Shown here: positions 1-64,000 of the stretch, one piece after another
Layout: each line of letters begins with the position of its first letter
Numbering within the stretch: position 1 is the stretch's first letter
From: JAWLHK01 sp041690355 [NCBI: bacterium]
GTDB taxonomy: Bacteria; J088; JAWLBW01
Length of the DNA stretch: 64,000 bases
NCBI GenBank assembly: GCA_041690355.1
Contig: JAWLHK010000005.1
Coordinates: 213,694 to 277,693, forward strand
Direction of reading: 5' to 3'
The notes under the pieces: model-generated
Told to the model about the DNA's origin: nothing
The model's input: only the letters and a program-made list of their open reading frames with translations
The model's database searches: none
Made by a program: the position numbers and the translations under genes

Positions 1-119
1 TGCACACGCATCTCCCGCGCATCCTCGACGTGTACCACGCAGAGGGGTTCCGCATCGTTCCCGTCTCGCACCTCATCGCCGCGACCGCCGCCCCCGACAT
101 TGCCCGCCGCGCCGACTGA
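1..119 (+). CDS. C-terminal end of a probable polysaccharide deacetylase (partial)
   Basis: This is an open frame running in from the left edge and ending at TGA 117-119, leaving about 38 residues. The fragment has the pattern His-Thr-His-Leu-Pro-x-Ile-Leu followed by Gly-Phe-Arg-Ile-Val-Pro-Val-Ser. That pattern resembles the last helix and strand of NodB-type polysaccharide deacetylases, where a conserved His-Thr precedes 'LpxIL...yraeGfrfvpv'. The deacetylase name is inferred from this tail alone, because the catalytic part lies outside the window. A membrane glycosyltransferase follows about 100 bases downstream, but with its own promoter. Confidence 0.5.
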   Translation, partial: HTHLPRILDVYHAEGFRIVPVSHLIAATAAPDIARRAD

Positions 120-146
120 ACGGCGGCCCGGCCCGCATCGCCGCAC

Positions 147-156
147 GACCGATCGG
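147..156. promoter_or_regulatory. Perfect 10-bp palindrome (possible operator)
   Basis: The palindrome ACCGATCGGT lies just upstream of the -35 element of the glycosyltransferase promoter. A 13-base version of it (CGACCGATCGGTA) recurs at about 57439-57451. A near-match lies between the TetR and FabG promoters at 33631-33643. Its position and symmetry suggest a regulator site. That it binds the TetR protein encoded here is inference. Confidence 0.4.
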
Positions 157-160
157 TAGT

Positions 161-190
161 TTGCAGCCGGTTCGAAGCCGCCTCTATAAT
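161..190 (+). promoter_or_regulatory. Sigma-70-type promoter of the glycosyltransferase
   Basis: TTGCAG at 161-166 and a perfect TATAAT at 185-190 are separated by 18 bases. Transcription would start near 197, leaving a leader of about 20 bases that contains a GGGGG ribosome-binding stretch before the GTG at 217. Confidence 0.65.
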
Positions 191-216
191 GTTGGTTCTT
201 TTTCGGGGGCCCTCTG

Positions 217-1380
217 GTGGATACGATTCTCGTCCTGATGTACGTCAACGGCACGCTCTGGATTGCCGCCGTGCTGCTGCTGGTGCTCGAGCAGCGCTTC
301 AATCCCCCGATGCAGGCCGATCGCTACACGACGCCCCCGCCCGGTAATCCCAAAGTCAGCATCCTGATCCCCGCCCGCAACGAAGAGCGCAACATCGCGC
401 GCTGTCTCGAGGCCGTGCTGGCCCAGGACTACGGCAACTTCGAGGTTTTCATCATCGACGATCAGAGCGAAGACCGCACGGCCGAAATCGTGCGCGGTTA
501 CGCAGCCCGCGACTCCCGCATCACCCTCATCTCGGGCGCGCCGCTGCCCGAGGGGTGGAAGGGGAAGGGATGGGCGCTCTGGCAGGGTCACCAGAAGGCG
601 ACCGGCGACTGGGTGCTGCTGCTCGACGCCGACACGAAGATTTATCCCCACGCCCTCACGCAGACGCTCCACTTCGCCATCGAGGGCAACATCGATTTCC
701 TCAACCCGACCCCCTTCTTTCAGCTCGGCAGTTTCTGGGAGCGGGTGCTGCAGACATTCGTCTGGGATTTCGTGCTGCTGCGGTTTCCGAAGCTGCTCGT
801 CAACCGCCCATGGTTTCCCGACAACATGGCTTTCGGCCCCTTTCTGCTCATCCGCAAGAGCTGCTACGACGCCGTCGACGGTCACCGCAGGGTCTGCCAC
901 TCGATTCTCGAAGACGTGCTGCTCAGCAGGGAGATCAAGAAGGCGGGATACCGCACCTACGTGGTCGACGGCACGGCCATCTTCGAAGTGCGCATGTACA
1001 CGAACTTCGCCGAGGTGCTGCAGGGGTGGACCAAGACCGCTTTCGCCTCCATGAATTACAACCTGCCGATGATGATCCTGGCCGTGCTCGGCATGTTTCT
1101 GTCGACCGCCCTGCCCTTTCTCACCGTCCCCATTGCCGGCTGGTTCTGGCTGACCACCGGCGGCGAAACCGCGTGGCTCTTTCTCGTCGCCGGTCTGTAC
1201 CAGGTAGGCGCGCTGCTGCTGCGGCGCACCCTCAAGGATCTCTACTGCCAGTTCCCCCTGCGCTACGTGCTCACCCACCCGTTCGCCGTGTTCGTCGTCA
1301 TCTACATGCAGATCGACTCCACGTTGAAGTATTACTTCGGGGCGATCACGTGGAAAGGGCGCCAGTACGCCAAGAGCTGA
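217..1380 (+). CDS. Membrane-associated family 2 glycosyltransferase
   Basis: The 387-residue protein starts at GTG, behind a GGGGGC ribosome-binding stretch. An N-terminal membrane helix (about residues 3-22) is followed by a GT-A domain. That domain opens with [14 protein letters not shown], has the nucleotide-binding [10 protein letters not shown] and carries the metal-binding DAD motif in [10 protein letters not shown]. Three or four membrane helices close the protein from about residue 285. This layout matches the CrtQ/hydroxychlorobactene-glucosyltransferase and ceramide-glucosyltransferase-like families, which put a sugar on a lipid at the inner face of the cytoplasmic membrane. The acceptor cannot be read from the sequence and no carotenoid genes lie nearby. 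It may act with the deacetylase-like gene just upstream. Confidence 0.85.
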
Positions 1381-1458
1381 GTCCGGCTCCTCCACGCTGC
1401 CTCCCCGCCTGCCCCCGTAGGGCGCCCCGACAGACCGTCGGGCAAGCCCGCACCCCGC

Positions 1459-1488
1459 TTGCCAAAATGGCAAGAGCAGCGCTAGACT
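1459..1488 (+). promoter_or_regulatory. Promoter with a hairpin overlapping its -35
   Basis: TTGCCA at 1459-1464 and TAGACT at 1483-1488 are spaced 18 bases apart and would serve the lipoprotein gene at 1523. The -35 lies inside a perfect inverted repeat (CTTGCCA, AAA, TGGCAAG; 1458-1474). A second small hairpin (CCCGAC/GTCGGG, 1426-1442) precedes it. There is no T-tract, so these dyads look more like an operator or structured DNA than a terminator. Confidence 0.5.
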
Positions 1489-1522
1489 GAGAGAAATCAC
1501 AGTAGCCGCCAGGGGGGAGACC

Positions 1523-2197
1523 ATGACAAGGTGGGGGATGCTGGCCGTCGTGTGTGTCACGATGACCGCGTGTGGTGACGGTTCCGAGACCGCCACCGAT
1601 CTGCAGAACAAAGTCCTCGAGACGGCGCTCAGCACGCGTCTCGACGACCAGAACGTCTTCGAAGCCACCCTCAGCGGCTCGCCGTTGAAGCTGGAGACCT
1701 TCGGCGCCAAGCTGAGCCTGGTCCGCATCGGCGACCCGGCCTCCGACAGCATCGGCGAATACCGGAAGATCGACATCAAGGCGGGTGACACGACACTCAA
1801 CCTGAGCGCGGGCGCCGAGAATCTCTTTCAGGGCGCGAGCATCGTGCTCTACCACTGGCACGGCGAGCCCGAGGTGCCGGTGTACAATCCCCGCGAGGCC
1901 CCTTACGACGACAGCGCCTATGCCGTCGTCGCCTACAGCGAATCGCGCCGCCACTCGGTCGAGCAGGACGGAGACAAAGACTGGTTCACGCTGCGCACCG
2001 ACAACGGGATCGTGCGCATCGAAGCCTTCGATCCGGCCGACGACGGAGGCATCAAGGGGACGGTGCGCTTCGACGTCATCCTGACCGACCCCGACGAACC
2101 CATCCCGGCGGTCTATGACGGACTTCCGCACGTCAGCTTCGAGGGGCGTTTCAACGTACGCGTGCAGGGGGGGATCGACCAGACCTTTTTTCAGTGA
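1523..2197 (+). CDS. Hypothetical lipoprotein
   Basis: The protein has 224 residues. A short N-terminal hydrophobic segment ends in TMTACG, a lipobox with Cys at about residue 17, so it should be lipid-anchored on the periplasmic side or outer membrane. The start is ATG after a GGGGGGAGA ribosome-binding stretch. The mature part is predicted beta-rich, acidic and free of further cysteines. I recognise no catalytic motif or named domain. It has its own promoter and is followed by another promoter, so it appears monocistronic. Confidence 0.7.
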   Translation: MTRWGMLAVVCVTMTACGDGSETATDLQNKVLETALSTRLDDQNVFEATLSGSPLKLETFGAKLSLVRIGDPASDSIGEYRKIDIKAGDTTLNLSAGAENLFQGASIVLYHWHGEPEVPVYNPREAPYDDSAYAVVAYSESRRHSVEQDGDKDWFTLRTDNGIVRIEAFDPADDGGIKGTVRFDVILTDPDEPIPAVYDGLPHVSFEGRFNVRVQGGIDQTFFQ

Positions 2198-2207
2198 CCC
2201 GCCCGGA

Positions 2208-2236
2208 TTGAAGTCGGTGCGCGAGGCTGCTAGCAT
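2208..2236 (+). promoter_or_regulatory. Promoter of the metal-uptake operon
   Basis: TTGAAG at 2208-2213 and TAGCAT at 2231-2236 are separated by 17 bases. The predicted transcription start (about 2242-2244) coincides with the GTG at 2243, so the first gene is probably read from a leaderless mRNA. I see no clear Zur- or Fur-type box in this short interval. Confidence 0.55.
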
Positions 2237-2242
2237 GACCCT

Positions 2243-2515
2243 GTGGTTCGTGGCAGCCTCGTCGTTATTCTGATCGTGTTTCTGCTGGCCCTCTCCTTCG
2301 GGGTCACGCACACGCACGTCTCGCCCGATCAGGCCGGACAGGAATGCATTCTCTGCCTGGCCGGTCCGGTGCAGGGCGACATCGCCCGCCCCGAAGCGCC
2401 GCCGGTTTTCACCTCCCGCCCCCTGGCGCTGCGGCTGCGCGAAACGGGCCTCGCGCCCCGTGCAGACGGACGCCATCTCTACCGCCGCGCACCCAAGAGT
2501 TCGCCTCCCGCCTGA
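2243..2515 (+). CDS. Small membrane-anchored His/Cys protein upstream of the Zn/Mn importer
   Basis: This 90-residue protein starts at GTG immediately downstream of a promoter. It has one N-terminal hydrophobic helix (about residues 5-21), then HTHVSPDQAGQECILCL, which combines a His-x-His pair with a Cys-x-x-Cys pair. The C-terminal half is Arg/Pro-rich and lower in complexity. Short proteins of this kind (DUF2946-like) are often found beside metal transporters. Its place 58 bases before the solute-binding protein gene suggests a role in metal binding or sensing. That function is inferred, and the gene could also be dispensable. Confidence 0.55.
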   Translation: MVRGSLVVILIVFLLALSFGVTHTHVSPDQAGQECILCLAGPVQGDIARPEAPPVFTSRPLALRLRETGLAPRADGRHLYRRAPKSSPPA

Positions 2516-2573
2516 TTCTGCCGATCCGTCCAGTTCGTCCCCCGTCCGGATCTCACCAGGTTTGCGAGAGGTT

Positions 2574-3470
2574 ATGCGTATATTCTTTCTGTCGTTGGGG
2601 CTCCTGACAGCCCTTATCAGCCCTGCCCAAGCGGCCGTGCGCGTCGTCGCCACCGTGCCCGCCCTGGCCGCGATCGCCCGCGAGGTCGGCGGCGATGCCG
2701 TCGAGGTCAGCACCCTCGTGCTCCCTTCGCAGGATCCGCATTTCGCCGATCCGCGGCCGAGCCATGCGCTGACCCTCAACCGCGCCGATCTGCTGCTCGC
2801 CGTGGGCCTGGGGCTCGAGTCGGGATGGCTGCCGACCCTGCAGCGGGGCGCCCGCAATCCCGCGATCCTCACCGGCGGCGGCGGCTACCTCGAGTGCTCC
2901 GGAGCCGCGCGGCTCAAAGAGGCGCAGAGCGCACCGATCGATCGCGCCCAGGGGGATATTCATCCGGGCGGCAACCCGCACTACCTGATCGATCCGGAGA
3001 ACGCCAAGCGCTGCGCGAAGGCCGTTGCCGACCGCCTCGTCGCCCTCGATCCCGGCAAGGGAGAAGCCTACCGCAAAGGATACGCCGCGTTCGCCGCGGG
3101 GGTCGACGCCCGGGTTGCAGAAATTCTCGCCGCATTTGCGCCCGCCAGGGGAACGCCCATCGTCGTATTCCACCGGTCGTGGATCTATCTGATCGACTGG
3201 CTGGGCCTGCGTGAAGTCGGCGCAGTGGAACCCAAACCCGGAATTCCCCCCACCCCCGCCCACGTGGCCCGGCTGCTCGCACGGATGCAGGCCGAAAAGG
3301 CGCGCGTAATCCTGCAGGAATCCTACTATCCGGTGGCGACGAGCCGTCTGCTTGCCGAACGCAGCGGCGCCCGGCTCGTGGTCGTCGACGGCGGCCCGGG
3401 TCCCTCGCAGACCTATGCCGACTACCTTCACGGCCTGGCCGGCGCCATCCGGGATGCGGCCGTACGATGA
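2574..3470 (+). CDS. znuA: Zinc/manganese ABC transporter substrate-binding protein (ZnuA/TroA family)
   Basis: The protein has 298 residues and starts at ATG 2574 behind GCGAGAGG. A longer upstream frame exists but would bury the signal peptide (cleavage after about SPAQA, residue 20). The mature protein begins VRVVATVPALAAIAREVGGD, typical of cluster A-I metal-binding proteins. Candidate metal ligands are His in DPHFADP, His in GGNPHYLIDP and His in VVFHRSW, plus a late Asp/Glu. It would capture Zn(II) or Mn(II) in the periplasm for the permease encoded downstream. There is no long His-rich loop of the kind seen in E. coli ZnuA. The stop overlaps the start of the ATPase gene by four bases (ATGA). 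The choice between zinc and manganese is uncertain. Confidence 0.88.
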   Translation: MRIFFLSLGLLTALISPAQAAVRVVATVPALAAIAREVGGDAVEVSTLVLPSQDPHFADPRPSHALTLNRADLLLAVGLGLESGWLPTLQRGARNPAILTGGGGYLECSGAARLKEAQSAPIDRAQGDIHPGGNPHYLIDPENAKRCAKAVADRLVALDPGKGEAYRKGYAAFAAGVDARVAEILAAFAPARGTPIVVFHRSWIYLIDWLGLREVGAVEPKPGIPPTPAHVARLLARMQAEKARVILQESYYPVATSRLLAERSGARLVVVDGGPGPSQTYADYLHGLAGAIRDAAVR

Positions 3471-4177
3471 GCGCCCTGCTCGAAACGCAGGCGCTCGTCT
3501 TCGGTTACGAAGGCGCCCCCCTGCTCCCCCCGATCAGCCTCAGGCTCTCGCCGGGGACGATCACGGCCGTCGTCGGCCGTAACGGTTCCGGCAAGACGAC
3601 GCTGCTGCGCACGCTGCTCGGCCTGCATTCTCCCCTCGGCGGCGCGGTGCGGCGCTCCGAAGCCTTCGTTCCCGGTTACGTACCGCAGCGAACGGCGCTC
3701 GACCCGCTCGTGCCGCTGCGCGTGATCGACGTCGTATCGCTGGGCGCAGACCGCGGCTGGGATTTCTTTCCGGGCGCCGGCCGGCGCAAGCGCGATCGGG
3801 TGCTCGCCTGCCTCGAGCGCGTGGGCATGACCGCGCATCTTCATCAGCGCTTTCAGTCTCTTTCCGAAGGCCAGAAGCAGCGCGTGCTGCTCGCCCGCCT
3901 GCTCGCCGGCCAGGCGTCGGTGGCCTTTCTCGACGAACCGACGGCCGCCATGGACGCGGTTGCCGAAGCAGAGACCATGCGCCTCATCGACGAGCTGCGG
4001 CGTGAGCACTCTCTCGCCGTCGTGCTGGTGAGCCACGATCTGCCTATCGTGCGCACGCTGGCCGACGACGTGCTCTTCGTCGACCGCGATCTTCACGTCG
4101 CGCTGCACGGCACGCCCAAGGCTATCTTTCATTCGGCGCCCTTTCTGGCGCGCTACGGAACGGAGCCCGGGCGATGA
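3467..4177 (+). CDS. znuC: Zinc/manganese ABC transporter ATP-binding protein
   Basis: This 236-residue cytoplasmic ATPase drives the importer. Walker A is GRNGSGKTT (about residues 37-45), the signature is LSEGQKQRVLLARLL, Walker B is VAFLDEP, and the switch His lies in VSHDLP. The length fits ZnuC/MntB/TroB subunits. Translation is coupled on both sides: ATGA overlaps join it to the substrate-binding gene upstream and the permease gene downstream. Confidence 0.9.
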   Translation: MSALLETQALVFGYEGAPLLPPISLRLSPGTITAVVGRNGSGKTTLLRTLLGLHSPLGGAVRRSEAFVPGYVPQRTALDPLVPLRVIDVVSLGADRGWDFFPGAGRRKRDRVLACLERVGMTAHLHQRFQSLSEGQKQRVLLARLLAGQASVAFLDEPTAAMDAVAEAETMRLIDELRREHSLAVVLVSHDLPIVRTLADDVLFVDRDLHVALHGTPKAIFHSAPFLARYGTEPGR

Positions 4178-5007
4178 CGCCGACGGAATTCCTCGAAGCG
4201 CTCCCTCTTTTCCGCGACCCGATTCTCGCCGGCGGCATCGCCGGCCTCTGCCTCGGCCTGCTCGGCATCTTCATCGTCCTGCGCCGGATGATCTTTCTCT
4301 CGGCCGCCCTCGCCCAGAGCGCGGCGCTCGGCGTCGCCCTCACCTTCTACGCCGAGATTCTGCTCGACGCCCACTTCAACACCGCCGTCGGGGCCGTGGC
4401 CTGCGCCCTGCTGGCCGGCGGGATCCTGCTCGTCTCTCCCGAACGGCTGCGCACGACGCGCGAGGCGCTGCTCGGTCTGGTTTTCGTGGGGGCCGGCGCG
4501 CTGTCGGTACTCGTGGGGAGCCGCATCGCCCAGGAGGCCCACGACATTCACGCCATTCTTTTCGGATCGGCCGTGCTCGTGCGTGCCGAGGATCTGGGTC
4601 TGCTCGCCCTGGGCGGTACCGTGAGTCTGCTCTTCTGCGTGCTCGCCTGGCGCGGACTTCTGGCCGCCAACTTCGACCCCGAAGGGGCGCGCGTGCAGGG
4701 TATTCCCGTCGGCGCGCTCACCACGACGCTGTTTCTGGTCTTCATTCTCCTGCACGCGCTCGCCACCCGCGCGCTGGGCATGCTTCCCGTCTTCGCCTTC
4801 TCGACCCTCCCCGCGATGACGGCGCTCGCCCTGACGTCGAACCTGTACGTTGCGGCCGTGCTCGCCGCCTCCTTCGGCCTTCTGGCGGGGAGCGGCGGAT
4901 ACGTCGCGGCTTTCTTCGGCGATTATCCCGTAGGGGCCACTCAGACCCTGACGCTCGCCGGCCTGGCCGCCGCGGCCTACATCTACCGGCTCGCGCGGCG
5001 GGGCTGA
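4174..5007 (+). CDS. znuB: Zinc/manganese ABC transporter permease
   Basis: The protein has 277 residues and eight or nine hydrophobic helices, and belongs to the ABC-3 permease family. It opens with PLFRDPILAGGIAGLCLGLLGIF and contains the 'LLGLVFVGAGALSVL' and 'LPAMTALALTSNLY' segments expected around the coupling helix. It forms the membrane channel for the metal delivered by the binding protein. The start overlaps the ATPase stop (ATGA), which fixes it. The operon appears to end here, as RNase HII has its own -10. Confidence 0.9.
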   Translation: MTPTEFLEALPLFRDPILAGGIAGLCLGLLGIFIVLRRMIFLSAALAQSAALGVALTFYAEILLDAHFNTAVGAVACALLAGGILLVSPERLRTTREALLGLVFVGAGALSVLVGSRIAQEAHDIHAILFGSAVLVRAEDLGLLALGGTVSLLFCVLAWRGLLAANFDPEGARVQGIPVGALTTTLFLVFILLHALATRALGMLPVFAFSTLPAMTALALTSNLYVAAVLAASFGLLAGSGGYVAAFFGDYPVGATQTLTLAGLAAAAYIYRLARRG

Positions 5008-5075
5008 GGCCGCTCTGCCGCCCGGGGTCCCGCCCGGCGATTCGCGCGGCCGTACGCGGCTGATACAATAACGGC

Positions 5076-5756
5076 ATGCAGGGGGCCGACCTTTTTCCGC
5101 TCGACGGCCGCGAGCCGCTCGAAACCATGCTCCGCCGGCGCCGCTACCGCATCATCGCCGGCGTCGACGAAGTGGGCCGCGGCTCCATCGCCGGGCCCGT
5201 CGTGGCGGCCGTCGTCATTCTGCGCAACCTGACGGCCGGTTTCGTCGCCGACATCGACGATTCGAAGAAACTCTCCGCCGACGAACGCGCGCGCCTCGCC
5301 CGCCTGATTCACCGCCACGCCGTGGCCGTGGGGATCGGCGTCGTCGAGCACGCGGAAGTCGATCGCATCAACATCCTGCAGGCAAGCTTCGCCGCCATGC
5401 GTGCGGCGTTGGCCCGGATCGAGCCGCCGCCGGATCACCTCCTCGTCGACGGCCATCTGCGCATCCCCGATGTCACCGTGCCGCAGCTCCCCGTGGTGCA
5501 GGGAGACGCGCGCAGCAAGAGCATCGGCGCCGCCAGCATCGTCGCCAAGGTTCACCGGGATACCCTCATGGTCGAGTACCATGACCGGTATCCGCAATAT
5601 CAGTTCGCGCGGAACAAGGGGTACGGCACCGAAGAGCATTGGAAGGCGCTTCGCGAACACGGCCCGTGCCCGATTCACCGCCTGAGTTTCCAGGGCGTGG
5701 CCAACCCCGACGAGCGCAACGGCCAGCTCGTCCTGACGGGAGCGGACGTGGAATGA
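5076..5756 (+). CDS. rnhB: Ribonuclease HII
   Basis: This 226-residue enzyme removes ribonucleotides from DNA and the RNA of RNA-DNA hybrids. The diagnostic AGVDEVGRGSIAGPVVAAVVIL supplies the first Asp/Glu pair of the metal site. DDSKKLSADER and LLVDGHLRIP supply later acidic residues, and KSIGAASIVAKVHRD is the family signature. The N-terminus is about 25 residues longer than the minimal family, and the next in-frame start would cut into the domain. A TACAAT at 5064-5069 lies only six bases before the ATG and no ribosome-binding site is visible, so the mRNA is probably leaderless. The stop overlaps the next gene (ATGA). Confidence 0.95.
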   Translation: MQGADLFPLDGREPLETMLRRRRYRIIAGVDEVGRGSIAGPVVAAVVILRNLTAGFVADIDDSKKLSADERARLARLIHRHAVAVGIGVVEHAEVDRINILQASFAAMRAALARIEPPPDHLLVDGHLRIPDVTVPQLPVVQGDARSKSIGAASIVAKVHRDTLMVEYHDRYPQYQFARNKGYGTEEHWKALREHGPCPIHRLSFQGVANPDERNGQLVLTGADVE

Positions 5757-6607
5757 AGAGACGCTCACAATCCGGCCGCTCCGCGACCACCCGGGCCCCC
5801 GCAGCGCCGTTCGCGGCGGGGCTCGTCCAGATGGATATCCGCCGCGGCAACGTCAAGGCGAACCTGCGCACCGCCCTGCGCGGGTTGACCGCACTCGCCC
5901 GCCGCAAGGCACGCCTTGCAGTACTGCCCGAAATGTGGACATCGGGCATGATCGCCCGCGCTCTGCCGCGCATCGTGGGCGAGGCCGACGAGGCACACCA
6001 TGCCGTGCGCCGCTTCGCCCAGCAGGAGGGGATGGTCGTCATCGGTTCCTCCTACGAGCGCGAGGGGGATGCGCTCTACAACACCGCCTTCGTCTTCGAC
6101 GCCGACGGCACGGTGGCCGGGCAGTACCGCAAGATCCACCTCTTCAGCCCGGGCGGCGAGCACCGACATTTCGAAGAAGGGGCGACACCGCTCGTCGCCT
6201 CGACGGCGGTCGGCCCGGTCGGCGTCACCATCTGCTACGACCTGCGCTTTCCCGAACTGTACCGCGGTCTGGCCGAGGCCGGCGCGCGCATCATCGTCGT
6301 GCCCGCCCAGTGGCCGACCGCGCGCCTGGCGCACTGGGAAACGCTGCTCGCGGCGCGGGCCATCGAAAACCAGGTCTACGTCATCGGCTGCAACCGCGTC
6401 GGCACCGAAACGCGCGACGACGGCCAGGTGCTCGCGTTCTCGGGGGGCTCGGCCATCGTCGACCCGTGGGGTACGATCCTCGCCCGCCGGCGCGGCCGCG
6501 CCGCGGCCCTGACGGGGACCATCGATCCGGCGGCCATCCGCGCCGTGCGCGAGCGGATTCCCGTGTGGAAGGATCGCCGCCCCGTCACCTACCGAACGAT
6601 CCCGTAA
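5753..6607 (+). CDS. Carbon-nitrogen hydrolase (omega-amidase/Nit2-like nitrilase)
   Basis: The protein has 284 residues. The catalytic triad is visible: Glu in LAVLPEMW, Lys in YRKIHLFS, and Cys in ICYDLRFPELYR. The last motif is characteristic of the omega-amidase (NIT2/YafV) branch, which hydrolyses alpha-ketoglutaramate and related omega-amides as metabolite repair. The start at 5753 is set by the ATGA overlap with rnhB. An upstream in-frame extension is Arg/Pro-rich and unlikely to be translated. The first 20 residues are basic and dispensable in the family. The exact substrate is inferred from the family. Confidence 0.85.
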   Translation: MKRRSQSGRSATTRAPAAPFAAGLVQMDIRRGNVKANLRTALRGLTALARRKARLAVLPEMWTSGMIARALPRIVGEADEAHHAVRRFAQQEGMVVIGSSYEREGDALYNTAFVFDADGTVAGQYRKIHLFSPGGEHRHFEEGATPLVASTAVGPVGVTICYDLRFPELYRGLAEAGARIIVVPAQWPTARLAHWETLLAARAIENQVYVIGCNRVGTETRDDGQVLAFSGGSAIVDPWGTILARRRGRAAALTGTIDPAAIRAVRERIPVWKDRRPVTYRTIP

Positions 6608-6621
6608 GAAAGGCCCGACCC

Positions 6622-7362
6622 ATGCGACTGTCTCTGGAAAGCGACGACTCCCTGGTGCTCTACCAGTTCCACATCTCGCCGTACTGCGGCAAGGTGCGCG
6701 CCGTGCTGCACCACAAGGGGCTCACCTACGAAACGCGCCCCGTGCACGTCGTCGACCGCCGCAAGCTGCTCTGGGTGAGCCGGCAGCGCAAGGTGCCCGC
6801 CCTGGTTCACGACGGCAAGGTCATCGTCGACTCGACGGCCATCGTGCGCTACCTGGAAGAAACCTGGCCGCTGCCGGCCGTCTATCCGCGCGGGCGGCGC
6901 GACCGGGCCCAGGCCCTGCTCTGGGAAGACTGGGCCGACGAGTCGCTGCAGCGCGTGATCGGTCCCCTCAAGTTTCTCGACCGCGGCAATGCACGCGCGA
7001 TGCACGAACTCGAGCAACGCCACTCGTCCCCCTCCGTGGCTCGCGGCTTCGCGCGGCTCGCCCCCGTCGTGAAGCTGCAGATGGGGCTTTTCGGCGGCAC
7101 GTTCTCGGTTTCCCGCCTGCACGACCGGCTCGAAGAGCTGATCACGATGTTCTCTGACCGGCTGCAGGGGCTGTATCTCGTCGGCGACCGGCCGACGATT
7201 GCCGACTTCGCCGTCTTCGCGGTACTCGAGCCGTTCGAGAACCTGAACGGCTGGTCCGTCGTGGCCGGGCACGCCAACGTGCTCGAATGGTTCGATCGGG
7301 TCAAGGCCGCGGCCGCGCCGAAAATCCGCGTTCCGGCCGAGAAGGCCGCGCCGCAGGCCTGA
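6622..7362 (+). CDS. Glutathione S-transferase family protein
   Basis: The protein has 246 residues. An N-terminal thioredoxin-like domain contains FHISPYCGKVRAVLHHKGL, the CPYC-like redox/GSH site, then VPALVHDGKVIVDSTAI with the cis-Pro and the SNAIL/STAI-type gamma-glutamyl site. A C-terminal all-helical domain contains the N-capping box DRPTIADFAVFA. It begins 14 bases after the nitrilase and is probably co-transcribed. The substrate is unknown. A role in conjugation or reduction of electrophiles is the family default. Confidence 0.85.
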   Translation: MRLSLESDDSLVLYQFHISPYCGKVRAVLHHKGLTYETRPVHVVDRRKLLWVSRQRKVPALVHDGKVIVDSTAIVRYLEETWPLPAVYPRGRRDRAQALLWEDWADESLQRVIGPLKFLDRGNARAMHELEQRHSSPSVARGFARLAPVVKLQMGLFGGTFSVSRLHDRLEELITMFSDRLQGLYLVGDRPTIADFAVFAVLEPFENLNGWSVVAGHANVLEWFDRVKAAAAPKIRVPAEKAAPQA

Positions 7363-7366
7363 AGGC

Positions 7367-7903
7367 CTACTCCGAGAATTCGCGGGTACGCAGCCACTCT
7401 TCGAGCGCTGCCCGCGTCGAGGGAAACGCCAGGTCGTCCCACGGAATCTCTTCGGGGGCGAACAGCTGCATCTCGAAGCATTCTTCGCCGGCGCCCGGCG
7501 AGCCGGCCGTGATTCGCCCGGTGTAGACGACGACCACCACAGGGCGATCGGGATAGGAGTAGACGTTCAGCAGGCGGTCGATGGCCACCTCGACGAGCGC
7601 TTCTTCGCGGGCCTCGCGGCAGGCCGCGTCCGGCACCGCTTCGCCCAGATCGACGTAGCCGCCGGGAAACACCCACTTGCCGTAGCCCGGCTCGATGGAC
7701 CGGCGCAGCAGCACGATCCGCCCACGGTCATCGGTCACGATGACGCCGGCCGCGATCTTGGGGTTCTGAAAGTAGATGAACTCGCACGCGACGCAGACCC
7801 GGCGCGCCGGGTCGCCCTGCTTCACGATCCGATCGGCGAGCCGGCCGCCGCAGCTCGGGCAGAAGGCATACCGGTTCTCGAAGTGCATGGGCATGTCGGC
7901 CAT
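7367..7903 (-). CDS. NUDIX hydrolase with an N-terminal zinc ribbon
   Basis: The protein has about 178 residues. It begins with a Cys4 zinc ribbon (CPSCGG ... CVAC), followed by a NUDIX fold carrying GGYVDLGEAVPDAACREAREEAL, the GX5EX7REUXEE box that binds Mg2+. The layout (ribbon plus COG1051 NUDIX) resembles NudC/ADP-ribose or NADH-type pyrophosphatases that clean up nucleotide derivatives. Three in-frame ATGs (7903, 7894, 7888) are possible. A TATAAT-like string overlaps the first, which would favour 7894 or 7888 if it is the -10. The gene converges with the GST gene and diverges from the TPR lipoprotein gene. Confidence 0.88.
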   Translation of the reverse strand: MADMPMHFENRYAFCPSCGGRLADRIVKQGDPARRVCVACEFIYFQNPKIAAGVIVTDDRGRIVLLRRSIEPGYGKWVFPGGYVDLGEAVPDAACREAREEALVEVAIDRLLNVYSYPDRPVVVVVYTGRITAGSPGAGEECFEMQLFAPEEIPWDDLAFPSTRAALEEWLRTREFSE

Positions 7904-7996
7904 TATACCCGGAAATCCGCACGTCCCGGGAACCCGGCATTTCCTGGGATTTCCGCCCGGCTGGCAAGCCCAGCGCGCCCATGCCAGAATGTACCG

Positions 7997-9076
7997 ATGC
8001 TCCGCCGCATCCTTTTCACCACCGTGATCCTGGCCGTGTCGGCGTGCGCCGCTCCGGTACCCGAAGAGACCGGGATCTACCTGCGCGACGGACGGAACTG
8101 GCTGGCGCTGACCCCCTTCGACCCCGCCCCGGTGCGTCGACGGACTCCCGACGAAACGACGACCCTGCGCGCCATCCGGGCCGTCGCGGCCGGTTCGCCG
8201 CGCCTCGTCGCCGTCGGGGACAGGCCCGCAAGCCTCGCGGCGTTCGCGCGCACGGCCGAGGGCAGATGGGAGCCGTTCACGATCGTGGCCGTGCCGCATG
8301 ATTCACGCGGCGACGTCACCGAGATCCGCCTCCCCGACCCGGCCCCCACCGGGCTGATCCTGCTCACGCTGGCCGAAAAGTCGGCACTGGGATTCGTGCA
8401 CGGCGACGACCCCTGGTTTTTCGACGCCCTCGGACGCGCCGAAGAGGCTGCCGGCGACTTTGACGCCGCCGAAGCCGCTTATCGCCGTGCGCTGGTTCCG
8501 AACCGGCTCCCCGACGTTCTCGGACGGCTGTCGGGCGTGCTCGCGAAGGCCGGGCGGGAGCTCGGCGAGGCGCGCAGTCTGGCCCGCGAAGCCATCGAGC
8601 GGGCCGCCGGCGCCGCAGAACGCGCGCGCTACCACGACGTACTCGCCCATGTCGAAGCGGCCGACGGAAATCCCGAGGCCGCCATCGAGGCGGTCGAGAA
8701 GGCCATCCTGCTGGATCTGAAGGCGTCCTCGTACCATCGCCACCTCGGCGACCTGATCGGCAAGATCGAACCGGAATCGCCGCAGAAGGTGCTCGAGCGC
8801 TTTTACGCCGCGATCGACAAGGAAGAGTACGGCGATGCCGAGGACCTCGCCATCGACGTAGACGCGCGGCGCCTGAACGTAGCGGGCCGCCTCAAGGAGA
8901 CCTTCCGCACGATGGCGCGCGGCGGCCCCTGGCGGGATATCATCTACGTGAAGGAATTGCGCCACGGACGTGTAACCTATCTCAAGTATCAGCTCGTCGG
9001 CCCCGGCGGTGCGCGCAAGCTTGAAGACATCCAGCTTCAGTTCATCGACGGCACCTGGAAAGTAGGACTCCCATGA
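7997..9076 (+). CDS. TPR-containing lipoprotein
   Basis: The protein has 359 residues. A signal peptide ends at VSACAAP (lipobox Cys about residue 15), so the protein is lipid-anchored. The middle (about residues 140-270) has TPR-like helix pairs such as FDALGRAEEAAGDFDAAEAAYRR and ARYHDVLAHVEAADGNPEAA. The last 80 residues form an alpha/beta domain of NTF2-like appearance (WRDIIYVKELRHG...VTYLKYQL). I start it at ATG 7997, as an upstream in-frame start would put 38 hydrophilic residues before the signal peptide. It overlaps yhbY by four bases. The function is unknown; a protein-protein scaffold is likely. Confidence 0.75.
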   Translation: MLRRILFTTVILAVSACAAPVPEETGIYLRDGRNWLALTPFDPAPVRRRTPDETTTLRAIRAVAAGSPRLVAVGDRPASLAAFARTAEGRWEPFTIVAVPHDSRGDVTEIRLPDPAPTGLILLTLAEKSALGFVHGDDPWFFDALGRAEEAAGDFDAAEAAYRRALVPNRLPDVLGRLSGVLAKAGRELGEARSLAREAIERAAGAAERARYHDVLAHVEAADGNPEAAIEAVEKAILLDLKASSYHRHLGDLIGKIEPESPQKVLERFYAAIDKEEYGDAEDLAIDVDARRLNVAGRLKETFRTMARGGPWRDIIYVKELRHGRVTYLKYQLVGPGGARKLEDIQLQFIDGTWKVGLP

Positions 9077-9408
9077 CTTTGACCCCCCGCCAGCGCCAGT
9101 TTCTCAAGGGGCTCGGCCACCCGCTGCAGCCCGTCGTTCAGGTGAGCGAGATTTCGAGCGGCGTCGTGCGCGAAGCCGATCTGCAGCTCGGCCATCACGA
9201 ACTCATCAAGGTGCGCATCACCATCGACGATCGGCAGGAACGCAGGCAGGCCGTCGACGACCTCGCCGCGAAGACCGCAAGCGAGATTGTGCAGGCCATC
9301 GGCAAGACTGCGCTGCTGTACCGGCCCAACCCCGAACGTAAACAGCCGATCCGCCTCCCGGGCGCGAAGGCGGCCGGCGTTCCCCTGCCCGAAGAAGAGG
9401 ATGCATGA
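9073..9408 (+). CDS. yhbY: YhbY-family RNA-binding protein (CRM domain)
   Basis: This 111-residue protein is a single CRM domain. It starts LTPRQRQFLKGLGHPLQPVVQVSE and has the helix-then-strand pattern ending KTALLYRPNP. YhbY proteins associate with pre-50S particles and assist ribosome assembly. The start overlaps the TPR lipoprotein stop and the stop overlaps the isomerase start, giving a tightly coupled trio. The C-terminal 15 residues are a variable tail. Confidence 0.9.
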   Translation: MTLTPRQRQFLKGLGHPLQPVVQVSEISSGVVREADLQLGHHELIKVRITIDDRQERRQAVDDLAAKTASEIVQAIGKTALLYRPNPERKQPIRLPGAKAAGVPLPEEEDA

Positions 9409-10013
9409 GCCCGAAAGCGGAATTCTTCTACGACTTCGTCTCGCCCTACACGTACCTCGCCGCCGAGCGGCTGCTCACCGACCGGTATGCGGCGGCCGAG
9501 GTGGAGTGGCGCCCCTTTTTTCTCGGCGGCATCATGAAGGCGGCGGGCAACCGCCCGCCGGCCGAGGTTCCCGCCAAGGGGATCTACATGCTGCGTGACC
9601 TGAACCGGCTTGCAGAGCTCTTCAACGTTCCCTTCGCGTTCCCGGCCGACTTTCCCGTCAACTCGCTGCTCGCCCTGCGCGCGGCCACCGCCCTGAAGCA
9701 GGGCGCGCCCGACGCATTTCGCGCCTATAACGCGGCCCTGTTCCGGGCCCACTGGCGCGACGGGCGCAACATCGGAGATCCGGCTGTCTGGCGCGAGGTC
9801 GTCGTCGCCGCCGGCCTCGACGCCGACCGGCTGAGTGCGGCGGCGGCCTCGGACGAAGTCAAGGAAGAGCTCAAACGTACGACGGCCGAAGCGGCCGACC
9901 GGGGCGCCTTCGGCGCACCGACCTTTTTCGTCGACGGCGAGATGTACTTCGGGGTCGACCGGATGTTCTTCGTGGACCGGGCGCTCGGGATCGTTCCCGA
10001 GCATTCGCTCTAG
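9405..10013 (+). CDS. DsbA-fold 2-hydroxychromene-2-carboxylate isomerase-like protein
   Basis: This 202-residue protein belongs to the kappa-class GST/DsbA superfamily. It begins AEFFYDFVSPYTYLAAERL, with the catalytic-position Ser (FVSPY) in place of a CxxC, and has the helical insert GIYMLRDLNRLAELFNVPF. The C-terminal thioredoxin half carries GAFGAPTFFVDGEMYFGVDR. Family members isomerise 2-hydroxychromene-2-carboxylate using glutathione, but many paralogues act on other substrates and no aromatic-degradation genes are near. Its stop interlocks with that of the opposite-strand gene (CTAG at 10010-10013). Confidence 0.85.
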   Translation: MSPKAEFFYDFVSPYTYLAAERLLTDRYAAAEVEWRPFFLGGIMKAAGNRPPAEVPAKGIYMLRDLNRLAELFNVPFAFPADFPVNSLLALRAATALKQGAPDAFRAYNAALFRAHWRDGRNIGDPAVWREVVVAAGLDADRLSAAAASDEVKEELKRTTAEAADRGAFGAPTFFVDGEMYFGVDRMFFVDRALGIVPEHSL

Positions 10014-11023
10014 CCCGCCCGGCCCCCGCTGATGAAGGCGGGCGCGAGACGCAGGTTCCAGCTCCCCCCTTCGTACAGGCTCTCCATCTCGCGCGCCCCG
10101 ACGAGATCGTCGACCAGCGTGATCAGGGCGTGCAGGCGCAGCAGGCGCCGCAGCGGCGTGAGCCCTTCGCCGAGGGTCATGAACGAGAGCACCGTGGCGA
10201 GCGTGCGCGGGCCCGCCACCACGATGCCGAGAAGGTTGTCACGGAACTGCCCCGCCGCGCGCCGCGCCCGCGCCAGTGCGAGCTCCGGCGCGGCGACCGG
10301 CAGCCCGGCCGCCGGGAGCAACAGCTTCGGTGACAGCCCCGCCGCCCAGGCGACGCTGCGCAGATAACTGCGCAGCGCGCCCCCGTGCCCGCTGCAGAGC
10401 AGCGGCAGTTCGTAGCCCGCCGCATGGACGAGGTCGCCGCTGAAGAGCAGCCCGTCGGGTTCGAGAAAATACCCCATGTGGAACGCGGTGGGTCCCGGCA
10501 GGTGCACCGGGTGCAGCCGCCGTCCGCCCCCAAGCTCGATCGCGGCCGCGCCCCCATAGACCTCGTCGACCGCGAAACGGCCTTCGCGGCTCCAACACTG
10601 CTGGACGAGTTCGCGCAGGCCCGAGTCGTCGCAGACCCGCGCGAGGAGCGGGTCGTCTTCGACCGGCCGCAGCAGCATGCGCGCCGTTCGCGTGCTGAAC
10701 GTCCCGTAATCGGCCCCGGCATGCCGCACGCCGGCCTCGCCGCCCACCACGGCAGACGGCCACGGGCGCCCGGGTTGCAGCAGGCCGCCGACCCGGTCGG
10801 CCCAGGCGTCGGTCAGCACGATGCGCCCGATGTCCGCCGCCCGCAGTCCGGCCTCGGCCAGGGCGGCGCCGAGGCGCTCGGCCGCGACCGGGGCCCCGTG
10901 GCCCGCGTCGATGAGCATCGGCGGATCGCCGCGCAGCAGGTAGGCATTGGTCGCAAAGAGCGCCGGGTGCGGGAGACTGATGCGCCAGACGCCGGCGGTG
11001 ATCTCGGAAGCGAAGCGGGACAT
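10010..11023 (-). CDS. Metallo-beta-lactamase-fold protein lacking the HxHxDH metal motif
   Basis: The protein has 337 residues. The fold is recognisable: NAYLLRGDPPMLIDAGHG, then a helix, a VLTD strand, later HPVHLPGPTAFHMGYFLEPDGLLFSGDLV, and a C-terminal helical region. At the usual THxHxDHxGG position it reads TDAWADRVGG, so the two metal-binding His and the DH pair are gone or changed. The later metal His of the PGHTPG segment is also replaced (LPGPTAFH), although the FSGD Asp remains. This should abolish the standard dinuclear zinc site. It may be a non-catalytic or divergent member. The gene follows the DUF815 gene on the same strand. Confidence 0.8.
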   Translation of the reverse strand: MSRFASEITAGVWRISLPHPALFATNAYLLRGDPPMLIDAGHGAPVAAERLGAALAEAGLRAADIGRIVLTDAWADRVGGLLQPGRPWPSAVVGGEAGVRHAGADYGTFSTRTARMLLRPVEDDPLLARVCDDSGLRELVQQCWSREGRFAVDEVYGGAAAIELGGGRRLHPVHLPGPTAFHMGYFLEPDGLLFSGDLVHAAGYELPLLCSGHGGALRSYLRSVAWAAGLSPKLLLPAAGLPVAAPELALARARRAAGQFRDNLLGIVVAGPRTLATVLSFMTLGEGLTPLRRLLRLHALITLVDDLVGAREMESLYEGGSWNLRLAPAFISGGRAG

Positions 11024-11078
11024 GGTTCACCGAAGGCCTGAAGTGCTCACTCCAGATTCGGCGCACCTTGCAGATTTG

Positions 11079-11960
11079 TCAAGGAATGTCGAGCGAACGC
11101 ACGAACTGCAGGGCGGTCCGTCCGCTCCGGTGCCCCGCGGCCAGGGCGAATCGAAGCGCTTCCCGATGAACGGCTTCTCGGCCGCCGTCGAACCCGGCAT
11201 GGTCGAGATACCGATCGACTGCGGCCAGGTAGGTCGCCTGATCCGGTGCGTACAGCCCGATGCGCAGCCCGAAGCGGTCGGCCAGGGAAATGCGCTCTTC
11301 GACCGCCTCGCCGGGATGGATCTCATCCACCTCGGTGTTCTCCCAGAAATGTTCGGGCAGCAGATGGCGCCGGTTCGAGGTCGCGTAGACGAGCAGATTG
11401 GCGGGGCGCGCTTCGAGCCCCCCATCGAGCAGCGACTTGAGGGTCCGGTACGAGGATTCTCCCTCGCCGAATGACAGATCATCCAGAAAGAGAATGAACC
11501 GCTCCGCCCGTCCGGATACCCAGTCGCCCACCTCGGGGAGCGATTCGAAGCCGTCCCGCTCCACGGCGATCATGCGCAGGCCGCGGGCATGATGCCGGGT
11601 GAGCATGGCTTTCACCAGCGAACTCTTGCCTGTGCCGCGCGCCCCCCAGAGCAGCACGTCATTCGCCGGACGTCCGCCGACATGACGAACCGTGTTCGCG
11701 TCGAGCTGAGCCAGGGCATCGTCGACGCCGACGAGCAGCCCCGGGTCGAAGAGATGCGGCCGGCGAATGGGGCGCGGTCCCCGCTCGGTCCATCGCCAGG
11801 CCAACGCATCCTCGCGTTCCTCAGGCGGGGCCGGGGCCAGAAAGGCCTCGGCAATCCGCTCGAGCGCCCGGGCGGCACGCAGGATCGGTTCCTCCTTCCG
11901 GCGCGCCAGAGCGGCCGGGACCGAGGGGGCTGTGGCGGGCGTCTTCGGTTTGCGCGGCAT
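11079..11960 (-). CDS. DUF815 family AAA-type ATPase
   Basis: About 293 residues from ATG 11960. Walker A is WGARGTGKSSLVKA, Walker B is RFILFLDDLSF, and a sensor-like VYATSNRRHLLPEH follows. These are the hallmarks of the DUF815 family, whose cellular role is not established. The C-terminus (RTALQFVRSLDI) forms the usual helical lid. An alternative in-frame start at 12014 would overlap the bcp coding region by about 30 bases. I prefer 11960 because it begins just after the bcp stop. It lies in a run of seven minus-strand genes. Confidence 0.85.
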   Translation of the reverse strand: MPRKPKTPATAPSVPAALARRKEEPILRAARALERIAEAFLAPAPPEEREDALAWRWTERGPRPIRRPHLFDPGLLVGVDDALAQLDANTVRHVGGRPANDVLLWGARGTGKSSLVKAMLTRHHARGLRMIAVERDGFESLPEVGDWVSGRAERFILFLDDLSFGEGESSYRTLKSLLDGGLEARPANLLVYATSNRRHLLPEHFWENTEVDEIHPGEAVEERISLADRFGLRIGLYAPDQATYLAAVDRYLDHAGFDGGREAVHREALRFALAAGHRSGRTALQFVRSLDIP

Positions 11961-11982
11961 GGGGCGTCCGTCGGGGATGGGC

Positions 11983-12438
11983 TCAGCCGAGGGCGGCGAG
12001 AACTTCGTCGACATGGCCGGGCACCTTGACCTTCGACCAGATGCGCGCGATGCGCCCCTCTTCGTCGATCAGGTAGGTCGTGCGCTCGATGCCCATGACC
12101 TTCTTGCCGTACATGTTCTTCTCCTTCCACACGCCGAACTTCTCGAGAACGCTGCGGTCTTCGTCGGCCAGGAGGGGAAACGGGAGGTCATATTTCGCCT
12201 TGAACTTCGCCTTGCTCGCGGCCGAATCCTTCGAGAGGCCGAGCACGACGGCCCCTTTCTTCTGGATGCGGCTCCAGCTGTCGCGGAAGTCGCAGCTTTC
12301 CTGCGTGCAGCCGGGGGTGTTGTCCTTCGGGTAGACGTAGAGAACGACCTTTTTTCCGCGGAAGTCTTTGAGCGAGACCTTCTGCCCCGTATCGTCGGGG
12401 AGGGTGAAATCGGGGGCCTTCTGACCTTCGTTGAGCAT
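11983..12438 (-). CDS. bcp: Thioredoxin-dependent thiol peroxidase Bcp (peroxiredoxin)
   Basis: This 151-residue protein reduces hydroperoxides in the cytoplasm with thioredoxin as electron donor. The peroxidatic site is NTPGCTQESCDF (Cys44 with the resolving Cys49 five residues later), preceded by the conserved PKDNTPG loop. The later Arg of the active site is in GIERTTYLID. The start at 12438 follows AAAGGTG. A longer frame begins inside the neighbouring hydrolase gene and is unlikely. The length matches Bcp/PrxQ. Confidence 0.93.
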   Translation of the reverse strand: MLNEGQKAPDFTLPDDTGQKVSLKDFRGKKVVLYVYPKDNTPGCTQESCDFRDSWSRIQKKGAVVLGLSKDSAASKAKFKAKYDLPFPLLADEDRSVLEKFGVWKEKNMYGKKVMGIERTTYLIDEEGRIARIWSKVKVPGHVDEVLAALG

Positions 12439-12464
12439 GCGGCACCTTTGAGAAGAGAGCGGAG

Positions 12465-13508
12465 TCAGGCGTGAGCGTCGAGCCAGTCGGCCACGTACGG
12501 CCATACGAAGACGGGGGCGCGCCGGCCGAGCACGAGATCGACGTGCCCCCAGTGACCGCCGCCGTCGCGGATGTCGAAACAGCGGTAATTCTTGTGCGGG
12601 CTCTCGCTTCCCAGATACGCGGGGTAACAGTCGCGCGGCGTGCAGAGCCCGTCGCGGTCGGCGCTCAGCACGAGCAGCGGCGTGTGCAGGGCGCTGAAAT
12701 CGCGGTCGTAGTCGCGCGTTCCGGCGAAGCGCCCCGACGCGGCCCAGTCGACCATCTGCCGCAGGACGGCGAAGCCGGTGCGATCCATGCCGGCGGTCAT
12801 GCGTTCGCGCAGGATGTCGCGCTCCATCGTGCCCGGATACCAGATCGTAAGCGGAAATGCGGCGAAGCGGTCATGATCGACCAGCCCCTCGCCGACCATC
12901 ATGAGGCGCCCGATCAGATCGACCGGCACGTAGGGGAGCATGCGCGCGAGCACCGGGTCGAGCACCGCCCCCGCCTGACGGTAGGCACGCGAGAGGTGGC
13001 GGAAAATAGGCTGCCCGTCGCCGAAGGCGTAGACGCCGGCGAACGAGACGACGCCGGCAAGATGCGCTTCGACCAGCGGCGCCGCGGCATAGCTGACGGC
13101 GCCCCCCAGACTGTGGCCGAACAGAAACACCTTGCGGTGCTCGCTGATCGACGTCACGGCGCGCACGGCGGCGGCGGCGTCCTCGACGTAGTCGTCGAAC
13201 GCGGCCGGATAAGCGGTGCCGGCACGGCGCGATCGGCCGTGGCCCCGCAGTTCGAGGTTGAAGACGTCATACCCGCGGGCGGCCAGATAGTTGGCGAGCG
13301 AGCGCCGGCTCAGGTGCCAGGTATACCGGTTCTGGCCGAAGCCGTGGATGAGCAGCACGGCGCCGCGGGTCTGCGCCGCTTCAAGGCGCTTGCGCACGAG
13401 TGCGATGCTCCCCCGGCCGACGGGAACTTCGAGAATTTCTTTCGTGAACCGGCCCCGTTCCGATCCGTTGATGGGCTGTTCGACCGCCGCGGCCGAGACC
13501 GTACGCAT
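12465..13508 (-). CDS. Alpha/beta hydrolase
   Basis: The protein has 347 residues. It shows the canonical fold elements: oxyanion-hole strand VLLIHGFGQNRYTWH, nucleophile elbow FGHSLGGAV, acid LVLSADRDGLCTP, and catalytic His in GGGHWGHVD. A cap of about 80 residues sits between the elbow and the acid. It resembles lysophospholipase/serine aminopeptidase S33-type hydrolases. There is no signal peptide, so it is cytoplasmic. The substrate cannot be assigned. It ends 26 bases before bcp and follows the receiver gene closely, suggesting co-transcription. Confidence 0.82.
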   Translation of the reverse strand: MRTVSAAAVEQPINGSERGRFTKEILEVPVGRGSIALVRKRLEAAQTRGAVLLIHGFGQNRYTWHLSRRSLANYLAARGYDVFNLELRGHGRSRRAGTAYPAAFDDYVEDAAAAVRAVTSISEHRKVFLFGHSLGGAVSYAAAPLVEAHLAGVVSFAGVYAFGDGQPIFRHLSRAYRQAGAVLDPVLARMLPYVPVDLIGRLMMVGEGLVDHDRFAAFPLTIWYPGTMERDILRERMTAGMDRTGFAVLRQMVDWAASGRFAGTRDYDRDFSALHTPLLVLSADRDGLCTPRDCYPAYLGSESPHKNYRCFDIRDGGGHWGHVDLVLGRRAPVFVWPYVADWLDAHA

Positions 13509-13526
13509 GGACGTCCCGTCGTCTGC

Positions 13527-13919
13527 TCAGGTCTTCGCGGCGACCTTCGCCTTGACCTTCTCGAGCAGCTCAATGAGTTCGCGCTGGCGGAACGGCTTCT
13601 TGATGTAGGCCGTCGCCCCCTTCTTCAGGGCTTCCATGACGCTGGCCTCTTCGCCCTCGGTCGAGATGATGACGACCGGAACTTCGCCGAACTTCTCTTT
13701 CTCACGGCGCACGATCTCGAGAAAGGTGATCCCGTCCATGAGCGGCATGTTGATGTCGAGCAGAATCAGCTCGATGCCGTCGTCTTCGTTCAGCTTCTTG
13801 AGCGCCTCGACCCCGTTCTTGGCAATGACCAGCTTGGTATCGGGGTAGCGCCGAAAGCTCATCTGGTGCAGATTGAGGATGATGTCCGAATCATCGACCG
13901 CCAGAATCTTCTTGAACAT
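13527..13919 (-). CDS. CheY-like single-domain response regulator
   Basis: This 130-residue stand-alone receiver has the acidic pocket at Asp9/Asp10, the phosphoacceptor Asp55 in LILLDINMPLMDG, the Thr/Ser switch in VIISTEGEE and the conserved Lys in AYIKKPF. It has no output domain, so it must act by protein contact, as CheY or as a phosphorelay shuttle. No histidine kinase or flagellar gene is in the window, so its partner is elsewhere. Confidence 0.92.
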   Translation of the reverse strand: MFKKILAVDDSDIILNLHQMSFRRYPDTKLVIAKNGVEALKKLNEDDGIELILLDINMPLMDGITFLEIVRREKEKFGEVPVVIISTEGEEASVMEALKKGATAYIKKPFRQRELIELLEKVKAKVAAKT

Positions 13920-13939
13920 GAGTGCGTGTCCGAAAATCG

Positions 13940-14518
13940 TTATTGCTGGTTCAGCGGGACGTTGAACTCGGCCGACAGACCCAGCTCTTCGCCCCGGATG
14001 ATGACCGTTCCCGCATACTGTCCCACGACCCGCCCCTCGGCGATGCTGAGCACGTCGAGCGAGCCGGCGGCCGAAGTCGAGGTCGCGCCTGCCGTTCCCG
14101 TTACCGCTTCGGTATACTGCAGGCCCGCCATATCGAATCCGGCCTCGCTCAGACCCTTCACCGGATAGGTATCCACGGCCGTCGGAAAGGCAAACGTAAA
14201 CGTATAATTCATGCCCGACCCGTCGACAAGTGTCGCGGTCAGGTTCGTGAAGGCCACCCCCCCGCCGCCGGTCGAGACCGCGAGGGCGTTACCCCCCTCG
14301 AGCTGCATCTCGCGCACGACGGCCCGGAACCCCGGGCTGAGGCTGCCGTCGTTGCCGCAGCCGGTGCAGCCCGTCGGCGACGTGGCATCGTTGCCCGACC
14401 CGACGACGGCATTGCGCGGAAAAAGGGAGCCGACCGGCGCCTCGGGGACGACGTCGTCGGCGCGGCAGGCCGCCAGCAGAATGAGCAACAGAATCAGGGT
14501 ATGGGGAAGCTTAGGCAC
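13940..14518 (-). CDS. Hypothetical lipoprotein
   Basis: This 192-residue protein starts at GTG with GGAGAG six bases upstream. The leader LILLLILLAACRADD ends in a clear lipobox (Cys about residue 18). The mature part contains a CTGCG pair and is rich in Gly, Thr and Val. It ends in beta-strand-like segments (GRVVGQYAGTVIIRG, LSAEFNVPL), suggesting a beta-sandwich. No family is recognised. It sits between another lipoprotein gene and the receiver gene. Confidence 0.7.
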   Translation of the reverse strand: MPKLPHTLILLLILLAACRADDVVPEAPVGSLFPRNAVVGSGNDATSPTGCTGCGNDGSLSPGFRAVVREMQLEGGNALAVSTGGGGVAFTNLTATLVDGSGMNYTFTFAFPTAVDTYPVKGLSEAGFDMAGLQYTEAVTGTAGATSTSAAGSLDVLSIAEGRVVGQYAGTVIIRGEELGLSAEFNVPLNQQ

Positions 14519-14554
14519 AACGCTCTCCAGAATATCACAAAGCGGGGTAGCGGG

Positions 14555-14974
14555 CTACTCCGGGATCCCCCAGTGGGGCTCGCCCGCCTCCACCCGACCC
14601 TCGGGCCGCTCCTGAATCTCATAGTGCCCGACGACGGTGACCGCTTCGCCGTACATCTGCACGGTCGCGTAATCGTAGATTTCGCGCGCCCCGTGGTCGC
14701 GCCACTGGTTGTTGAAGAAGACGACGCGGAAGTCGTCGGTCCCCTCGCGCGGGAGCACATAAGCCTGGTTGCCGATCTGATCGCAGACCGCCGGCCAGGT
14801 CTTCTCGCAGTACTCGAAACTGACGAACTCCTCATGGGCCAGCCGCACGGCATTCAGGGCGTCGCGCGGCGCGAGCGGATCGCGCACGACGTTGCGGGGC
14901 GGGGGCGGTTCTTCGTCGCCGCATGCCGCGACGAAGCCCAGCAGCAGCGAAGCAAGGAGTGCCAGCGTTTTCAT
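14555..14974 (-). CDS. Hypothetical lipoprotein
   Basis: This 139-residue protein starts at ATG 14974; an in-frame GTG lies six codons upstream. The leader LALLASLLLGFVAACGDEE has a lipobox Cys at about residue 18, followed by an acidic-proline stretch. The rest contains two cysteines (FEYCEKTWPAVCDQ) that could form a disulfide and a short alpha/beta domain with no known motif. It is the first gene of the minus-strand run that continues to 10010. Confidence 0.68.
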   Translation of the reverse strand: MKTLALLASLLLGFVAACGDEEPPPPRNVVRDPLAPRDALNAVRLAHEEFVSFEYCEKTWPAVCDQIGNQAYVLPREGTDDFRVVFFNNQWRDHGAREIYDYATVQMYGEAVTVVGHYEIQERPEGRVEAGEPHWGIPE

Positions 14975-15060
14975 AGGCTTACATCTTAACACCCGGCCAG
15001 GACCGCGTCCACGTGACCGGCGCTCGCCCCCCGCCCCCCGCTTCTGCTATGCTGTGCAGC

Positions 15061-16740
15061 ATGCGTGCTCTCCGCCGATTTGCAGCGACCCTGACTCTGC
15101 TGTCCGCGGCCGCCTGCGGGCAACCCGAGACCCCGGCGCCGACGCCGTCGTACCAGCGGGTCGTCGACGGCCGTTCGGGAACGGCGCTCTACGCCCCTCA
15201 GCGGTTCGCCATCGTGACCACCGCCGAAACCTCGGCCTCGGGCTATCTGATCGAGGACGCAGAGCATGAGATGCTCGGCGTCGTCCTGCTGACCAATGCC
15301 GATCGCATCGGTATCTCGGGCACGGCCGCCGACGACGCCACCCGGCCCGCCTTCGTGCGCCAGACGCTCGACGCCTTCGAAAAGCGCATCGTCGACAACA
15401 TTAATCTCCTGCTCCCGCTTGCCCAGAAAGAAAAGAACGAGTGGAGCATCACAGCGCTCTTCGAAGGCGAGTCGGTGAGCCGTCACGGAGAAGCCGTCGC
15501 CTACGGACATTACCGGCTCGATTTCGGCTCGGCGTGGAAGCCGCGCAGTTACGACCTGCTGCACTACATCGGCCGGCGCATCGGGGATCTGGACTGGAGC
15601 TCCTTTCCGGCCGATCGCGACCGCTACTTCTCGCCGGGCGAGCGCGCCATCCAGTTCGTCATCACCGTGCACTTCCACAAGCAGTCGTCGTACTTCACCG
15701 GCGAGGGTACGCCCAGCCGCAAGGCGACCGTGGGGATTGCCGTCGTGCCGCAGACCCGCTTCGCGTCGCAATGGCTCGACACGCTTGACGATCTGGTGAC
15801 TCTGAAAACCCTGGGCACCGTACGCGACGAGCTGATCTCCGCCACGGAGACGTTCACGGTCGAGCGCCTCGGGCCGCCGGTCGACATCGTCGTCTCCATC
15901 GATCAGAACGCCTCGATGGGCGAAGAGAAGGAATCGGTCGCCGCGGCCGTCGAGACCCTGGTCGCGCGCCTCGTGGCCGAAGCCGACTACGACGTGCGCC
16001 TGGCCCTGGTCGGCATCGAAGACCCGGCGTTCGCCCTGCTCAACGACAACCGCCGGTATGTCGATCTGGAGAGCGCCGATGCCGTGGGCGCGGTGCGCTC
16101 GGGGCTCACCTATCTTCTCCGCCACGCGGGCACCGACAAATACCAGAGCAACCGCCAGCTCGAGCGCGCCGTGCAGGCCGTCGGCGACCCGGCGAACGCC
16201 GATTTCCGGCGGCCGGGGGCGCCGCTGCTGCTGCTGACGATGACTGATCGCGACGAAGGGAGCTATTCCCTCGACCCGACCGTGCCGGTCGAGCGCCGCA
16301 GCGACTTCGCGAACGCCTTTGCCGGATGGCTGCGCGAGGCCGGATACACCGACTGGGTCGCCGTCTATCCGACGCGCGCCCCGTGCGCCTACCGCGACAT
16401 CGTTCTCTCGAGCACGCCGGGCGACCGGGTCGCGGCCACCGGGCGGGCCTTCGGGGCCGACTATTTCGATCTCTGCGGCGCGCCGTTCGGCCGGGCCACC
16501 GAGCGGCTCATGGTGCGCAGCGCGCATCGCGGCGCCCGCTACCAGTTCCGCCGGACTCTGCCGATCCCCTTTCTCGTGCAGGTGCAGGCGGGCGGACGCA
16601 CCCTCCCGGCCGATCTCGCGTCCGGGTTCCGCTACGATGTCATCGGCGACCGGCTGCTGCTCTCGCCGTCGCTGACCCTTCCCGAAGAGACGCGCATCGA
16701 TGTGCAGTATCAGACGCTGCACAATCCCGCGCTCCGCTGA
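15061..16740 (+). CDS. Lipoprotein with a VWA-like domain and degenerate MIDAS
   Basis: The protein has 559 residues. The leader LTLLSAAACGQPE gives a lipobox. The N-terminal 260 residues form an unassigned alpha/beta region. From about residue 275 a von Willebrand A-like domain begins VDIVVSIDQNASMGEE, followed by helices, LALVGIED and PLLLLTMTDRDEGSY. The MIDAS consensus DxSxS reads DQNAS here, so metal binding may be weakened or altered. The last 60 residues resemble a small beta domain. A TATGCT -10 at 15048-15053 lies seven bases before the ATG, so the mRNA may be leaderless. Exact function unknown. Confidence 0.7.
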   Translation: MRALRRFAATLTLLSAAACGQPETPAPTPSYQRVVDGRSGTALYAPQRFAIVTTAETSASGYLIEDAEHEMLGVVLLTNADRIGISGTAADDATRPAFVRQTLDAFEKRIVDNINLLLPLAQKEKNEWSITALFEGESVSRHGEAVAYGHYRLDFGSAWKPRSYDLLHYIGRRIGDLDWSSFPADRDRYFSPGERAIQFVITVHFHKQSSYFTGEGTPSRKATVGIAVVPQTRFASQWLDTLDDLVTLKTLGTVRDELISATETFTVERLGPPVDIVVSIDQNASMGEEKESVAAAVETLVARLVAEADYDVRLALVGIEDPAFALLNDNRRYVDLESADAVGAVRSGLTYLLRHAGTDKYQSNRQLERAVQAVGDPANADFRRPGAPLLLLTMTDRDEGSYSLDPTVPVERRSDFANAFAGWLREAGYTDWVAVYPTRAPCAYRDIVLSSTPGDRVAATGRAFGADYFDLCGAPFGRATERLMVRSAHRGARYQFRRTLPIPFLVQVQAGGRTLPADLASGFRYDVIGDRLLLSPSLTLPEETRIDVQYQTLHNPALR

Positions 16741-16758
16741 ACACGCAAGGACTGACTC

Positions 16759-17664
16759 ATGGACGTTACCGGCATCGACACCCCGATTACGCGGATGCTC
16801 GGCATCCGCTATCCGATCATCGCCTCTCCCATGTTCCTCGTCAGCAACGTCGAGCTCGTGAGCGCGGTTGCCGAGGCGGGAGCAATCGCCGCCTACCCGA
16901 GCCTCAACTACCGGCCCGAAGAGTCGTTCCGGGAGTCTGTGCGCGAGATTCGCCGCCGTACCGACAAGCCTTTCGGCGTCAACCTGGTCATCAAGCTCAC
17001 GCCGCGCTTCGAAGAAGATCTGAAGATCTGCCTCGACGAGGGGGTTCCCTTTCTCATCACCTCGCTGGGCGACCCGACCGAGGTCATCCGGCTCGCGCAC
17101 CAGAACGGAGCCAAGGTGTTCTGCGACGTCATCAATCTCAAGCACGCCCTCAAGGTGCGCGACGCGGGCGCCGACGCCATCATCGCCGTCGGGGCCGGGG
17201 CGGGGGGGCATGCCGGCACGTGGACGCCCTACGTGGCCGTTCCGTACCTCAAGGAGAAGACCGGACTTCCGGTGGTCGCGGCCGGCGGCATCGCGACCGG
17301 CGGCGCGGTGGCCGCCTCGCTCGCCCTCGGCGCCGACGCCGCCTACGTGGGCACCCGCTTCATCGCGAGCCGCGAAGCCAACGCCGACAACGATTACAAG
17401 AAGATGATCGTCGAGTCGGGTCCCGAAGACATCGAATACACGCCCGAGGTTTCCGGCACGAACGGCAACTTTCTCAAGGCGAGCCTCACCCGGTTTCGCG
17501 CCGGCGAAGTGCAGGGGGCATGGAAGGATGTCTGGAGCGCCGGACAGAACGTCGGCCTCATCAACGACATCAAGCCGGCCGCCGACATCGTCGCCGACCT
17601 GATTCGCGAATACGAAGCGACGCGCGCGGCGCTCCCGCCCTTGCGCGCCGCCACCGTGTCCTGA
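16759..17664 (+). CDS. Nitronate monooxygenase family flavoprotein
   Basis: This 301-residue TIM-barrel FMN enzyme oxidises alkyl nitronates. The N-terminal IRYPIIASPMFLVSN binds FMN. The phosphate-binding half has GAGAGGHAGTW (with the catalytic-position His), VVAAGGIATGGAVAASLALGADAAYVGTRF and EAN. The close relative FabK (enoyl-ACP reductase) is possible, but the pattern fits the 2-nitropropane dioxygenase group better. It lies 18 bases after the VWA lipoprotein gene and 11 before arsC. Confidence 0.85.
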   Translation: MDVTGIDTPITRMLGIRYPIIASPMFLVSNVELVSAVAEAGAIAAYPSLNYRPEESFRESVREIRRRTDKPFGVNLVIKLTPRFEEDLKICLDEGVPFLITSLGDPTEVIRLAHQNGAKVFCDVINLKHALKVRDAGADAIIAVGAGAGGHAGTWTPYVAVPYLKEKTGLPVVAAGGIATGGAVAASLALGADAAYVGTRFIASREANADNDYKKMIVESGPEDIEYTPEVSGTNGNFLKASLTRFRAGEVQGAWKDVWSAGQNVGLINDIKPAADIVADLIREYEATRAALPPLRAATVS

Positions 17665-17675
17665 CGGGAACCTGC

Positions 17676-18023
17676 ATGAAAAGCCGACTGCTTCACAACC
17701 CGCGCTGCAGCAAGAGCCGCGAAGCCAAGAAGATCCTTGACGAACGCGGCGTCGCCTACGAAATGCGCGACTACCTGAACCAGCCCCTCAGCCGTCACGA
17801 GCTGAAAGAGCTCGCGGCAATCCTGGGGGTCAGGCCGATGGAGATGATCCGCACGAAGGAGGCCGCCTTCAAGGAGCACGGCCTCGATCGGCCCGGCGCG
17901 ACCGACCAGCAGGTCCTCGACGCGATGGCCGAATCGCCGATTCTGCTCGAGCGGCCGATCTTTCTGCACGGTTCCCGGGGGGTCATCGGCCGGCCCCCCG
18001 AACGGGTGCTGGAGATCCTCTGA
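17676..18023 (+). CDS. arsC: ArsC family (arsenate reductase-like) protein
   Basis: The protein has 115 residues with a glutaredoxin-type fold. The active site HNPRCSKSREAKKIL carries Cys11, and the family signatures EMRDYLNQPLS and LERPIFLHGSRGVIGRPPERVLEIL are present; arginines in the latter would bind the oxyanion. These features match glutathione/glutaredoxin-linked arsenate reductases, though YffB/Spx-like homologues share the fold. No other ars gene is nearby, so a detoxification role is only probable. The start follows GACGGGA. Confidence 0.85.
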   Translation: MKSRLLHNPRCSKSREAKKILDERGVAYEMRDYLNQPLSRHELKELAAILGVRPMEMIRTKEAAFKEHGLDRPGATDQQVLDAMAESPILLERPIFLHGSRGVIGRPPERVLEIL

Positions 18024-18050
18024 GATGCAGGAGCCAGCCGGAACCCGACC

Positions 18051-18713
18051 GTGAGCATGCCGCCCCCCTTCGCTCCCGTCTCCGACGCCGAGCTGCGCGC
18101 ACACGTACAGCGTCTGCTCTCGACGCCGTGTACTTCGCTGGTTCCGGCTCCGGAGCGGCCCGCTTTTCCGGACCGCCCGTTCCTTCCGCACGTGACCGGG
18201 CTTATCCCGCGGGACAGCAACGACGCGCTTGTGCAGTCCCTCCCCGCGCCGCTGATCCTGGTCGACGGGAACCAGCTGATCCGTAACGCGGCCCTGACCG
18301 AGGCGTTCGAGGCCGAGCGGGAGCTGCAGCGCAGCGAGCGCGGCCCGCTCAAACGCCGGGGGCCGTGGAACGAGGAGGCGCTCGTGCAGATCGTCCGCGA
18401 GGCAGTCCTGCACGGCGCGGCCCGGATCTTCGTTCCCCTCGGCAAGGCGATCTACGAGGCGGTCGCGCGCAGCACCGCACCGGGTAACGGCCTGATCTAC
18501 TTCGTTCCGATCACGACCTGGCACAATCCCCCCGCCTTCGCCGTGCGCCTCATCCTGTGCATGCGCCTCAGCGGGCTCGTGCACAAACAGATCGTCACGG
18601 TGGCCGGCCTGCCGCTGCGAAGCGTTCAGCATGCGTCGCGCCATTACCGCGCCGAGCTGACCGACCTGCGCCGGCGCGTGGCCCTGCCCGAACCGGGCGG
18701 CGAGGACCGATGA
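18051..18713 (+). CDS. Hypothetical protein, possibly with a C-terminal helix-turn-helix
   Basis: The protein has 220 residues, starting at GTG 18051 or ATG 18057. The N-terminal part is Pro/Arg-rich and unassigned. A middle helical part (EEALVQIVREAVLHGAARI) leads to a C-terminal region with helices separated by GLPLRSVQHASRHYRAEL, which looks like a recognition helix. The stop overlaps the following LuxR-type gene by four bases (ATGA), so the two should be made together. No family is recognised. A DNA-binding or accessory role is inferred from position and the putative helix-turn-helix. Confidence 0.55.
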   Translation: MSMPPPFAPVSDAELRAHVQRLLSTPCTSLVPAPERPAFPDRPFLPHVTGLIPRDSNDALVQSLPAPLILVDGNQLIRNAALTEAFEAERELQRSERGPLKRRGPWNEEALVQIVREAVLHGAARIFVPLGKAIYEAVARSTAPGNGLIYFVPITTWHNPPAFAVRLILCMRLSGLVHKQIVTVAGLPLRSVQHASRHYRAELTDLRRRVALPEPGGEDR

Positions 18714-19759
18714 CGGCGCGCAAACGATCGCCGTCTGCCGCCCCCGATCCGGAGGAGCAGCCCGGAGAACCGGGTCTCGATCTCGAAGCGTTCGGCACGC
18801 AGGCGGCCGATCTGCTGCGACGCGCGGTAGACGCGCCGCAGGCGTTCTTCTACCATTTCGCGCTCGGCTCGCTGGCCGTACCGGCGCAGAGCCTGTACGG
18901 CTACCCCATCGCGCCGGAGGCCTTCATCGAGCAGGTTGCTGCCTTCAAGCCTCCGCTCACCCCGGCTACCCTGGCCCGGCACGGCCCCGGCGTCTACCGC
19001 GCGAGCGACATCATGCAGTGGCACCGCGAAGAGATGGCGCAGTGGAGCGAGAATTACCGGCTGATCGCTTCGGCGGGGGGCGCCTGGGGGCTCACGGCGT
19101 TGTTCATGGACGGCGAGGTGCTGCTCGGCGTCGCCGGCGTGAGTCGCGGACTCGAGGCCGGCGACTATACGCAGGCGGATCTCCAGGCGCTGCGGGAGCA
19201 ATTCCCGGCGCTCGAGGCAGGGTTCCACCAGGCCTGCCGCGTCACCCGCGAGCGGCTGCTCGGCCGGGACGCCGCGGCGGTCATGGAGAGCCACCCCAAC
19301 GGCATCTTTCTCTTCGACCAGAACGCCGGGCTCCTCTACGCGAACCGCGCGGCGCGCCTGCTGATGCAGAATGAGCGTCCGGGCGAGTCGGATCTGCCCA
19401 TGGATCGACGCTCGACGGTCGTTGCGACGTTGCGCCGCAGCCTGGCCGGCGAGCTCCTCACGCACCCGGCGATCGCCGACGCACACCGCCGGGATCTTCA
19501 GGCGTGGGGCCCCGAGCGGCGCCCCTGCACGCTGTTCGTGGTCAATGCGAACCCGGGCGCGGCCGGCGCTCTGTCTCGACGGCAGCGCGAGATTCTCGAG
19601 GCCGTCGTGGCGCACGGCGACCTGCAGGCGGCCGCAGCCGCGCTGAACATCACGATGGCCACGTTGCGCACCCATCTGCGTAACCTCTACCGGCAGATGG
19701 GGGCCTCGGGTCTCGACGAGGCGCTCGCGCTGTACCATTCCGGCGGACACCGGAACTGA
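18710..19759 (+). CDS. LuxR-type transcriptional regulator with a PAS-like sensor
   Basis: The protein has 349 residues. The N-terminal 180 residues have a GAF/autoinducer-domain-like alpha/beta character (WGLTALFMDGEVLLGVAGVSRG). A short PAS-like segment follows (MESHPNGIFLFDQNAGLLYANRAARLL), then a LuxR/GerE C-terminal domain (LSRRQREILEAVVAHGDLQ ... MATLRTHLRNLYRQMG). It has no receiver domain, so it probably senses a ligand or protein directly. The gene lies 115 bases upstream of the archease-RtcB operon on the same strand and is a candidate regulator of it. Confidence 0.75.
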   Translation: MTARKRSPSAAPDPEEQPGEPGLDLEAFGTQAADLLRRAVDAPQAFFYHFALGSLAVPAQSLYGYPIAPEAFIEQVAAFKPPLTPATLARHGPGVYRASDIMQWHREEMAQWSENYRLIASAGGAWGLTALFMDGEVLLGVAGVSRGLEAGDYTQADLQALREQFPALEAGFHQACRVTRERLLGRDAAAVMESHPNGIFLFDQNAGLLYANRAARLLMQNERPGESDLPMDRRSTVVATLRRSLAGELLTHPAIADAHRRDLQAWGPERRPCTLFVVNANPGAAGALSRRQREILEAVVAHGDLQAAAAALNITMATLRTHLRNLYRQMGASGLDEALALYHSGGHRN

Positions 19760-19874
19760 CCCGCCCGCGACCACTCCTGCTGCGGCCTCGTCCTGCGGGC
19801 GGACGGACTTCTCTCTTCGTCGCCACGCGTGCACGATGGGCATGGCCCTTTTCCTTCATGTGGAATTTCTTCGT

Positions 19875-20303
19875 ATGACCGTCGAAACGGCCGACTGGGA
19901 GACTTTCGTGCACGGCGCCGACATCGGCGTGCGCGGTTTCGGCGACCAGCCCGCCGCGGCCTTTGCGCACGCGGCCATGGCCCTCACGTCGGTCACGACC
20001 GACCCGGCCGGCGTACGCGGCACGGTCCACGTGGATTTCTGCTGCGAGGAACCGTCGCTGGAATTCCTGCTTCTCGAGTGGCTCAACCGGCTGGTCTACG
20101 AGACGGCGACGCAGGGCCTGCTCTTCGGCCGCTTCGATGTCGCCATCAACGACAACCGGTTGACCGCGCAGGCCTGGGGAGAGCCGATCGATACGCAGCG
20201 GCACGAGCCCGCCGTCGAAGTCAAAGGAGCGACCATGACCGAATTGAAAGTCGAGCAGAGACCCGACCGCCGCTGGGTCGCCCAATGCGTGGTCGACGTG
20301 TAG
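19875..20303 (+). CDS. Archease, activator of RtcB RNA ligase
   Basis: The protein has 142 residues. WETFVHGADIGVRGFGD is the archease signature with the metal-binding Asp, and the C-terminal AVEVKGATMTELKVEQRPDRRWVAQCVVDV carries the remaining conserved residues up to the terminal VDV. Archease speeds guanylation and turnover of RtcB. I start it at ATG 19875, which gives the family length (about 140). An upstream in-frame ATG at 19836 would add 13 residues. It ends 13 bases before rtcB, so the pair is an operon. Confidence 0.9.
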   Translation: MTVETADWETFVHGADIGVRGFGDQPAAAFAHAAMALTSVTTDPAGVRGTVHVDFCCEEPSLEFLLLEWLNRLVYETATQGLLFGRFDVAINDNRLTAQAWGEPIDTQRHEPAVEVKGATMTELKVEQRPDRRWVAQCVVDV

Positions 20304-20316
20304 GGGAATTCCGGCG

Positions 20317-21744
20317 ATGCAGGGGAACTGGGAACGAATCGGTAACGAAGCGTGGCGCCTGGCGCCGCGGGACGCGATGCGCGTGCCCGCCATCGTCTAT
20401 GCGAGCGCGGCGCTTCTCGCCGGCATGGAAGACAAGGTCGAGGTGCAGTTGCGGAATGTCGCTTCGCTGCCGGGGATCGTCACGGCCGCCTACGGCATGC
20501 CCGATGCCCACTGGGGCTACGGATTTCCCATCGGCGGCGTGGCGGCCTTCGATCCGGACCAGGGGGGCATCATTTCGGCGGGCGGGGTCGGCTACGACAT
20601 CTCCTGCGGCGTGCGCCTGATTCGCACCGGTCTTACCGCAGGGGACCTCGAGCGGAACAAGGAAGCGCTGGCCGACGTGCTCGCCCGCGAGATCCCGGCC
20701 GGCATGGGCAGCCGGGGGCGGGTCCACCTCTCGCCCGGAGAGCTCGACGCCATGCTCGCCGGCGGAGCCCGCTGGGCCGTCGAGAGCGGCTACGGCATGG
20801 CCGAAGATCTGGAGCGCACCGAAGAGCGCGGCCGCATGGCGGCGGCCGATCCTGCCGCCGTCTCGCCCCAGGCCAAGCACCGCCAGCGCGATGAAATGGG
20901 CACGCTGGGGTCGGGTAATCATTACCTGGAGGTCCAGCGGGTCGAGAGGGTCTTCGACCGGAACGCCGCCGCCGCCATGGGTCTGGCCGAAGAGGAAGTC
21001 GTCGTCAGCATCCACTGCGGATCGCGCGGACTGGGCCACCAGATCGGCACGGAATTCCTCAAGGAGATGGCCCTGCGCGCCTCCGAATTCCGCATCGGCC
21101 TCCCCGACCGCGAGCTCGCCTGCGCCCCCCTCCGCTCCGAGCTCGGCATGCGTTACCTGGGCGCGATGCGCGCGGGGATCAACTGCGCCCTCGCCAACCG
21201 GCAGATCCTCACGCACCTGCTGCGTGGCGCCTTCCGACAGGTCTTTCCGCAAGCAGGCCTGCAGGTCGTCTACGACGTCTCGCACAACACGTGCAAAGAG
21301 GAACGCCACCGCGTCGACGGCCGCGAAACGACACTCTTCGTCCACCGGAAGGGGGCGACGCGCGCCTTCGGGCCCGGGCATCCCAAGCTTCCCGAGGAGT
21401 TCCGCGAGAGCGGCCAGCCGGTCATCATCGGCGGCACCATGGGCACGGCGTCCTGGGTTCTGGCCGGCACCGCGGCAAGCGAATCGCTCGCCTTCAGCTC
21501 GGCCTGCCACGGCGCAGGACGCAGCATGAGCCGGCATCAGGCCACGAAAGCATGGTCCGGCCGACAGCTCATCGACGAGCTGAAAGCGCAGGGGATCCTG
21601 ATTCGGAGCCCCTCGTTGCGCGGCGTGGCCGAAGAGGCGCCGGGCGCCTACAAGGACGTCGACGAGGTCGCGCGCGTCACCGAGGCCTCGGGGCTGGCCC
21701 GCAGGGTCGCGCGCCTGGTTCCCCGGGTGTGCGTCAAAGGTTGA
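20317..21744 (+). CDS. rtcB: RNA-splicing ligase RtcB
   Basis: This 475-residue GTP- and Mn2+-dependent ligase joins RNA ends bearing 2',3'-cyclic phosphate or 3'-phosphate to 5'-OH ends. Metal ligands are visible: Asp94 and Cys97 in GGVGYDISCGVRL, His202 in GSGNHYLEVQ, His233 in SIHCGSRGLGHQIG and His323 in YDVSHNTCKEE. The guanylated His is expected at His398 in SSACHGAGRSMSRHQA. Length and motif order are complete, so it should be active. It is read with archease upstream and a CapA-type gene 20 bases downstream. Confidence 0.96.
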   Translation: MQGNWERIGNEAWRLAPRDAMRVPAIVYASAALLAGMEDKVEVQLRNVASLPGIVTAAYGMPDAHWGYGFPIGGVAAFDPDQGGIISAGGVGYDISCGVRLIRTGLTAGDLERNKEALADVLAREIPAGMGSRGRVHLSPGELDAMLAGGARWAVESGYGMAEDLERTEERGRMAAADPAAVSPQAKHRQRDEMGTLGSGNHYLEVQRVERVFDRNAAAAMGLAEEEVVVSIHCGSRGLGHQIGTEFLKEMALRASEFRIGLPDRELACAPLRSELGMRYLGAMRAGINCALANRQILTHLLRGAFRQVFPQAGLQVVYDVSHNTCKEERHRVDGRETTLFVHRKGATRAFGPGHPKLPEEFRESGQPVIIGGTMGTASWVLAGTAASESLAFSSACHGAGRSMSRHQATKAWSGRQLIDELKAQGILIRSPSLRGVAEEAPGAYKDVDEVARVTEASGLARRVARLVPRVCVKG

Positions 21745-21764
21745 GGGCGGTTGAAGGGCGCGCC

Positions 21765-22880
21765 ATGCAGACCGAACCGCCCATCCGGATCTTTCTCTGC
21801 GGCGACGTCATGACCGGGCGGGGCATCGACCAGATTCTTCCCCATCCGGGGAACCCCATGCTGTACGAGTCCTTCGTTCGGGATGCGAGAGACTACGTGG
21901 AACTGGCGGAACGGCATGGCGGCCCGATTCCCCGCTCGGTGGCTTGGGAGTACGTCTGGGGCGAAGCACTCCCCCTGCTCGATCGGTTCGCGGCCGACGT
22001 GCGCATCGTCAACCTCGAATCCAGCATCACCACCAGCGATGATTATTGGCGCGACAAGCCGGTGCTCTACCGGATGCATCCACGGAACATCGGCTGCCTG
22101 ACGGCGGCCCGCATCGACTGCTGCACCCTGGCGAACAATCACGTGCTCGACTGGGGCTACCCCGGTCTCGACGAAACCCTGCGCACCCTGCGCCAGGCGG
22201 GGCTCCCCTTTGCGGGCGCCGGCGAGAATGCCGCCGCTGCCGCGGCCCCCGCCGTTCTCGAGGTTCCGCCTCGCGGACGCGTCCTCGTCTTTTCGATGGG
22301 TTCGGTCACCAGCGGCGTGCCGCGCACCTGGGGTGCGACGCCCGATCGCGCCGGCGTCCATCTGCTCCCCGATCTTTCCGAACGAGCCGCGAGCCGGATT
22401 GCCGGAGACATTGCGCGCGCGCGGCGCCCCGGCGACCTGGCCATCGCCTCGATCCACTGGGGAAGCAACTGGGGATACGAAGTTCCCCGGGAACAGCGGC
22501 GGTTTGCACGCCGGCTGATCGACGAAGGGGGCGCCCTCGTGCACGGACACTCTTCGCACCACGTCCGGCCGTTCGAGATCTACCGCGGAAGGCTGATCAT
22601 CTACGGATGCGGTGACTTTCTCACCGACTACGAGGGGATTGGCGGATACGAAGCCTTCCGCGGCGACCTGGCCCTGATGTACCTCATCGAAGCGGCAACG
22701 GATGGCACACTGCGGGAAGTCCGGCTCATGCCCCTGCAGGTACGGCGCTTCCGGCTCGAGCGCTGCTCCGAGGAAGATACCGTGTGGATGGCGAACCTCC
22801 TGCGCACGCTCGGGGAGCCGGAGGGAATCGGGGTCAGTCTCGAATCCGACGGCGGTTTCCGGCTCGACTGGCCGCGCTGA
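21765..22880 (+). CDS. CapA/PGA_cap family metallophosphatase-like protein
   Basis: The protein has 371 residues. CapA-family motifs appear in order: FLCGDVMTGRGID, VNLESSITTS, TLANNHVLDWGYPGLDETL, IASIHWGSNWGYEVP, and VHGHSSHHVRPFEIYRGRLIIYGCGDF. These supply the Asp, Asn and His ligands of a calcineurin-like dimetal site. CapA is classically tied to poly-gamma-glutamate capsule export, but no capB/capC gene is here and there is no membrane anchor or signal peptide. In this operon (archease, rtcB, capA-like; ribosome-binding GAAGGG) a role in processing RNA ends or nucleotides is an attractive inference. Confidence 0.8.
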   Translation: MQTEPPIRIFLCGDVMTGRGIDQILPHPGNPMLYESFVRDARDYVELAERHGGPIPRSVAWEYVWGEALPLLDRFAADVRIVNLESSITTSDDYWRDKPVLYRMHPRNIGCLTAARIDCCTLANNHVLDWGYPGLDETLRTLRQAGLPFAGAGENAAAAAAPAVLEVPPRGRVLVFSMGSVTSGVPRTWGATPDRAGVHLLPDLSERAASRIAGDIARARRPGDLAIASIHWGSNWGYEVPREQRRFARRLIDEGGALVHGHSSHHVRPFEIYRGRLIIYGCGDFLTDYEGIGGYEAFRGDLALMYLIEAATDGTLREVRLMPLQVRRFRLERCSEEDTVWMANLLRTLGEPEGIGVSLESDGGFRLDWPR

Positions 22881-23009
22881 CCGTCAGAATCCGCGCAGAA
22901 TGCCTTGCGTCCTTGCGCGCCCCCCTGCAAGATGGAATTTTATCCATCCCAACCCGCCGGACCGCAGCGCCGATTGCTGCCCGCATCCCGTTCCGGCGCA
23001 GGAGGCGAC

Positions 23010-24824
23010 ATGAGCATCTCGACCGGCAAACGCGAAGCGGCCCGCGGCATTACGTGGAACCTCGGCGACCTCTATCAGGGGATTGACGATCCGGCCATCG
23101 ATCGGGATCTCGCCGAAGCCGATCGTAAAGCCGAAGCGTTCGCCGCCACGTACCGGGGCGCCATCGACGCGTCGCTGGCCACGGGCACGCTCGCCGCCGC
23201 CATGCAGGAACTCGAGACGCTGAGCGACCTCGCCTATCGTCCGTTCTGCTTCGCCCAGCTCGCCTTCGCCGCCGACACCGCGAACGAGAAGATTGGCGCG
23301 CTGCTCCAGCGGGTGCAGGAGAAAGTGACCGAGACCGGCACCAAGCTGCTCTTCTTCGATCTGGCGTGGATTGAGGTTCCCGAGGAACATGCGCGCACCC
23401 TCATGGACGATCCGGCGTTGGCCCGCTACCGCCATCATCTCGAGAACATCCGCAAGTACCGCCCCCATCGTCTGAGCGAACCTGAAGAGCGCATTCTGGC
23501 GGAACTGGACAATACAGGCTCGTCCGCCTTCCAGCGCCTCTTCGACCAGATTCTCGCCGACATGAACTTCCACGTAAAGCTGCCGAGCGGCGCAGCCGAC
23601 ATGAACGAAGAAGAGGTGCTGACCCTCCTGCATGATCCCGACCGCAATGTCCGCCGGGCAGGGGCCGACGCGCTCACCGCGGGCCTCAAGAGCAACCGGC
23701 GCATCTTCTCGTTCATCTACAACAATCTCGTGCAGGACCACGCGGTGCACGATCGGCTGCGCAGCTACACCGATCCCATGCAGAGCCGCAACCTCGCCAA
23801 CGAAATCGACCGCACGACCGTCGACGCCCTGCTCGAGGCCTGCGAGTCGAACGCCGCGACCGTGCAGCGCTACTACCGCATCAAGGCGCGGCTCCTCGGG
23901 ATCACCGATTTTACGGATTACGATCGCTATGCGCCGCTGCAGGCGGCCGACGAGACCCTGATCCCCTTCGACCAGGCGCGCGCCATGGTGCTCGACGCCT
24001 ACGGTGCCTTCTCGCCCGACATGTCCCGCATCGCCGGCGAATTCTTCACGAACCGCTGGATCGACGCCGAAGTGCGCAACGGCAAGCGCGGCGGCGCCTT
24101 CAGCCACGGCATGGTTCCCTCGACGCACCCCTACGTTTTCCTCAACTACACTGGCGGGCGCCGCGACGTCATGACCCTCGCCCACGAGCTGGGGCACGGG
24201 GTTCACCAGTACCTGGCGCGCAAGCAGGGGCTCTTTCACGCCGATACGCCGCTCACCACGGCCGAAACCGCGAGCGTCTTCGGCGAGATGCTCGTTTTTC
24301 AGCGGCTCCTCAAAGAGACCCCGGACCCGAAGGCGCGCCTCTCGCTGCTGTGCGGCAAGCTGGAAGATTCCTTCGCCACGGTCTACCGGCAGGCAATCAT
24401 GACCCGCTTCGAGCAGTCGGTGCACGCCGCGCGGCGCAGCGAGGGCGAGCTTCCGGTCGAGACGCTCAACCGGCTGTGGCTCGATGCGAACCGCATCATG
24501 TTCGGCGACGCCATCACCCTGCGCGAAGACTACGGCTACTGGTGGATGTACATTCCCCACTTCATCCACACCCCCTTCTACACGTATGCCTACTCGTTCG
24601 GCGAGCTGCTCGTCCTTGCGCTGTACCAGAAGTACGAGCAGGAAGGGGCGAGCTTCGTTCCGAAGTATCTGGAACTTCTTTCGGCCGGCGGCTCAGAGAG
24701 TCCCGAGGTGCTGCTCGGGCGCGCCGGCATCGACATCCGCCACCCCGAGTTCTGGAAGGGCGGTCTCGTCCTTCTGTCCGGGATGGTCGACGAAGTGGAG
24801 CGGCTCGCCGCGAATCAGGGCTGA
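23010..24824 (+). CDS. pepF: Oligoendopeptidase F (M3 family metallopeptidase)
   Basis: This 604-residue cytoplasmic zinc peptidase degrades oligopeptides. The zinc site is HELGH (His392-Glu393-His396) in LAHELGHGVHQYLARKQG, with the third ligand Glu in TAETASVFGE about 25 residues later. The substrate-binding YAYSFGELLVLALY near the C-terminus is typical of PepF. The start at 23010 has a perfect GGAGG five bases upstream; longer frames are not needed. The 3' end overlaps the convergent SGNH gene by ten bases. Confidence 0.93.
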   Translation: MSISTGKREAARGITWNLGDLYQGIDDPAIDRDLAEADRKAEAFAATYRGAIDASLATGTLAAAMQELETLSDLAYRPFCFAQLAFAADTANEKIGALLQRVQEKVTETGTKLLFFDLAWIEVPEEHARTLMDDPALARYRHHLENIRKYRPHRLSEPEERILAELDNTGSSAFQRLFDQILADMNFHVKLPSGAADMNEEEVLTLLHDPDRNVRRAGADALTAGLKSNRRIFSFIYNNLVQDHAVHDRLRSYTDPMQSRNLANEIDRTTVDALLEACESNAATVQRYYRIKARLLGITDFTDYDRYAPLQAADETLIPFDQARAMVLDAYGAFSPDMSRIAGEFFTNRWIDAEVRNGKRGGAFSHGMVPSTHPYVFLNYTGGRRDVMTLAHELGHGVHQYLARKQGLFHADTPLTTAETASVFGEMLVFQRLLKETPDPKARLSLLCGKLEDSFATVYRQAIMTRFEQSVHAARRSEGELPVETLNRLWLDANRIMFGDAITLREDYGYWWMYIPHFIHTPFYTYAYSFGELLVLALYQKYEQEGASFVPKYLELLSAGGSESPEVLLGRAGIDIRHPEFWKGGLVLLSGMVDEVERLAANQG

Positions 24825-25861
24825 CCGGCGGCCGGGCGAAACAGCGGCGCTTCATCGGGTGCGGCCGGTGTGACCGGTGTGACCGGTGTGGCCGCGGGTC
24901 CCGGCGGGGCGTCGAGCGATGCCATGAGCGCGGCCGTGACCAGCTTCACCCCTTCGGCGTTCACGTGGCTCGGGTCTCCGAAGTACTCGTCGGGCAGCGA
25001 CCAGAGGTCGCGGGCCACGTGCACCCCCTCTTCGGCCGCGAGGTCGCGCAGATACCGGTTGAACTCGAAGCGGTACCGGGGCAGCGTCTTCGACCACGAG
25101 ACCTCGCTGAACGGCATCGTGAACCAGTGCACGCGGATACCGTGCTCCCGCGCAAGCCGGATCGTGCGGCGCAGGTAGATGTCCATGAGGGGCGACGGCT
25201 CGAAGGCGAAACGGCCGGCCTCTTCGTTCGTGTTCCGGGGGCGCTTTCCGGTGCCGTAGAGCTTGTGCCCCTTCGCGCGCTCGAACGCCGCCAGCGCCGC
25301 GAGATTTTCGGCACGACGGCCGGCAAGCAGACCGGAAAAGAGTTCGGCCGACCAGGAAAAAGGGGGGATCAGGGTCGACAGCATCCTGGAGAACGGCTGC
25401 TCGTCGAGGGGCACGCCCAGCATCTCGCTCTCGCGGCGTAGCGCATCCACCTCGCGCGCCGAGAGGAACCCGAACTTCACGGTGCGGTGCCAGAACGAAT
25501 CCATCTCCGACAGGTGAAAGGGTCCGAAGCTCAGTACCAGGTCACGGGGAGCCGGATGGCGGGCCAGCCAGCGATCGAGCAGAAACCAGGCCTCGACCGG
25601 CGTGGCGCCGCCAAGCGCAAGGTTGAGCGCTGTTGCCGTAACCTGCTCCGGGGCGAAACCGGCCACGCCGCGCGAGTCACCGATCAACAGGAGTTCGGCG
25701 GAGATCGCCGCATTCCCGACCGCATCCATGCGGTGCCGCCACTCGACATACTCATGGTTTGCGAAGTTGATCGGATACCGGTCGCCATATAGCCCGAGCA
25801 CCGTGAGGAGCAGGAGGGCCGCGACGGCGAGAACGAGCAGGTATCGGGTGGATTCGCGCAT
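24815..25861 (-). CDS. SGNH/DltD-like O-acetylation accessory protein
   Basis: The protein has 348 residues. One N-terminal membrane helix (about residues 7-25) leads to a periplasmic SGNH-hydrolase-like domain. LLLIGDSRGVAGF carries the catalytic Ser of block I, and GDPSHVNAEGVKL carries the Asp-x-x-His of block V. This is the layout of the AlgJ/DltD-type partners that pass acetyl groups from an MBOAT protein to polysaccharide. The start abuts the MBOAT stop, so the two genes form a unit. The C-terminus has a Thr-Pro-Val repeat encoded by a nonamer repeat. Confidence 0.8.
   Translation of the reverse strand: MRESTRYLLVLAVAALLLLTVLGLYGDRYPINFANHEYVEWRHRMDAVGNAAISAELLLIGDSRGVAGFAPEQVTATALNLALGGATPVEAWFLLDRWLARHPAPRDLVLSFGPFHLSEMDSFWHRTVKFGFLSAREVDALRRESEMLGVPLDEQPFSRMLSTLIPPFSWSAELFSGLLAGRRAENLAALAAFERAKGHKLYGTGKRPRNTNEEAGRFAFEPSPLMDIYLRRTIRLAREHGIRVHWFTMPFSEVSWSKTLPRYRFEFNRYLRDLAAEEGVHVARDLWSLPDEYFGDPSHVNAEGVKLVTAALMASLDAPPGPAATPVTPVTPAAPDEAPLFRPAAGQP
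24863..24889. repeat. Nine-base tandem repeat in the SGNH gene tail
   Basis: There are three units of (G/A)-CCGGTGT-type sequence, read as GGCCGGTGT, GACCGGTGT and GACCGGTGT. On the minus strand they encode a Thr-Pro-Val-like repeat near the end of the SGNH protein. Unit number could vary between strains by slippage without a frameshift. Confidence 0.7.
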
Positions 25862-25862
25862 C

Positions 25863-27389
25863 TCAGAACTGGAAGTAGAGAAATTCGCTCGTTCCGTTCA
25901 CGGCAATCAGCGCCGCCGCCACGAGCACCGAAAGGGCCAGCGCCCAGCCGACGCTCGGGCGCCATGCCGGAACGCGAGGAGCGGCTTCGCGGGGGGCGGC
26001 CTCGCCCGGCTCGCGCAGGCGCATCCATGTCTGCGTGTTAGGCAGCAGCTGCGTAATCAGGAACAGAAGCGGCAGCAGCGCGAAGACGCGCGCCTCGCGC
26101 ACGAGCGTCAGGGTGCCGACGCGCACGCCCATCTCTCGCAAGGGTTGGACGAGATCGAGGGGGCCGGCCAGTGAGAGTGGCACGACCAGGCCGTTCCAGC
26201 CCGCCATGGCCTTGAGCATGTGCACCGCGGCATCGAAGCTCTCTGCCCTGAAGAAGACCCATGCGATCACGACCGCGAAGAACGTAACGCCGCGGTAGGC
26301 GAGCCGCACCGGCCGACCGCCTCGGGCCGGCACCACCGCCCGCCAGGCATGATTGATGACCAGGTAAAGGCCGTGCAGGCCGCCCCAGATCACGAAGGTC
26401 CACCCCGCGCCGTGCCAGAGCCCGCCGAGCAGCATGGTGGCCATCAGGTTGCCGTAGCGGCGGATGCGCCCGTTACGGTTTCCCCCGAGCGGGATGTAGA
26501 GGTAATCGCGCAGAAAGCGCGAAAGCGTGATGTGCCAGCGCCGCCAGAAGTCGATGATGTTGGCGGCCTGGTAGGGGGAATCGAAATTGAAGGGGAGGCG
26601 CACCCCGAACAGGAGCGCGAGCCCCAGGGCCATGTCGGAGTAGCCCGAAAAGTCGAAGTAGATCTGAAACGTATAGGCGAGCGCGCCCTGCCAGGAGTCG
26701 ATCAGCGTGAGCTTCGCCCCCTTGGCCGCCGCGATAAAAACCGGGGTCGCGTAGCGCGCGACCTGGTCAGCGAGTACAGCCTTCTTGAAGAGGCCGACAA
26801 AGAAGGTGGTCGCGCCCATGGCGAAGGCGACCCGGCTGAAGCGGAAGGTCTCCGGCGCGCGGAACTGCGGAAGCACCTCGCTGTGATGAACGATGGGCCC
26901 TGCGATGAGCTGCGGGAAAAAGCTGACGAACAGCAGATAGGTCTGCCAGTCGTAGCGGATCCGCTCGCGGTGCGAATCGACGAGAAACGCGATCTGCTGG
27001 AACGTGAAGAACGAAATCGCAAGGGGGAGCGCCGTGTCGGCGATAATGAAATCGAGCCCCGAGAGCTCGCCCGCGGTCGCGATCAGAAAGCCGGCATACT
27101 TGTAGTAACCCAGGACGCCGAGGTTCGCGACGACACCCGCAGCCAGCAGCAGATCGCGCCGACGCCCGTCTTCGGAACCGGCCAGAATACGGCCGAGAAA
27201 CCAGTTGGCGCCGATCGACGCGAGCAGCAGCAGCACCGAAGGCGGATTCCACCACCCATAGAAAAAGAGCGACGCAGCTCCGAGCCAGGCGACCGCGCCT
27301 CCGTGGCGGCCTCGCGCGCCCAGCACGAAAAAGCCCAGCAGGGCGACCGGCAGAAACGCAAAGATGAAGACGTAGGAATTAAACAGCAT
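25863..27389 (-). CDS. MBOAT family O-acyltransferase (AlgI-like)
   Basis: The protein has 508 residues and about eleven membrane helices. It starts MLFNSYVFIFAFLPVALLGFF, the usual N-terminus of AlgI/DltB-type proteins, so I choose ATG 27389 over two upstream in-frame starts. The family signature FWRRWHITLSRFLRDYLYIPLGGN and the catalytic His in LLGGLWHGAGWTFVIWGGLHG are both present. It would move acetyl groups across the cytoplasmic membrane onto an extracellular polysaccharide, working with the adjacent SGNH protein. The polysaccharide is unknown; no alginate biosynthesis genes are in the window. Confidence 0.9.
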   Translation of the reverse strand: MLFNSYVFIFAFLPVALLGFFVLGARGRHGGAVAWLGAASLFFYGWWNPPSVLLLLASIGANWFLGRILAGSEDGRRRDLLLAAGVVANLGVLGYYKYAGFLIATAGELSGLDFIIADTALPLAISFFTFQQIAFLVDSHRERIRYDWQTYLLFVSFFPQLIAGPIVHHSEVLPQFRAPETFRFSRVAFAMGATTFFVGLFKKAVLADQVARYATPVFIAAAKGAKLTLIDSWQGALAYTFQIYFDFSGYSDMALGLALLFGVRLPFNFDSPYQAANIIDFWRRWHITLSRFLRDYLYIPLGGNRNGRIRRYGNLMATMLLGGLWHGAGWTFVIWGGLHGLYLVINHAWRAVVPARGGRPVRLAYRGVTFFAVVIAWVFFRAESFDAAVHMLKAMAGWNGLVVPLSLAGPLDLVQPLREMGVRVGTLTLVREARVFALLPLLFLITQLLPNTQTWMRLREPGEAAPREAAPRVPAWRPSVGWALALSVLVAAALIAVNGTSEFLYFQF

Positions 27390-27515
27390 CGCGGCAGCCG
27401 GCGCGAAACCGGTCCGGCGAGCGTTCATTCTAGTCCGAAGAGGCCGGCGCGGCAAACCGGCCGGATGCCGCGCCGGCCGCGTGCCGGAGCGCTCTGCCCG
27501 CGGGCGTGGGCCCGT

Positions 27516-28232
27516 TCAGGGAATCTCAGCCGGCACCGGCGGCGGCGGCGCCACGGCAATCTGCGTCGAGAAACAGCCCATGCCCGAAAGCGTCGCCGCG
27601 ATCTCTTCCACGCCGGTTACGATCCGGTGCGTACCCGCCCGCATGCCCTGAAGAACCAGGTATCCTTCGGGGTTTGTCTGGAGGCGCTGGATGCGGCCGT
27701 CGTCCGAATGAAGATCCACCATCGCACTGCGCGCGGCGGCAGAATCGGCCGTGTAGGCGGCGATGCGCAGCACCGTCCCCTGCCCCAAAAGGGCCTCCTG
27801 GCGCAGCGAGGTCACCTTCTCTGCAGCCGTCGCCGCGAGAACGGTTCCCGCGCACCGGCTGGTCTGCAGGGTCCCGTCCGATGCCCGGCGGGCGTAGACC
27901 AGCCACGTCTCGCCGACCTGAAAGTCGACGCCGCAGTCGCCGTCCTTCACGTCGCCCGCCGCACGCGTCCGCACCGCGAGCGTCCCCGACGCAGCGCCGG
28001 CGAGCCGTTCCAGCACTTGCAGCGCGGCCTCGCGACGGCCGTCCTTCGCGTCGGCCATGGACTGGACGCGGGCGACGAAGATCGCGGCGGCGTTGCCGTC
28101 GAGCAGGCAAGCCTCTTCAACCGCGGTGCAGCGGCAGGCGTCTGCCCCTGCCGGCGCCGCCGCGCCGGGTGCGATCCACCCGAGCAGGGCATAACCGGCC
28201 AGCAACGCGGCGAATATCCGGAAGCGCATCAT
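27516..28232 (-). CDS. Secreted TIMP/NTR-like domain protein
   Basis: About 238 residues from tandem ATGs at 28232/28229. A signal peptide (ALLAGYALLGWIAPGAAA) is followed by ACRCTAVEEACLLDGNAAAIFVARV. The spaced cysteines and the pattern F.G.V...L...G..V...C...F..G..WLVYARR......T..C.GT match the bacterial TIMP-like (netrin/NTR) domain, an OB-fold known from metalloprotease inhibitors. The C-terminal 100 residues include a Gly-rich beta segment (NPEGYLVLQGMRAGTHRI) like a carboxypeptidase-regulatory repeat. It should sit in the periplasm or outside. Inhibition of a protease is only a family-based guess. Confidence 0.65.
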   Translation of the reverse strand: MMRFRIFAALLAGYALLGWIAPGAAAPAGADACRCTAVEEACLLDGNAAAIFVARVQSMADAKDGRREAALQVLERLAGAASGTLAVRTRAAGDVKDGDCGVDFQVGETWLVYARRASDGTLQTSRCAGTVLAATAAEKVTSLRQEALLGQGTVLRIAAYTADSAAARSAMVDLHSDDGRIQRLQTNPEGYLVLQGMRAGTHRIVTGVEEIAATLSGMGCFSTQIAVAPPPPVPAEIP

Positions 28233-28284
28233 AGGGGAAGTATACCTGCCCCCCGGCACCGCCGCCATTGCGCGGAGCCTCCGC

Positions 28285-30417
28285 TCAGGGGGTGTCGTCC
28301 AGGCTGAGGAGAAAAGCCTCGAGGTCGTCGAGTTCGCGGGCGCGCAGGTGCGACGTCACGCCGTGCCGATCGTCTGCGTTGCGCACGGTCAGCACTTCGC
28401 GCAGCGTCGCCGCGCTGCCGTCGTGAAGGTAGGGGGCCGACGCGAACAGGCCGCGCAGCGTCGGCGTATCGAGGCCGGTCAACGCCTCTCCCAGCCGCGC
28501 CCCCGAAGACGCCCGCAAGGTTCCCACATCATGCAGCACGGGTTCCGCGAGGTTGCTGTCGGTATACCGCGGAGGGATGTGGCAATCTCCGCATCCGGCG
28601 GCCGGATCCAGAAAGATCGCCCTTCCCCGCTCGGCCGACGGCGTGAGCGCGCCGGCGGCGTCGCGGAAAGGACTGCGGCCGAAACTCGTCAACGAGGCCA
28701 GATAGGCCGCGAGGGCGTCCAGGTCAGCCGAAAGGCCTGCCTTGGGCGCGCCCAGCGGCTCGCTGACGCCGGAACCGTAGAAAACCTCGTCGGCCAGCAC
28801 TCCCGTTCCGCCGAAGGGGCCGCGGATATCGTGCTCGAAATCCTGCACCTCGTCGAAATTGGCCGTCCAGTGCAGCGGTCCATGTCCGGTTCCCGCGCGG
28901 CCCCGAAGGGGAATCGTGTTGCGGAGCCCCTCCCCCCGATCGGTGAAATCCCAGACGAGCCCGTCATCGCCCCCTTCGGCATGGCAGCTGGCGCAGGCCA
29001 CGTAACCGCTGCGCGAGAGGCGCACGTCGTCGCTGCGGTGAAAGAGAACCTTTCCGGCGAGCACCCCGGGCTCGAGCTTTTCGCGCACTGAGGTGGCGAT
29101 GACGTGTCGGGGCTCGACCGGCACGGGGCCCGCGGCCAGATCGAACAGCGTCACCGTGCGCGACATCGCCCCATGCACCGCGAGCCAGCCTCCGTCGGGG
29201 CTCACGCCCAGATCACGCGGGGCGATCCCGACGCCGAAAATCGATCCGGCCGGCGTGCGATCCAGGGCATCGAGCACCTCGACCGTCCCTGCCCCCTGCA
29301 CGGCTACGTAGGCGTAATCGCCGGCCGGCGTGAAGGCGACCGCGACGGCCTGATCGCGATCGTCGAAGAGCTTGCGGCGTTCCGGATTCTCGGCGGCGTC
29401 GTCGGCGCCGAGAAAGGAAATCATGGCCCGCACGGTCGTCTCGAAGGTCAACGGCTGCCCGTCGCGGAAAAGGCCGCGCCGAAGGTTCGCCTGTACGGCC
29501 GGAATCCAGAGGGAATCGCCGGCGGGCGTAAGGGCCACGGCTCCGATCTGAGACGGTACGCCCCGCGTCTCGGTGTCGGAGTCGGCGCCGCCGCGCACCG
29601 GCAGCGTGACGGGCGCCGCCAGGCCCCCGGCGATGCGCAGCAGGCGCCCTTCTCCGTCGAGACTGCGAAAGCGCGACGCCCACACGGTGCCGTCGGGATG
29701 CGCCGCGAGCGCGCGGGGCGCCTCGGCCGAGGCCAGCTCGGTGAGAAGCCCGGTCTCGGGATTCAGTTCCAGAATGCGGTTGCGCTGTTCGAGCGCAAGG
29801 TAGAAGCGCTTGCGTCCGGGTACGGCGACCACTGAAACCGGACGCGAACCGTACTCGAGTTCGGCAATGCGGTAGATGGAACGGGTCTCGACGTGTATGA
29901 CCGCCACCTGATCCGCATCGGGTCCGGCAACCGCCAGCCAGGGCTCGGCGAGCGCCAGCGCACCGGGCGTGAAATCGAGCTTCACCTCACCGAGCACGAG
30001 CCCGGCCGGGCCGTCGACGAGGCTCACCGACTCCTGGTCGGTATTCACGACCCAGAGCGACCTGGCGTCGCCGCTCCATGCCAACGTCCCGCTGCGCGTG
30101 GGGGCCGGATCGAGCGGGCGGTTCACGATCGTGACGAGAACCGGGATGCGCAGCGCGCCGCGCCAGGCCACGGCCGCATAGTGCCCCGGCACATCCCACG
30201 TCAGGCTGTAGGTGCCCGACCGGATCGTGACCGTCCGGCCGTCGCCGAAGTCGAACGTATAGGGCGAGGCCGGTTCTGCCGTGCGCACGCGTACCGCTTC
30301 GCCGACGTAGCCGAAAAGCGCGCGCGGCACCTCGAGCAGGCCGTCACCGGTTTCGGCGCCCCGGCATCCCGCGAGGGCGAACACCAGGAGCAGGGTGAGT
30401 GCTGAAAGCCGCCGCAT
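28285..30417 (-). CDS. Lipoprotein: beta-propeller fused to a di-haem cytochrome c peroxidase-like domain
   Basis: The protein has 710 residues. Lipobox LVFALAGCRG (Cys about residue 17). A PKD-like strand set (YTFDFGDGRTVTI) is followed by a YVTN/YncE-type propeller (about residues 115-440: LWVVNTDQESVSLVDG, YAYVAVQGAGTVEVLD). The C-terminal part has two haem sites, CASCH (Cys475-His479) and CGDCH (Cys609-His613), as in MauG/cytochrome c peroxidases. It is thus a membrane-anchored, haem-containing surface protein, likely oxidising or relaying electrons. The start at ATG 30417 places the leader correctly. It begins four bases after the LVIVD gene stop. Confidence 0.8.
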   Translation of the reverse strand: MRRLSALTLLLVFALAGCRGAETGDGLLEVPRALFGYVGEAVRVRTAEPASPYTFDFGDGRTVTIRSGTYSLTWDVPGHYAAVAWRGALRIPVLVTIVNRPLDPAPTRSGTLAWSGDARSLWVVNTDQESVSLVDGPAGLVLGEVKLDFTPGALALAEPWLAVAGPDADQVAVIHVETRSIYRIAELEYGSRPVSVVAVPGRKRFYLALEQRNRILELNPETGLLTELASAEAPRALAAHPDGTVWASRFRSLDGEGRLLRIAGGLAAPVTLPVRGGADSDTETRGVPSQIGAVALTPAGDSLWIPAVQANLRRGLFRDGQPLTFETTVRAMISFLGADDAAENPERRKLFDDRDQAVAVAFTPAGDYAYVAVQGAGTVEVLDALDRTPAGSIFGVGIAPRDLGVSPDGGWLAVHGAMSRTVTLFDLAAGPVPVEPRHVIATSVREKLEPGVLAGKVLFHRSDDVRLSRSGYVACASCHAEGGDDGLVWDFTDRGEGLRNTIPLRGRAGTGHGPLHWTANFDEVQDFEHDIRGPFGGTGVLADEVFYGSGVSEPLGAPKAGLSADLDALAAYLASLTSFGRSPFRDAAGALTPSAERGRAIFLDPAAGCGDCHIPPRYTDSNLAEPVLHDVGTLRASSGARLGEALTGLDTPTLRGLFASAPYLHDGSAATLREVLTVRNADDRHGVTSHLRARELDDLEAFLLSLDDTP

Positions 30418-30421
30418 ACGT

Positions 30422-31912
30422 TCAGCGCGTGGTGAACGACGCCTCAAAGCCGGCCTCGGTGCGGTTTCCGTTGTAGTCCCTCACCCCTCCGGGGGGAATG
30501 ACGAGGCGGTAGCGGGTCGCCGCCCGGAGCGGCGCGCGGGGCGAGAGGTTGACGATGTTCTCCTGCACGTTGTAGTCGGCTGCCACCGCTTTTCCCTCGG
30601 GCGCGATCAGGGTGACCGAGCCGGTGAACACGCTTTTCACGTCGACCATCTCGCTGAACACGACGCCGAAGCGGCTGGAGAGCGGCAGCCCCGTCGCGCC
30701 ATGCCGCGGATAGACCATGGTCACCGCCGGACCGCGCGTATCGGGTTCGCTGAAGAGAGGAATCATGGCGGAGCCCTCTCCCGGATTCGCGCCGTCGTCG
30801 ACCGAGGCGATGGCCATGTTACCGAGGGGAATCAGGGTGTCGAGATCCCCCTTTAACGTCACGCGGGTGACCTCGACCGGATTCGCCTCGTCGGCAAAGT
30901 CGACGATAACACCCCAGTGGGAGTCGCCGACATAGGCGAGCGAATCCTTCATGAAGCTGTAGCCGCCGTTGCCCCCCTCGGTTCGTAGCTCGCTGCGGAA
31001 GACCGGCCGTTGCACGTCGGAAATGTCCCAGACGAGCGGACCGCCGCCCCCCTGCTTGCGCGCGTAGACGATGCGATCGCCGGCGATGTTGGCCAGATAG
31101 CTCTCGGTCGGGTCGCCCGCACCGTCGGTCACCGTGAACAGGCCGCCGGGGATGGGGACGGGGCGCAGCGGATCGGAAACGTCGAGCAGCGCCGTGCGCG
31201 TCCCCTCGGTGGCCATGGTCACGAGCAGGTTGCCGATGACCCAGATGCCCCCCGCGCGCAGGGGGAGCTCGAACTTGTACTGCGCCGCGAGCACCGGCAC
31301 GTCGGGGTCGGCGGCGTCGATGATATAGATGCCGTTGTCGGTTCCCGCCGCATAGACAAAGCGCCCCTGCCAGAAGACGGCGAACACCACCCGCGCGTAG
31401 GCGTCGGGATAGAACACGCCGGGCAGCTCGAGTTCACTGTGCGGAGCGGGATGGCGCGGATCGGTCACGTCCCAGAACTGCACGCCGCGCAGGTGGTTCA
31501 CGACGGCGAACGTCTTCTCTCCGACCCGCGCGAACGCGATGGAGTGCGACTCGCGCATCATCGGATCGAATCCGGCTCCGATGCGCCGGGGTGCGCAGCC
31601 GTCCGAAACGTCCCAGAAGGTCAGGCCGCCGCCCCCCCACTCGGGGGCCGCGGGGAGCACCAGATAGCCGTCGAACATGACGGCCAGGTTATGGTGGTCT
31701 GGATCGTCGTCGTTACCCTCCAGATACGCGCAGTGGCGGTACAGTTCCGCTTCGGAAAAGGAGTTGCGCGGACCACCCGGACCCGCGTTGGCCGGATGCA
31801 CGTCGGGCGCGGGGATCGGAACCAGCCCGGCATCCGTAGGCTCGGGTTCGGTGCAGGCGGCAAGCAGCGCGAGGGCAAGTGCAAGCGGAATGGATGAGCG
31901 GTGAAACGGCAT
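30422..31912 (-). CDS. LVIVD-repeat lipoprotein with C-terminal Ig-like domain
   Basis: The protein has 496 residues. Leader LALALALLAACTEPE (lipobox Cys about residue 20). The middle consists of LVIVD-type propeller repeats (LTFWDVSDGCAPRRIG, VQFWDVTDPRHPAPH, IYIIDAADPDVPVLA, ALLDVSDPLRPV, LVWDISDVQRPVF). The last 100 residues resemble a Big_5/SbsA-like Ig domain (VTMVYPRHGATGLPLSSRFGVVFSEMVD). It is probably at the outer surface, binding protein or sugar. It is read in one operon with the haem lipoprotein gene. Ribosome-binding GGAGG is just before the ATG. Confidence 0.8.
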   Translation of the reverse strand: MPFHRSSIPLALALALLAACTEPEPTDAGLVPIPAPDVHPANAGPGGPRNSFSEAELYRHCAYLEGNDDDPDHHNLAVMFDGYLVLPAAPEWGGGGLTFWDVSDGCAPRRIGAGFDPMMRESHSIAFARVGEKTFAVVNHLRGVQFWDVTDPRHPAPHSELELPGVFYPDAYARVVFAVFWQGRFVYAAGTDNGIYIIDAADPDVPVLAAQYKFELPLRAGGIWVIGNLLVTMATEGTRTALLDVSDPLRPVPIPGGLFTVTDGAGDPTESYLANIAGDRIVYARKQGGGGPLVWDISDVQRPVFRSELRTEGGNGGYSFMKDSLAYVGDSHWGVIVDFADEANPVEVTRVTLKGDLDTLIPLGNMAIASVDDGANPGEGSAMIPLFSEPDTRGPAVTMVYPRHGATGLPLSSRFGVVFSEMVDVKSVFTGSVTLIAPEGKAVAADYNVQENIVNLSPRAPLRAATRYRLVIPPGGVRDYNGNRTEAGFEASFTTR

Positions 31913-31971
31913 GCAACCTCCGCCGTCATTCTATCGGCGCCCTGCCCGCCGGGCAACGCGCAGCGCCCGCG

Positions 31972-32853
31972 TCAGCGCGCCGCGAGGACGACGCTGCCGG
32001 CCATGTGCCGGTTGCCCGAAGCGTCCTGCAGGCTGACGGCGCGCACGCCGTCGTCGCCCGGCTCGCCCACAAGCACGTGCTCGCGCGCCGGGAGCACGAC
32101 CGGCCGGATGAAGCGGACGTCGAACGTGCGGATCTCCTGGCCCGGAAATGCGGCGGCCACGGTCTCCCAGGTGCGTGCGAACGATCCGAAACCATGCAGG
32201 ATCTGCCGCTTGAAGCCGGCCGCCTTCGCGTAGGGCCCGACCCAGTGAATCGGGTTCATGTCGCCCGTCAGCACCCCGAAGCGCAACCCGTCGCGCAGAT
32301 CGGCGCTCCAGGTGCCGACCTCGCGCAGCGGCGCGGCATCCTCGTTCCGTCTGGTCCCGTCGCCGCCGCGCTTGCGTACGAGGACGGCGAAGACGTCGCT
32401 GAGGAGAAGCTCAGGGCGCTCGGGCGTGCCCGTGATCAGGCGCTGGTGGATGCGCACCTTGTTGCCGTCATCCTCGACCGACTCCAGCCGCGCCTGCAGC
32501 CGCAGCGTCTCGCCGCGGGGCACGGGGCCGTGAACTTCGACGCGGCAGCCCTGGTTCAGCACGCCGCTCAGACGGTAGGGCAGATTCGACAGCGTGCGGC
32601 TGAGCAGGGGAAAACCCCATTGGGGAAAGAAGTGCGGCGGGAGCACCCCCCGGTAGCGCGCCGGATCGCCGCCCGACCACGCGAGGTAGGCCTCGACCAG
32701 CTCGTCGGGACGCCGGCCGATGTCGGCCTGCAGGAGCGGTCCGGGGGCTTCGGGGCGCGCGTTCCTGTCGGGACCTTTGAGGGACGCGACGGCGACCCGG
32801 CCCAACGTGGCCAGCATGGGACCCTGGTGGCGGAGCAGCAACGGAGAGAGCAT
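31972..32853 (-). CDS. MaoC-like (HtdX-type) 3-hydroxyacyl-thioester dehydratase
   Basis: The protein has 293 residues and two hot-dog halves. The hydratase-2 motif lies in the C-terminal half, LTGDMNPIHWVGPYAKAAGFKRQILHGF, with the catalytic Asp and His. It dehydrates 3-hydroxyacyl-CoA or -ACP to the 2-enoyl form. It is immediately downstream of the TetR gene on the same strand. Across the divergent promoter lie a high-molecular-weight FabG and a thiolase. This gene set parallels the mycobacterial htdX-fabG4-fadA2 cluster. Confidence 0.85.
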   Translation of the reverse strand: MLSPLLLRHQGPMLATLGRVAVASLKGPDRNARPEAPGPLLQADIGRRPDELVEAYLAWSGGDPARYRGVLPPHFFPQWGFPLLSRTLSNLPYRLSGVLNQGCRVEVHGPVPRGETLRLQARLESVEDDGNKVRIHQRLITGTPERPELLLSDVFAVLVRKRGGDGTRRNEDAAPLREVGTWSADLRDGLRFGVLTGDMNPIHWVGPYAKAAGFKRQILHGFGSFARTWETVAAAFPGQEIRTFDVRFIRPVVLPAREHVLVGEPGDDGVRAVSLQDASGNRHMAGSVVLAAR

Positions 32854-32865
32854 GGCGGTTCCTCT

Positions 32866-33504
32866 TCAGCGGACGGTAGGATGCGTGAACAGGCTGGCGC
32901 GCGCGATGCGGACGAGTTCGCGCGCCATCCGATCGGCGACGCCGTCGCGCTTCTCGCCGCCGCCGAACAGCCCGGGGGTCATGTCGGAGAGCGCGACGGA
33001 CGAAAGGGTCATGAGCACGACCTGCCAGACATACGCCAGCGGATCGACGTCGCGGTAGATTTCCTTGCGCTTCTGCCCTTCGCGGATCGTTCCGGCAACG
33101 AGATCGAGCCAGGGGGCGAGCTGTTCGGAGACACGCGCGGCGAGTTCCTCGGGGTGATCGAGGCTTTCGCGCACGAGCAGCCGGGCGCGGTTGGGGTCGG
33201 CCAGAAAGAACCCCGTGCATTCTGCAATGACGCGCTCGAACCGGTTCTCGCCCGAGGCGGCGGCGAGCACGATCTGCGGCAGGACGTCTTTCCAACGCGC
33301 GACGAGGCCGTCGAGCACGGCGCCGTGGATCTTCTCCTTGGTCTCGAAGTGGTAGACCAGCGATCCCTTCTGCATGCCCACCGCCTCGGCGATCATGCGC
33401 AGCGAGGTTCCCTCGTAGCCGTGGCGCGCGAACAGACGCGTCGCTTCGCGCAGAATGCGGTCGCGCGCGCCCAGGTCAACCTGGGGATCGGCCGCGCGCA
33501 TCAT
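32866..33504 (-). CDS. TetR family transcriptional regulator
   Basis: The protein has 212 residues. The N-terminal helix-turn-helix reads ILREATRLFARHGYEGTSLRMIAEAVGMQKGSLVYHFETKEKI, a textbook TetR domain. The C-terminal ligand domain is helical and typical of FadR-like members that sense acyl-CoAs. It begins after GGGGAGG, is transcribed divergently from fabG, and is followed at a 12-base gap by the dehydratase gene. It most likely represses both directions at the dyad 33631-33643; the acyl-CoA effector is inferred from context. Confidence 0.9.
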   Translation of the reverse strand: MMRAADPQVDLGARDRILREATRLFARHGYEGTSLRMIAEAVGMQKGSLVYHFETKEKIHGAVLDGLVARWKDVLPQIVLAAASGENRFERVIAECTGFFLADPNRARLLVRESLDHPEELAARVSEQLAPWLDLVAGTIREGQKRKEIYRDVDPLAYVWQVVLMTLSSVALSDMTPGLFGGGEKRDGVADRMARELVRIARASLFTHPTVR

Positions 33505-33596
33505 TGCGGCACGCCTCCCCGGAGTCCGGGCGCCATGTTCCCGAAGCAGACCTCGAGGAGGCTTTCGCGGACTTCGGCGGATATCTGATTGACGAG

Positions 33597-33625
33597 TTGC
33601 GTCATTCCGGTCGTTAGGTTAACAT
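33597..33625 (+). promoter_or_regulatory. Promoter of the fabG-thiolase operon
   Basis: TTGCGT at 33597-33602 and TAACAT at 33620-33625 are separated by 17 bases. The start point would be near 33632, inside the operator-like dyad. The fabG ATG at 33670 follows a GGAG ribosome-binding site. Confidence 0.6.
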
Positions 33626-33644
33626 TTACCTGACGATCGGTCAA
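33616..33644 (-). promoter_or_regulatory. Promoter of the TetR-dehydratase operon, overlapping the fabG promoter
   Basis: On the minus strand TTGACC (complement of 33639-33644) and TAACCT (complement of 33616-33621) lie 17 bases apart. The two promoters interleave back to back, so a repressor bound between the elements could block both. Confidence 0.55.
33631..33643. promoter_or_regulatory. Operator-like dyad between the TetR and fabG promoters
   Basis: TGACGATCGGTCA is a near-perfect palindrome; one added base would make TGACCGATCGGTCA. It overlaps the fabG start point and the TetR -35, as expected for an autoregulating TetR repressor. Its core is shared with the palindromes at 147-156 and 57441-57450. 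Confidence 0.6.
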
Positions 33645-33669
33645 ATCCCGAAAGATTGGAGATTCGCAA

Positions 33670-34998
33670 ATGGCAGATTTTCTCGTCACGATGGGTGAGC
33701 GCCCCTGGGTGCGCAAAACGGTTTCGAGCCTCGGCATTCCGCTCCCCATGCCGCAGGCGCTGGCCCGCGGCGAGGGACCCTGGACGACCGCTTTTCTCGC
33801 GGGCAAGCCCGTGCTGCGCGGCGGCCAGGACGACAAGGTCGTCGCCCGGACCCTCGAAGAAGCGGGCGCCGGCGTCGCCGGAGGCGAAGACAAGGTGTAC
33901 GGCCTCGTTTACGATCTGCGGGCGGCGACCGCCATCGCGGATCTGGACGGAATGTACCGCTTCTTCCACGAGAACATCCGCCGGTTGGGCACCAACGGGC
34001 GCATCGTCGTCATCGCCCGCTCCGCGGATCCCGACGCCGACGCGCAGACGGCGGCGGCCGCGGCGGCGGTCACCGGCTTCGTGAAGAGCGTCGCCAAGGA
34101 AGTCGGCAAGAAGGGCGCGACGGCCAACGCGATTTTCGCCGCCGCCGGCGCCGAGGAGAACGTCGCCGGACCCCTGCGTTTCTTTCTCTCGGCCCGCTCG
34201 GCTTTCGTCGACGGACAGTCCATGACAGTCGCGGCCACCCCGCAGCGCAAAGCGGCCACTCCCTGGCAGAAACCGCTGGCCGGCAAGACGGCCCTCGTCA
34301 CGGGCGCGGCCCGCGGCATCGGCGAGATCACCGCGCGCCGACTCGCCGAAGAGGGCGCCCAGGTCATCGTCCTCGACATTCCCCAGGCAGCCGAAGACGT
34401 GAAGCGGCTCGCCGCAGAAATCAACGGCGTTCCGCTGACGCTCGACATCACGGCCGCCGAGGCGGTCAAGACGATTCTCGACACGGCCGCGCAGCACGGC
34501 GGCCTGCAGATCGTCGTCAACAACGCCGGCGTCACGCGCGACAAGACGCTCGCCAACATGGACGCCGACCGCTGGCGTCTCGCCATCGGCGTGAACCTGC
34601 AGGCGGCGCTCGCCATCACCGAAGGGGCCCTCGCGGGGCTGAACGAAGATGGGCGCGTCATCTGCCTGTCGTCCATCGCGGGAATCGCGGGCAACTTCGG
34701 ACAGACCAACTACGGCGCCGCCAAGGCCGGCCTGATCGGGGCCGTGCGCCATCTGGCGCCGCGCTTCGCCGCCAAGGGGGCGACCATCAACGCCGTCGCG
34801 CCCGGCTTCATCGAGACCCAGATGACGGCCGCCATTCCTCTCATCACGCGCGAAGCGGGACGCCGTCTGTCCAACCTGGGACAAGGGGGACTGCCGGTCG
34901 ATGTGGCCGAGCTGATCACCTTTCTCGTCTCGCCCGGCGCCACCGGCGTGAACGGGCAGGTGATCCGGGTATGCGGGGGGAACTACCTCGGCGCGTGA
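33670..34998 (+). CDS. fabG4: High-molecular-weight 3-oxoacyl-thioester reductase (FabG4-type)
   Basis: The protein has 442 residues, about twice the size of ordinary FabG. The N-terminal ~200 residues form a degenerate flavodoxin-like Rossmann half without the Gly-rich loop. The C-terminal half is a full short-chain dehydrogenase: TALVTGAARGIGE binds the cofactor, NNAGV follows, and Ser and Tyr-x-x-x-Lys lie in LSSIAGIAGNFGQTNYGAAKAG. This two-part form matches HMwFabG/FabG4, an NADH-preferring reductase acting on 3-oxoacyl-CoA. It heads a two-gene operon with the thiolase. Confidence 0.88.
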   Translation: MADFLVTMGERPWVRKTVSSLGIPLPMPQALARGEGPWTTAFLAGKPVLRGGQDDKVVARTLEEAGAGVAGGEDKVYGLVYDLRAATAIADLDGMYRFFHENIRRLGTNGRIVVIARSADPDADAQTAAAAAAVTGFVKSVAKEVGKKGATANAIFAAAGAEENVAGPLRFFLSARSAFVDGQSMTVAATPQRKAATPWQKPLAGKTALVTGAARGIGEITARRLAEEGAQVIVLDIPQAAEDVKRLAAEINGVPLTLDITAAEAVKTILDTAAQHGGLQIVVNNAGVTRDKTLANMDADRWRLAIGVNLQAALAITEGALAGLNEDGRVICLSSIAGIAGNFGQTNYGAAKAGLIGAVRHLAPRFAAKGATINAVAPGFIETQMTAAIPLITREAGRRLSNLGQGGLPVDVAELITFLVSPGATGVNGQVIRVCGGNYLGA

Positions 34999-35008
34999 GC
35001 CGCACGGA

Positions 35009-35035
35009 AGTTTCCAGTTTCCAGTTTCCAGTTTC
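35009..35035. repeat. Heptanucleotide tandem repeat (AGTTTCC)n
   Basis: AGTTTCC occurs almost four times in tandem between the fabG stop and the thiolase start. The seven-base period is the same as in repeats at 37460-37553 and 61886-62015, and a single AGTTTCC also ends the 61911 array. Confidence 0.85.
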
Positions 35036-35063
35036 AGTGCCGAAAGGACCAAGGGAAAGAATC

Positions 35064-36359
35064 ATGGCAAAGACAAAGAGCCGGGCAGTTGTAGTGGCGG
35101 GCGTGCGCACACCGTTCGTGAAGGCGTTCGGGCCCTACACGAAGCTCGATACCATCGCGCTCGCCGACATCGCCGTCAAGGGACTTCTGGAAAAGACCGG
35201 GCTCGACACGTCGACGCTGAACGCGGTCGTGTGGGGCGGCGTCATTCTGCCGACCACCGCGCCGAACATCGGCCGCGAGGTCGTACTCGACCTGGGCCTG
35301 CCCCCGTCGGTCGAAGCGATGACCGTGACGCGAGCCTGCGCGTCGGGACTGCAGGCGATCACCGATGCCGTCGCGCTCATCGATCGCGGCGAGGCCGACG
35401 TCGTCATCGCCGGCGGCAGCGACTCGACCAGCAACGTCGGGGTCGAGCTGCCCAACGACCTCGTGCACGCCTTCGCGCCGCTGGCGCTCGGCGGCAAGGC
35501 GGGACCGCTCGATTACCTGGGCGCCGTGAAGGATCTGTTCCCCTTTAAGAACGTCCTGCCGCGCCGTCCGCAGATCGCCGAGCGCACCACGGGCGAGCTC
35601 ATGGGCGAGTCGGCGGAGAAGATGGCCGGCATCAACCAGATCGGCCGCGAAGCCCAGGACGAGCTGACCCTGCGCTCGCACCAGCGCGCCGCCGCCGGCT
35701 ACGAGCAGGGGATTCTGACGGAAGAGATCGTGCCGGTGACGAACCCCGACGGTGAGACCATCGCGCGCGACGGACTTCTTCGCGGCGACACGACACTCGA
35801 GAAGCTCGCGAAACTGCGCCCGGTCTTCAAGGAAGGGGGCACGTTGACCGCCGGCAACTCAACCGCGCTCACCGACGGCGCCGCCGCCGTGCTGCTCATG
35901 AGCGAAGAAAAGGCCCGCGAGCTGGGCTACACGCCGCTGGCCCGCTTCTCGAGCTGGGCCTACGTCGGCGTCGACCCGCGCGATCAGCTGCTCATTGGAC
36001 CCGCGCTCGCCATGCCGCTGGCCCTGCAGCGCGCCGGTCTCGAACTGGACGATGTGGATCTGGTGGACATGCATGAGGCCTTCGCCGCCCAGGTGCTCAG
36101 CAACCTCAAGATGCTCGAGAGCGACGAGTGGGCCCGCACGCGTCTCGGCCGCGACAAGGCGGTGGGCAAGGTCGACCCCGAGAAGCTCAACGTGCTCGGC
36201 AGCTCGCTCGCGCTGGGGCATCCGTTCGGGGCGACCGGCGCGCGCATGGTCACGACCATGAGCCGCGAACTGCACCGCAGCGGCAAGCGTTATGCCGTGC
36301 TGGGAATCTGCGCCGCGGGGGGCCTCGGTGCCGGCGCGGTGCTCGAGCGCGTCGACTGA
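35064..36359 (+). CDS. fadI: Acetyl-CoA C-acyltransferase (thiolase, FadI/FadA2-type)
   Basis: This 431-residue thiolase cleaves or forms 3-oxoacyl-CoA. The nucleophile is Cys92 in TRACASGLQAI. His is in LGHPFGATGAR and the second Cys in GICAAGGLGAG. The start at ATG 35064 follows AAGGGAAAG. A frame beginning upstream would run through the heptamer repeat and is rejected. Together with the HMw-FabG, MaoC-type dehydratase and TetR it forms most of a beta-oxidation or acyl-chain remodelling cycle. The missing acyl-CoA dehydrogenase must be elsewhere. A terminator follows. Confidence 0.92.
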   Translation: MAKTKSRAVVVAGVRTPFVKAFGPYTKLDTIALADIAVKGLLEKTGLDTSTLNAVVWGGVILPTTAPNIGREVVLDLGLPPSVEAMTVTRACASGLQAITDAVALIDRGEADVVIAGGSDSTSNVGVELPNDLVHAFAPLALGGKAGPLDYLGAVKDLFPFKNVLPRRPQIAERTTGELMGESAEKMAGINQIGREAQDELTLRSHQRAAAGYEQGILTEEIVPVTNPDGETIARDGLLRGDTTLEKLAKLRPVFKEGGTLTAGNSTALTDGAAAVLLMSEEKARELGYTPLARFSSWAYVGVDPRDQLLIGPALAMPLALQRAGLELDDVDLVDMHEAFAAQVLSNLKMLESDEWARTRLGRDKAVGKVDPEKLNVLGSSLALGHPFGATGARMVTTMSRELHRSGKRYAVLGICAAGGLGAGAVLERVD

Positions 36360-36379
36360 CTTCTCTCCCGTGACTGGGG

Positions 36380-36422
36380 AACCGCGGAATTCCGGGCACA
36401 CCCGGCGTTCCGCGGTTTTTTT
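36380..36422 (+). terminator. Rho-independent terminator after the thiolase gene
   Basis: A ten-base stem AACCGCGGAA (36380-36389) pairs with TTCCGCGGTT (36408-36417), with an inner CCGGG/CCCGG extension. It is followed by a run of T to 36422. It lies 20 bases after the fadI stop. Confidence 0.9.
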
Positions 36423-36433
36423 ATTGCGCGGGC

Positions 36434-37411
36434 TCAGGCGCCGGGCGGGAGGATGCGGATGGGCGGCAGATCGACCAGTTCATGCGTCGACGATGCGATG
36501 GAGATGCCCGCCTGTTCGAACTCGTCCAGGATGTCGCGGCTCAACCGGTCCTTCAGCTCGCGGATTCCGTGCTCCCGGGCGATGAAGCGTACCGTGAGCT
36601 CGACGCCGTCCTGCGTCAGCCGGTAATAAACGCGTGCGGCGACACTCGCGCGCTCGACGAAATACCGCCGCTGAAGCTCCTGCAGCGCGTCTTCACTGAG
36701 TTCCGCATGCGAAACCGTATGCCGCTCGGCGGCGGCCAGCATGATCGCCTCGGCACGCCGGCGGTCTGATCGGTAGGCGACGTTGATGCGCAGTTCTTCC
36801 CACAGGAACGGAAAATCCGCCGTGTAGTTGTACACCGGTTCGTCGAAGATACGGCCGTTCGAGATGGTCACGATGCGCCCGGTGTACTGGCGCGAGGCGA
36901 CCCACATGGCCGGATCGGGCATGCGCACGTCAGGGGGCTGGCCCATCTCCATGATGGTCGTGCGGGTGTAGCCGAGCGCAATGACGTCACCACGCACGCC
37001 CCCCATGAGAATCCGGTCGCCGACGTTGAAGATGTTCCCCCGCAGGATGACGAAGTAGCCGGCGATCGCGGTCACGACCTTCTGCAGTGCGAACACAAGG
37101 CCTGCCGAAACGAGCCCCAGCCCGGTGGTCAGCCGGGAGGGGTCGTCGAACCAGATGGAGAGAAACCCGAGGAGGAACAGGAGGCCGACAAGGAGCTTCG
37201 AGAACTGGCTCGCCCACAGCGAAGGGCGCGCTCCCGGCTTACGCAGGCGGCGCGTGAGCCCCCGCAGAAGCCGCCCGAGCCCCCAGACCAGGAGAACGAG
37301 GGCAATCGTGAAGAGCAGCTTCGTGAGATTTTCGCCGGTCACCCCGACGAGACGGACGCCGAAAATCTGTACGGCCTGATTGGGCCCGACGAGCTCGACC
37401 ACTCCATCCAT
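36434..37411 (-). CDS. Mechanosensitive ion channel protein (MscS family)
   Basis: The protein has 325 residues. Three hydrophobic helices (about 30-50, 70-90, 95-120) lead into the MscS beta domain: GLVSAGLVFALQKVVTAIAGYFVILRGNIFNVGDRILMGGVRGDV is the conserved pore-helix/beta-domain junction and TISNGRIFDEPVYNYT follows. It opens under membrane tension to release solutes during osmotic downshock. It converges with fadI and appears monocistronic. Its upstream region holds heptamer repeats. Confidence 0.9.
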   Translation of the reverse strand: MDGVVELVGPNQAVQIFGVRLVGVTGENLTKLLFTIALVLLVWGLGRLLRGLTRRLRKPGARPSLWASQFSKLLVGLLFLLGFLSIWFDDPSRLTTGLGLVSAGLVFALQKVVTAIAGYFVILRGNIFNVGDRILMGGVRGDVIALGYTRTTIMEMGQPPDVRMPDPAMWVASRQYTGRIVTISNGRIFDEPVYNYTADFPFLWEELRINVAYRSDRRRAEAIMLAAAERHTVSHAELSEDALQELQRRYFVERASVAARVYYRLTQDGVELTVRFIAREHGIRELKDRLSRDILDEFEQAGISIASSTHELVDLPPIRILPPGA

Positions 37412-37459
37412 CCACCCATTTTTTCGCGGATCGCCGGGAGGCGTAAGGGGGCAACCTGC

Positions 37460-37493
37460 AAATTGACGATTGACAATTTACGATTGACGATTT
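37460..37493. repeat. Heptanucleotide tandem repeat (ATTGACG)n
   Basis: Four full units in tandem (ATTGACG, ATTGACA, ATTTACG, ATTGACG) plus a partial one lie upstream of the mscS start. A related array with ATTTACG-like units occurs at 61886-61903. Confidence 0.85.
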
Positions 37494-37532
37494 GCCGGCA
37501 AGAACCTTGAGACACGTTGCCTTTGCCTCATT

Positions 37533-37553
37533 GGCGCCCGGCGCTCAGCGCTT
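37533..37553. repeat. Heptanucleotide tandem repeat (GGCGCTC)n
   Basis: The units are GGCGCCC, GGCGCTC and AGCGCTT. The last two are repeated exactly, in the same order, at 61988-62001. Confidence 0.75.
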
Positions 37554-37593
37554 CACCCGGTGACGACGGGAACGACCCTGGTTCGACGGGGGA

Positions 37594-37980
37594 CTACTCT
37601 TCGCGGCGGGAACCCGCTTCGCGGGCAAAGCGCACGAACTCCTCGATCGTCGGCTCGGGGTCACGGTCTTCGACTTCGACGGGGGGCGCCGCGGTTACCT
37701 GGGCCAGAACGAAGGGCGCCACGATGATCATCTGGAACATCGTGCCGGGCACGTCATGCCAGGCGCGCATCTCGTCGGGGAGCGGGCGACGCAGCAGCCC
37801 GCCGGCCAGCCAGTCCTGCACGCGCGGCGCATCGTTCTCGGCCATGGCCGCCGCCACTTCTACCAGATCGAGCGTCTCGGCGGCCAGAAAGACGTGATCG
37901 CGGCGCGCGTGCGGCTCGAGGTCGCGCCAGAGGGCGGGTATCCGTTCGCCGCGGAGGCGGCTGCGTAAATCGTCGGTCAT
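37594..37980 (-). CDS. DUF2288 family protein
   Basis: This 128-residue protein starts at ATG 37980 behind GGAAG; a longer frame overlapping the Ycf46 promoter is rejected. The core pattern (LW.DLEPHARRDHVFLAAETLDLVEVAAAMAENDAPRVQDWLAGGLL, then an 'MIIVAPFVLAQ' strand) matches the small DUF2288 family of unknown function. The C-terminal 30 residues are an acidic tail. It diverges from the Ycf46 operon. Confidence 0.72.
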   Translation of the reverse strand: MTDDLRSRLRGERIPALWRDLEPHARRDHVFLAAETLDLVEVAAAMAENDAPRVQDWLAGGLLRRPLPDEMRAWHDVPGTMFQMIIVAPFVLAQVTAAPPVEVEDRDPEPTIEEFVRFAREAGSRREE

Positions 37981-38037
37981 AGACTTCCATTGTAGCTCCC
38001 CGGCAGAATGCCCCGCACCCCGGTCGGCCGGGCTGAT

Positions 38038-38067
38038 TTGCGGTCGGCGCGGCCGGCGCGGTATGCT
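38038..38067 (+). promoter_or_regulatory. Promoter of the Ycf46 operon
   Basis: TTGCGG at 38038-38043 and TATGCT at 38062-38067 are separated by 18 bases. The ATG at 38075 lies seven bases after the -10, with no ribosome-binding site in between, so the mRNA is probably leaderless. Confidence 0.5.
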
Positions 38068-38074
38068 TGCTCCC

Positions 38075-39649
38075 ATGACGCAGAGCGATTCCGGCCCCAC
38101 CCAGCAGGCCTTGCGCGAAATCGACACCCTCGTCCGCGCCCGGTACCCGATTCTGTATCTGCTGACGCACGAAGAAACGCGGCTCGAGTCGCTGCTCTTT
38201 CATCTGGCCCGCAAGCAGAACAAGGAGCTGTTCACCTGGACGGCGACGCAGGGGCTCAACCACTTCGACAATACGCCGGCCGCGCGGCGCCCGAGCGGCA
38301 AGTTCAACGATCCGGCCGAAGTGCTGCAGCATATCGGTGAGAGTTCGGTGTCGGCGCTCTTCCTCCTCAAGGACTTCCATCCCTTTCTCGACGATCCGCA
38401 CATCGTCCGCCGGCTGCGCGATCTGGCCCATGATCTCAAAGGCTCCTACAAGAACATCCTGATCTCTTCGCCGCGGCTGAACCTGCCCGTCGAACTCGAC
38501 AAGGAAATCACGCTCATCGATTTCCCGTTTCCGGATACGACAGAGCTGATGGAGCTGCTGAAGAGCGTCTCGCGAAGCGTCAAGGCGACGAACCGGGCCG
38601 TCGTCGAGCTCACGAACGAACAGGCGGCCGAACTCGTGCGGGCGGCGCAGGGACTTACGCTGACCGAGGCCGAGAATGCCTTCTCGAAAGCCGTCGTCAG
38701 CGACGGCCGCCTGAGCCAGGACGACATCGAACTCGTTCTGCGCGAGAAGCAGCAGGTCATCCGCAAGAGCGGCATGCTCGAATTCTACGCCACCGACGCC
38801 GGCATGACCGACGTGGGGGGGCTCGGTAATCTCAAGTACTGGCTGAGCGTCCGCGGCAAAGGATTCTCTGCCGAAGCCGCCCATTTCGGCCTCCCGGTGC
38901 CCAAGGGGGTGCTCCTGCTGGGCGCGCCCGGATGCGGCAAGAGCCTCACCGCGAAGGCGGTCGCGTCGGCCTGGCGCCTGCCGCTGGTGAAACTCGACTT
39001 CGGCCACGTCTTCTCGGGGCTCGTCGGCAGCTCCGAAGAAAACATGCGCCGCGCGCTCAAGGTCGCCGAGGGGGTCGCGCCCTGCGTTCTCTGGATTGAT
39101 GAAATCGAGAAGGGCCTGTCGGGCAACCAGAGCGGGGGCTCCGACGGCGGCACGGCGGCGCGCGTCTTCGGTACGTTTCTCACCTGGATGCAGGAGAAGA
39201 CGGCGCGCGTCTTCGTGATTGCGACGGCGAACCGCATCGACGCCCTCCCCCCAGAGCTGCTGCGCCGCGGCCGGTTCGACGAAATCTTCTTCATGGATTT
39301 GCCCGACGAACGCGCCCGCCGCGAGATCCTCACCATCCACCTCAAGAAACGCAGCCGGATTCCCGAGGAGTTCGAGCTCGATCGGATTGCGTCGGCGCTC
39401 GAAGGGTTCTCAGGGGCCGAAATCGAGCATTGCGTGGTCGAAGGTATGTTTGCCGCCTTCCACCACCGTCAGGAACTGAAGTCCGACGATATCCTCGCGG
39501 CCGCGCGCGAAACGGTTCCGCTCAGCGTCACCTATAAAGAAGAGCTCGCCCGGTCGCGCGAGTGGGCCCGCAACCGCGCCCGCCCGGCCGATCATCCCCC
39601 TGAAAACGCGGGGGCGAAGGACCGGACTTCGCACCTGGAGCTGTCATGA
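38075..39649 (+). CDS. Ycf46-type AAA ATPase
   Basis: The protein has 524 residues. The N-terminal 240 residues hold a RecA-like degenerate domain ending in a helical region (EKQQVIRKSGMLEFY). A single AAA module follows: Walker A GAPGCGKS (about 283-290), Walker B VLWIDEIEK (about 339-347), sensor FVIATANR, and arginine fingers in LLRRGRFDE. This is the COG0464/Ycf46 layout known from cyanobacteria and plastids, where the role is unclear. Here it heads an operon with a membrane protein, DUF1257 (Ycf35), DUF2997 and a radical SAM protein. I start at 38075 (an alternative ATG is at 38063). Confidence 0.88.
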   Translation: MTQSDSGPTQQALREIDTLVRARYPILYLLTHEETRLESLLFHLARKQNKELFTWTATQGLNHFDNTPAARRPSGKFNDPAEVLQHIGESSVSALFLLKDFHPFLDDPHIVRRLRDLAHDLKGSYKNILISSPRLNLPVELDKEITLIDFPFPDTTELMELLKSVSRSVKATNRAVVELTNEQAAELVRAAQGLTLTEAENAFSKAVVSDGRLSQDDIELVLREKQQVIRKSGMLEFYATDAGMTDVGGLGNLKYWLSVRGKGFSAEAAHFGLPVPKGVLLLGAPGCGKSLTAKAVASAWRLPLVKLDFGHVFSGLVGSSEENMRRALKVAEGVAPCVLWIDEIEKGLSGNQSGGSDGGTAARVFGTFLTWMQEKTARVFVIATANRIDALPPELLRRGRFDEIFFMDLPDERARREILTIHLKKRSRIPEEFELDRIASALEGFSGAEIEHCVVEGMFAAFHHRQELKSDDILAAARETVPLSVTYKEELARSREWARNRARPADHPPENAGAKDRTSHLELS

Positions 39650-40008
39650 AAGGCGAACGCTTTTCGCGGCTCGAGACCCAGACGCCGGCGCCCATCGAGC
39701 CGGCGCACACGCCTTTCCGGCGCAAACTCGAGACGACGCCGACGCAACTCCCTTCTGCCGACCAGGCCGTGGGCTCGACGCGCGATGCCAGGATTCTCGC
39801 CGGCATCGATGAAGCAGAGCGGCAACAAAAGATGGAGGGAGCGCGGCGGCGGATCAGCGAGGCCCGCTCGCGCCTCGTCGTACCCGGCCTGCTGCTGGCT
39901 TTCGCGCTGCTGCCGCTGATTACGGGAACGGCGCTGGGTCGGCGCGGCCTTCTTCTTTCCCTTCTCGCAGGTCTGGCCGTCTACTGGATCCGCCGGAGAA
40001 CACCATGA
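39646..40008 (+). CDS. Small membrane protein of the Ycf46 operon
   Basis: The protein has 120 residues. The N-terminal 70 residues are charged and helical (RILAGIDEAERQQKMEGARRRISEARSR). Two adjacent hydrophobic helices (VVPGLLLAFALLPLITGTAL and LLLSLLAGLAVYWI) close it. It overlaps both neighbours by four bases (ATGA each side), so it is part of the operon. It may tether the ATPase to the membrane. No family recognised. Confidence 0.7.
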   Translation: MKGERFSRLETQTPAPIEPAHTPFRRKLETTPTQLPSADQAVGSTRDARILAGIDEAERQQKMEGARRRISEARSRLVVPGLLLAFALLPLITGTALGRRGLLLSLLAGLAVYWIRRRTP

Positions 40009-40370
40009 GCAACAGCGTGGGCGTCGACGTCATCATCACCTCTCTGGACACCCTTCGTGAGGCGCTGTCCGACCTGAAGCTGGCCCGCGAAGACCTGCGG
40101 GAGCTCGAGTGCCAAGGGCAGAAGACGCGCGTCGATTTCACCATCCGCACCGAGCAGGGCGAGCGCATCGGCGTGCGCCAGAACCGCGAGGGGGTCGAGT
40201 TCGTTCTCCAGAAAGATACGCAGACGGCCCGCGAGGCGCTTAACCGCATCCGGCAGTCCTATGCGCGGCTCAAGGTACTCGATGAAGTAAAACGCATGGG
40301 TTACCAGCAGGTTAAAGAAGAAAAACTTTCCGACGGCTCGGTCCGTCTCGTGGTGCAGCGATGGCGGTAA
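40005..40370 (+). CDS. DUF1257 (Ycf35-like) protein
   Basis: This 121-residue protein has the DUF1257/Ycf35 pattern: a first strand-helix pair (VDVIITSLDTLREALSDLKL), a central ERIGVRQNREGVEFVLQ and the tail YARLKVLDEVKRMGYQQVKEE. Ycf35 is found in cyanobacteria and plastids with no settled function. Its pairing with Ycf46 and DUF2997 here copies the cyanobacterial gene set in a lineage without photosynthesis genes in view. Confidence 0.8.
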   Translation: MSNSVGVDVIITSLDTLREALSDLKLAREDLRELECQGQKTRVDFTIRTEQGERIGVRQNREGVEFVLQKDTQTAREALNRIRQSYARLKVLDEVKRMGYQQVKEEKLSDGSVRLVVQRWR

Positions 40371-40564
40371 AACAGGAACTGCTGATTACGATCGAACCCG
40401 ACGGCTCGCTGCGCATCAAGACGCAGGGTTTCAAAGGGGCTGCGTGCGAAGAAGAAATCAAGCCGCTCGAGAAAGCCCTGGGCAAGGTCACCGAACGGCA
40501 ACGGACGTCGGAGTACTACCAGAAGGCGGATGTGAAAGTTGGCGTCGGCACCCGCGCAAAGTGA
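40361..40564 (+). CDS. DUF2997 family small protein
   Basis: This 67-residue protein shows the DUF2997 pattern: LLITIEPDGSLRIKTQGFKGAACEEEIKPLEKALGKV, with one conserved Cys, then a short tail ending SEYYQKADV. It overlaps DUF1257 by ten bases and the radical SAM gene by 26, so translation is probably coupled. Function unknown. Confidence 0.75.
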   Translation: MAVKQELLITIEPDGSLRIKTQGFKGAACEEEIKPLEKALGKVTERQRTSEYYQKADVKVGVGTRAK

Positions 40565-41456
40565 CATCGTCATCACGCCTGACGGCCGCGTCCACATCAG
40601 CTTTTTCTGGAGCGAGCTCGAACCGCTGCGCGCCGCCCTGCGGGGAACCGCACCAAACCCATCTGCGCAACCGCCGGCGGTACCGGCCGTAAGCGCGCCG
40701 GCTGGGACAACCGCGGCCTTGGACGTGCCGATCGACGAATACCGCGCGTGTACGCTCTGCCCCAGAGCCTGCGGGTTCGACCGCACCGCCCGTGTTCATC
40801 CGCTGTGCGGCGACGCGACTCTGCGCGTTTCGACGTGGGGTCTGACCCTCGGCGATGAGGAACCGATTCGCGGAACGCGCGGATCGGGCGCCGTCATGCT
40901 CGGCGGTTGCCCGCTTACGTGCCCCTCGTGCCATAACCCCGAAATGGTCCGCGGCGGCCGCCCGACAAGCCCCGCCGAGCTTGCAGACATCGCCTGGGAG
41001 CTCGCGCGGCAGGGCGCGCACAACCTCCAGATACTTTCTCCCACGGTGCACCTGCCGGCCCTGCGCGTCGTTCTGGGAGAACTGAAGCGGGCACGCTATC
41101 CGCTGCCGGTCGTGTGGAAGAGCAGCGGCTACGAATCGGTCGAGGAGCTGCGGAAGCTCGCCGGTCTGGTCGACATCTATCTGCCCGATCTCAAGTACGG
41201 CCCCCGGTCGGCCTGGGCGCGCCAGGCCGGCGCCCCGGATTACTTCGAGGTTGCAAGGGCGGCGCTATCGGAAATGTCGTCGCAGGCAGGTCCGCTCCGA
41301 CTGGACAACGATGGCGTCGCCGTCCGGGGGGTTCTCGTCCGGCACGTGCAGGCGCCGCTTCCGGATGAAGAACGCGACCGGGTGCGCGCCCTGCTGCGCA
41401 GCCTCCCCCCTGGCGTCGTGGCCTCGGAGATGGACACGTTCGTCCGGCTTGAGTAG
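40539..41456 (+). CDS. Radical SAM protein, PflA/PflX-like
   Basis: About 305 residues from a TTG at 40539 with AGGCGGA nine bases upstream; no ATG is available before the conserved part. A short strand (DIVITPDGRVHI) resembles the preceding DUF2997 protein. CTLCPRACGFDR is a first Cys cluster, as in PflX proteins. GGCPLTCPSCHNPEM supplies the CxxxCxxC that binds the SAM-cleaving [4Fe-4S] cluster. The rest follows the COG1313 pattern (LPDLKYG). It may modify a partner protein, possibly a member of this operon. The substrate is unknown. Confidence 0.82.
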   Translation: MASAPAQSDIVITPDGRVHISFFWSELEPLRAALRGTAPNPSAQPPAVPAVSAPAGTTAALDVPIDEYRACTLCPRACGFDRTARVHPLCGDATLRVSTWGLTLGDEEPIRGTRGSGAVMLGGCPLTCPSCHNPEMVRGGRPTSPAELADIAWELARQGAHNLQILSPTVHLPALRVVLGELKRARYPLPVVWKSSGYESVEELRKLAGLVDIYLPDLKYGPRSAWARQAGAPDYFEVARAALSEMSSQAGPLRLDNDGVAVRGVLVRHVQAPLPDEERDRVRALLRSLPPGVVASEMDTFVRLE

Positions 41457-41519
41457 CCCTCCATTTCCCTTTCCGCATCGGGTGTGGAACAATCTTGGTT
41501 CCCCGAACTCGAGGTTCAC

Positions 41520-42095
41520 ATGCCGTTGTGGATGGCCCGCCTCTTTCTGCGCATCACCGGTTGGAAAGCCGACGGCGTGCGCCCCGACGTTCCCAAGTAC
41601 GTCCTCATCGCCGCGCCGCACACGACCAACTGGGATTTTCCGTTCACGCTCGCCTTCGCGGCCGTCTTCGGCATCCGCATCCGGTGGATGGGCAAGCACA
41701 CCCTTTTTCGCTGGCCCTTCGGCTGGTTCATGCGCGCCGTCGGCGGAATTCCCATCCGCCGCGAACGCAACAACGACCTGGTGCGCACGATGGCCGACGA
41801 CTTCGGCAATCATGAGCAGCTCGCCCTGACCGTTCCCGTCGAAGGAACGCGCTCGAGGGTCGAGTACTGGAAGTCGGGCTTCTATCACATCGCGCGCCAG
41901 GCGGGCGTGCCCATCGTGCCCGGCTACCTGGACTACGCGCGCAAACGGGGCGGATTCGGGCCCGCGCTCATGCCCAGCGGCGACCTCAAGGCCGACATGG
42001 ACAAACTGCGCGCCTTCTACGCCGACAAGATCGGCAAGTTCCCCGAGCTCTTCGGTCCCGTGCGCCTGCGCGAAGAGGCCGACCTGCGCGCTTGA
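41520..42095 (+). CDS. PlsC-like 1-acyl-sn-glycerol-3-phosphate acyltransferase
   Basis: This 191-residue protein starts at ATG 41520 with GAGG five bases upstream. HTTNWD is the HX4D catalytic motif of glycerolipid acyltransferases. GGIPIRRERNND and VPVEGTRSRVEYWKSGFYHIA are the acceptor-binding and PEGTR-like blocks. It probably transfers an acyl chain onto a lysophospholipid-type acceptor at the inner membrane. A hydrophobic N-terminal stretch may anchor it. Confidence 0.85.
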   Translation: MPLWMARLFLRITGWKADGVRPDVPKYVLIAAPHTTNWDFPFTLAFAAVFGIRIRWMGKHTLFRWPFGWFMRAVGGIPIRRERNNDLVRTMADDFGNHEQLALTVPVEGTRSRVEYWKSGFYHIARQAGVPIVPGYLDYARKRGGFGPALMPSGDLKADMDKLRAFYADKIGKFPELFGPVRLREEADLRA

Positions 42096-42140
42096 AAAAG
42101 AAGCCGCAGCGAAGCTTTCACCCGCTTCCGCTGCGGCTTC
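42095..42140 (-). terminator. Terminator of the lipoprotein gene at 42181
   Basis: A long hairpin (GAAGCCGCAGCG at 42100-42111 with its complement at 42129-42140, extended by GAAGC/GCTTC) has an A-run at 42095-42099. On the minus strand this reads hairpin then T-run. It lies about 40 bases past the stop of the minus-strand lipoprotein gene and has no T-run on the plus side. Confidence 0.8.
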
Positions 42141-42180
42141 GTAGCCGCGCAAGAACCGGCCTGCATCCGCCTACATCAGC

Positions 42181-42699
42181 TTACATCCGAGTGATGCGCG
42201 TAGCGCGCCAGTTCTCAGCCTGCTCCGGGGCCGAAGAGAGTGCGAAGTAGTACTCCTGCCCCTGCTGAAGAAGCTGCGCCTGATCGGACTTCAGTTTGAC
42301 GTGACGCTCGCCCGATTGCGTTTCGATCGTGGCGATGTCCTTCTGGACGGAGCGCACATTGCCGACGAACGACTTGTCTTCGAGCATCGCCTCCTGTCGT
42401 TCCGTGCGCGTCGCCTGCTGCATCGTCTTCACGGACTCGACTTCGGGCAGGGGTACGGCCGTGACCTGCACGACGTCGCCACGCTCGATCCCCTGCAGCT
42501 GGCGCTGATCCGCCTGAAACTCGACGGTCGACCCCGCGACCGCCAGGGTCAACGCGTCCTGCCCGACGTCCTGAACCATTCCTTCAATCCGTGTTTCTTC
42601 GATGGGCTGTGACGCCTGTACCTGTGGCCCGGTCTGCGAAGCGCACCCGCTCGACAGGCCGAGCGCCGCGGCAAAAGCCAGTGTTGCTACACCTTTCAT
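42181..42699 (-). CDS. Hypothetical lipoprotein
   Basis: This 172-residue protein starts at ATG 42699, behind AAAGGAGAG. Leader LAFAAALGLSSGCAS has a lipobox (Cys about residue 19). The mature part carries short beta-strands separated by turns (IEGMVQDVGQDALTLAV, GDVVQVTAVPLPEVE, FVGNVRSVQKDIATIETQSG), like two OB-fold or SH3-like modules that recur in envelope proteins. A longer in-frame reading covers the intergenic region and is rejected. It is terminated by the hairpin at 42095-42140. Confidence 0.7.
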   Translation of the reverse strand: MKGVATLAFAAALGLSSGCASQTGPQVQASQPIEETRIEGMVQDVGQDALTLAVAGSTVEFQADQRQLQGIERGDVVQVTAVPLPEVESVKTMQQATRTERQEAMLEDKSFVGNVRSVQKDIATIETQSGERHVKLKSDQAQLLQQGQEYYFALSSAPEQAENWRATRITRM

Positions 42700-42890
42700 G
42701 GCTTGTCTCTCCTTTGGTTGAATGCAACGCCAGAGTCTCCATACAGATACAACGGCGCAGGCCGTCGCAAAAGTCCGGGGGCTCGGCTCGCAGGGGTCTG
42801 TGCATCGCGCCGAGCCTTCACGAGCGGCGGGCATCGACACACGTCCGTCTCTGGTGAGCGGCGCAGCGGCGTGATACCGTACTGGGACCC

Positions 42891-43838
42891 ATGCAGAAAT
42901 CCGCACCTCCCGCCGATGCGACGTTGGAGCAGCAGCTTCTCGAAGCCGTGCAGAGCGATATCGAGAGCGTGCGTGCGGCCGCTGAACACCTGATCGCCGC
43001 CGGCGGAAAACGCGCTCGGCCCCGCTTCGCCTTCCTGATCGGCGAGCTGCTGGGGGTCGACCCCGCCGTGGCCGCCGCCGTCGGTGCGGCGGCCGAGCTG
43101 GTGCACACCGCCACCCTGCTCCATGACGACGTCCTCGACGGCAGCGATCGCCGCCGCGGGCGACCGGCCGTGCACGCGACGTTCGGTATCCGCAACGCCA
43201 TTCTGACGGGCGATTTCCTGCTCGCCCGCGCCATCGAGCACCTGACGGCGCGCGGACTTTTTCAGGCCACGCATGAGCTGACGCGCGCCGTGCGCGAACT
43301 GGTCGAGGCCGAGCTGCTCCAGCAGGAGCTGGCGTGGAACGCTGCCATCACGCAGGCGCAGGCGCGTCGCGTCGCCGAGGGAAAAACCGGCGCCCTGTTC
43401 GCGTGGTGCGCGCGCGGCCTCGCGGTCGAAGGGAAGCTCGATGCCGCCGGGATTGCATCGGCCGACGCGCTCGGCAGAGACGTGGGATTCGCCTTTCAGA
43501 TTGCCGACGACCTGCTCGACATTCACGCCGGAGGCGGCGACAAGCCGACCCGCGCCGATCTGCGCGCCGGACACGTAACCTTTCCGGTACGGCTGGCCTG
43601 CGATCGGGATGCGGAGCTGGAGGCCGCCATCCGCACGGCCTTCGCCTCACGCCGGGAGGCTGACTTCGAAGCCGCCTGCGCGGCCGTCGAACGCTCGCCC
43701 GCCGTCGCGCTGGCCAGAACCGAACTGGAGCAGGCGCGGAAACGGTTTTCGGATGCAGTCCGGGCGGCGGGCGCCAGCTCGGAGCTTGCCGGCCGCATGG
43801 AAGGGTTCTTCGACGCCGAGATCAGCCGCCAGCGCTGA
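42891..43838 (+). CDS. Polyprenyl diphosphate synthase
   Basis: This 315-residue all-helical prenyltransferase condenses isopentenyl diphosphate with allylic diphosphates. The first Asp-rich motif is LLHDDVLDGSDRRRGRP (DDxxD), the second FQIADDLLDI; GGKRARPRF is the conserved N-terminal Lys-Arg site. Chain length cannot be told safely. The ubiquinone/menaquinone side chain (octaprenyl or similar) is the usual role of this size class. It ends one base before the convergent DUF1566 gene stop. The nearby UbiA-like protein would need such a product. Confidence 0.88.
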   Translation: MQKSAPPADATLEQQLLEAVQSDIESVRAAAEHLIAAGGKRARPRFAFLIGELLGVDPAVAAAVGAAAELVHTATLLHDDVLDGSDRRRGRPAVHATFGIRNAILTGDFLLARAIEHLTARGLFQATHELTRAVRELVEAELLQQELAWNAAITQAQARRVAEGKTGALFAWCARGLAVEGKLDAAGIASADALGRDVGFAFQIADDLLDIHAGGGDKPTRADLRAGHVTFPVRLACDRDAELEAAIRTAFASRREADFEAACAAVERSPAVALARTELEQARKRFSDAVRAAGASSELAGRMEGFFDAEISRQR

Positions 43839-44282
43839 TCAGCGGACGCAACGCACGAGCGCCGCTTCGGTCTTCGGGTTGGTGTATACGTACCCGCTGC
43901 TGAACAGGATGTACCAGGCAAAGTTCGGGCTGCCGTGGCGGGTCGTCGACGACCAGTAGCCCACCACGTTCGTCCCCGGAAAAGCCGCCTCGTCAATGGC
44001 CGGCGACTGCCGATCGTCGGCCACGAGGGAGCGCAGCTCCTTGATCCCGGGCAGGCGCCAGTCGGTGCGCCCACCGAGCGTGAGGCCTTCGCAATAGGCG
44101 AGCGCATCGCGCCAGCGACGCGAGACGTTGTCGTCTTCGCGCTGCCAATGCAGACCCGTCGCGGAATCGAGCACCGTGCCGTCGCCCTGATCGGTCAGCG
44201 TCGACGAGGCCGCCGCGGGCCGGGCCAGGACGGCCGCCGTCAGCAAGGTCAGGAACAGGCAGAAGCGGAGTCGGATGCGCAT
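43839..44282 (-). CDS. DUF1566 (Lcl C-terminal-like) secreted protein
   Basis: The protein has 147 residues. A signal peptide (FLTLLTAAVLARPAAA) leads into one DUF1566 domain. TDQGDGTVLDSATGLHWQRED, WRDALAYCEGLTL, WRLPGIKELRSLV and FPGTNVVGYWSST are its landmarks, ending ALVRCVR. The domain is nearly superposable on that of the next gene upstream, which starts three bases from it, so this is a tandem duplication. It is the last gene of the large minus-strand operon. Confidence 0.82.
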   Translation of the reverse strand: MRIRLRFCLFLTLLTAAVLARPAAASSTLTDQGDGTVLDSATGLHWQREDDNVSRRWRDALAYCEGLTLGGRTDWRLPGIKELRSLVADDRQSPAIDEAAFPGTNVVGYWSSTTRHGSPNFAWYILFSSGYVYTNPKTEAALVRCVR

Positions 44283-44285
44283 GCT

Positions 44286-45377
44286 TTACCGTACGCAGCG
44301 CACGTAAGCGCTGTCCCCTTCGGCCTTCTTCAGCGGGCCGACGTATCCATAGCTGAACAGGACCACCCAGGCCGACTCGGCGTCTCCCGCGTGGCTCGTG
44401 GCGGTCCAGTAATAGGCCGATTCCGTTCCGGGAAAGACACTCAGGTCGATGCTCGGGCCCGCGCGGCCGTAATCGAGAATCGACTGCAGCTCGCGGCTCG
44501 TCGGCAGCCGCCAGCCGCCGCCGGCGAGCGGCAGCCCGCTGCAGTAGAGCACGGCGTCGCCCCAGGTGCGCGCCGTGTCGTCGTCTTCGCGCTGCCAGAC
44601 CAAGCCGGTGATCGCGTCGATCGCCGTGCCGTCGCCGGCGTCTGTGAAGCTCATCGGATAGGCGGCGTGCTGTGCGTCCTGGCCCGCAAAGGGTTCCCCT
44701 TCGGCTGGACAGGCGATCACGGCCGCGTTTCCATAGCACGTCTGCTGTCCGGAATCGGGCACCGGCCAGGATGGACTGCCTCCCGGACCGCCGGCCGAAA
44801 GTATCGTCCAGGTCCAGAAGGCCGGAGTCGCATCGACGTTTCCGGCGGCGTCGATGGCGCGAACCTCGAACGTGTTCTCTCCGCTGCTCAGCCTGTCGAG
44901 GGTGCCGGGCGAGTAGCAGCCGAACCAGAAGCCCGCGTTCAGCCGGCATTCGAACGTGCAGGCCGTCTCGTTGCACGAAAAGGTAAACGTGGCCGACGTC
45001 AGGTCGATCGGCGATGGCGGCCCGTCGGCGATCACGGTTTCGGGCGGGGTAAGGTCGTCTTCGGGCTCGGGAACCGTGCCGCACGCGCCGAGGCAGACAC
45101 TCGCGCACGCCGCGTCTCCTTCGCAGACGAGACCGCACTCGCGTACGCAGGCGGTAACCGGATCGGTCTCGCAGACCGCGCACTCCTCACAGACTTCGCA
45201 CTGCACGGGAGGCGGCGGTTTCGTATCCGTGTCCTTCTTCGCGGGGGGCGGTTCGTCGGACGTGCAGGCAGCCAAAAGGAGGACCGCGAGCAACGGCGCC
45301 GCGCAGCGCACCGCCCATGCACCGGCCCGTTCACGCAACCGCCGGAAGAATTCCCGAGAACCCGCAGGCATGCGCAT
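44286..45377 (-). CDS. DUF1566 lipoprotein with Cys-rich and Ig-like regions
   Basis: About 363 residues from ATG 45377 (an ATG at 45371 is also possible). Leader LLAVLLLAACTSDE has a lipobox. Next is a Cys-rich stretch (ten Cys in about 40 residues, beginning CEVCEECAVC). An Ig/OmpL47-like domain follows (FECRLNAGFWFGCYSPG, TFEVRAIDAAGN), and a C-terminal DUF1566 domain ends YVRCVR. The Ig-like part resembles the last two repeats of the giant secreted protein in the same operon, which supports joint function at the cell surface. Confidence 0.78.
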   Translation of the reverse strand: MRMPAGSREFFRRLRERAGAWAVRCAAPLLAVLLLAACTSDEPPPAKKDTDTKPPPPVQCEVCEECAVCETDPVTACVRECGLVCEGDAACASVCLGACGTVPEPEDDLTPPETVIADGPPSPIDLTSATFTFSCNETACTFECRLNAGFWFGCYSPGTLDRLSSGENTFEVRAIDAAGNVDATPAFWTWTILSAGGPGGSPSWPVPDSGQQTCYGNAAVIACPAEGEPFAGQDAQHAAYPMSFTDAGDGTAIDAITGLVWQREDDDTARTWGDAVLYCSGLPLAGGGWRLPTSRELQSILDYGRAGPSIDLSVFPGTESAYYWTATSHAGDAESAWVVLFSYGYVGPLKKAEGDSAYVRCVR

Positions 45378-45416
45378 CAACGATACCACAGACACACCCC
45401 TTCGGCCCGTACCGGC

Positions 45417-48170
45417 TCATCCCGCATGCAGCGCCCCGATGAGAAACAGAAAGAACAGCGAGAGCGTTACCAGCGCGGCGCGGAACCGAGAAGCCGACGG
45501 CGGACCCGCCATCAGGGCGGCGACCAGGGCGCCCGCCGCAACGCCCGATGGAGAAGCGATCCACGTGATGCGCCCCTCGACCGCGAGCAGCAGCGGTGCC
45601 GCCGCCAGCGCCGCCGCCGTCGTCACCAGGATGCCCGCGTGAAGCTTCTGCAGCGGCCAGCCCCGCCGCGCAGCGAGCGTATACGGCGTCTGCACGCCGG
45701 CGTCGCGATCCGCCGGCCAGTCCTTGTAATCCTTGAGCACGGCCACGAGCGAGAAGCCGCCGAAGGCGAGAAACATGGCCACCAGGGTGGGCGCCTCGAA
45801 CGGGCCCGTGAAGGCGGGGTCGGCGAGCGCGGGCGAATGGGTCGTCCACCAGCGCGGCGCACCGTAGGCCAGCTGTTCATGCGCGGCGACGACGCCGAAC
45901 CCGAAAGCGCAGAACCCCCAGATCCCCTCGATCTTCAGATTGGAGGGAAAGTAGCGCTTCGCCCGGTAGAAGGGGAAGTTGTAGAGCATGAACGTCGCGA
46001 AGGCGATCAGGGCGAGAAAGGTGTTCCCGCTGTGCGCCGCGGCGAGAATGAGCAGGCCCAGCACGGCGGTCAGCGTGAGAAAGCGTACGTCATCGGCATC
46101 CAGGTACCGGCGCCGGCCCTGGAGATCGTCTTCGGCACGATCGAAGAAATCGTTCTGCCCGAGCGCCACCCAGCCCGCGAGAAACATGAGAAAGGCATAG
46201 ACCGCCGTCGTCGCCGAAACCGAACCAGCATAAGCCGAGCCGAGAAAGCAGAAGAGCAGAAACGGGAGCGCGTGCGGGATGCGGCCGGCCAGTCCGGCGA
46301 GCAGGCGCGGACGGACGGCCAGATACAGCGCCATGGCGAGCACGACCCGCATCAGATTCTCGGTCGTGATCCGGTGCCCCGGAGGCCACCCGGCGGCTTC
46401 GACGGCGAGCGCCGCAGCGGTGCCGGGGAGGGCGAGAACGGCCACGCCCCCGAGCCACCCCGCGCCCAACGTTGCGAGCCCCCGCAGAGCCCCCGCGCGC
46501 AGGCCTACCCAGATCGCGCAGGACAGTGCGGCGACCCACCACACGAGCCCCCACCCTTCCATCCCCACCGGCGTCCACGGGACGGCGTCCGACCTGGCGG
46601 TCAGCACGGCAATGGCGGGCGGAAAAAGGCCGAGGCCGATCCAGGGGAGCGCGCCGGCCAGGGCGCGCGGAGCCGAAAAGCGTCCGAAAACCCGCGCCAC
46701 GGATGCGAACCAGAACAGGCCCAGCCAGAGCGTCGCGGCGGCCGACAGCCATGCGGCAAGCATCTGCTCGGGCGGTTCGCCGCCGGCCATCCAGGCCGCG
46801 AGCAGGCCGCCGCCGGCGACCACGAGCGATCCGAGAAAGGCGTGCAGGACTGCGGGCCTCCCTTCTCGCGGCGGAGAGATGCGCTCCCTGCGCGCGGCGG
46901 GGGGAAGCAGACGGGGAACGATGGCCGAGGCTGCGGCGAAGATGACCGCAAGGGCGGCGAGTGTACCGGAGTCCCACGGATACAGCGCGCCGGGCTCTGC
47001 CGGCTGCGGAAGAAAGGCGATCCACCAGCGCGGCGCCCCGTAGGCGGCCTGCTCCGCCGCGGCCGTGATGCCGAGGAGAAAGGCACACACGGCGAGGAGC
47101 CCGCCGAAAAGAAGGGCGCGGGAAAACTTCTGCACCCCCAACCCGAACCCCGCCAGAAAAAGGAGACCGAGCGCAGCCAGCGCCAGCGGGATCAGGCCGA
47201 GCGCATTCGCGGCCGCGAGCGCCAGGAGCAGCATTCCCCCCATGACGGCGAGCATCTGTGCGTCTTCCCGCTCCATCTCGCCCCCGCCCCCCTCGGATCT
47301 CTGTGACAGAACGGCGAGAGCGATCCCGACGACGATGACAAACAGCGCGGCATAGGCAAAGGCGCCGGGCCCAAGGCCACCGACCCAGAGCGAACCGGCG
47401 AGTACGAAGGCCCCCATGACCGCCAGATAGGCTGTGCGCCGGACGAACCACCGGCGCACCGCCGGCTGCAGGGCGACGAAAAGCACGAACGAGGCGGCAA
47501 TCTGCAGCAGATTCACGAGCGCGATGTAGTGGGTCGGCTGCCAGCCCGCGAGCGACCCGAACAGCATGGCGAGACCCGCGGGAAGGCCGCCGATGACGAT
47601 CACCCCGCCGTAGGAGAGCGACAGTGCCGCCAGGGTCCGGGGCATGCTGCGCGTCTTGTGCGCAACGTAGAGTGTCGTGAAGAAAATCACGGTCCACAGC
47701 ACGATGGCTTCGCCGATCGGGATGTTCAGCTTCGGGTTGTAGAGATACCAGTTGAACTCCGAAGGGACCCCCCAGACGTAAGCGTACTGAAAGCCGGTGC
47801 CGCTGAAGAGCGTGTCGAGCAGCGGCGGGAAGATGCCGAGAAAGATACCCACCAGGATGACGTTCATCGAGGTGCGCCAGGGCTGCGGCACGAGCAGGCG
47901 CAGCACGGTCGTGAACACGAAAAAGGTGAACCAGTAGAACCCGGTCAGGGTCACCACGAAGGAGAGCGGAAACGGATCCGGCACGCCGCCGAGAATCCAC
48001 TCGAGAAAGCGCCGCATCGATCCGACAAAGAGACAGAAGAAGAAGATCGCAAGCGGACTGAACGTCCGCTTCTCGAGCAGGGCCGAGACGTTGCGGAACC
48101 AGATCCAGGGATAGTTGCGCACGGCGCCACGCGACGTATCGGGGGGCCGCGAGGCCGTAAGACTGCTCAT
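45417..48170 (-). CDS. Giant membrane protein with a C-terminal UbiA-type prenyltransferase domain
   Basis: This 917-residue protein has more than 20 predicted membrane helices. The start at ATG 48170 overlaps the upstream stop (ATGA). The C-terminal ~300 residues carry both UbiA Asp motifs: QNDFFDRAEDD (about 672-682) and KDYKDWPADRD (about 813-823). A segment AYGAPRWW occurs twice, at about 376 and 769, in matching contexts, so the protein contains an internal duplication. The first copy lacks the Asp motifs. The N-terminal 230 residues are additional helices. A lipid or prenyl transfer function at the membrane is inferred from the UbiA part; the fusion is not one I recognise. Confidence 0.72.
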   Translation of the reverse strand: MSSLTASRPPDTSRGAVRNYPWIWFRNVSALLEKRTFSPLAIFFFCLFVGSMRRFLEWILGGVPDPFPLSFVVTLTGFYWFTFFVFTTVLRLLVPQPWRTSMNVILVGIFLGIFPPLLDTLFSGTGFQYAYVWGVPSEFNWYLYNPKLNIPIGEAIVLWTVIFFTTLYVAHKTRSMPRTLAALSLSYGGVIVIGGLPAGLAMLFGSLAGWQPTHYIALVNLLQIAASFVLFVALQPAVRRWFVRRTAYLAVMGAFVLAGSLWVGGLGPGAFAYAALFVIVVGIALAVLSQRSEGGGGEMEREDAQMLAVMGGMLLLALAAANALGLIPLALAALGLLFLAGFGLGVQKFSRALLFGGLLAVCAFLLGITAAAEQAAYGAPRWWIAFLPQPAEPGALYPWDSGTLAALAVIFAAASAIVPRLLPPAARRERISPPREGRPAVLHAFLGSLVVAGGGLLAAWMAGGEPPEQMLAAWLSAAATLWLGLFWFASVARVFGRFSAPRALAGALPWIGLGLFPPAIAVLTARSDAVPWTPVGMEGWGLVWWVAALSCAIWVGLRAGALRGLATLGAGWLGGVAVLALPGTAAALAVEAAGWPPGHRITTENLMRVVLAMALYLAVRPRLLAGLAGRIPHALPFLLFCFLGSAYAGSVSATTAVYAFLMFLAGWVALGQNDFFDRAEDDLQGRRRYLDADDVRFLTLTAVLGLLILAAAHSGNTFLALIAFATFMLYNFPFYRAKRYFPSNLKIEGIWGFCAFGFGVVAAHEQLAYGAPRWWTTHSPALADPAFTGPFEAPTLVAMFLAFGGFSLVAVLKDYKDWPADRDAGVQTPYTLAARRGWPLQKLHAGILVTTAAALAAAPLLLAVEGRITWIASPSGVAAGALVAALMAGPPSASRFRAALVTLSLFFLFLIGALHAG

Positions 48171-51100
48171 GGCAGGTGAACCTCGGCGACGGCTGCAGCA
48201 AGGTGATGGATGGCCACGAATACCGGCACTCCCTTCGCATCGCGAAGCGGCAGGCCGGCGTCGTCTTCGATCGCGAAGTACCCGTGCGGCAACAGCACCT
48301 CGAGCGCGCCCCCCGCGCCGCTCAGCCCTTCGATCGTGCGTCCGAAGAGGAGATCGCGAAAGCGCACCGGCGCCCCCGCGGCATAGGTCCCGTTCTTCAG
48401 GACCGTCGTGCGGAACCTGCGGATGCCGGCCGCGGGAAAGCCGGCCTCCGGTTCCGGACGACCGAGAAACCAGGCGGTTCCGTTCCACTCGCCCCACCAC
48501 TCCCAGCAGAGAGAATCGATGCGGGCGCGCGCGCCGAACGGAATGCCCTGCACGCGCCCCCCGCAGCGGACGGACAGCGCGGCGTCGCGCAGCTCGGACG
48601 ACCATGAGAAATCGTGTTCGCGACCGCCGGCGAAGCCGAGACCCGGGATAGCGCCCGGCAACGTGAATGCGCGCCTGTGTGTGCCGGACTCGATCATCCA
48701 GGCGCCTTCCGCACGCGGTCCCCACACGTAACCGGCGCCCGAGAACAACGCGGCCGGCGCCGGCCCGGTGACCGAAAGGGAACCCGCCACGGTCTGCAGG
48801 CCCAGCGGCCAGCGGGGCCCCTTCGCGGGAAGGGTGACGTGAACGGTTTTCTCATCGCCGGCCGTGAGGTGAAGCGACTGCGTGAGGCTCGCCCCCGAGG
48901 CCGGCGAGCGCACCATGAGCCGCCCGGCGCCGAGCGCCCGCAGCGAGAAGGTTCCGTCGGCGCAGGCCTGCGTGCGCGAGGTCCATGGCTCGGACTCCCA
49001 CTCGATCAGGGCCCCGGAGATCGGCGTCCCGTCTTCATCCCGGACGGAACCGAGGGCGCGGCCTGTCATGGCGACAGAAAGCAGCGGAAGGGTCACTGCG
49101 GGTTCATCCAGGTAGACCCACTCGCCGACATAGCCTTCGCGCAGGGCCCGGGCGCGCGAGCGCAGGCCGGGAGCGACCTGTACGGTGACCGACGGCGTTG
49201 CGGCGTCGTAGATCCGGAAATCGGCGAGGACGTCGGAGCGCACCTCGACCGCGGCGCTCAAGGCCTGGCCCTGATCATCCTGCACGGCGATCTGCACCGT
49301 CGCCGTCGACGCCGCGGGGGTGCCCGGGAGCGGCGCGGTCGCCGTCTCGCCCCCCGAACTCCAGAGGCGGATCTGCGCCGGCCACGAAGCCGCAAACGGG
49401 AGCGGCGCGACGCGCCGTCCGGTTCCGTCCCGATCCGCCAGCGTATCGAGAGGCGCGCGCACGAGAAGTTCCGCGGCGCCGTCGCGCACCTCCACGAACC
49501 CGGTGACGGCGCCGCCGAACGGAATGCCCGCGACGGCGAGACTCGAGGAGTCTGCACTCGCGGTCAGGCCGCCGCCCCGGTGCAGGGCCACGGCGGCTGC
49601 GGAACAGCCGACGAGGGCCCGGGGTTCATCCGCGGACGCGACTCCGTTACCGTCCTCATCCCAGAACCAGCGGCATGCGTCTGCCGCCTCGGCCGGATAG
49701 GTGACCGAAACCGGAGACGCGGCCGAAAGGTCGATGCCGCCCAGGCTCGTGCGCTCGAGCGGAAGCCCCGTTGGAGTCGTCGCGCGAAACACGCGCAGGA
49801 TACCCCCGGCCCCGCAGTCGCCACAGGCGACCTCGCTGGCCGCCGTCGTCACGGCCGGCATCCCGGGAACCGCTTCGAGCGCGGCCGTCACGGGAACGGC
49901 ACGGCGCAGAAATGCGCCGCCGAAGTCCTCGACGGCGGGGCGATAGATCGGTTCAGCATCGCCCCACACCCCGTCGCCGTTGACGTCTTCGACGAAGAAC
50001 AGGCGGGGGACGTCGAACCAGGGACGGCTCCAAACCGGAACGGTAACCGGGTGCGTCGCGACCGGCGCGGCCTGCCAGACGGGTATCGTTGCCGACGAGG
50101 CGTAGAGGAGCCAGCGGTGCGCCGCGGCCGGCCGCGCCGGCAGCGTCAACGCGATTCCGGCCCTGTAAATGCCGACGGTGCGCCAGGCCGAGGCGCCGGC
50201 GGGCCGATAAAGAAACTCGTTCCAGCCTGCCGCGAGGGGAACCGCGCCGGCCGCGAGCAGCGTGAAATCGAGTGCGCGGATCTCTTCGGGCGGGCCCTCG
50301 CCGGCCTGCGCCAGCCATGCGCCCAAGTCGAAGGGGGCACCGGTGACAGCCGTGATCGGCAGAACGGAGAGCGATGCGGGCGGGACCGCGGCAGCCGTGG
50401 AGGAGACCGCCGCAAGATGCCGGACATTACCGGCGCGATCGGTCACCCGCGCCCGCGCCGTGAAGGCGCCGCCCCCCGTCTGCCAGGCAGTCGAGAAGCG
50501 AAACCCGCCGGAGACCGCCTGCATGGGGACGCAATGGGAAAAGGCGGCGTCGCAGAGTTCGGCGGCGGCGAGGCCCGCACCGGTGTCAGAGGCGTCGATG
50601 CGGAAATGGGTCGGCGGAGACCAGGGCGGGTCAAAGTTCCACACCGCGACAGGAGGCGTGGCGTCGACGTGAACGTCGACGGTGTTGCCCACGATGTCGT
50701 CTGCGCCCGGGGTCGCGACCCGGCACTCCACAGTCCAGGCCTTTTCAAGCGTCAGCGGCGGGAGGGTGAGCGTCGTGGTTCCCCGCGGATACGCCGCCGA
50801 CACCAGCGAAACGCTTCGCGTGCCGCCGGCCCGCAGCTCGAGCGCCGACAAGGCGGCCGGCAGCGAGAACGAAACCTCCAGCGGTATCGGCTCGGCGGCG
50901 CCGTAGTGCGTGCGGGCAGGCGGCTGGATGACGCAGAACCCCTCGGGGTCGCGCATCGCCAGTTGATAACCGAAGCTGTACGGACCCCAGACACGGCCGC
51001 CGGCGTCCCGGGTGAAGACGACAAGGCTCGCGCTGTCGACGAGCCGGATGGCGACCGGATTGCCCTCCCAGGCTTCGACCTCGGGATCCGGGGCCCGGTT

Positions 51101-51343
51101 CAGGGCGAAGAGCAGTTCGACCTCGGGGTCGGCCGCCGCGAGGGTGACGTCAAGCGCGTAAGCGCCGTACGCACCCGGCGGCGGCTCCACCGAAAGAAGC
51201 GGCTCCATCGGCCCCTCGTCGGGCGGTCCGGTGCGCGGCGGCTCGGGATCGCCGGAACAGGATGCCGTCAGCAGCAGCAGGAGCGCGACCCCCGGCCATC
51301 GGATGCGCCCTGCGGCAGGGAAACCGGATCTGCGTATCCCCAT
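48167..51343 (-). CDS. Giant lipoprotein with chitobiase-like and Ca-binding-like regions
   Basis: The protein has 1058 residues. Leader VALLLLLTASCSGDP gives a lipobox. The N-terminal ~130 residues resemble a chitobiase/beta-hexosaminidase C-terminal repeat. Ig-like segments follow (FTARARVTDRAGNVRHL). DVNGDGVWGDAE and DEDGNGVASADE are EF-hand/dockerin-like loops. A carboxypeptidase-regulatory-like domain (GSVRDEDGTPISGALIEWESE) lies towards the C-terminus. No catalytic site is seen, so it looks structural or adhesive. It starts nine bases after the giant secreted protein gene and overlaps the UbiA-like gene. Confidence 0.72.
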   Translation of the reverse strand: MGIRRSGFPAAGRIRWPGVALLLLLTASCSGDPEPPRTGPPDEGPMEPLLSVEPPPGAYGAYALDVTLAAADPEVELLFALNRAPDPEVEAWEGNPVAIRLVDSASLVVFTRDAGGRVWGPYSFGYQLAMRDPEGFCVIQPPARTHYGAAEPIPLEVSFSLPAALSALELRAGGTRSVSLVSAAYPRGTTTLTLPPLTLEKAWTVECRVATPGADDIVGNTVDVHVDATPPVAVWNFDPPWSPPTHFRIDASDTGAGLAAAELCDAAFSHCVPMQAVSGGFRFSTAWQTGGGAFTARARVTDRAGNVRHLAAVSSTAAAVPPASLSVLPITAVTGAPFDLGAWLAQAGEGPPEEIRALDFTLLAAGAVPLAAGWNEFLYRPAGASAWRTVGIYRAGIALTLPARPAAAHRWLLYASSATIPVWQAAPVATHPVTVPVWSRPWFDVPRLFFVEDVNGDGVWGDAEPIYRPAVEDFGGAFLRRAVPVTAALEAVPGMPAVTTAASEVACGDCGAGGILRVFRATTPTGLPLERTSLGGIDLSAASPVSVTYPAEAADACRWFWDEDGNGVASADEPRALVGCSAAAVALHRGGGLTASADSSSLAVAGIPFGGAVTGFVEVRDGAAELLVRAPLDTLADRDGTGRRVAPLPFAASWPAQIRLWSSGGETATAPLPGTPAASTATVQIAVQDDQGQALSAAVEVRSDVLADFRIYDAATPSVTVQVAPGLRSRARALREGYVGEWVYLDEPAVTLPLLSVAMTGRALGSVRDEDGTPISGALIEWESEPWTSRTQACADGTFSLRALGAGRLMVRSPASGASLTQSLHLTAGDEKTVHVTLPAKGPRWPLGLQTVAGSLSVTGPAPAALFSGAGYVWGPRAEGAWMIESGTHRRAFTLPGAIPGLGFAGGREHDFSWSSELRDAALSVRCGGRVQGIPFGARARIDSLCWEWWGEWNGTAWFLGRPEPEAGFPAAGIRRFRTTVLKNGTYAAGAPVRFRDLLFGRTIEGLSGAGGALEVLLPHGYFAIEDDAGLPLRDAKGVPVFVAIHHLAAAVAEVHLP

Positions 51344-51352
51344 GCACGCCTT

Positions 51353-54300
51353 TCACAGCCGCCTGCGGCGCAGGGCTGCCCACACGAGGGTCGCGAGCAG
51401 CAGCCCGAGGGGAGCCTCGCTCGATCCGGCGCATCCGCCGCAGCCAGCGCCTTCGCCCACGACGATGTCGCGCGCCACGCTGGCCGTGTTCCCCGCGAGA
51501 TCGGTGGCACGGACACGCAGCGTATGCCGCCCGGCAGCGACGCCGCGCAGCGGAACGGTCTCGGCCTCGAGCCGCGTCCACGGACCTCCATCGAAGGCGT
51601 ACTCGGTGACCAGCTCGCCGGACGGCGTCTGCAGATCGGAACGCTCCACAGGAACCGAGCGCGTGTAGACTCCCTGCGGTGAGGGCGCAATCGCAATGCG
51701 CGGGGCCAACGTATCCACCGAGAACTCGATGCGTGTCGGGGCCACCTGTCCCGCAAATCCGCCCACGGTATCGGTCAGGGCCCGCACCTCGAGCGCATGC
51801 TCCCCTTCGGTCAGCGACTCGAGCGCGATATCGCCGCTGTTGCGCGGCGTGCGCCAGAACCCGCCGTCAAGGCGCCAGGTGAAGAGCGCGTCTACGTCGC
51901 CGCCCGGAGCTGCGGCCACGGCCGTGAAGCGCGGACTGCGTTCAGCGATCCAGCGCACGCCCTCCATGGCGGGAACCACCGCCTTCGGGGTGACGGCCGG
52001 CGGCGCGCCGAGTGCCGCCATGAGGGTCGGCAGGTCGAGCTGGCCAAACCGGCGGACGTAGACGCCGAGGTAATCGCCCCGCGATCCCTGCGTGCTCACA
52101 CCGATACCGTCATCATTCGGACCGTCGGGGCCGATGTAGAGAAAGTCGACGTCGAAGAAGCGGGCGGGCGTGCCCGTACCCGTCCCCGTCGGCTGCGGCG
52201 GCGTGAAGAATTCAGTCGAGGCGCGCGTATCCATGTACAGCTTCACGGTCGCGTCGAGCAGCGTAACGACCGCCTGCGCAACGCCCAGCAGGTCGCACCC
52301 TTCGCCGCAGTTGGCCTCGAGCACCTCGAACTTGGCCGCGCCGGGATTGTTCGTCACGAAGTCATGGTTCGTGAAGCGGCCCGCCGCGAACCCGTCGATG
52401 ATGTTGACCGGCGGCTCGAACTGGCTGGCCAGCGCGTCGTTTCCGTAATCGAGATAGGCCTGCCAGTACCCTGAAACCGTACGCACCAGCGGGTCAATCG
52501 ACGTGCACTCGGGCCTGTCGTGCAGCGGATCGAGCTCGTGGCACTGCCGCATGGCGCGCAGATAAATGCCGACCACGGCGTTCCAGTTCATCTTGAGGAC
52601 TTCGATCTCGACATTGGATTCGGGATCGACGACGGCGACGTTGAGCTGAAGGTCAGGGAGCGCAATGCCCATCGTGTAGGGCTCGTTGGTAATCGGCGCA
52701 GAACCCTGAATCCCCGGCGCATGCGTATGGGTCAGCGTCCCGATGCCCATGCGCGCCCGCGGGCTGCTCTGCGGCGCGATGCGCACCTTGACGGGAGCAT
52801 GCGGAAACTGCGTCTGAAGCTCTGGCAGAAAGGCAGCAAACGCATCCGTATTCAGGAACGAGGCCCAGGGGGTCTCTTCGCCGGTCTCTTCGTCGGTGGG
52901 CGCAAATTCGATACAGGCCGCGCCGGAGCTGACCACGGCCTGCAGCAGCTGATTGATGGCGCGCTGGTGGATGTGTATGCTGGCATCGTAATCGATGTTG
53001 CCCGACTCTTTGACCCCGTAGTCGTTCTGATGCGCAGCCACGATGGATCGGCCGCCGACCGCCGTCCCGGCAATGTAGTCCCAGTAGCCGACGGTATCGC
53101 GCTGTCCGGCCGGGGGCTGGACCATTGATGACGCGCCGGCCGGCTTGGTGTCGCTCGGATCGAAGGCCAGCCAGGTGCTCATGGGGAACCGGGCCGCGAG
53201 CGCGTCGGCTTCTTCTTTCGCGCGCTGCGGGGTCATGCACCAGTCGGGCGAACGCTTGTACGGCGCGACCCAGTACGGCTCGATCACCCGGCGACCCGAG
53301 TAGGACAGGTTGGTCTTGGGGTCGATCCAGTTGCCCTCGAGCATGTGGTCTTCGTAATCGTACTGCTGATCTTCGTCTTCGACGTCGAGGAGCGGATTAT
53401 CGCGCGAGCAGCGGCGGCTCACGATGGACCAGGCCTGCGATCCGTTGAGCGTCGTGGCGTAGGTGCGGTAGGCCAGGCCCGTGTCGAAGTCGAGCTGAAT
53501 CTGCCGGGCGCCGGCATTGACGGCCTTGATGTAATAGACGTTGTTCGGGTTCGCGGCGAACGTGAACTGGTCTCCGACGCGGATATCGGTCATGGTGCCC
53601 TGCGAGAACGAAGCGGGCAGCGTCAGCCATCCCGCCGAAATTCCCCAGTTGCCCGCGTTGAAATCGCCCGCGCGGCCGCTGTCGATGAGATAGTGCGCCG
53701 TGGAGATGCGCGAGACGTTGTGGATCTTACTCCACCGCCAAGTCGAAAGATCAAAGAAGAAGGAACCGTTGTACGTCGCATTGATCCCGGGGCCCGTGAG
53801 CACGCCGGTTCCGCTCGTGTACGTATAGGTCGCCGTTCCGGTGCCCGACGCCTGCCACACCGGCGTGACCCCCGTGCCCGAGAGGGGCACCTGACAGCTG
53901 CCGGTATCCGGATAGACCATCGTAGGGACGGCGAAAAAGGAATCGTCTTCGATGCCGTTGTCGGCGTTGGCGGGAACCTCGTCGACCCCCGGCTGGTCGA
54001 CGATCATGATGCCGTTGCCGTTCGGCGGACGAAACGCAATGGGGCGAAAGCCGAGAGCGCCGTTCAGGTTGATGATGTCGGAGCGCCCCGCAATCGCCGG
54101 CTGGATGTCGACCGGCCAGATCTTACGTGTGGCATCCAGCGGGTCGTTGATACCGTCTGCGCCGGCGCCGGTCAGAAACAGACCGACGTCGACGAGCGAC
54201 GTTCCGAAATTCCACGGATCGCCGAGCATCGTGTTCAGGTTCGGCAACCCCGTGTTGATTTCTTCGACCGTGTCGTTGATCAGCTTGGCAAACTCATCCT

Positions 54301-56227
54301 GAAACACGTCGGCCACCGCGCCGGAGATCTGCTCCACGAGCAGCCCCCCTTCGGCCGTGCCCGAACCGAGCCGGAAAACGCACATGCCGTAGACACTGTG
54401 GTAGCAGGTGCTTCCGGCGGCAGACAAGTCCTGGAAAACGGCGCGAAAACGGTTGACGCCGGCATAGGTGTTGATGGCCGTGGTCGTCAGGTTCAAGCCG
54501 ATGCGGAACCGATCGGGACGCAGCAGGCCGTCATCGGCCCCGGTCCACGGGTCGTTGCAGTGCCCGCCCGCCACGCCGCACGAATAGTTGTCGTAGGACA
54601 GGATCTTCGCCGACCCGGCAAGCTGCACCGAATCGATCATGATCGCGCCGGTCGCCCATTTGCGCTTGACCTGCTGCCCCGGGCGGCTGCCGCAGGACGG
54701 GCTGAGAAAGCTCACGCCGATGGTGCACTCGGTGGCGAAATCGAAAAAGATGGCCATTTCGAGGCGCCACTCGTCGCCGACCAGGTTGAGGTCGATCTCC
54801 TCGTTCACCGGGTCGAGGGCCAGCGTGTTGACGCGCAGGGCGCTCCAGCCGGTCGTGCCGCAGGTCTTGGTCGCATCGTTGCCGGGATAAATGATCCTGG
54901 CGTCGTCGCTCGAGTCCCATTCCTTGCAGGCGATCCACTTTTCCTTCGTGGAATCCCAATACGACTTGGGACGCAGGCACTGCGGCACGCGGTCGTAGAA
55001 GTAGATCGGCTCGCCGGCGCCGTCGAGCGTGCCGGTATAGACGGGGCCGTAGCCGCAGCCCGCGACCGCCTTCGGGCCGTGCGCCGCCGTCGAAAGGGCG
55101 TCCCGGTCGATGGAGTGAATCTGCATCTCGCGGACGTCCGGATAAAAGGCGATGTCGTCGCCGGGGCGGAAGTAGGAACCGAAGAGCTCGCTGTAGACGC
55201 GGGTCTCATCGTGGTCGGAGGCGTCGGCCGGAAAGTTTCCCGCTTTCCACGTTAATCCTCCGCCGTCGGCGCCGGAGGTACGATACCCATGCGGATTATT
55301 GAAGGAACCGGTATAGACGCCGTAGCGCTTGAGCGGCTGATAGCCGAAGTAATCACCGACGGCGCCGTAGTTGAGCGTGAGCGGTCGCATCCAGGCCGGA
55401 TCGTCTGCGCCGAGGTTGGTCGAGCGCATCCCCCCGGCGTTCTCGACGAAGCCGTTGGGGAAGATGTAGACGCCGGCGTTCATGTAGATCTCGCCGGCCG
55501 GCGGCTCGACCAGCGGATCCATGTCGCAGCGCAGGCCGAGTTCGTTCACCTGGTGATGCGTGCAGACGTCTGCCCAGCACCAACCGGCGCGGTTCCACAT
55601 GCACGCCGACTGCTGATTGAAACATTTACCCTCATCGGCGACGAAGAAGCCGTGCTCGCGCTGAAAGCTCTGCAGATAGGAAGGCAGCCCGCGCTGATTG
55701 CAGAGAATTCCCTGCGCGATGTGCGCGCCGCAGGCGTTGACGTTGACCCGATCGTCGTTGTTGCAAGGCGATCCTGCGTCGCCGGGACGGCGCACCTGCA
55801 GCCAGTGAAAGCGGCGCGGAGTCGTCTGGTCCATGGCGAGACAGCCGGTATCGTCGCCGGCGCAGTTGTCGGAGCGCCAGGCCCACATGAGCTCAACGGG
55901 GGTCGTGCGCACGCCGCCGGCATTCTTGGCGACCGGATCGTAGCCCGGATCGAGGATCGTGTTGAAGCCGCCGGGTTCGGTGTAGAAGTTGGAGTCGCGC
56001 GTGCTCTGCGGCTCGGTCCACGACCCGAGCATCTTGTTGACTTCGACTTTGGCGGCGTCGAAGAGGCGCCCCGAGACCCGGGCGCGCACCCCGTAGTTCG
56101 TGACGTGCGGATCGTCGATGGCCATGGCCTTCTGCGCAGGCCCGCTCTCCTCGGCGGCGGCGGGTGCGGCCGGCAGGAGCGCGGCGAGGATGGCGGCAAG
56201 GATGAACAGACGTGCGTGTTCGTTCAT
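51353..56227 (-). CDS. Giant secreted protein with a C-terminal sorting-like tail
   Basis: The protein has 1624 residues. Signal peptide (LAAILAALLPAAPAAA). The N-terminal 250 residues are rich in Cys, Asn and Trp (NDDRVNVNACGAHIAQG, MWNRAGWCWADVCTHHQ). A long middle has beta-rich segments without a known motif. The last 170 residues hold two Ig/OmpL47-like repeats (FTWRLDGGFWRTPRN, LEVRALTD). The protein ends GAGCGGCAGSSEAP, a hydrophobic helix LGLLLATLVWAALR and RRR. That Cys-motif/helix/Arg tail is like MYXO-CTERM-type sorting signals. It starts in ATGA overlap with the upstream lipoprotein gene. Function unknown. Confidence 0.72.
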   Translation of the reverse strand: MNEHARLFILAAILAALLPAAPAAAEESGPAQKAMAIDDPHVTNYGVRARVSGRLFDAAKVEVNKMLGSWTEPQSTRDSNFYTEPGGFNTILDPGYDPVAKNAGGVRTTPVELMWAWRSDNCAGDDTGCLAMDQTTPRRFHWLQVRRPGDAGSPCNNDDRVNVNACGAHIAQGILCNQRGLPSYLQSFQREHGFFVADEGKCFNQQSACMWNRAGWCWADVCTHHQVNELGLRCDMDPLVEPPAGEIYMNAGVYIFPNGFVENAGGMRSTNLGADDPAWMRPLTLNYGAVGDYFGYQPLKRYGVYTGSFNNPHGYRTSGADGGGLTWKAGNFPADASDHDETRVYSELFGSYFRPGDDIAFYPDVREMQIHSIDRDALSTAAHGPKAVAGCGYGPVYTGTLDGAGEPIYFYDRVPQCLRPKSYWDSTKEKWIACKEWDSSDDARIIYPGNDATKTCGTTGWSALRVNTLALDPVNEEIDLNLVGDEWRLEMAIFFDFATECTIGVSFLSPSCGSRPGQQVKRKWATGAIMIDSVQLAGSAKILSYDNYSCGVAGGHCNDPWTGADDGLLRPDRFRIGLNLTTTAINTYAGVNRFRAVFQDLSAAGSTCYHSVYGMCVFRLGSGTAEGGLLVEQISGAVADVFQDEFAKLINDTVEEINTGLPNLNTMLGDPWNFGTSLVDVGLFLTGAGADGINDPLDATRKIWPVDIQPAIAGRSDIINLNGALGFRPIAFRPPNGNGIMIVDQPGVDEVPANADNGIEDDSFFAVPTMVYPDTGSCQVPLSGTGVTPVWQASGTGTATYTYTSGTGVLTGPGINATYNGSFFFDLSTWRWSKIHNVSRISTAHYLIDSGRAGDFNAGNWGISAGWLTLPASFSQGTMTDIRVGDQFTFAANPNNVYYIKAVNAGARQIQLDFDTGLAYRTYATTLNGSQAWSIVSRRCSRDNPLLDVEDEDQQYDYEDHMLEGNWIDPKTNLSYSGRRVIEPYWVAPYKRSPDWCMTPQRAKEEADALAARFPMSTWLAFDPSDTKPAGASSMVQPPAGQRDTVGYWDYIAGTAVGGRSIVAAHQNDYGVKESGNIDYDASIHIHQRAINQLLQAVVSSGAACIEFAPTDEETGEETPWASFLNTDAFAAFLPELQTQFPHAPVKVRIAPQSSPRARMGIGTLTHTHAPGIQGSAPITNEPYTMGIALPDLQLNVAVVDPESNVEIEVLKMNWNAVVGIYLRAMRQCHELDPLHDRPECTSIDPLVRTVSGYWQAYLDYGNDALASQFEPPVNIIDGFAAGRFTNHDFVTNNPGAAKFEVLEANCGEGCDLLGVAQAVVTLLDATVKLYMDTRASTEFFTPPQPTGTGTGTPARFFDVDFLYIGPDGPNDDGIGVSTQGSRGDYLGVYVRRFGQLDLPTLMAALGAPPAVTPKAVVPAMEGVRWIAERSPRFTAVAAAPGGDVDALFTWRLDGGFWRTPRNSGDIALESLTEGEHALEVRALTDTVGGFAGQVAPTRIEFSVDTLAPRIAIAPSPQGVYTRSVPVERSDLQTPSGELVTEYAFDGGPWTRLEAETVPLRGVAAGRHTLRVRATDLAGNTASVARDIVVGEGAGCGGCAGSSEAPLGLLLATLVWAALRRRRL

Positions 56228-57249
56228 GGCAGAACCTCCCCGGCGGCAGCCGGCGGAAGAACAGACGCCTGCGTGAGCGGACTCGTCAGGCGGAAGTCGG
56301 TTTGGGGCAGCGGGTATCCGCCGGCCTGGAGAAGCGTGGCAATCACGTAAGCGCCGAGCGGGGCCTGGTTCTCGGCCTGCTGCTCGATCGGCGAGCCGCC
56401 CCAGGACCCATCGGGTCGCTGCGCGCGGATGAAGTCGATGATGATTTTCGTCGGCACGGCCGAAAGCCGTTCGCTGGCCGCCAGCGCGAAGAGAACGTAA
56501 GCCGTCTGGTCAACGGGCCGGTCGCGCTTGCCGAGCCAGCGCACCAGGCGCGGCACCAGCGGCGCGGACTGCTCGCGAAAAACTCGTTCGCCGATGCAGC
56601 CGTGCATGAGGAAGCCGGCATAGAGCCCGTACTGCACCCACTCGGTATCCGCCGGCCAGGCCAGCGTGTCCATGCGCCGCAGGAAACGCGCATTGTAGTC
56701 GGCCTCGGCGGGCAGGCAATGCCCGACGGCCGAAAGCGAGAAGAGCATGGCCAGCGCCTGATCGGAGGGCCGCGCCGGGAGTCCGGGCTGCATGCGCTCG
56801 CGGATCCAGGCCCAATCGATTCCGCTTTCCAGCGGCCGGATTTCCGCAATTCCCCCCGGCTTCTCGCGAACCAGGCTGGGCAGCAGCGTTCCGCTCGCGA
56901 GCACCTTGGCGGTGATTTCAGCGGCATTGGCGCGTACGCCGAAATCCTTTTCGAGATAATAGAGACCGGTGAGTCCGCCTTCGCGCCAGGAGGCGGCCGG
57001 CGCGCTCTGTACGCGTTCGAGCGCGAGAAGGAAGCGCCGGTTCAGCTCGTCGCGGAAGCCTTCGCCCGCCGCTTCGCCGGCCGCATCAGAGGTTTTCTCA
57101 GCGGGTGCCTTCCCGACGGCTGCCGGTTCAGGCGTGGCGTTCGACGTGCAGGCGATGGGCAGAATCAAAAGACACGCGAGCGCTTGGCACAAGGTGCGAT
57201 ACACGTGCCGCGTCACAAACGGTCTTCGAGTAGTCGGATCCGGTCTCAT
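56224..57249 (-). CDS. Lipoprotein with alpha/alpha-repeat-like helices
   Basis: This 341-residue protein starts at ATG 57249, behind GGAG. The leader ending LLILPIACTSN has a lipobox about 32 residues in, after a basic N-terminus. The mature part is a series of helix pairs with RAQRPDGSWGGSP near the end, resembling the QW motif of terpene-cyclase/prenyltransferase-type alpha/alpha barrels. Any enzymatic role is unproven. It is the first gene of the six-gene minus-strand operon and is translationally coupled (ATGA) to the giant secreted protein. Confidence 0.68.
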   Translation of the reverse strand: MRPDPTTRRPFVTRHVYRTLCQALACLLILPIACTSNATPEPAAVGKAPAEKTSDAAGEAAGEGFRDELNRRFLLALERVQSAPAASWREGGLTGLYYLEKDFGVRANAAEITAKVLASGTLLPSLVREKPGGIAEIRPLESGIDWAWIRERMQPGLPARPSDQALAMLFSLSAVGHCLPAEADYNARFLRRMDTLAWPADTEWVQYGLYAGFLMHGCIGERVFREQSAPLVPRLVRWLGKRDRPVDQTAYVLFALAASERLSAVPTKIIIDFIRAQRPDGSWGGSPIEQQAENQAPLGAYVIATLLQAGGYPLPQTDFRLTSPLTQASVLPPAAAGEVLP

Positions 57250-57669
57250 AGGTCTCCGGCGAACAGCCGCAGAATTTGTATCGACTTGCACCCACCTCTG
57301 CCGCAGATCGGTACACTCCGAGCAGCCGGCGCATCGCCAGGCGCCGATGTCGGAATCCTAACAAAATATACATGTTCGTTTCAATTATTTCGTTGACACA
57401 GTGCATCACCGCATTGACGCACTGCTTAATCCGAAAGCCGACCGATCGGTAAGCCCGAACTGTCCGAATGATCTCCTTCTCCAAGACTGCCATAACTTTC
57501 CATAAGTTAACGCGCGCATCACCCTCTTCGTGGCGCGCATGAGTGCGTCAGAATTTCATGACGCAAGGCCACAGTTATCGTAAAACAATATTCGAGCGGC
57601 TTTGCGCCACGTCGGCCCAACATGATAGGATTCGCCGAACACGACTGAGCGTTGACGGAGGAGTTCGGG
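57250..57669. promoter_or_regulatory. Intergenic region (420 bases) between divergent genes, with dyads
   Basis: No gene is seen here. A relatively A+T-rich stretch at about 57355-57410 includes a minus-strand TATATT (-10-like, complement of 57365-57370), plausibly the operon promoter. The palindrome ACCGATCGGT (57441-57450) repeats the one at 147-156. Inverted repeats are TAACTT/AAGTTA (57493-57509) and TGCGTCA/TGACGCA (57544-57565). The plus-strand promoter is at 57602-57631. The number of dyads suggests a regulated region. Confidence 0.55.
57602..57631 (+). promoter_or_regulatory. Promoter of the small membrane protein gene
   Basis: TTGCGC at 57602-57607 and TAGGAT at 57626-57631 are separated by 18 bases. 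The ATG at 57670 follows a GGAGGAG ribosome-binding stretch. Confidence 0.5.
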
Positions 57670-58224
57670 ATGGAGAACAGGCTGCACATCGCCGGAGCGG
57701 CGGCGTTCATGAGCGTACTGGGACTGGCGTCGGTCCTTGTTGACTGGCGGACGGGGCTGATGGCGGGGCTGCTTGCGGCGTTCTTCGTCTACGTACCCGT
57801 CCTGCTCGAAGGCCTTGTTCCCGAAGAGCTGCTGGCACGCTTCAGGCCGGCTTTGCGGCCGTTGGGTATCACGGCGCTTCTCGTCGTGACCCTTACCGTT
57901 CCCTATTTAATTACGCCGGCCTTTCTGGCGCCCGACATCCCGCTTGCCGAACTCGAAGAGAACCTTACCGAGTATGGCTATCGACGTGTCGCGACCGAAG
58001 GAGAGCTTACCGAAGCCGAGCCCTATCCCATGAGCATCGGGAGAGACCTCGTCTTCAGCCTGCGGATTCGCAGTGGCCAGAACCAGATCCGCGCGTTGTA
58101 CGCCACCGGAGAGCCGGTGCGGCTGCCGCAAGTCGGGCAGCAGATTCGTCTGGTCGGGGTCGTCGAGCGGTATGGCGGCCCGAAGGCAGAGTTCGTTGCC
58201 CGCTCGCTGGAGTGGTCTGAATAG
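57670..58224 (+). CDS. Hypothetical membrane protein
   Basis: The protein has 184 residues. Three hydrophobic helices in the first 90 residues (about 8-25, 30-47, 65-85) are followed by a soluble C-terminal domain. That domain has short strands ending VRLPQVGQQIRLVGVVERYGG, like a small OB-fold. An in-frame start six codons upstream is possible, but 57670 is nearer the GGAGG. No family is recognised. It diverges from the large operon and ends four bases before the dapE stop. Confidence 0.65.
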   Translation: MENRLHIAGAAAFMSVLGLASVLVDWRTGLMAGLLAAFFVYVPVLLEGLVPEELLARFRPALRPLGITALLVVTLTVPYLITPAFLAPDIPLAELEENLTEYGYRRVATEGELTEAEPYPMSIGRDLVFSLRIRSGQNQIRALYATGEPVRLPQVGQQIRLVGVVERYGGPKAEFVARSLEWSE

Positions 58225-58228
58225 GCGA

Positions 58229-59362
58229 TCAGCCTGCGCGCAGCAATGCGCCCAGCACGCGCTCGTACATGCGCGAGAGACGTTCGAGGTCGGCGACGGA
58301 TACGCACTCGTCGATCTGGTGAATTGTCGCGTTCAGGGGACCCAGTTCGATGACCTCGGCCCCGGTGGGCGCGATGAAGCGGCCATCCGAGGTTCCCCCG
58401 CCGGTCGAGAGGACGGGCTCGAAGCCCATCTCGTCGCGCACGGCCGCCTGCACGGCGGGAATCAGGCGCCCCGTCTGCGTGAGGAATGGAAGCCCGTGCA
58501 CCTTCCACTCGAGATCCACGGAAGTCACGTTATGGCGGGCTAGAATTTCGCGCACGCGCTCCTGAAGCGACTCCGGCGTCTGCTCGGTCGAGAAGCGGAA
58601 GTTGAACATGACGCGCAGCTCGCCGGGGATCACGTTGTTGGCGCCGGTGCCCGCCTGCACCTCGACGATCTGGAAGCCGGTCGGCGGGAAGTACTCGTTC
58701 CCCCGATCCCACTCGGTCGCCGCCAGTTCCGCCAGCGCGGGCGCGACCTTGTGGATCGGATTTTCCGCAAGATGCGGATAGGCGACGTGCCCCTGTTTTC
58801 CACGTACGGTGAGGTAGCCGGTCATCGACCCGCGCCGTCCATTGCGCGCAAGGTCGCCCAGGCGCTTCTCGCTCGACGGCTCGCCCACGACGCACCAAGT
58901 GATCTTTTCGTTCCGCGCCTCCAGCGCCTCGATCACGCGGCGCGTGCCGTCGATGGAAGGGCCCTCTTCGTCGGCCGTGAGCAGAAAGGCGATGGAGCCG
59001 GAATGATCCGGGTGCGCGGCGACGAAGCGCTCCACAGCCGTGACCATGGCGGCCAGGCTCCCCTTCATGTCGGCGGCGCCGCGCCCGTAGAGCATGCCGT
59101 CGCGAATCACGGGCTCGAATGGATTCGAGCTCCACTTGTCGAGCGGACCGGTGGGCACGACGTCGGTGTGCCCCGCAAAGCAGAAGAGCGGACCTTCCGC
59201 TCCGCGCCTTGCCCACAGGTTCTCGACCTCGCCGAAGCGCATGCGCTCGAGGCGGAACCCGATGGCTTCCAGACGGCGGCCAATCAGCTCCTGGCACCCC
59301 TCGTCGCGGGGGGTAACCGAGGCTTTCGCGATCAGGGCGCTGGCGAGTTCGACCGTGCTCAT
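58229..59362 (-). CDS. dapE: Succinyl-diaminopimelate desuccinylase
   Basis: This 377-residue di-zinc enzyme removes succinate from N-succinyl-LL-2,6-diaminopimelate in lysine and peptidoglycan synthesis. Ligands are His and Asp in [12 protein letters not shown], Asp in [14 protein letters not shown] and the Glu pair in [15 protein letters not shown]-terminal His is in [25 protein letters not shown] fits the family. The order dapD then dapE, 37 bases apart, forms an operon. Confidence 0.95.
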
Positions 59363-59399
59363 ACCTTCCGCCCGATGACGGAAAAAGGGGAAATCCGAA

Positions 59400-60230
<831 letters not shown>

Positions 60231-60282
60231 GGCAACTCCTCTCCGGACAGATGTGGACAAACGAAAATTGTACCGGACCCGC

Positions 60283-61836
60283 TCAGTGCGCGCCCGCTTC
60301 GGTGCGGTGCGCTTCGAGGATTTCGGGGGTCAGGCGGCCGGCTTCGGCAATGCCGGAATAGACCTCGCCGACCTTTTTGAGCGTGCGCGCCTTGGTCGTG
60401 CGATCGTAGTCGAACAGACCGAACTCCATGCCGAACCCATGGTTCCACTCGTAGTTGTCGATGAACGACCAGAACATGTAGCCGCGCACGTCGGCGCCGT
60501 CGGCGATGGCCTTGCGGATCCACGACAGGTGATCGACGAGAAAGGCCGGGGCCGTCTCGGTGTCGTCGTTGGTGCTCACGGTGCCGTTTTCTGTGATGTA
60601 AATCGGCAGCCCATAGCGCTCCTTCACGAACATGGCGACTTCATAGATCCCCTGCGGGAAAACGGCGAAAAGATTCGTCGTGTCGGGCATGAAGGTGAAG
60701 AGCGGGATGTGCGGCACCAGCGGGCCCGACAGGCCGCTCACGGTCAGGCGCGTGTAGTAGTTGATGCCGACGAAGTCCATGCGTCCCTTCAGATCCTCGC
60801 GCACTTCGTCGGGGGTGCCGTCGAGATCGGTGTCGTAGTCGCCGAGGATGAGCGGATCGAGCATGTGCTCGTTGTACAACTTGTGGGCGTTCTCGGCGGC
60901 CTTCACGTCCCGTTCCTTCTCGGGATCCATCGGATAGGTGGGCGCCAGGTTGGGCACGAGGCCGACCATCGTGTTCACGCCGTCGCCATCGGCATCGACG
61001 GTATCGCCGGCGTGGATGGCGTCGTACATGCGGGCGTGGGCCTCGATCATGTTCCGGATGACGATGGGCGCCCACTTCACCTGCGCATCGCTGATCCCCG
61101 GCGGATTCGTGCGCTCCTTCGACGGCAGCGTGTAGCCGGGCACGACCACGGCGTACGGTTCGTTCAGCGTCGCCCACAGGTCGACCTTGTCGCCGAATTC
61201 CTTCGCCGCGAAGCCGGCGTACTTGGCCATCTCGGGGATCAGGCGGTCGCCGTCCATCCAGCCGCGGTTCTCGCAGCCTTCGGGATCGAAGTGGCAGGCG
61301 ACGCCATCGTGAATCCAGAGCGGCATCGAATAGTGGATGAGCGTGACGATGGGCGTGATCCCCTTTGCCTTGAGCGAATCGAACATCGCGTGGTACTTCG
61401 CGAGTCCTTCGGGGTCGGCCAGAGCGCGCAGGGCCGCGTGATCGGTCACGCCTTCGGTGCTCTGCGTGAACAGGCGGCTCCACTCGATCGACATGCGGAA
61501 GCCGTTGTTGTGCAGCGTGCCGGCCATCAGCTCGTGGTCGGATTCGTAGAGTTCCCAGTGGCCCGGGCCCTCGTGCACGTCGTCTCCGTTCACGAGCTCC
61601 TCATCGATAATCCGCTGGTCGGTCGCCCACTGGTACCAGTCGCTCTGCAGGTCGGGACACGGCGCCGTGGGGCAGCCGAGGTCGACCTGGAAGCCGGCCG
61701 TGGCCGTCCCGAAGAGGAAGGTGGCGGGAAACGCGGCCGCGGCGTCGAAGCCGGCGGGCTCTTCGGGCGTGTCGGAACCGTTGCAGGCGGCGAGCGCACC
61801 GGCCAGCGCAAGCGCGGCAAAGCGAGCGGACATCAT
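60283..61836 (-). CDS. GH1 beta-glucosidase lipoprotein
   Basis: About 517 residues. Leader [12 protein letters not shown] has a lipobox (Cys about residue 18), unusual for glycoside hydrolase family 1, which is normally cytoplasmic. The family motifs are complete: [11 protein letters not shown], acid/base Glu in [22 protein letters not shown], and nucleophile Glu in [11 protein letters not shown]. It should cleave terminal beta-glucosides at the outer face of the cell. The gene upstream on this strand is absent and the divergent hsdM lies across a repeat-rich region. Confidence 0.88.
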
Positions 61837-61885
61837 GCGGAAACCTCGTGGCAGGGAAGTCTCTTGATGGTAGCCCGAGAAGGGG

Positions 61886-61903
61886 CGATTTACAATTTAC
61901 GAT
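61886..61903. repeat. Heptanucleotide repeat (CGATTTA-like)
   Basis: The units CGATTTA, CAATTTA and CGAT are tandem with a seven-base period. They share the ACAATTTACGAT core with the 37460-37493 array. Confidence 0.65.
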
Positions 61904-61910
61904 CCCGGTA

Positions 61911-61952
61911 AGTGACGAGTTACGAGTTACGAGTGACGAGTGACAAGTTTCC
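61911..61952. repeat. Heptanucleotide tandem repeat (AGTKACG)n
   Basis: The units AGTGACG, AGTTACG, AGTTACG, AGTGACG and AGTGACA are followed by one AGTTTCC, the unit of the array at 35009-35035. Six heptads lie in register between the GH1 and hsdM genes. Confidence 0.85.
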
Positions 61953-61987
61953 GGAACGTACCTGACCGCACGAGGTACCTGTTGGTC

Positions 61988-62015
61988 GGCGCTCAGCGCT
62001 TGGTGCTTGGCGCTC
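61988..62015. repeat. Heptanucleotide tandem repeat (GGCGCTC)n
   Basis: Four units (GGCGCTC, AGCGCTT, GGTGCTT, GGCGCTC). The first two are identical in sequence and order to 37540-37553. Confidence 0.8.
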
Positions 62016-62082
62016 GGCCCGGTGCGCCCTCCCCTCGGAATCTGCTACGCTGACTCCGCATTACCCCTCACGCGGTACCCCC

Positions 62083-63534
62083 ATGTTCGAACAGACCTTC
62101 AGGAATATCGACGACGTGCTCTGGAAAGAGTCCGGCTGCACGACGGAGCTCGATTACACGGAGCAGACTTCATGGATGCTCTTTCTCAAATACCTCGACG
62201 ACCTCGAGAAGGAGCGGGCCCTGGAGGCCGAGCTTGTCGGCAAGCCCTACACGTATCTGATCGATGAAGACCATCGCTGGTCGACCTGGGCGGCGCCGAA
62301 AAAGCCGGACGGCACGTTTGATCACGACCGCGCCCTGACCGGCGCCGACCTGATCGACTTCGTCAACCGGAAGCTCTTCCCCTACCTGCAGGGGTTCAAG
62401 CAGCGGGCCAGCGGGCCCGACACCATCGAGTACAAAATCGGCGAGATCTTCGGCGAGATCAAGAACAAATTTTCGAGCGGGTACTCCCTGCGCGACGCCC
62501 TGGAGCTCATGGATACGCTGCGCTTTCGTTCGCAGCAGGAGAAGCACGAGCTCAGCCACCTGTACGAGGCCAAGATCCGCAACATGGGCAACGCCGGGCG
62601 CAACGGCGGCGAATACTACACGCCCCGCCCGCTCATTCGCGCCATGATCCAGGTGATCGACCCGAAGATCGGCGAGACGATCTACGACGGCGCCTGCGGC
62701 TCAGCCGGCTTTCTCTGCGAAGCCCATGACTACCTGCGCGCCGGAAAGCTTACGACGGCGCAGCTCAATACCCTGCAGAAGCGCACCTTCTATGGCAAGG
62801 AGAAGAAACCGCTCGCCTACATCATCGGCACGATGAACATGATCCTCCATGGCATCGACGCCCCGAACATCGTGCACACGAACACGCTTGCCGAGAACCT
62901 GGCCGACATCCAGCCGAAGGATCAGTACGACGTCATCCTCGCCAACCCGCCTTTCGGGGGAAAAGAGCGCAAGGAGATCCAGCAGAACTTCCCCATCAAG
63001 ACCGGCGAAACGGCCTTCCTGTTTTTGCAGCACTTCGTCAAGAGCCTCAAGCCGGGGGGACGGGCGGCGGTCGTCATCAAGAACACCTTTCTCTCCATCG
63101 CCGACAACGCGGCGCGGGCATTGCGGAAACAACTGCTCGACGACTGCAACCTGCACACCGTGCTCGACTGCCCGCAGGGCACGTTCCAAGGCGCCGGCGT
63201 GAAGACGGTCGTGCTCTTCTTCGAGAAGGGGGCCCCGACACGGAAGATCTGGTACTACCAGCTCGACCCCGGCCGCAACCTTGGCAAGACCAACCCCCTC
63301 AACGACGACGACCTCGCAGGGTTTGTAGCGCTGCAGAAGACGTTCGCCGACTCGGAGAAGTCCTGGTCGGTCAGCATCGGCGATATCGACCCCGAAGGCA
63401 TCGACCTGTCGGTGAAGAACCCTCGGGAACCGGATGGGGATCCGATTCGAACGCCCGAGGAAATCCTGGCCGAAATCGAGAAGCTCGATGCCGAAGCGAC
63501 CGCCGTGCTGGCGGGAATTCGGAGGCTGTTGTGA
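62083..63534 (+). CDS. hsdM: Type I restriction-modification methyltransferase subunit
   Basis: This 483-residue N6-adenine methyltransferase subunit belongs to a type I system. Its N-terminal helical domain begins FEQTFRNIDDVLWKESGCTTELDYTEQTSWMLFLKYLDDLE. The SAM-binding motif is YDGACGSAGFLCE and the catalytic NPPF is about residues 288-291 in ILANPPFGGKE. The stop overlaps the hsdS start (GTGA), so the two are coupled. An hsdR gene is expected beyond the right edge. Confidence 0.95.
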   Translation: MFEQTFRNIDDVLWKESGCTTELDYTEQTSWMLFLKYLDDLEKERALEAELVGKPYTYLIDEDHRWSTWAAPKKPDGTFDHDRALTGADLIDFVNRKLFPYLQGFKQRASGPDTIEYKIGEIFGEIKNKFSSGYSLRDALELMDTLRFRSQQEKHELSHLYEAKIRNMGNAGRNGGEYYTPRPLIRAMIQVIDPKIGETIYDGACGSAGFLCEAHDYLRAGKLTTAQLNTLQKRTFYGKEKKPLAYIIGTMNMILHGIDAPNIVHTNTLAENLADIQPKDQYDVILANPPFGGKERKEIQQNFPIKTGETAFLFLQHFVKSLKPGGRAAVVIKNTFLSIADNAARALRKQLLDDCNLHTVLDCPQGTFQGAGVKTVVLFFEKGAPTRKIWYYQLDPGRNLGKTNPLNDDDLAGFVALQKTFADSEKSWSVSIGDIDPEGIDLSVKNPREPDGDPIRTPEEILAEIEKLDAEATAVLAGIRRLL

Positions 63535-64000
63535 GAGCGGGGTGGAGCAGGCGAAGTATTGGTGACATCTGCCGAATTGTAAATGGCGGAACTCCAAAAA
63601 CGGGCATCAAGGAGTATTGGGACGGACCTCATGCATGGATAACGCCTGCGGAGATGGGTGGCCTGATTTCCCCCTATGTGTCTGAAACCCGGCGGACATT
63701 GACTAACTTAGGCCTTGCTAAGTCCTCGGCATCTCTCTTGCCGCCAAATTCGATCATATTGTCGTCCCGCGCGCCAATTGGCCACCTGGTGATCAACGAA
63801 GTACCAATGGCAACCAACCAGGGGTGCAAGGGATTGGTCCCAAACGACTCGGTAGATGTGAAGTTTCTCTTCTACTTTCTTTCATCTAGGGTTGAAGAAC
63901 TCAATGAGCTCGGTGTTGGTGCGGTTTTCAAAGAACTTTCGGCATCGCGGCTTAGACAATTGCTTGTTCCCACCCCCCCCCTCCCCGAGCAGCGGCGGAT
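63531..64000 (+). CDS. hsdS: Type I restriction-modification specificity subunit (partial)
   Basis: The first 156 residues are present; the gene continues beyond the window. It starts at GTG 63531, overlapping the hsdM TGA. One target-recognition domain is seen, with landmarks VNGGTPKTGIKEYWDGP, WITPAEMGG, SSRAPIGH, ATNQGCKGL and VPTPPLPEQRRI. The last is the usual link into the central conserved helix. It reads the DNA target half-site for the complex. Its base composition is visibly more A+T-rich than hsdM, as is common for exchanged specificity genes. Confidence 0.92.
   Translation, partial: MRAGWSRRSIGDICRIVNGGTPKTGIKEYWDGPHAWITPAEMGGLISPYVSETRRTLTNLGLAKSSASLLPPNSIILSSRAPIGHLVINEVPMATNQGCKGLVPNDSVDVKFLFYFLSSRVEELNELGVGAVFKELSASRLRQLLVPTPPLPEQRR

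Follow-up and report, generated by a model that had tools for sequence, protein, structure and literature searches.

An unusual six-gene envelope-directed operon encoding a duplicated UbiA-like membrane protein and a giant protein with a possible BPI/CETP-like region

Six minus-strand genes, here called A to F, follow one another in the 64-kb window (the whole stretch of DNA analyzed, 64,000 nucleotides), and their make-up raises the question of whether the encoded proteins work together at the cell envelope and, if so, on what. The original prediction placed a six-gene run between 57249 and 43839, with overlaps or gaps of at most about 40 bases. All six ORFs are present in that span (Table 1), and the packing is tighter than had been claimed, the junctions measuring -4 (A/B), +9 (B/C), -4 (C/D), +21 (D/E, with the first GTG taken as the start of E) and +3 bases (E/F). 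The GC content at codon position 3 is 0.77-0.86 in all six genes, whereas the three long antisense ORFs that were tested have their GC peak at position 1, the mirror of this pattern; the six ORFs are therefore real genes. Across the six genes, two 4-base overlaps and otherwise gaps of only 3-21 bases suggest common expression, and a single transcript for A-F is plausible from the sequence. A promoter-like site lies just upstream of A, the scan that located it having returned two such sites where 1.2 were expected by chance. We consider A-F a real and unusual operon; its function, and from the gene packing its standing as a system, we infer. On the other side of F is a convergent polyprenyl diphosphate synthase gene, whose stop codon abuts that of F.

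Table 1. Coordinates of the operon genes, of the regions discussed within B and D, and of two flanking features, given as positions in the 64-kb window
Feature	Coordinates	Strand	Description
Promoter-like site, extended -10	57355-57384	-	just upstream of A; 9/12 matches
Gene A	56224-57249	-	341 aa; start codon uncertain
Gene B	51353-56227	-	1,624-aa giant with predicted signal peptide
Candidate BPI/CETP C-type (TULIP) lipid-binding region, B residues 1079-1181	52685-52993	-	weak PF02886 matches
Two Ig/OmpL47-like modules, B residues 1421-1590	51458-51967	-	all matches below cut-offs
MYXO-CTERM-like tail, B residues 1593-1624	51356-51451	-	Cys motif, short hydrophobic stretch, RRRRL
Gene C	48167-51343	-	1,058-aa predicted lipoprotein
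Gene D	45417-48170	-	917-aa polytopic membrane protein, about 23 hydrophobic segments
D unit 1, residues 40-417	46920-48053	-	degenerate copy without Asp motifs
D unit 2, residues 442-917	45420-46847	-	UbiA domain with both Asp motifs
Gene E	44286-45395	-	369 aa with the first GTG as start; start uncertain
Gene F	43839-44282	-	147-aa predicted secreted protein
Polyprenyl diphosphate synthase	42891-43838	+	PF00348, E=4.9e-49; convergent, outside the operon

A UbiA-type domain had been predicted in the membrane protein D and DUF1566 domains in two other products, and all of these exceed the curated Pfam cut-offs. In D, the UbiA model (PF01040) matches residues 638-898 with E=2.9e-9 and 37.0 bits against a cut-off of 34.2 (37.9 bits on a fragment). 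The protein is also internally repeated, with residues 40-417 aligning to residues 442-809 (106 of 360 aligned residues identical) at a score that none of 500 shuffles reached. The two motifs described for UbiA enzymes, NDxxDxxxD and DxxxD (PMC7839719), are found in the second unit as NDFFDRAED at residue 673 and KDYKDWPADRDAG at residue 813 (DxxxD at 817). Neither motif was found in D before residue 673, and the alignment of unit 1 ends ahead of the last helices of unit 2. Judged by its sequence, D is a UbiA-like protein that has been duplicated and in which one of the two units is complete. While unit 2 agrees with the intramembrane prenyltransferases of this family in passing the cut-off and in keeping both Asp motifs, D differs from them in being duplicated in tandem, with the first copy degenerate, and in having at the N-terminal end of each unit an additional membrane module without a Pfam match. 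A Yip1-like identity considered for this module was dropped, as Pfam returned no match.

UbiA enzymes are described as producing lipoquinones, haem and other prenylated aromatics (PMC7839719), and D probably attaches long prenyl chains. The original prediction that D makes or attaches a lipid fits this complete second unit, at the level of sequence. D might then simply make an ordinary prenylated metabolite (a quinone, haem or similar), with its position in the operon being incidental. The product range quoted above would agree with such a role, as would the polyprenyl synthase gene adjoining the operon. We nevertheless find it improbable, as D is a double-size duplicated protein; D was also found in none of 398 Pseudomonadota genomes at E<=1e-4, an empty result that is uninformative without a known positive.

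If D makes a prenyl lipid, then the giant protein B would be a candidate for handling it. B has a hydrophobic stretch at residues 7-25, predicted to be a signal peptide, and contains 30 Cys. Further along the protein, the BPI/LBP/CETP C-domain model (PF02886) matched whole B over 42 residues (1125-1166) with E=0.23 and 11.3 bits, and matched an in-frame fragment (52350-53200), picked after this first match, with E=0.0056 and 16.6 bits, both scores being under the curated cut-off of 23 bits. When the PDB was searched by sequence, BPI was the best match of the same fragment (E=0.36) and the third of whole B (E=3.2), with Lys-gingipain ahead at 0.17. Reversed 280-residue tiles of B, of which seven out of nine were scanned, gave zero Pfam matches at E<=10. 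An E-value near 0.2 nevertheless carries little weight here, since Pfam matches that we take for chance were obtained at 0.16-0.24 in the same two large proteins (AMP-binding_C_3 at 0.24 and 0.23 in fragments of B; UAA at 0.16 in a fragment of D).

A second line of comparison came from a Pseudomonadota ORF (L088; 594 aa, 814-2598, minus strand) that was found independently of B and that matches PF02886 with E=2.3e-6, as well as LBP (9e-4) and BPI (0.004) in the PDB. The model is rare in the genomes searched, being present in one of the 398 Pseudomonadota genomes (that of L088) and in 0 of 14 control genomes; within the order of L088 it occurred in one of 199 genomes sampled, the L088 genome itself. 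In local alignments, the human BPI segment scored 73 against B at residues 1125-1181 (shuffles 34.7 +/- 4.6, 0/1000 as high) and the L088 segment scored 55 at residues 1079-1156 (shuffles 37.4 +/- 4.9, 4/1000 as high), the latter being the fairer comparison because the BPI segment had been preselected as the top match. The locations in B matched by the two segments overlap, and a profile made from both gave 16.5 bits on B, the best of 2000 shuffled giants reaching 7.0. When L088 was compared with B over its full length, no match was significant and none fell at residues 1079-1181 (best blastp E=0.072, located elsewhere; phmmer -2.5 bits). An AF2 model of B residues 1030-1430, made without homologues, had a pLDDT of 34.9, too poor for structure comparison. 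The resemblance of residues 1079-1181 to the BPI/CETP C-terminal lipid-binding domain is thus suggestive only, and we regard the presence and the absence of a TULIP domain in B as about equally probable.

A BPI-like N-domain had also been considered at the start of B, from a likeness to BPI seen by eye, and it failed the shuffle tests. About 55 residues from the N-terminus of BPI and of L088 were compared with B: 615 and 946 of 2000 shuffles, respectively, did as well, and 404 and 75 of 2000 when B residues 36-110 alone served as the target. The N-domain model PF01273 was absent from the Pfam scans of whole B and of its fragments. With no N-domain match, a BPI-like pseudo-dimer is unsupported in B.

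How would such a protein compare with the TULIP proteins already described? Like the BPI/CETP proteins, B combines the local C-domain match with predicted secretion, but it exceeds the 456-residue BPI chains about 3.5-fold in length, lacks the N-domain match, is bacterial, and carries Ig-like modules and a sorting-type tail. The bacterial TULIPs named in PMC6791001 are P47, OrfX2, YceB/DUF1439, DUF4403, DUF2140 and DUF2993, and such proteins are also treated in an earlier review (PMC5507252). DUF4403 is given there (PMC6791001) as a full-length BPI-like pseudo-dimer, YceB and DUF4403 are presented as membrane-anchored, and the same source suggests that anchored bacterial TULIPs may pass lipids to partners. 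B would have the same fold if the BPI-like reading holds. P47, OrfX2, YceB, DUF4403, DUF2140 and DUF2993 were, however, unmatched in whole B (Pfam, E<=1) and in the scanned fragments (E<=10, a range narrowed in practice by HMMER filters that discard most matches above about 0.1), and B instead matches the BPI C-domain model.

The C-terminal part of B bears on where the protein would reside. Ahead of the tail, the OmpL47 model NF047446 matches residues 1534-1584 with E=1.5e-7, and a fragment from the tail end matches the Pfam models Big_13 (1.5e-5) and BiPBP_C (2e-4), all three below their cut-offs. The last residues resemble a MYXO-CTERM sorting tail. TIGR03901, run on the final 82 residues, aligned over model positions 1-33 of 34 with 15.4 bits (E=0.019), short of the cut-off of 20. 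Both the Cys motif (CGGCAG) and the RRRRL Arg cluster are present, and the hydrophobic stretch has a mean of 2.04 when 15 residues are taken and of 1.32 when 19 are taken, the latter being under the threshold of 1.5 (19-residue mean) used in our scan for hydrophobic segments. B is thus like the myxosortase-sorted proteins in its Cys motif, hydrophobic stretch and C-terminal Arg cluster, and differs from them in its sub-threshold score and in the shortness of the hydrophobic stretch.

According to PMC11980579, MYXO-CTERM tails direct proteins to the cell surface in Myxococcus; in Myxococcus xanthus the intramembrane protease MrtX cuts them, and export to the surface proceeds via the type II system. 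The same work proposes that the MYXO-CTERM Cys is lipidated, with Lgt the enzyme its authors favour, and reports the processing of such a tail by MrtX in E. coli (PMC11980579). By analogy, B may anchor itself through its own tail, in which case the lipoproteins would be unneeded for anchoring it. The earlier idea of a giant that is displayed or anchored fits such a tail on B itself, to the extent that a match below the cut-off allows.

The original prediction called both A and C lipoproteins. We find that C and E fit a PROSITE-style lipobox pattern and that A does not, which leaves the lipoprotein status of A unsure. C contains a carboxypeptidase-regulatory-like domain (PF13620, E=3.1e-9, over the curated cut-off), and two EF-hand-like loops were located by pattern at residues 453 and 562. 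The Lcl_C/DUF1566 domain (PF07603) was found in E (3.5e-29, 101.9 bits) and in F (1.3e-35, 122.6 bits), far over the cut-off of 34.9 bits, and the two copies are 49-50% identical by BLAST. E has 20 Cys with a Cys-rich stretch and an Ig-like module, and F has a hydrophobic N-terminus. Ig/OmpL47-like modules had been claimed for at least two products; besides those of B, matches were obtained in C (Big_13, 0.016) and in E (OmpL47, 0.045), and B and E matched each other in a BLAST comparison of the six proteins (E=0.002 and 0.007, depending on direction). The sharing of modules by B, C and E therefore stands as a set of profile matches that all lie below the curated cut-offs.

In the Legionella collagen-like protein Lcl, the C-terminal region holds DUF1566, is trimeric and recruits glycosaminoglycans, as reported in PMC11162425, where the domain is also described as present in many prokaryotes, in proteins of diverse kinds, and as lacking a clear general role. 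E and F carry the same Lcl_C domain as Lcl but show no visible collagen-like repeats; E adds the Cys-rich stretch and the lipobox, and F consists of little beyond the domain.

These features would also suit a complex for adhesion or matrix binding, in which B, C, E and F act as modular proteins of the surface, the UbiA enzyme does no more than modify the membrane or is present as a passenger, and B is free of lipid. The Ig/OmpL47-like modules in B, C and E, the glycosaminoglycan-binding precedent for the Lcl_C domains of E and F (PMC11162425) and the sorting-type tail of B all argue for it. It leaves unexplained, however, both the BPI-like match in B and the presence in D of a UbiA unit with intact motifs, and we consider it rather unlikely.

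A has an N-terminal hydrophobic segment, making export likely, and near its C-terminus a squalene-cyclase-like repeat matched weakly (NCBIfam TIGR01787, E=0.15; 0.042 on a fragment). Neither the whole protein nor the fragment matched Pfam. An AF2 model made without homologues was helical with a weak pLDDT of 46.4, and no Foldseek match was obtained for it at E<=0.001. An alpha-toroid fold was considered and set aside, the best Foldseek matches being designed and natural helical repeats. A is probably an exported, helical protein.

Could the six genes share a promoter and nothing else? Searches for relatives bear on this possibility. B had no relative in any of 398 Pseudomonadota genomes at E<=1e-6, in 72,556 plasmids or in 50,697 phages, and exact octamer seeds in genome_contigs returned 18 stretches, none of them a relative. 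D and C were likewise without relatives in the plasmids, and B, D, C and A gave no homologues in viral_contigs. When 26 genomes were searched at E<=0.01, and 56 genomes chosen as relatives of one of these at E<=0.001, the only matches to B were a pair covering 64 residues each (L086 and L087; B residues 775-838, E=0.007 and 7.2e-4), 34 and 36% identical to B and located in ORFs of 533 and 528 aa, respectively. They possibly reflect a small domain shared with B and are not counted as relatives. None of the operon proteins had a match at E<=1e-5 in the loci compared, which included at least 80 listed dapD loci; Lcl_C was present in 0 of 1 genome and, below the cut-off, in 1 of 14 control genomes. 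Among the open-access titles and abstracts listed for such a system, and for bacterial BPI or TULIP proteins, there was no operon of this make-up.

Fast-evolving surface genes often cluster, and A-F might be a run of envelope genes, unrelated to one another and specific to the lineage, behind a common promoter, with no pathway among them. The lack of relatives of B in the Pseudomonadota genomes, plasmids, phages and genome_contigs (octamer seeds) would agree with this. That absence is weak evidence, however, since the sensitive searches were centred on Pseudomonadota and, as for D, an empty result without a known positive is uninformative; the 4-base overlaps and short gaps moreover suggest common expression. 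We regard such a run as unlikely.

The reading that we favor, while holding it only tentatively, is that A-F form a prenyl-lipid-handling surface system, since one tight operon encodes a prenyltransferase together with lipoproteins and a giant that may bind lipid and that ends in a sorting-type tail. The searches turned up no homologous operon and hence no conserved linkage between D and B; for this reason, and given the Pseudomonadota-bound sensitive searches, the adhesion complex and the cluster without a pathway stay close rivals. Overall, the original interpretation is supported in part: the evidence supports an operon directed to the envelope, whose products include a giant that may be anchored and a membrane protein resembling prenyltransferases. 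The duplication in D and, in B, the BPI-like region and the sorting-type tail go beyond what had originally been noticed.

In a prenyl-lipid-handling system, D would join a polyprenyl chain to some head group in the inner membrane, and the neighboring polyprenyl diphosphate synthase (42891-43838) could supply the prenyl donor. B would be exported and then held on the envelope by its tail, where it might carry or present the lipid made by D, or a lipid taken from outside, and C, E and F could be the part of the complex that faces sugars or matrix. The more specific proposal of a self-contained pathway, in which the duplicated UbiA protein makes a prenyl lipid of the inner membrane and a surface-held BPI/CETP-type giant with a MYXO-CTERM-like tail carries or displays it, seems to us quite unlikely to hold in full. 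Much less likely still is a bolder form, in which D supplies the lipid for the tail Cys of B, in parallel to CAAX prenylation and cleavage by CPBP-family proteases. That form is disfavored because MrtX processed a tail in E. coli and because Lgt is the favoured enzyme in PMC11980579.

If B does bind lipid in the manner of BPI, it would be a bacterial protein with a direct match to the C-domain of the eukaryotic BPI/CETP proteins, in contrast to the TULIP families named in PMC6791001. It would also tie a BPI-type binder genetically to a lipid-making enzyme, so that the synthesis, transfer and surface display of a lipid could be tested in a single operon. Should the lipid reading prove wrong, the duplicated UbiA protein would still make the locus a distinctive surface operon.

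The 64-kb window gave neither a tRNA nor an Rfam family at gathering score, and several other genes in it deserve mention. At 28285-30417 (-), a gene shows similarity to the hydrazine-synthase beta-gamma and MauG-like di-haem proteins, below curated cut-offs, and is adjoined by a gene for a Big_5 Ig-domain protein (30422-31912). At 24815-27428 (-), a DltB-like acyltransferase (below the equivalog cut-off) has a GDSL-esterase-like neighbor (below cut-off); such pairs often acylate surface polymers. A dapE-dapD pair lies at 58229-60260 (-), and the dapD matches listed reach 76% identity and are gamma- or betaproteobacterial where a class is named, two of them (L014 and L076) being named only as Proteobacteria; this is an odd fit with the deltaproteobacterial affiliation assumed in the original prediction. 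Near the end of the window, an HsdM/MAD2-like DNA methyltransferase is encoded at 62083-63534 (+), below equivalog cut-offs. The GC content falls to 0.60 toward that end, and this end of the window is possibly a mobile or defence region.
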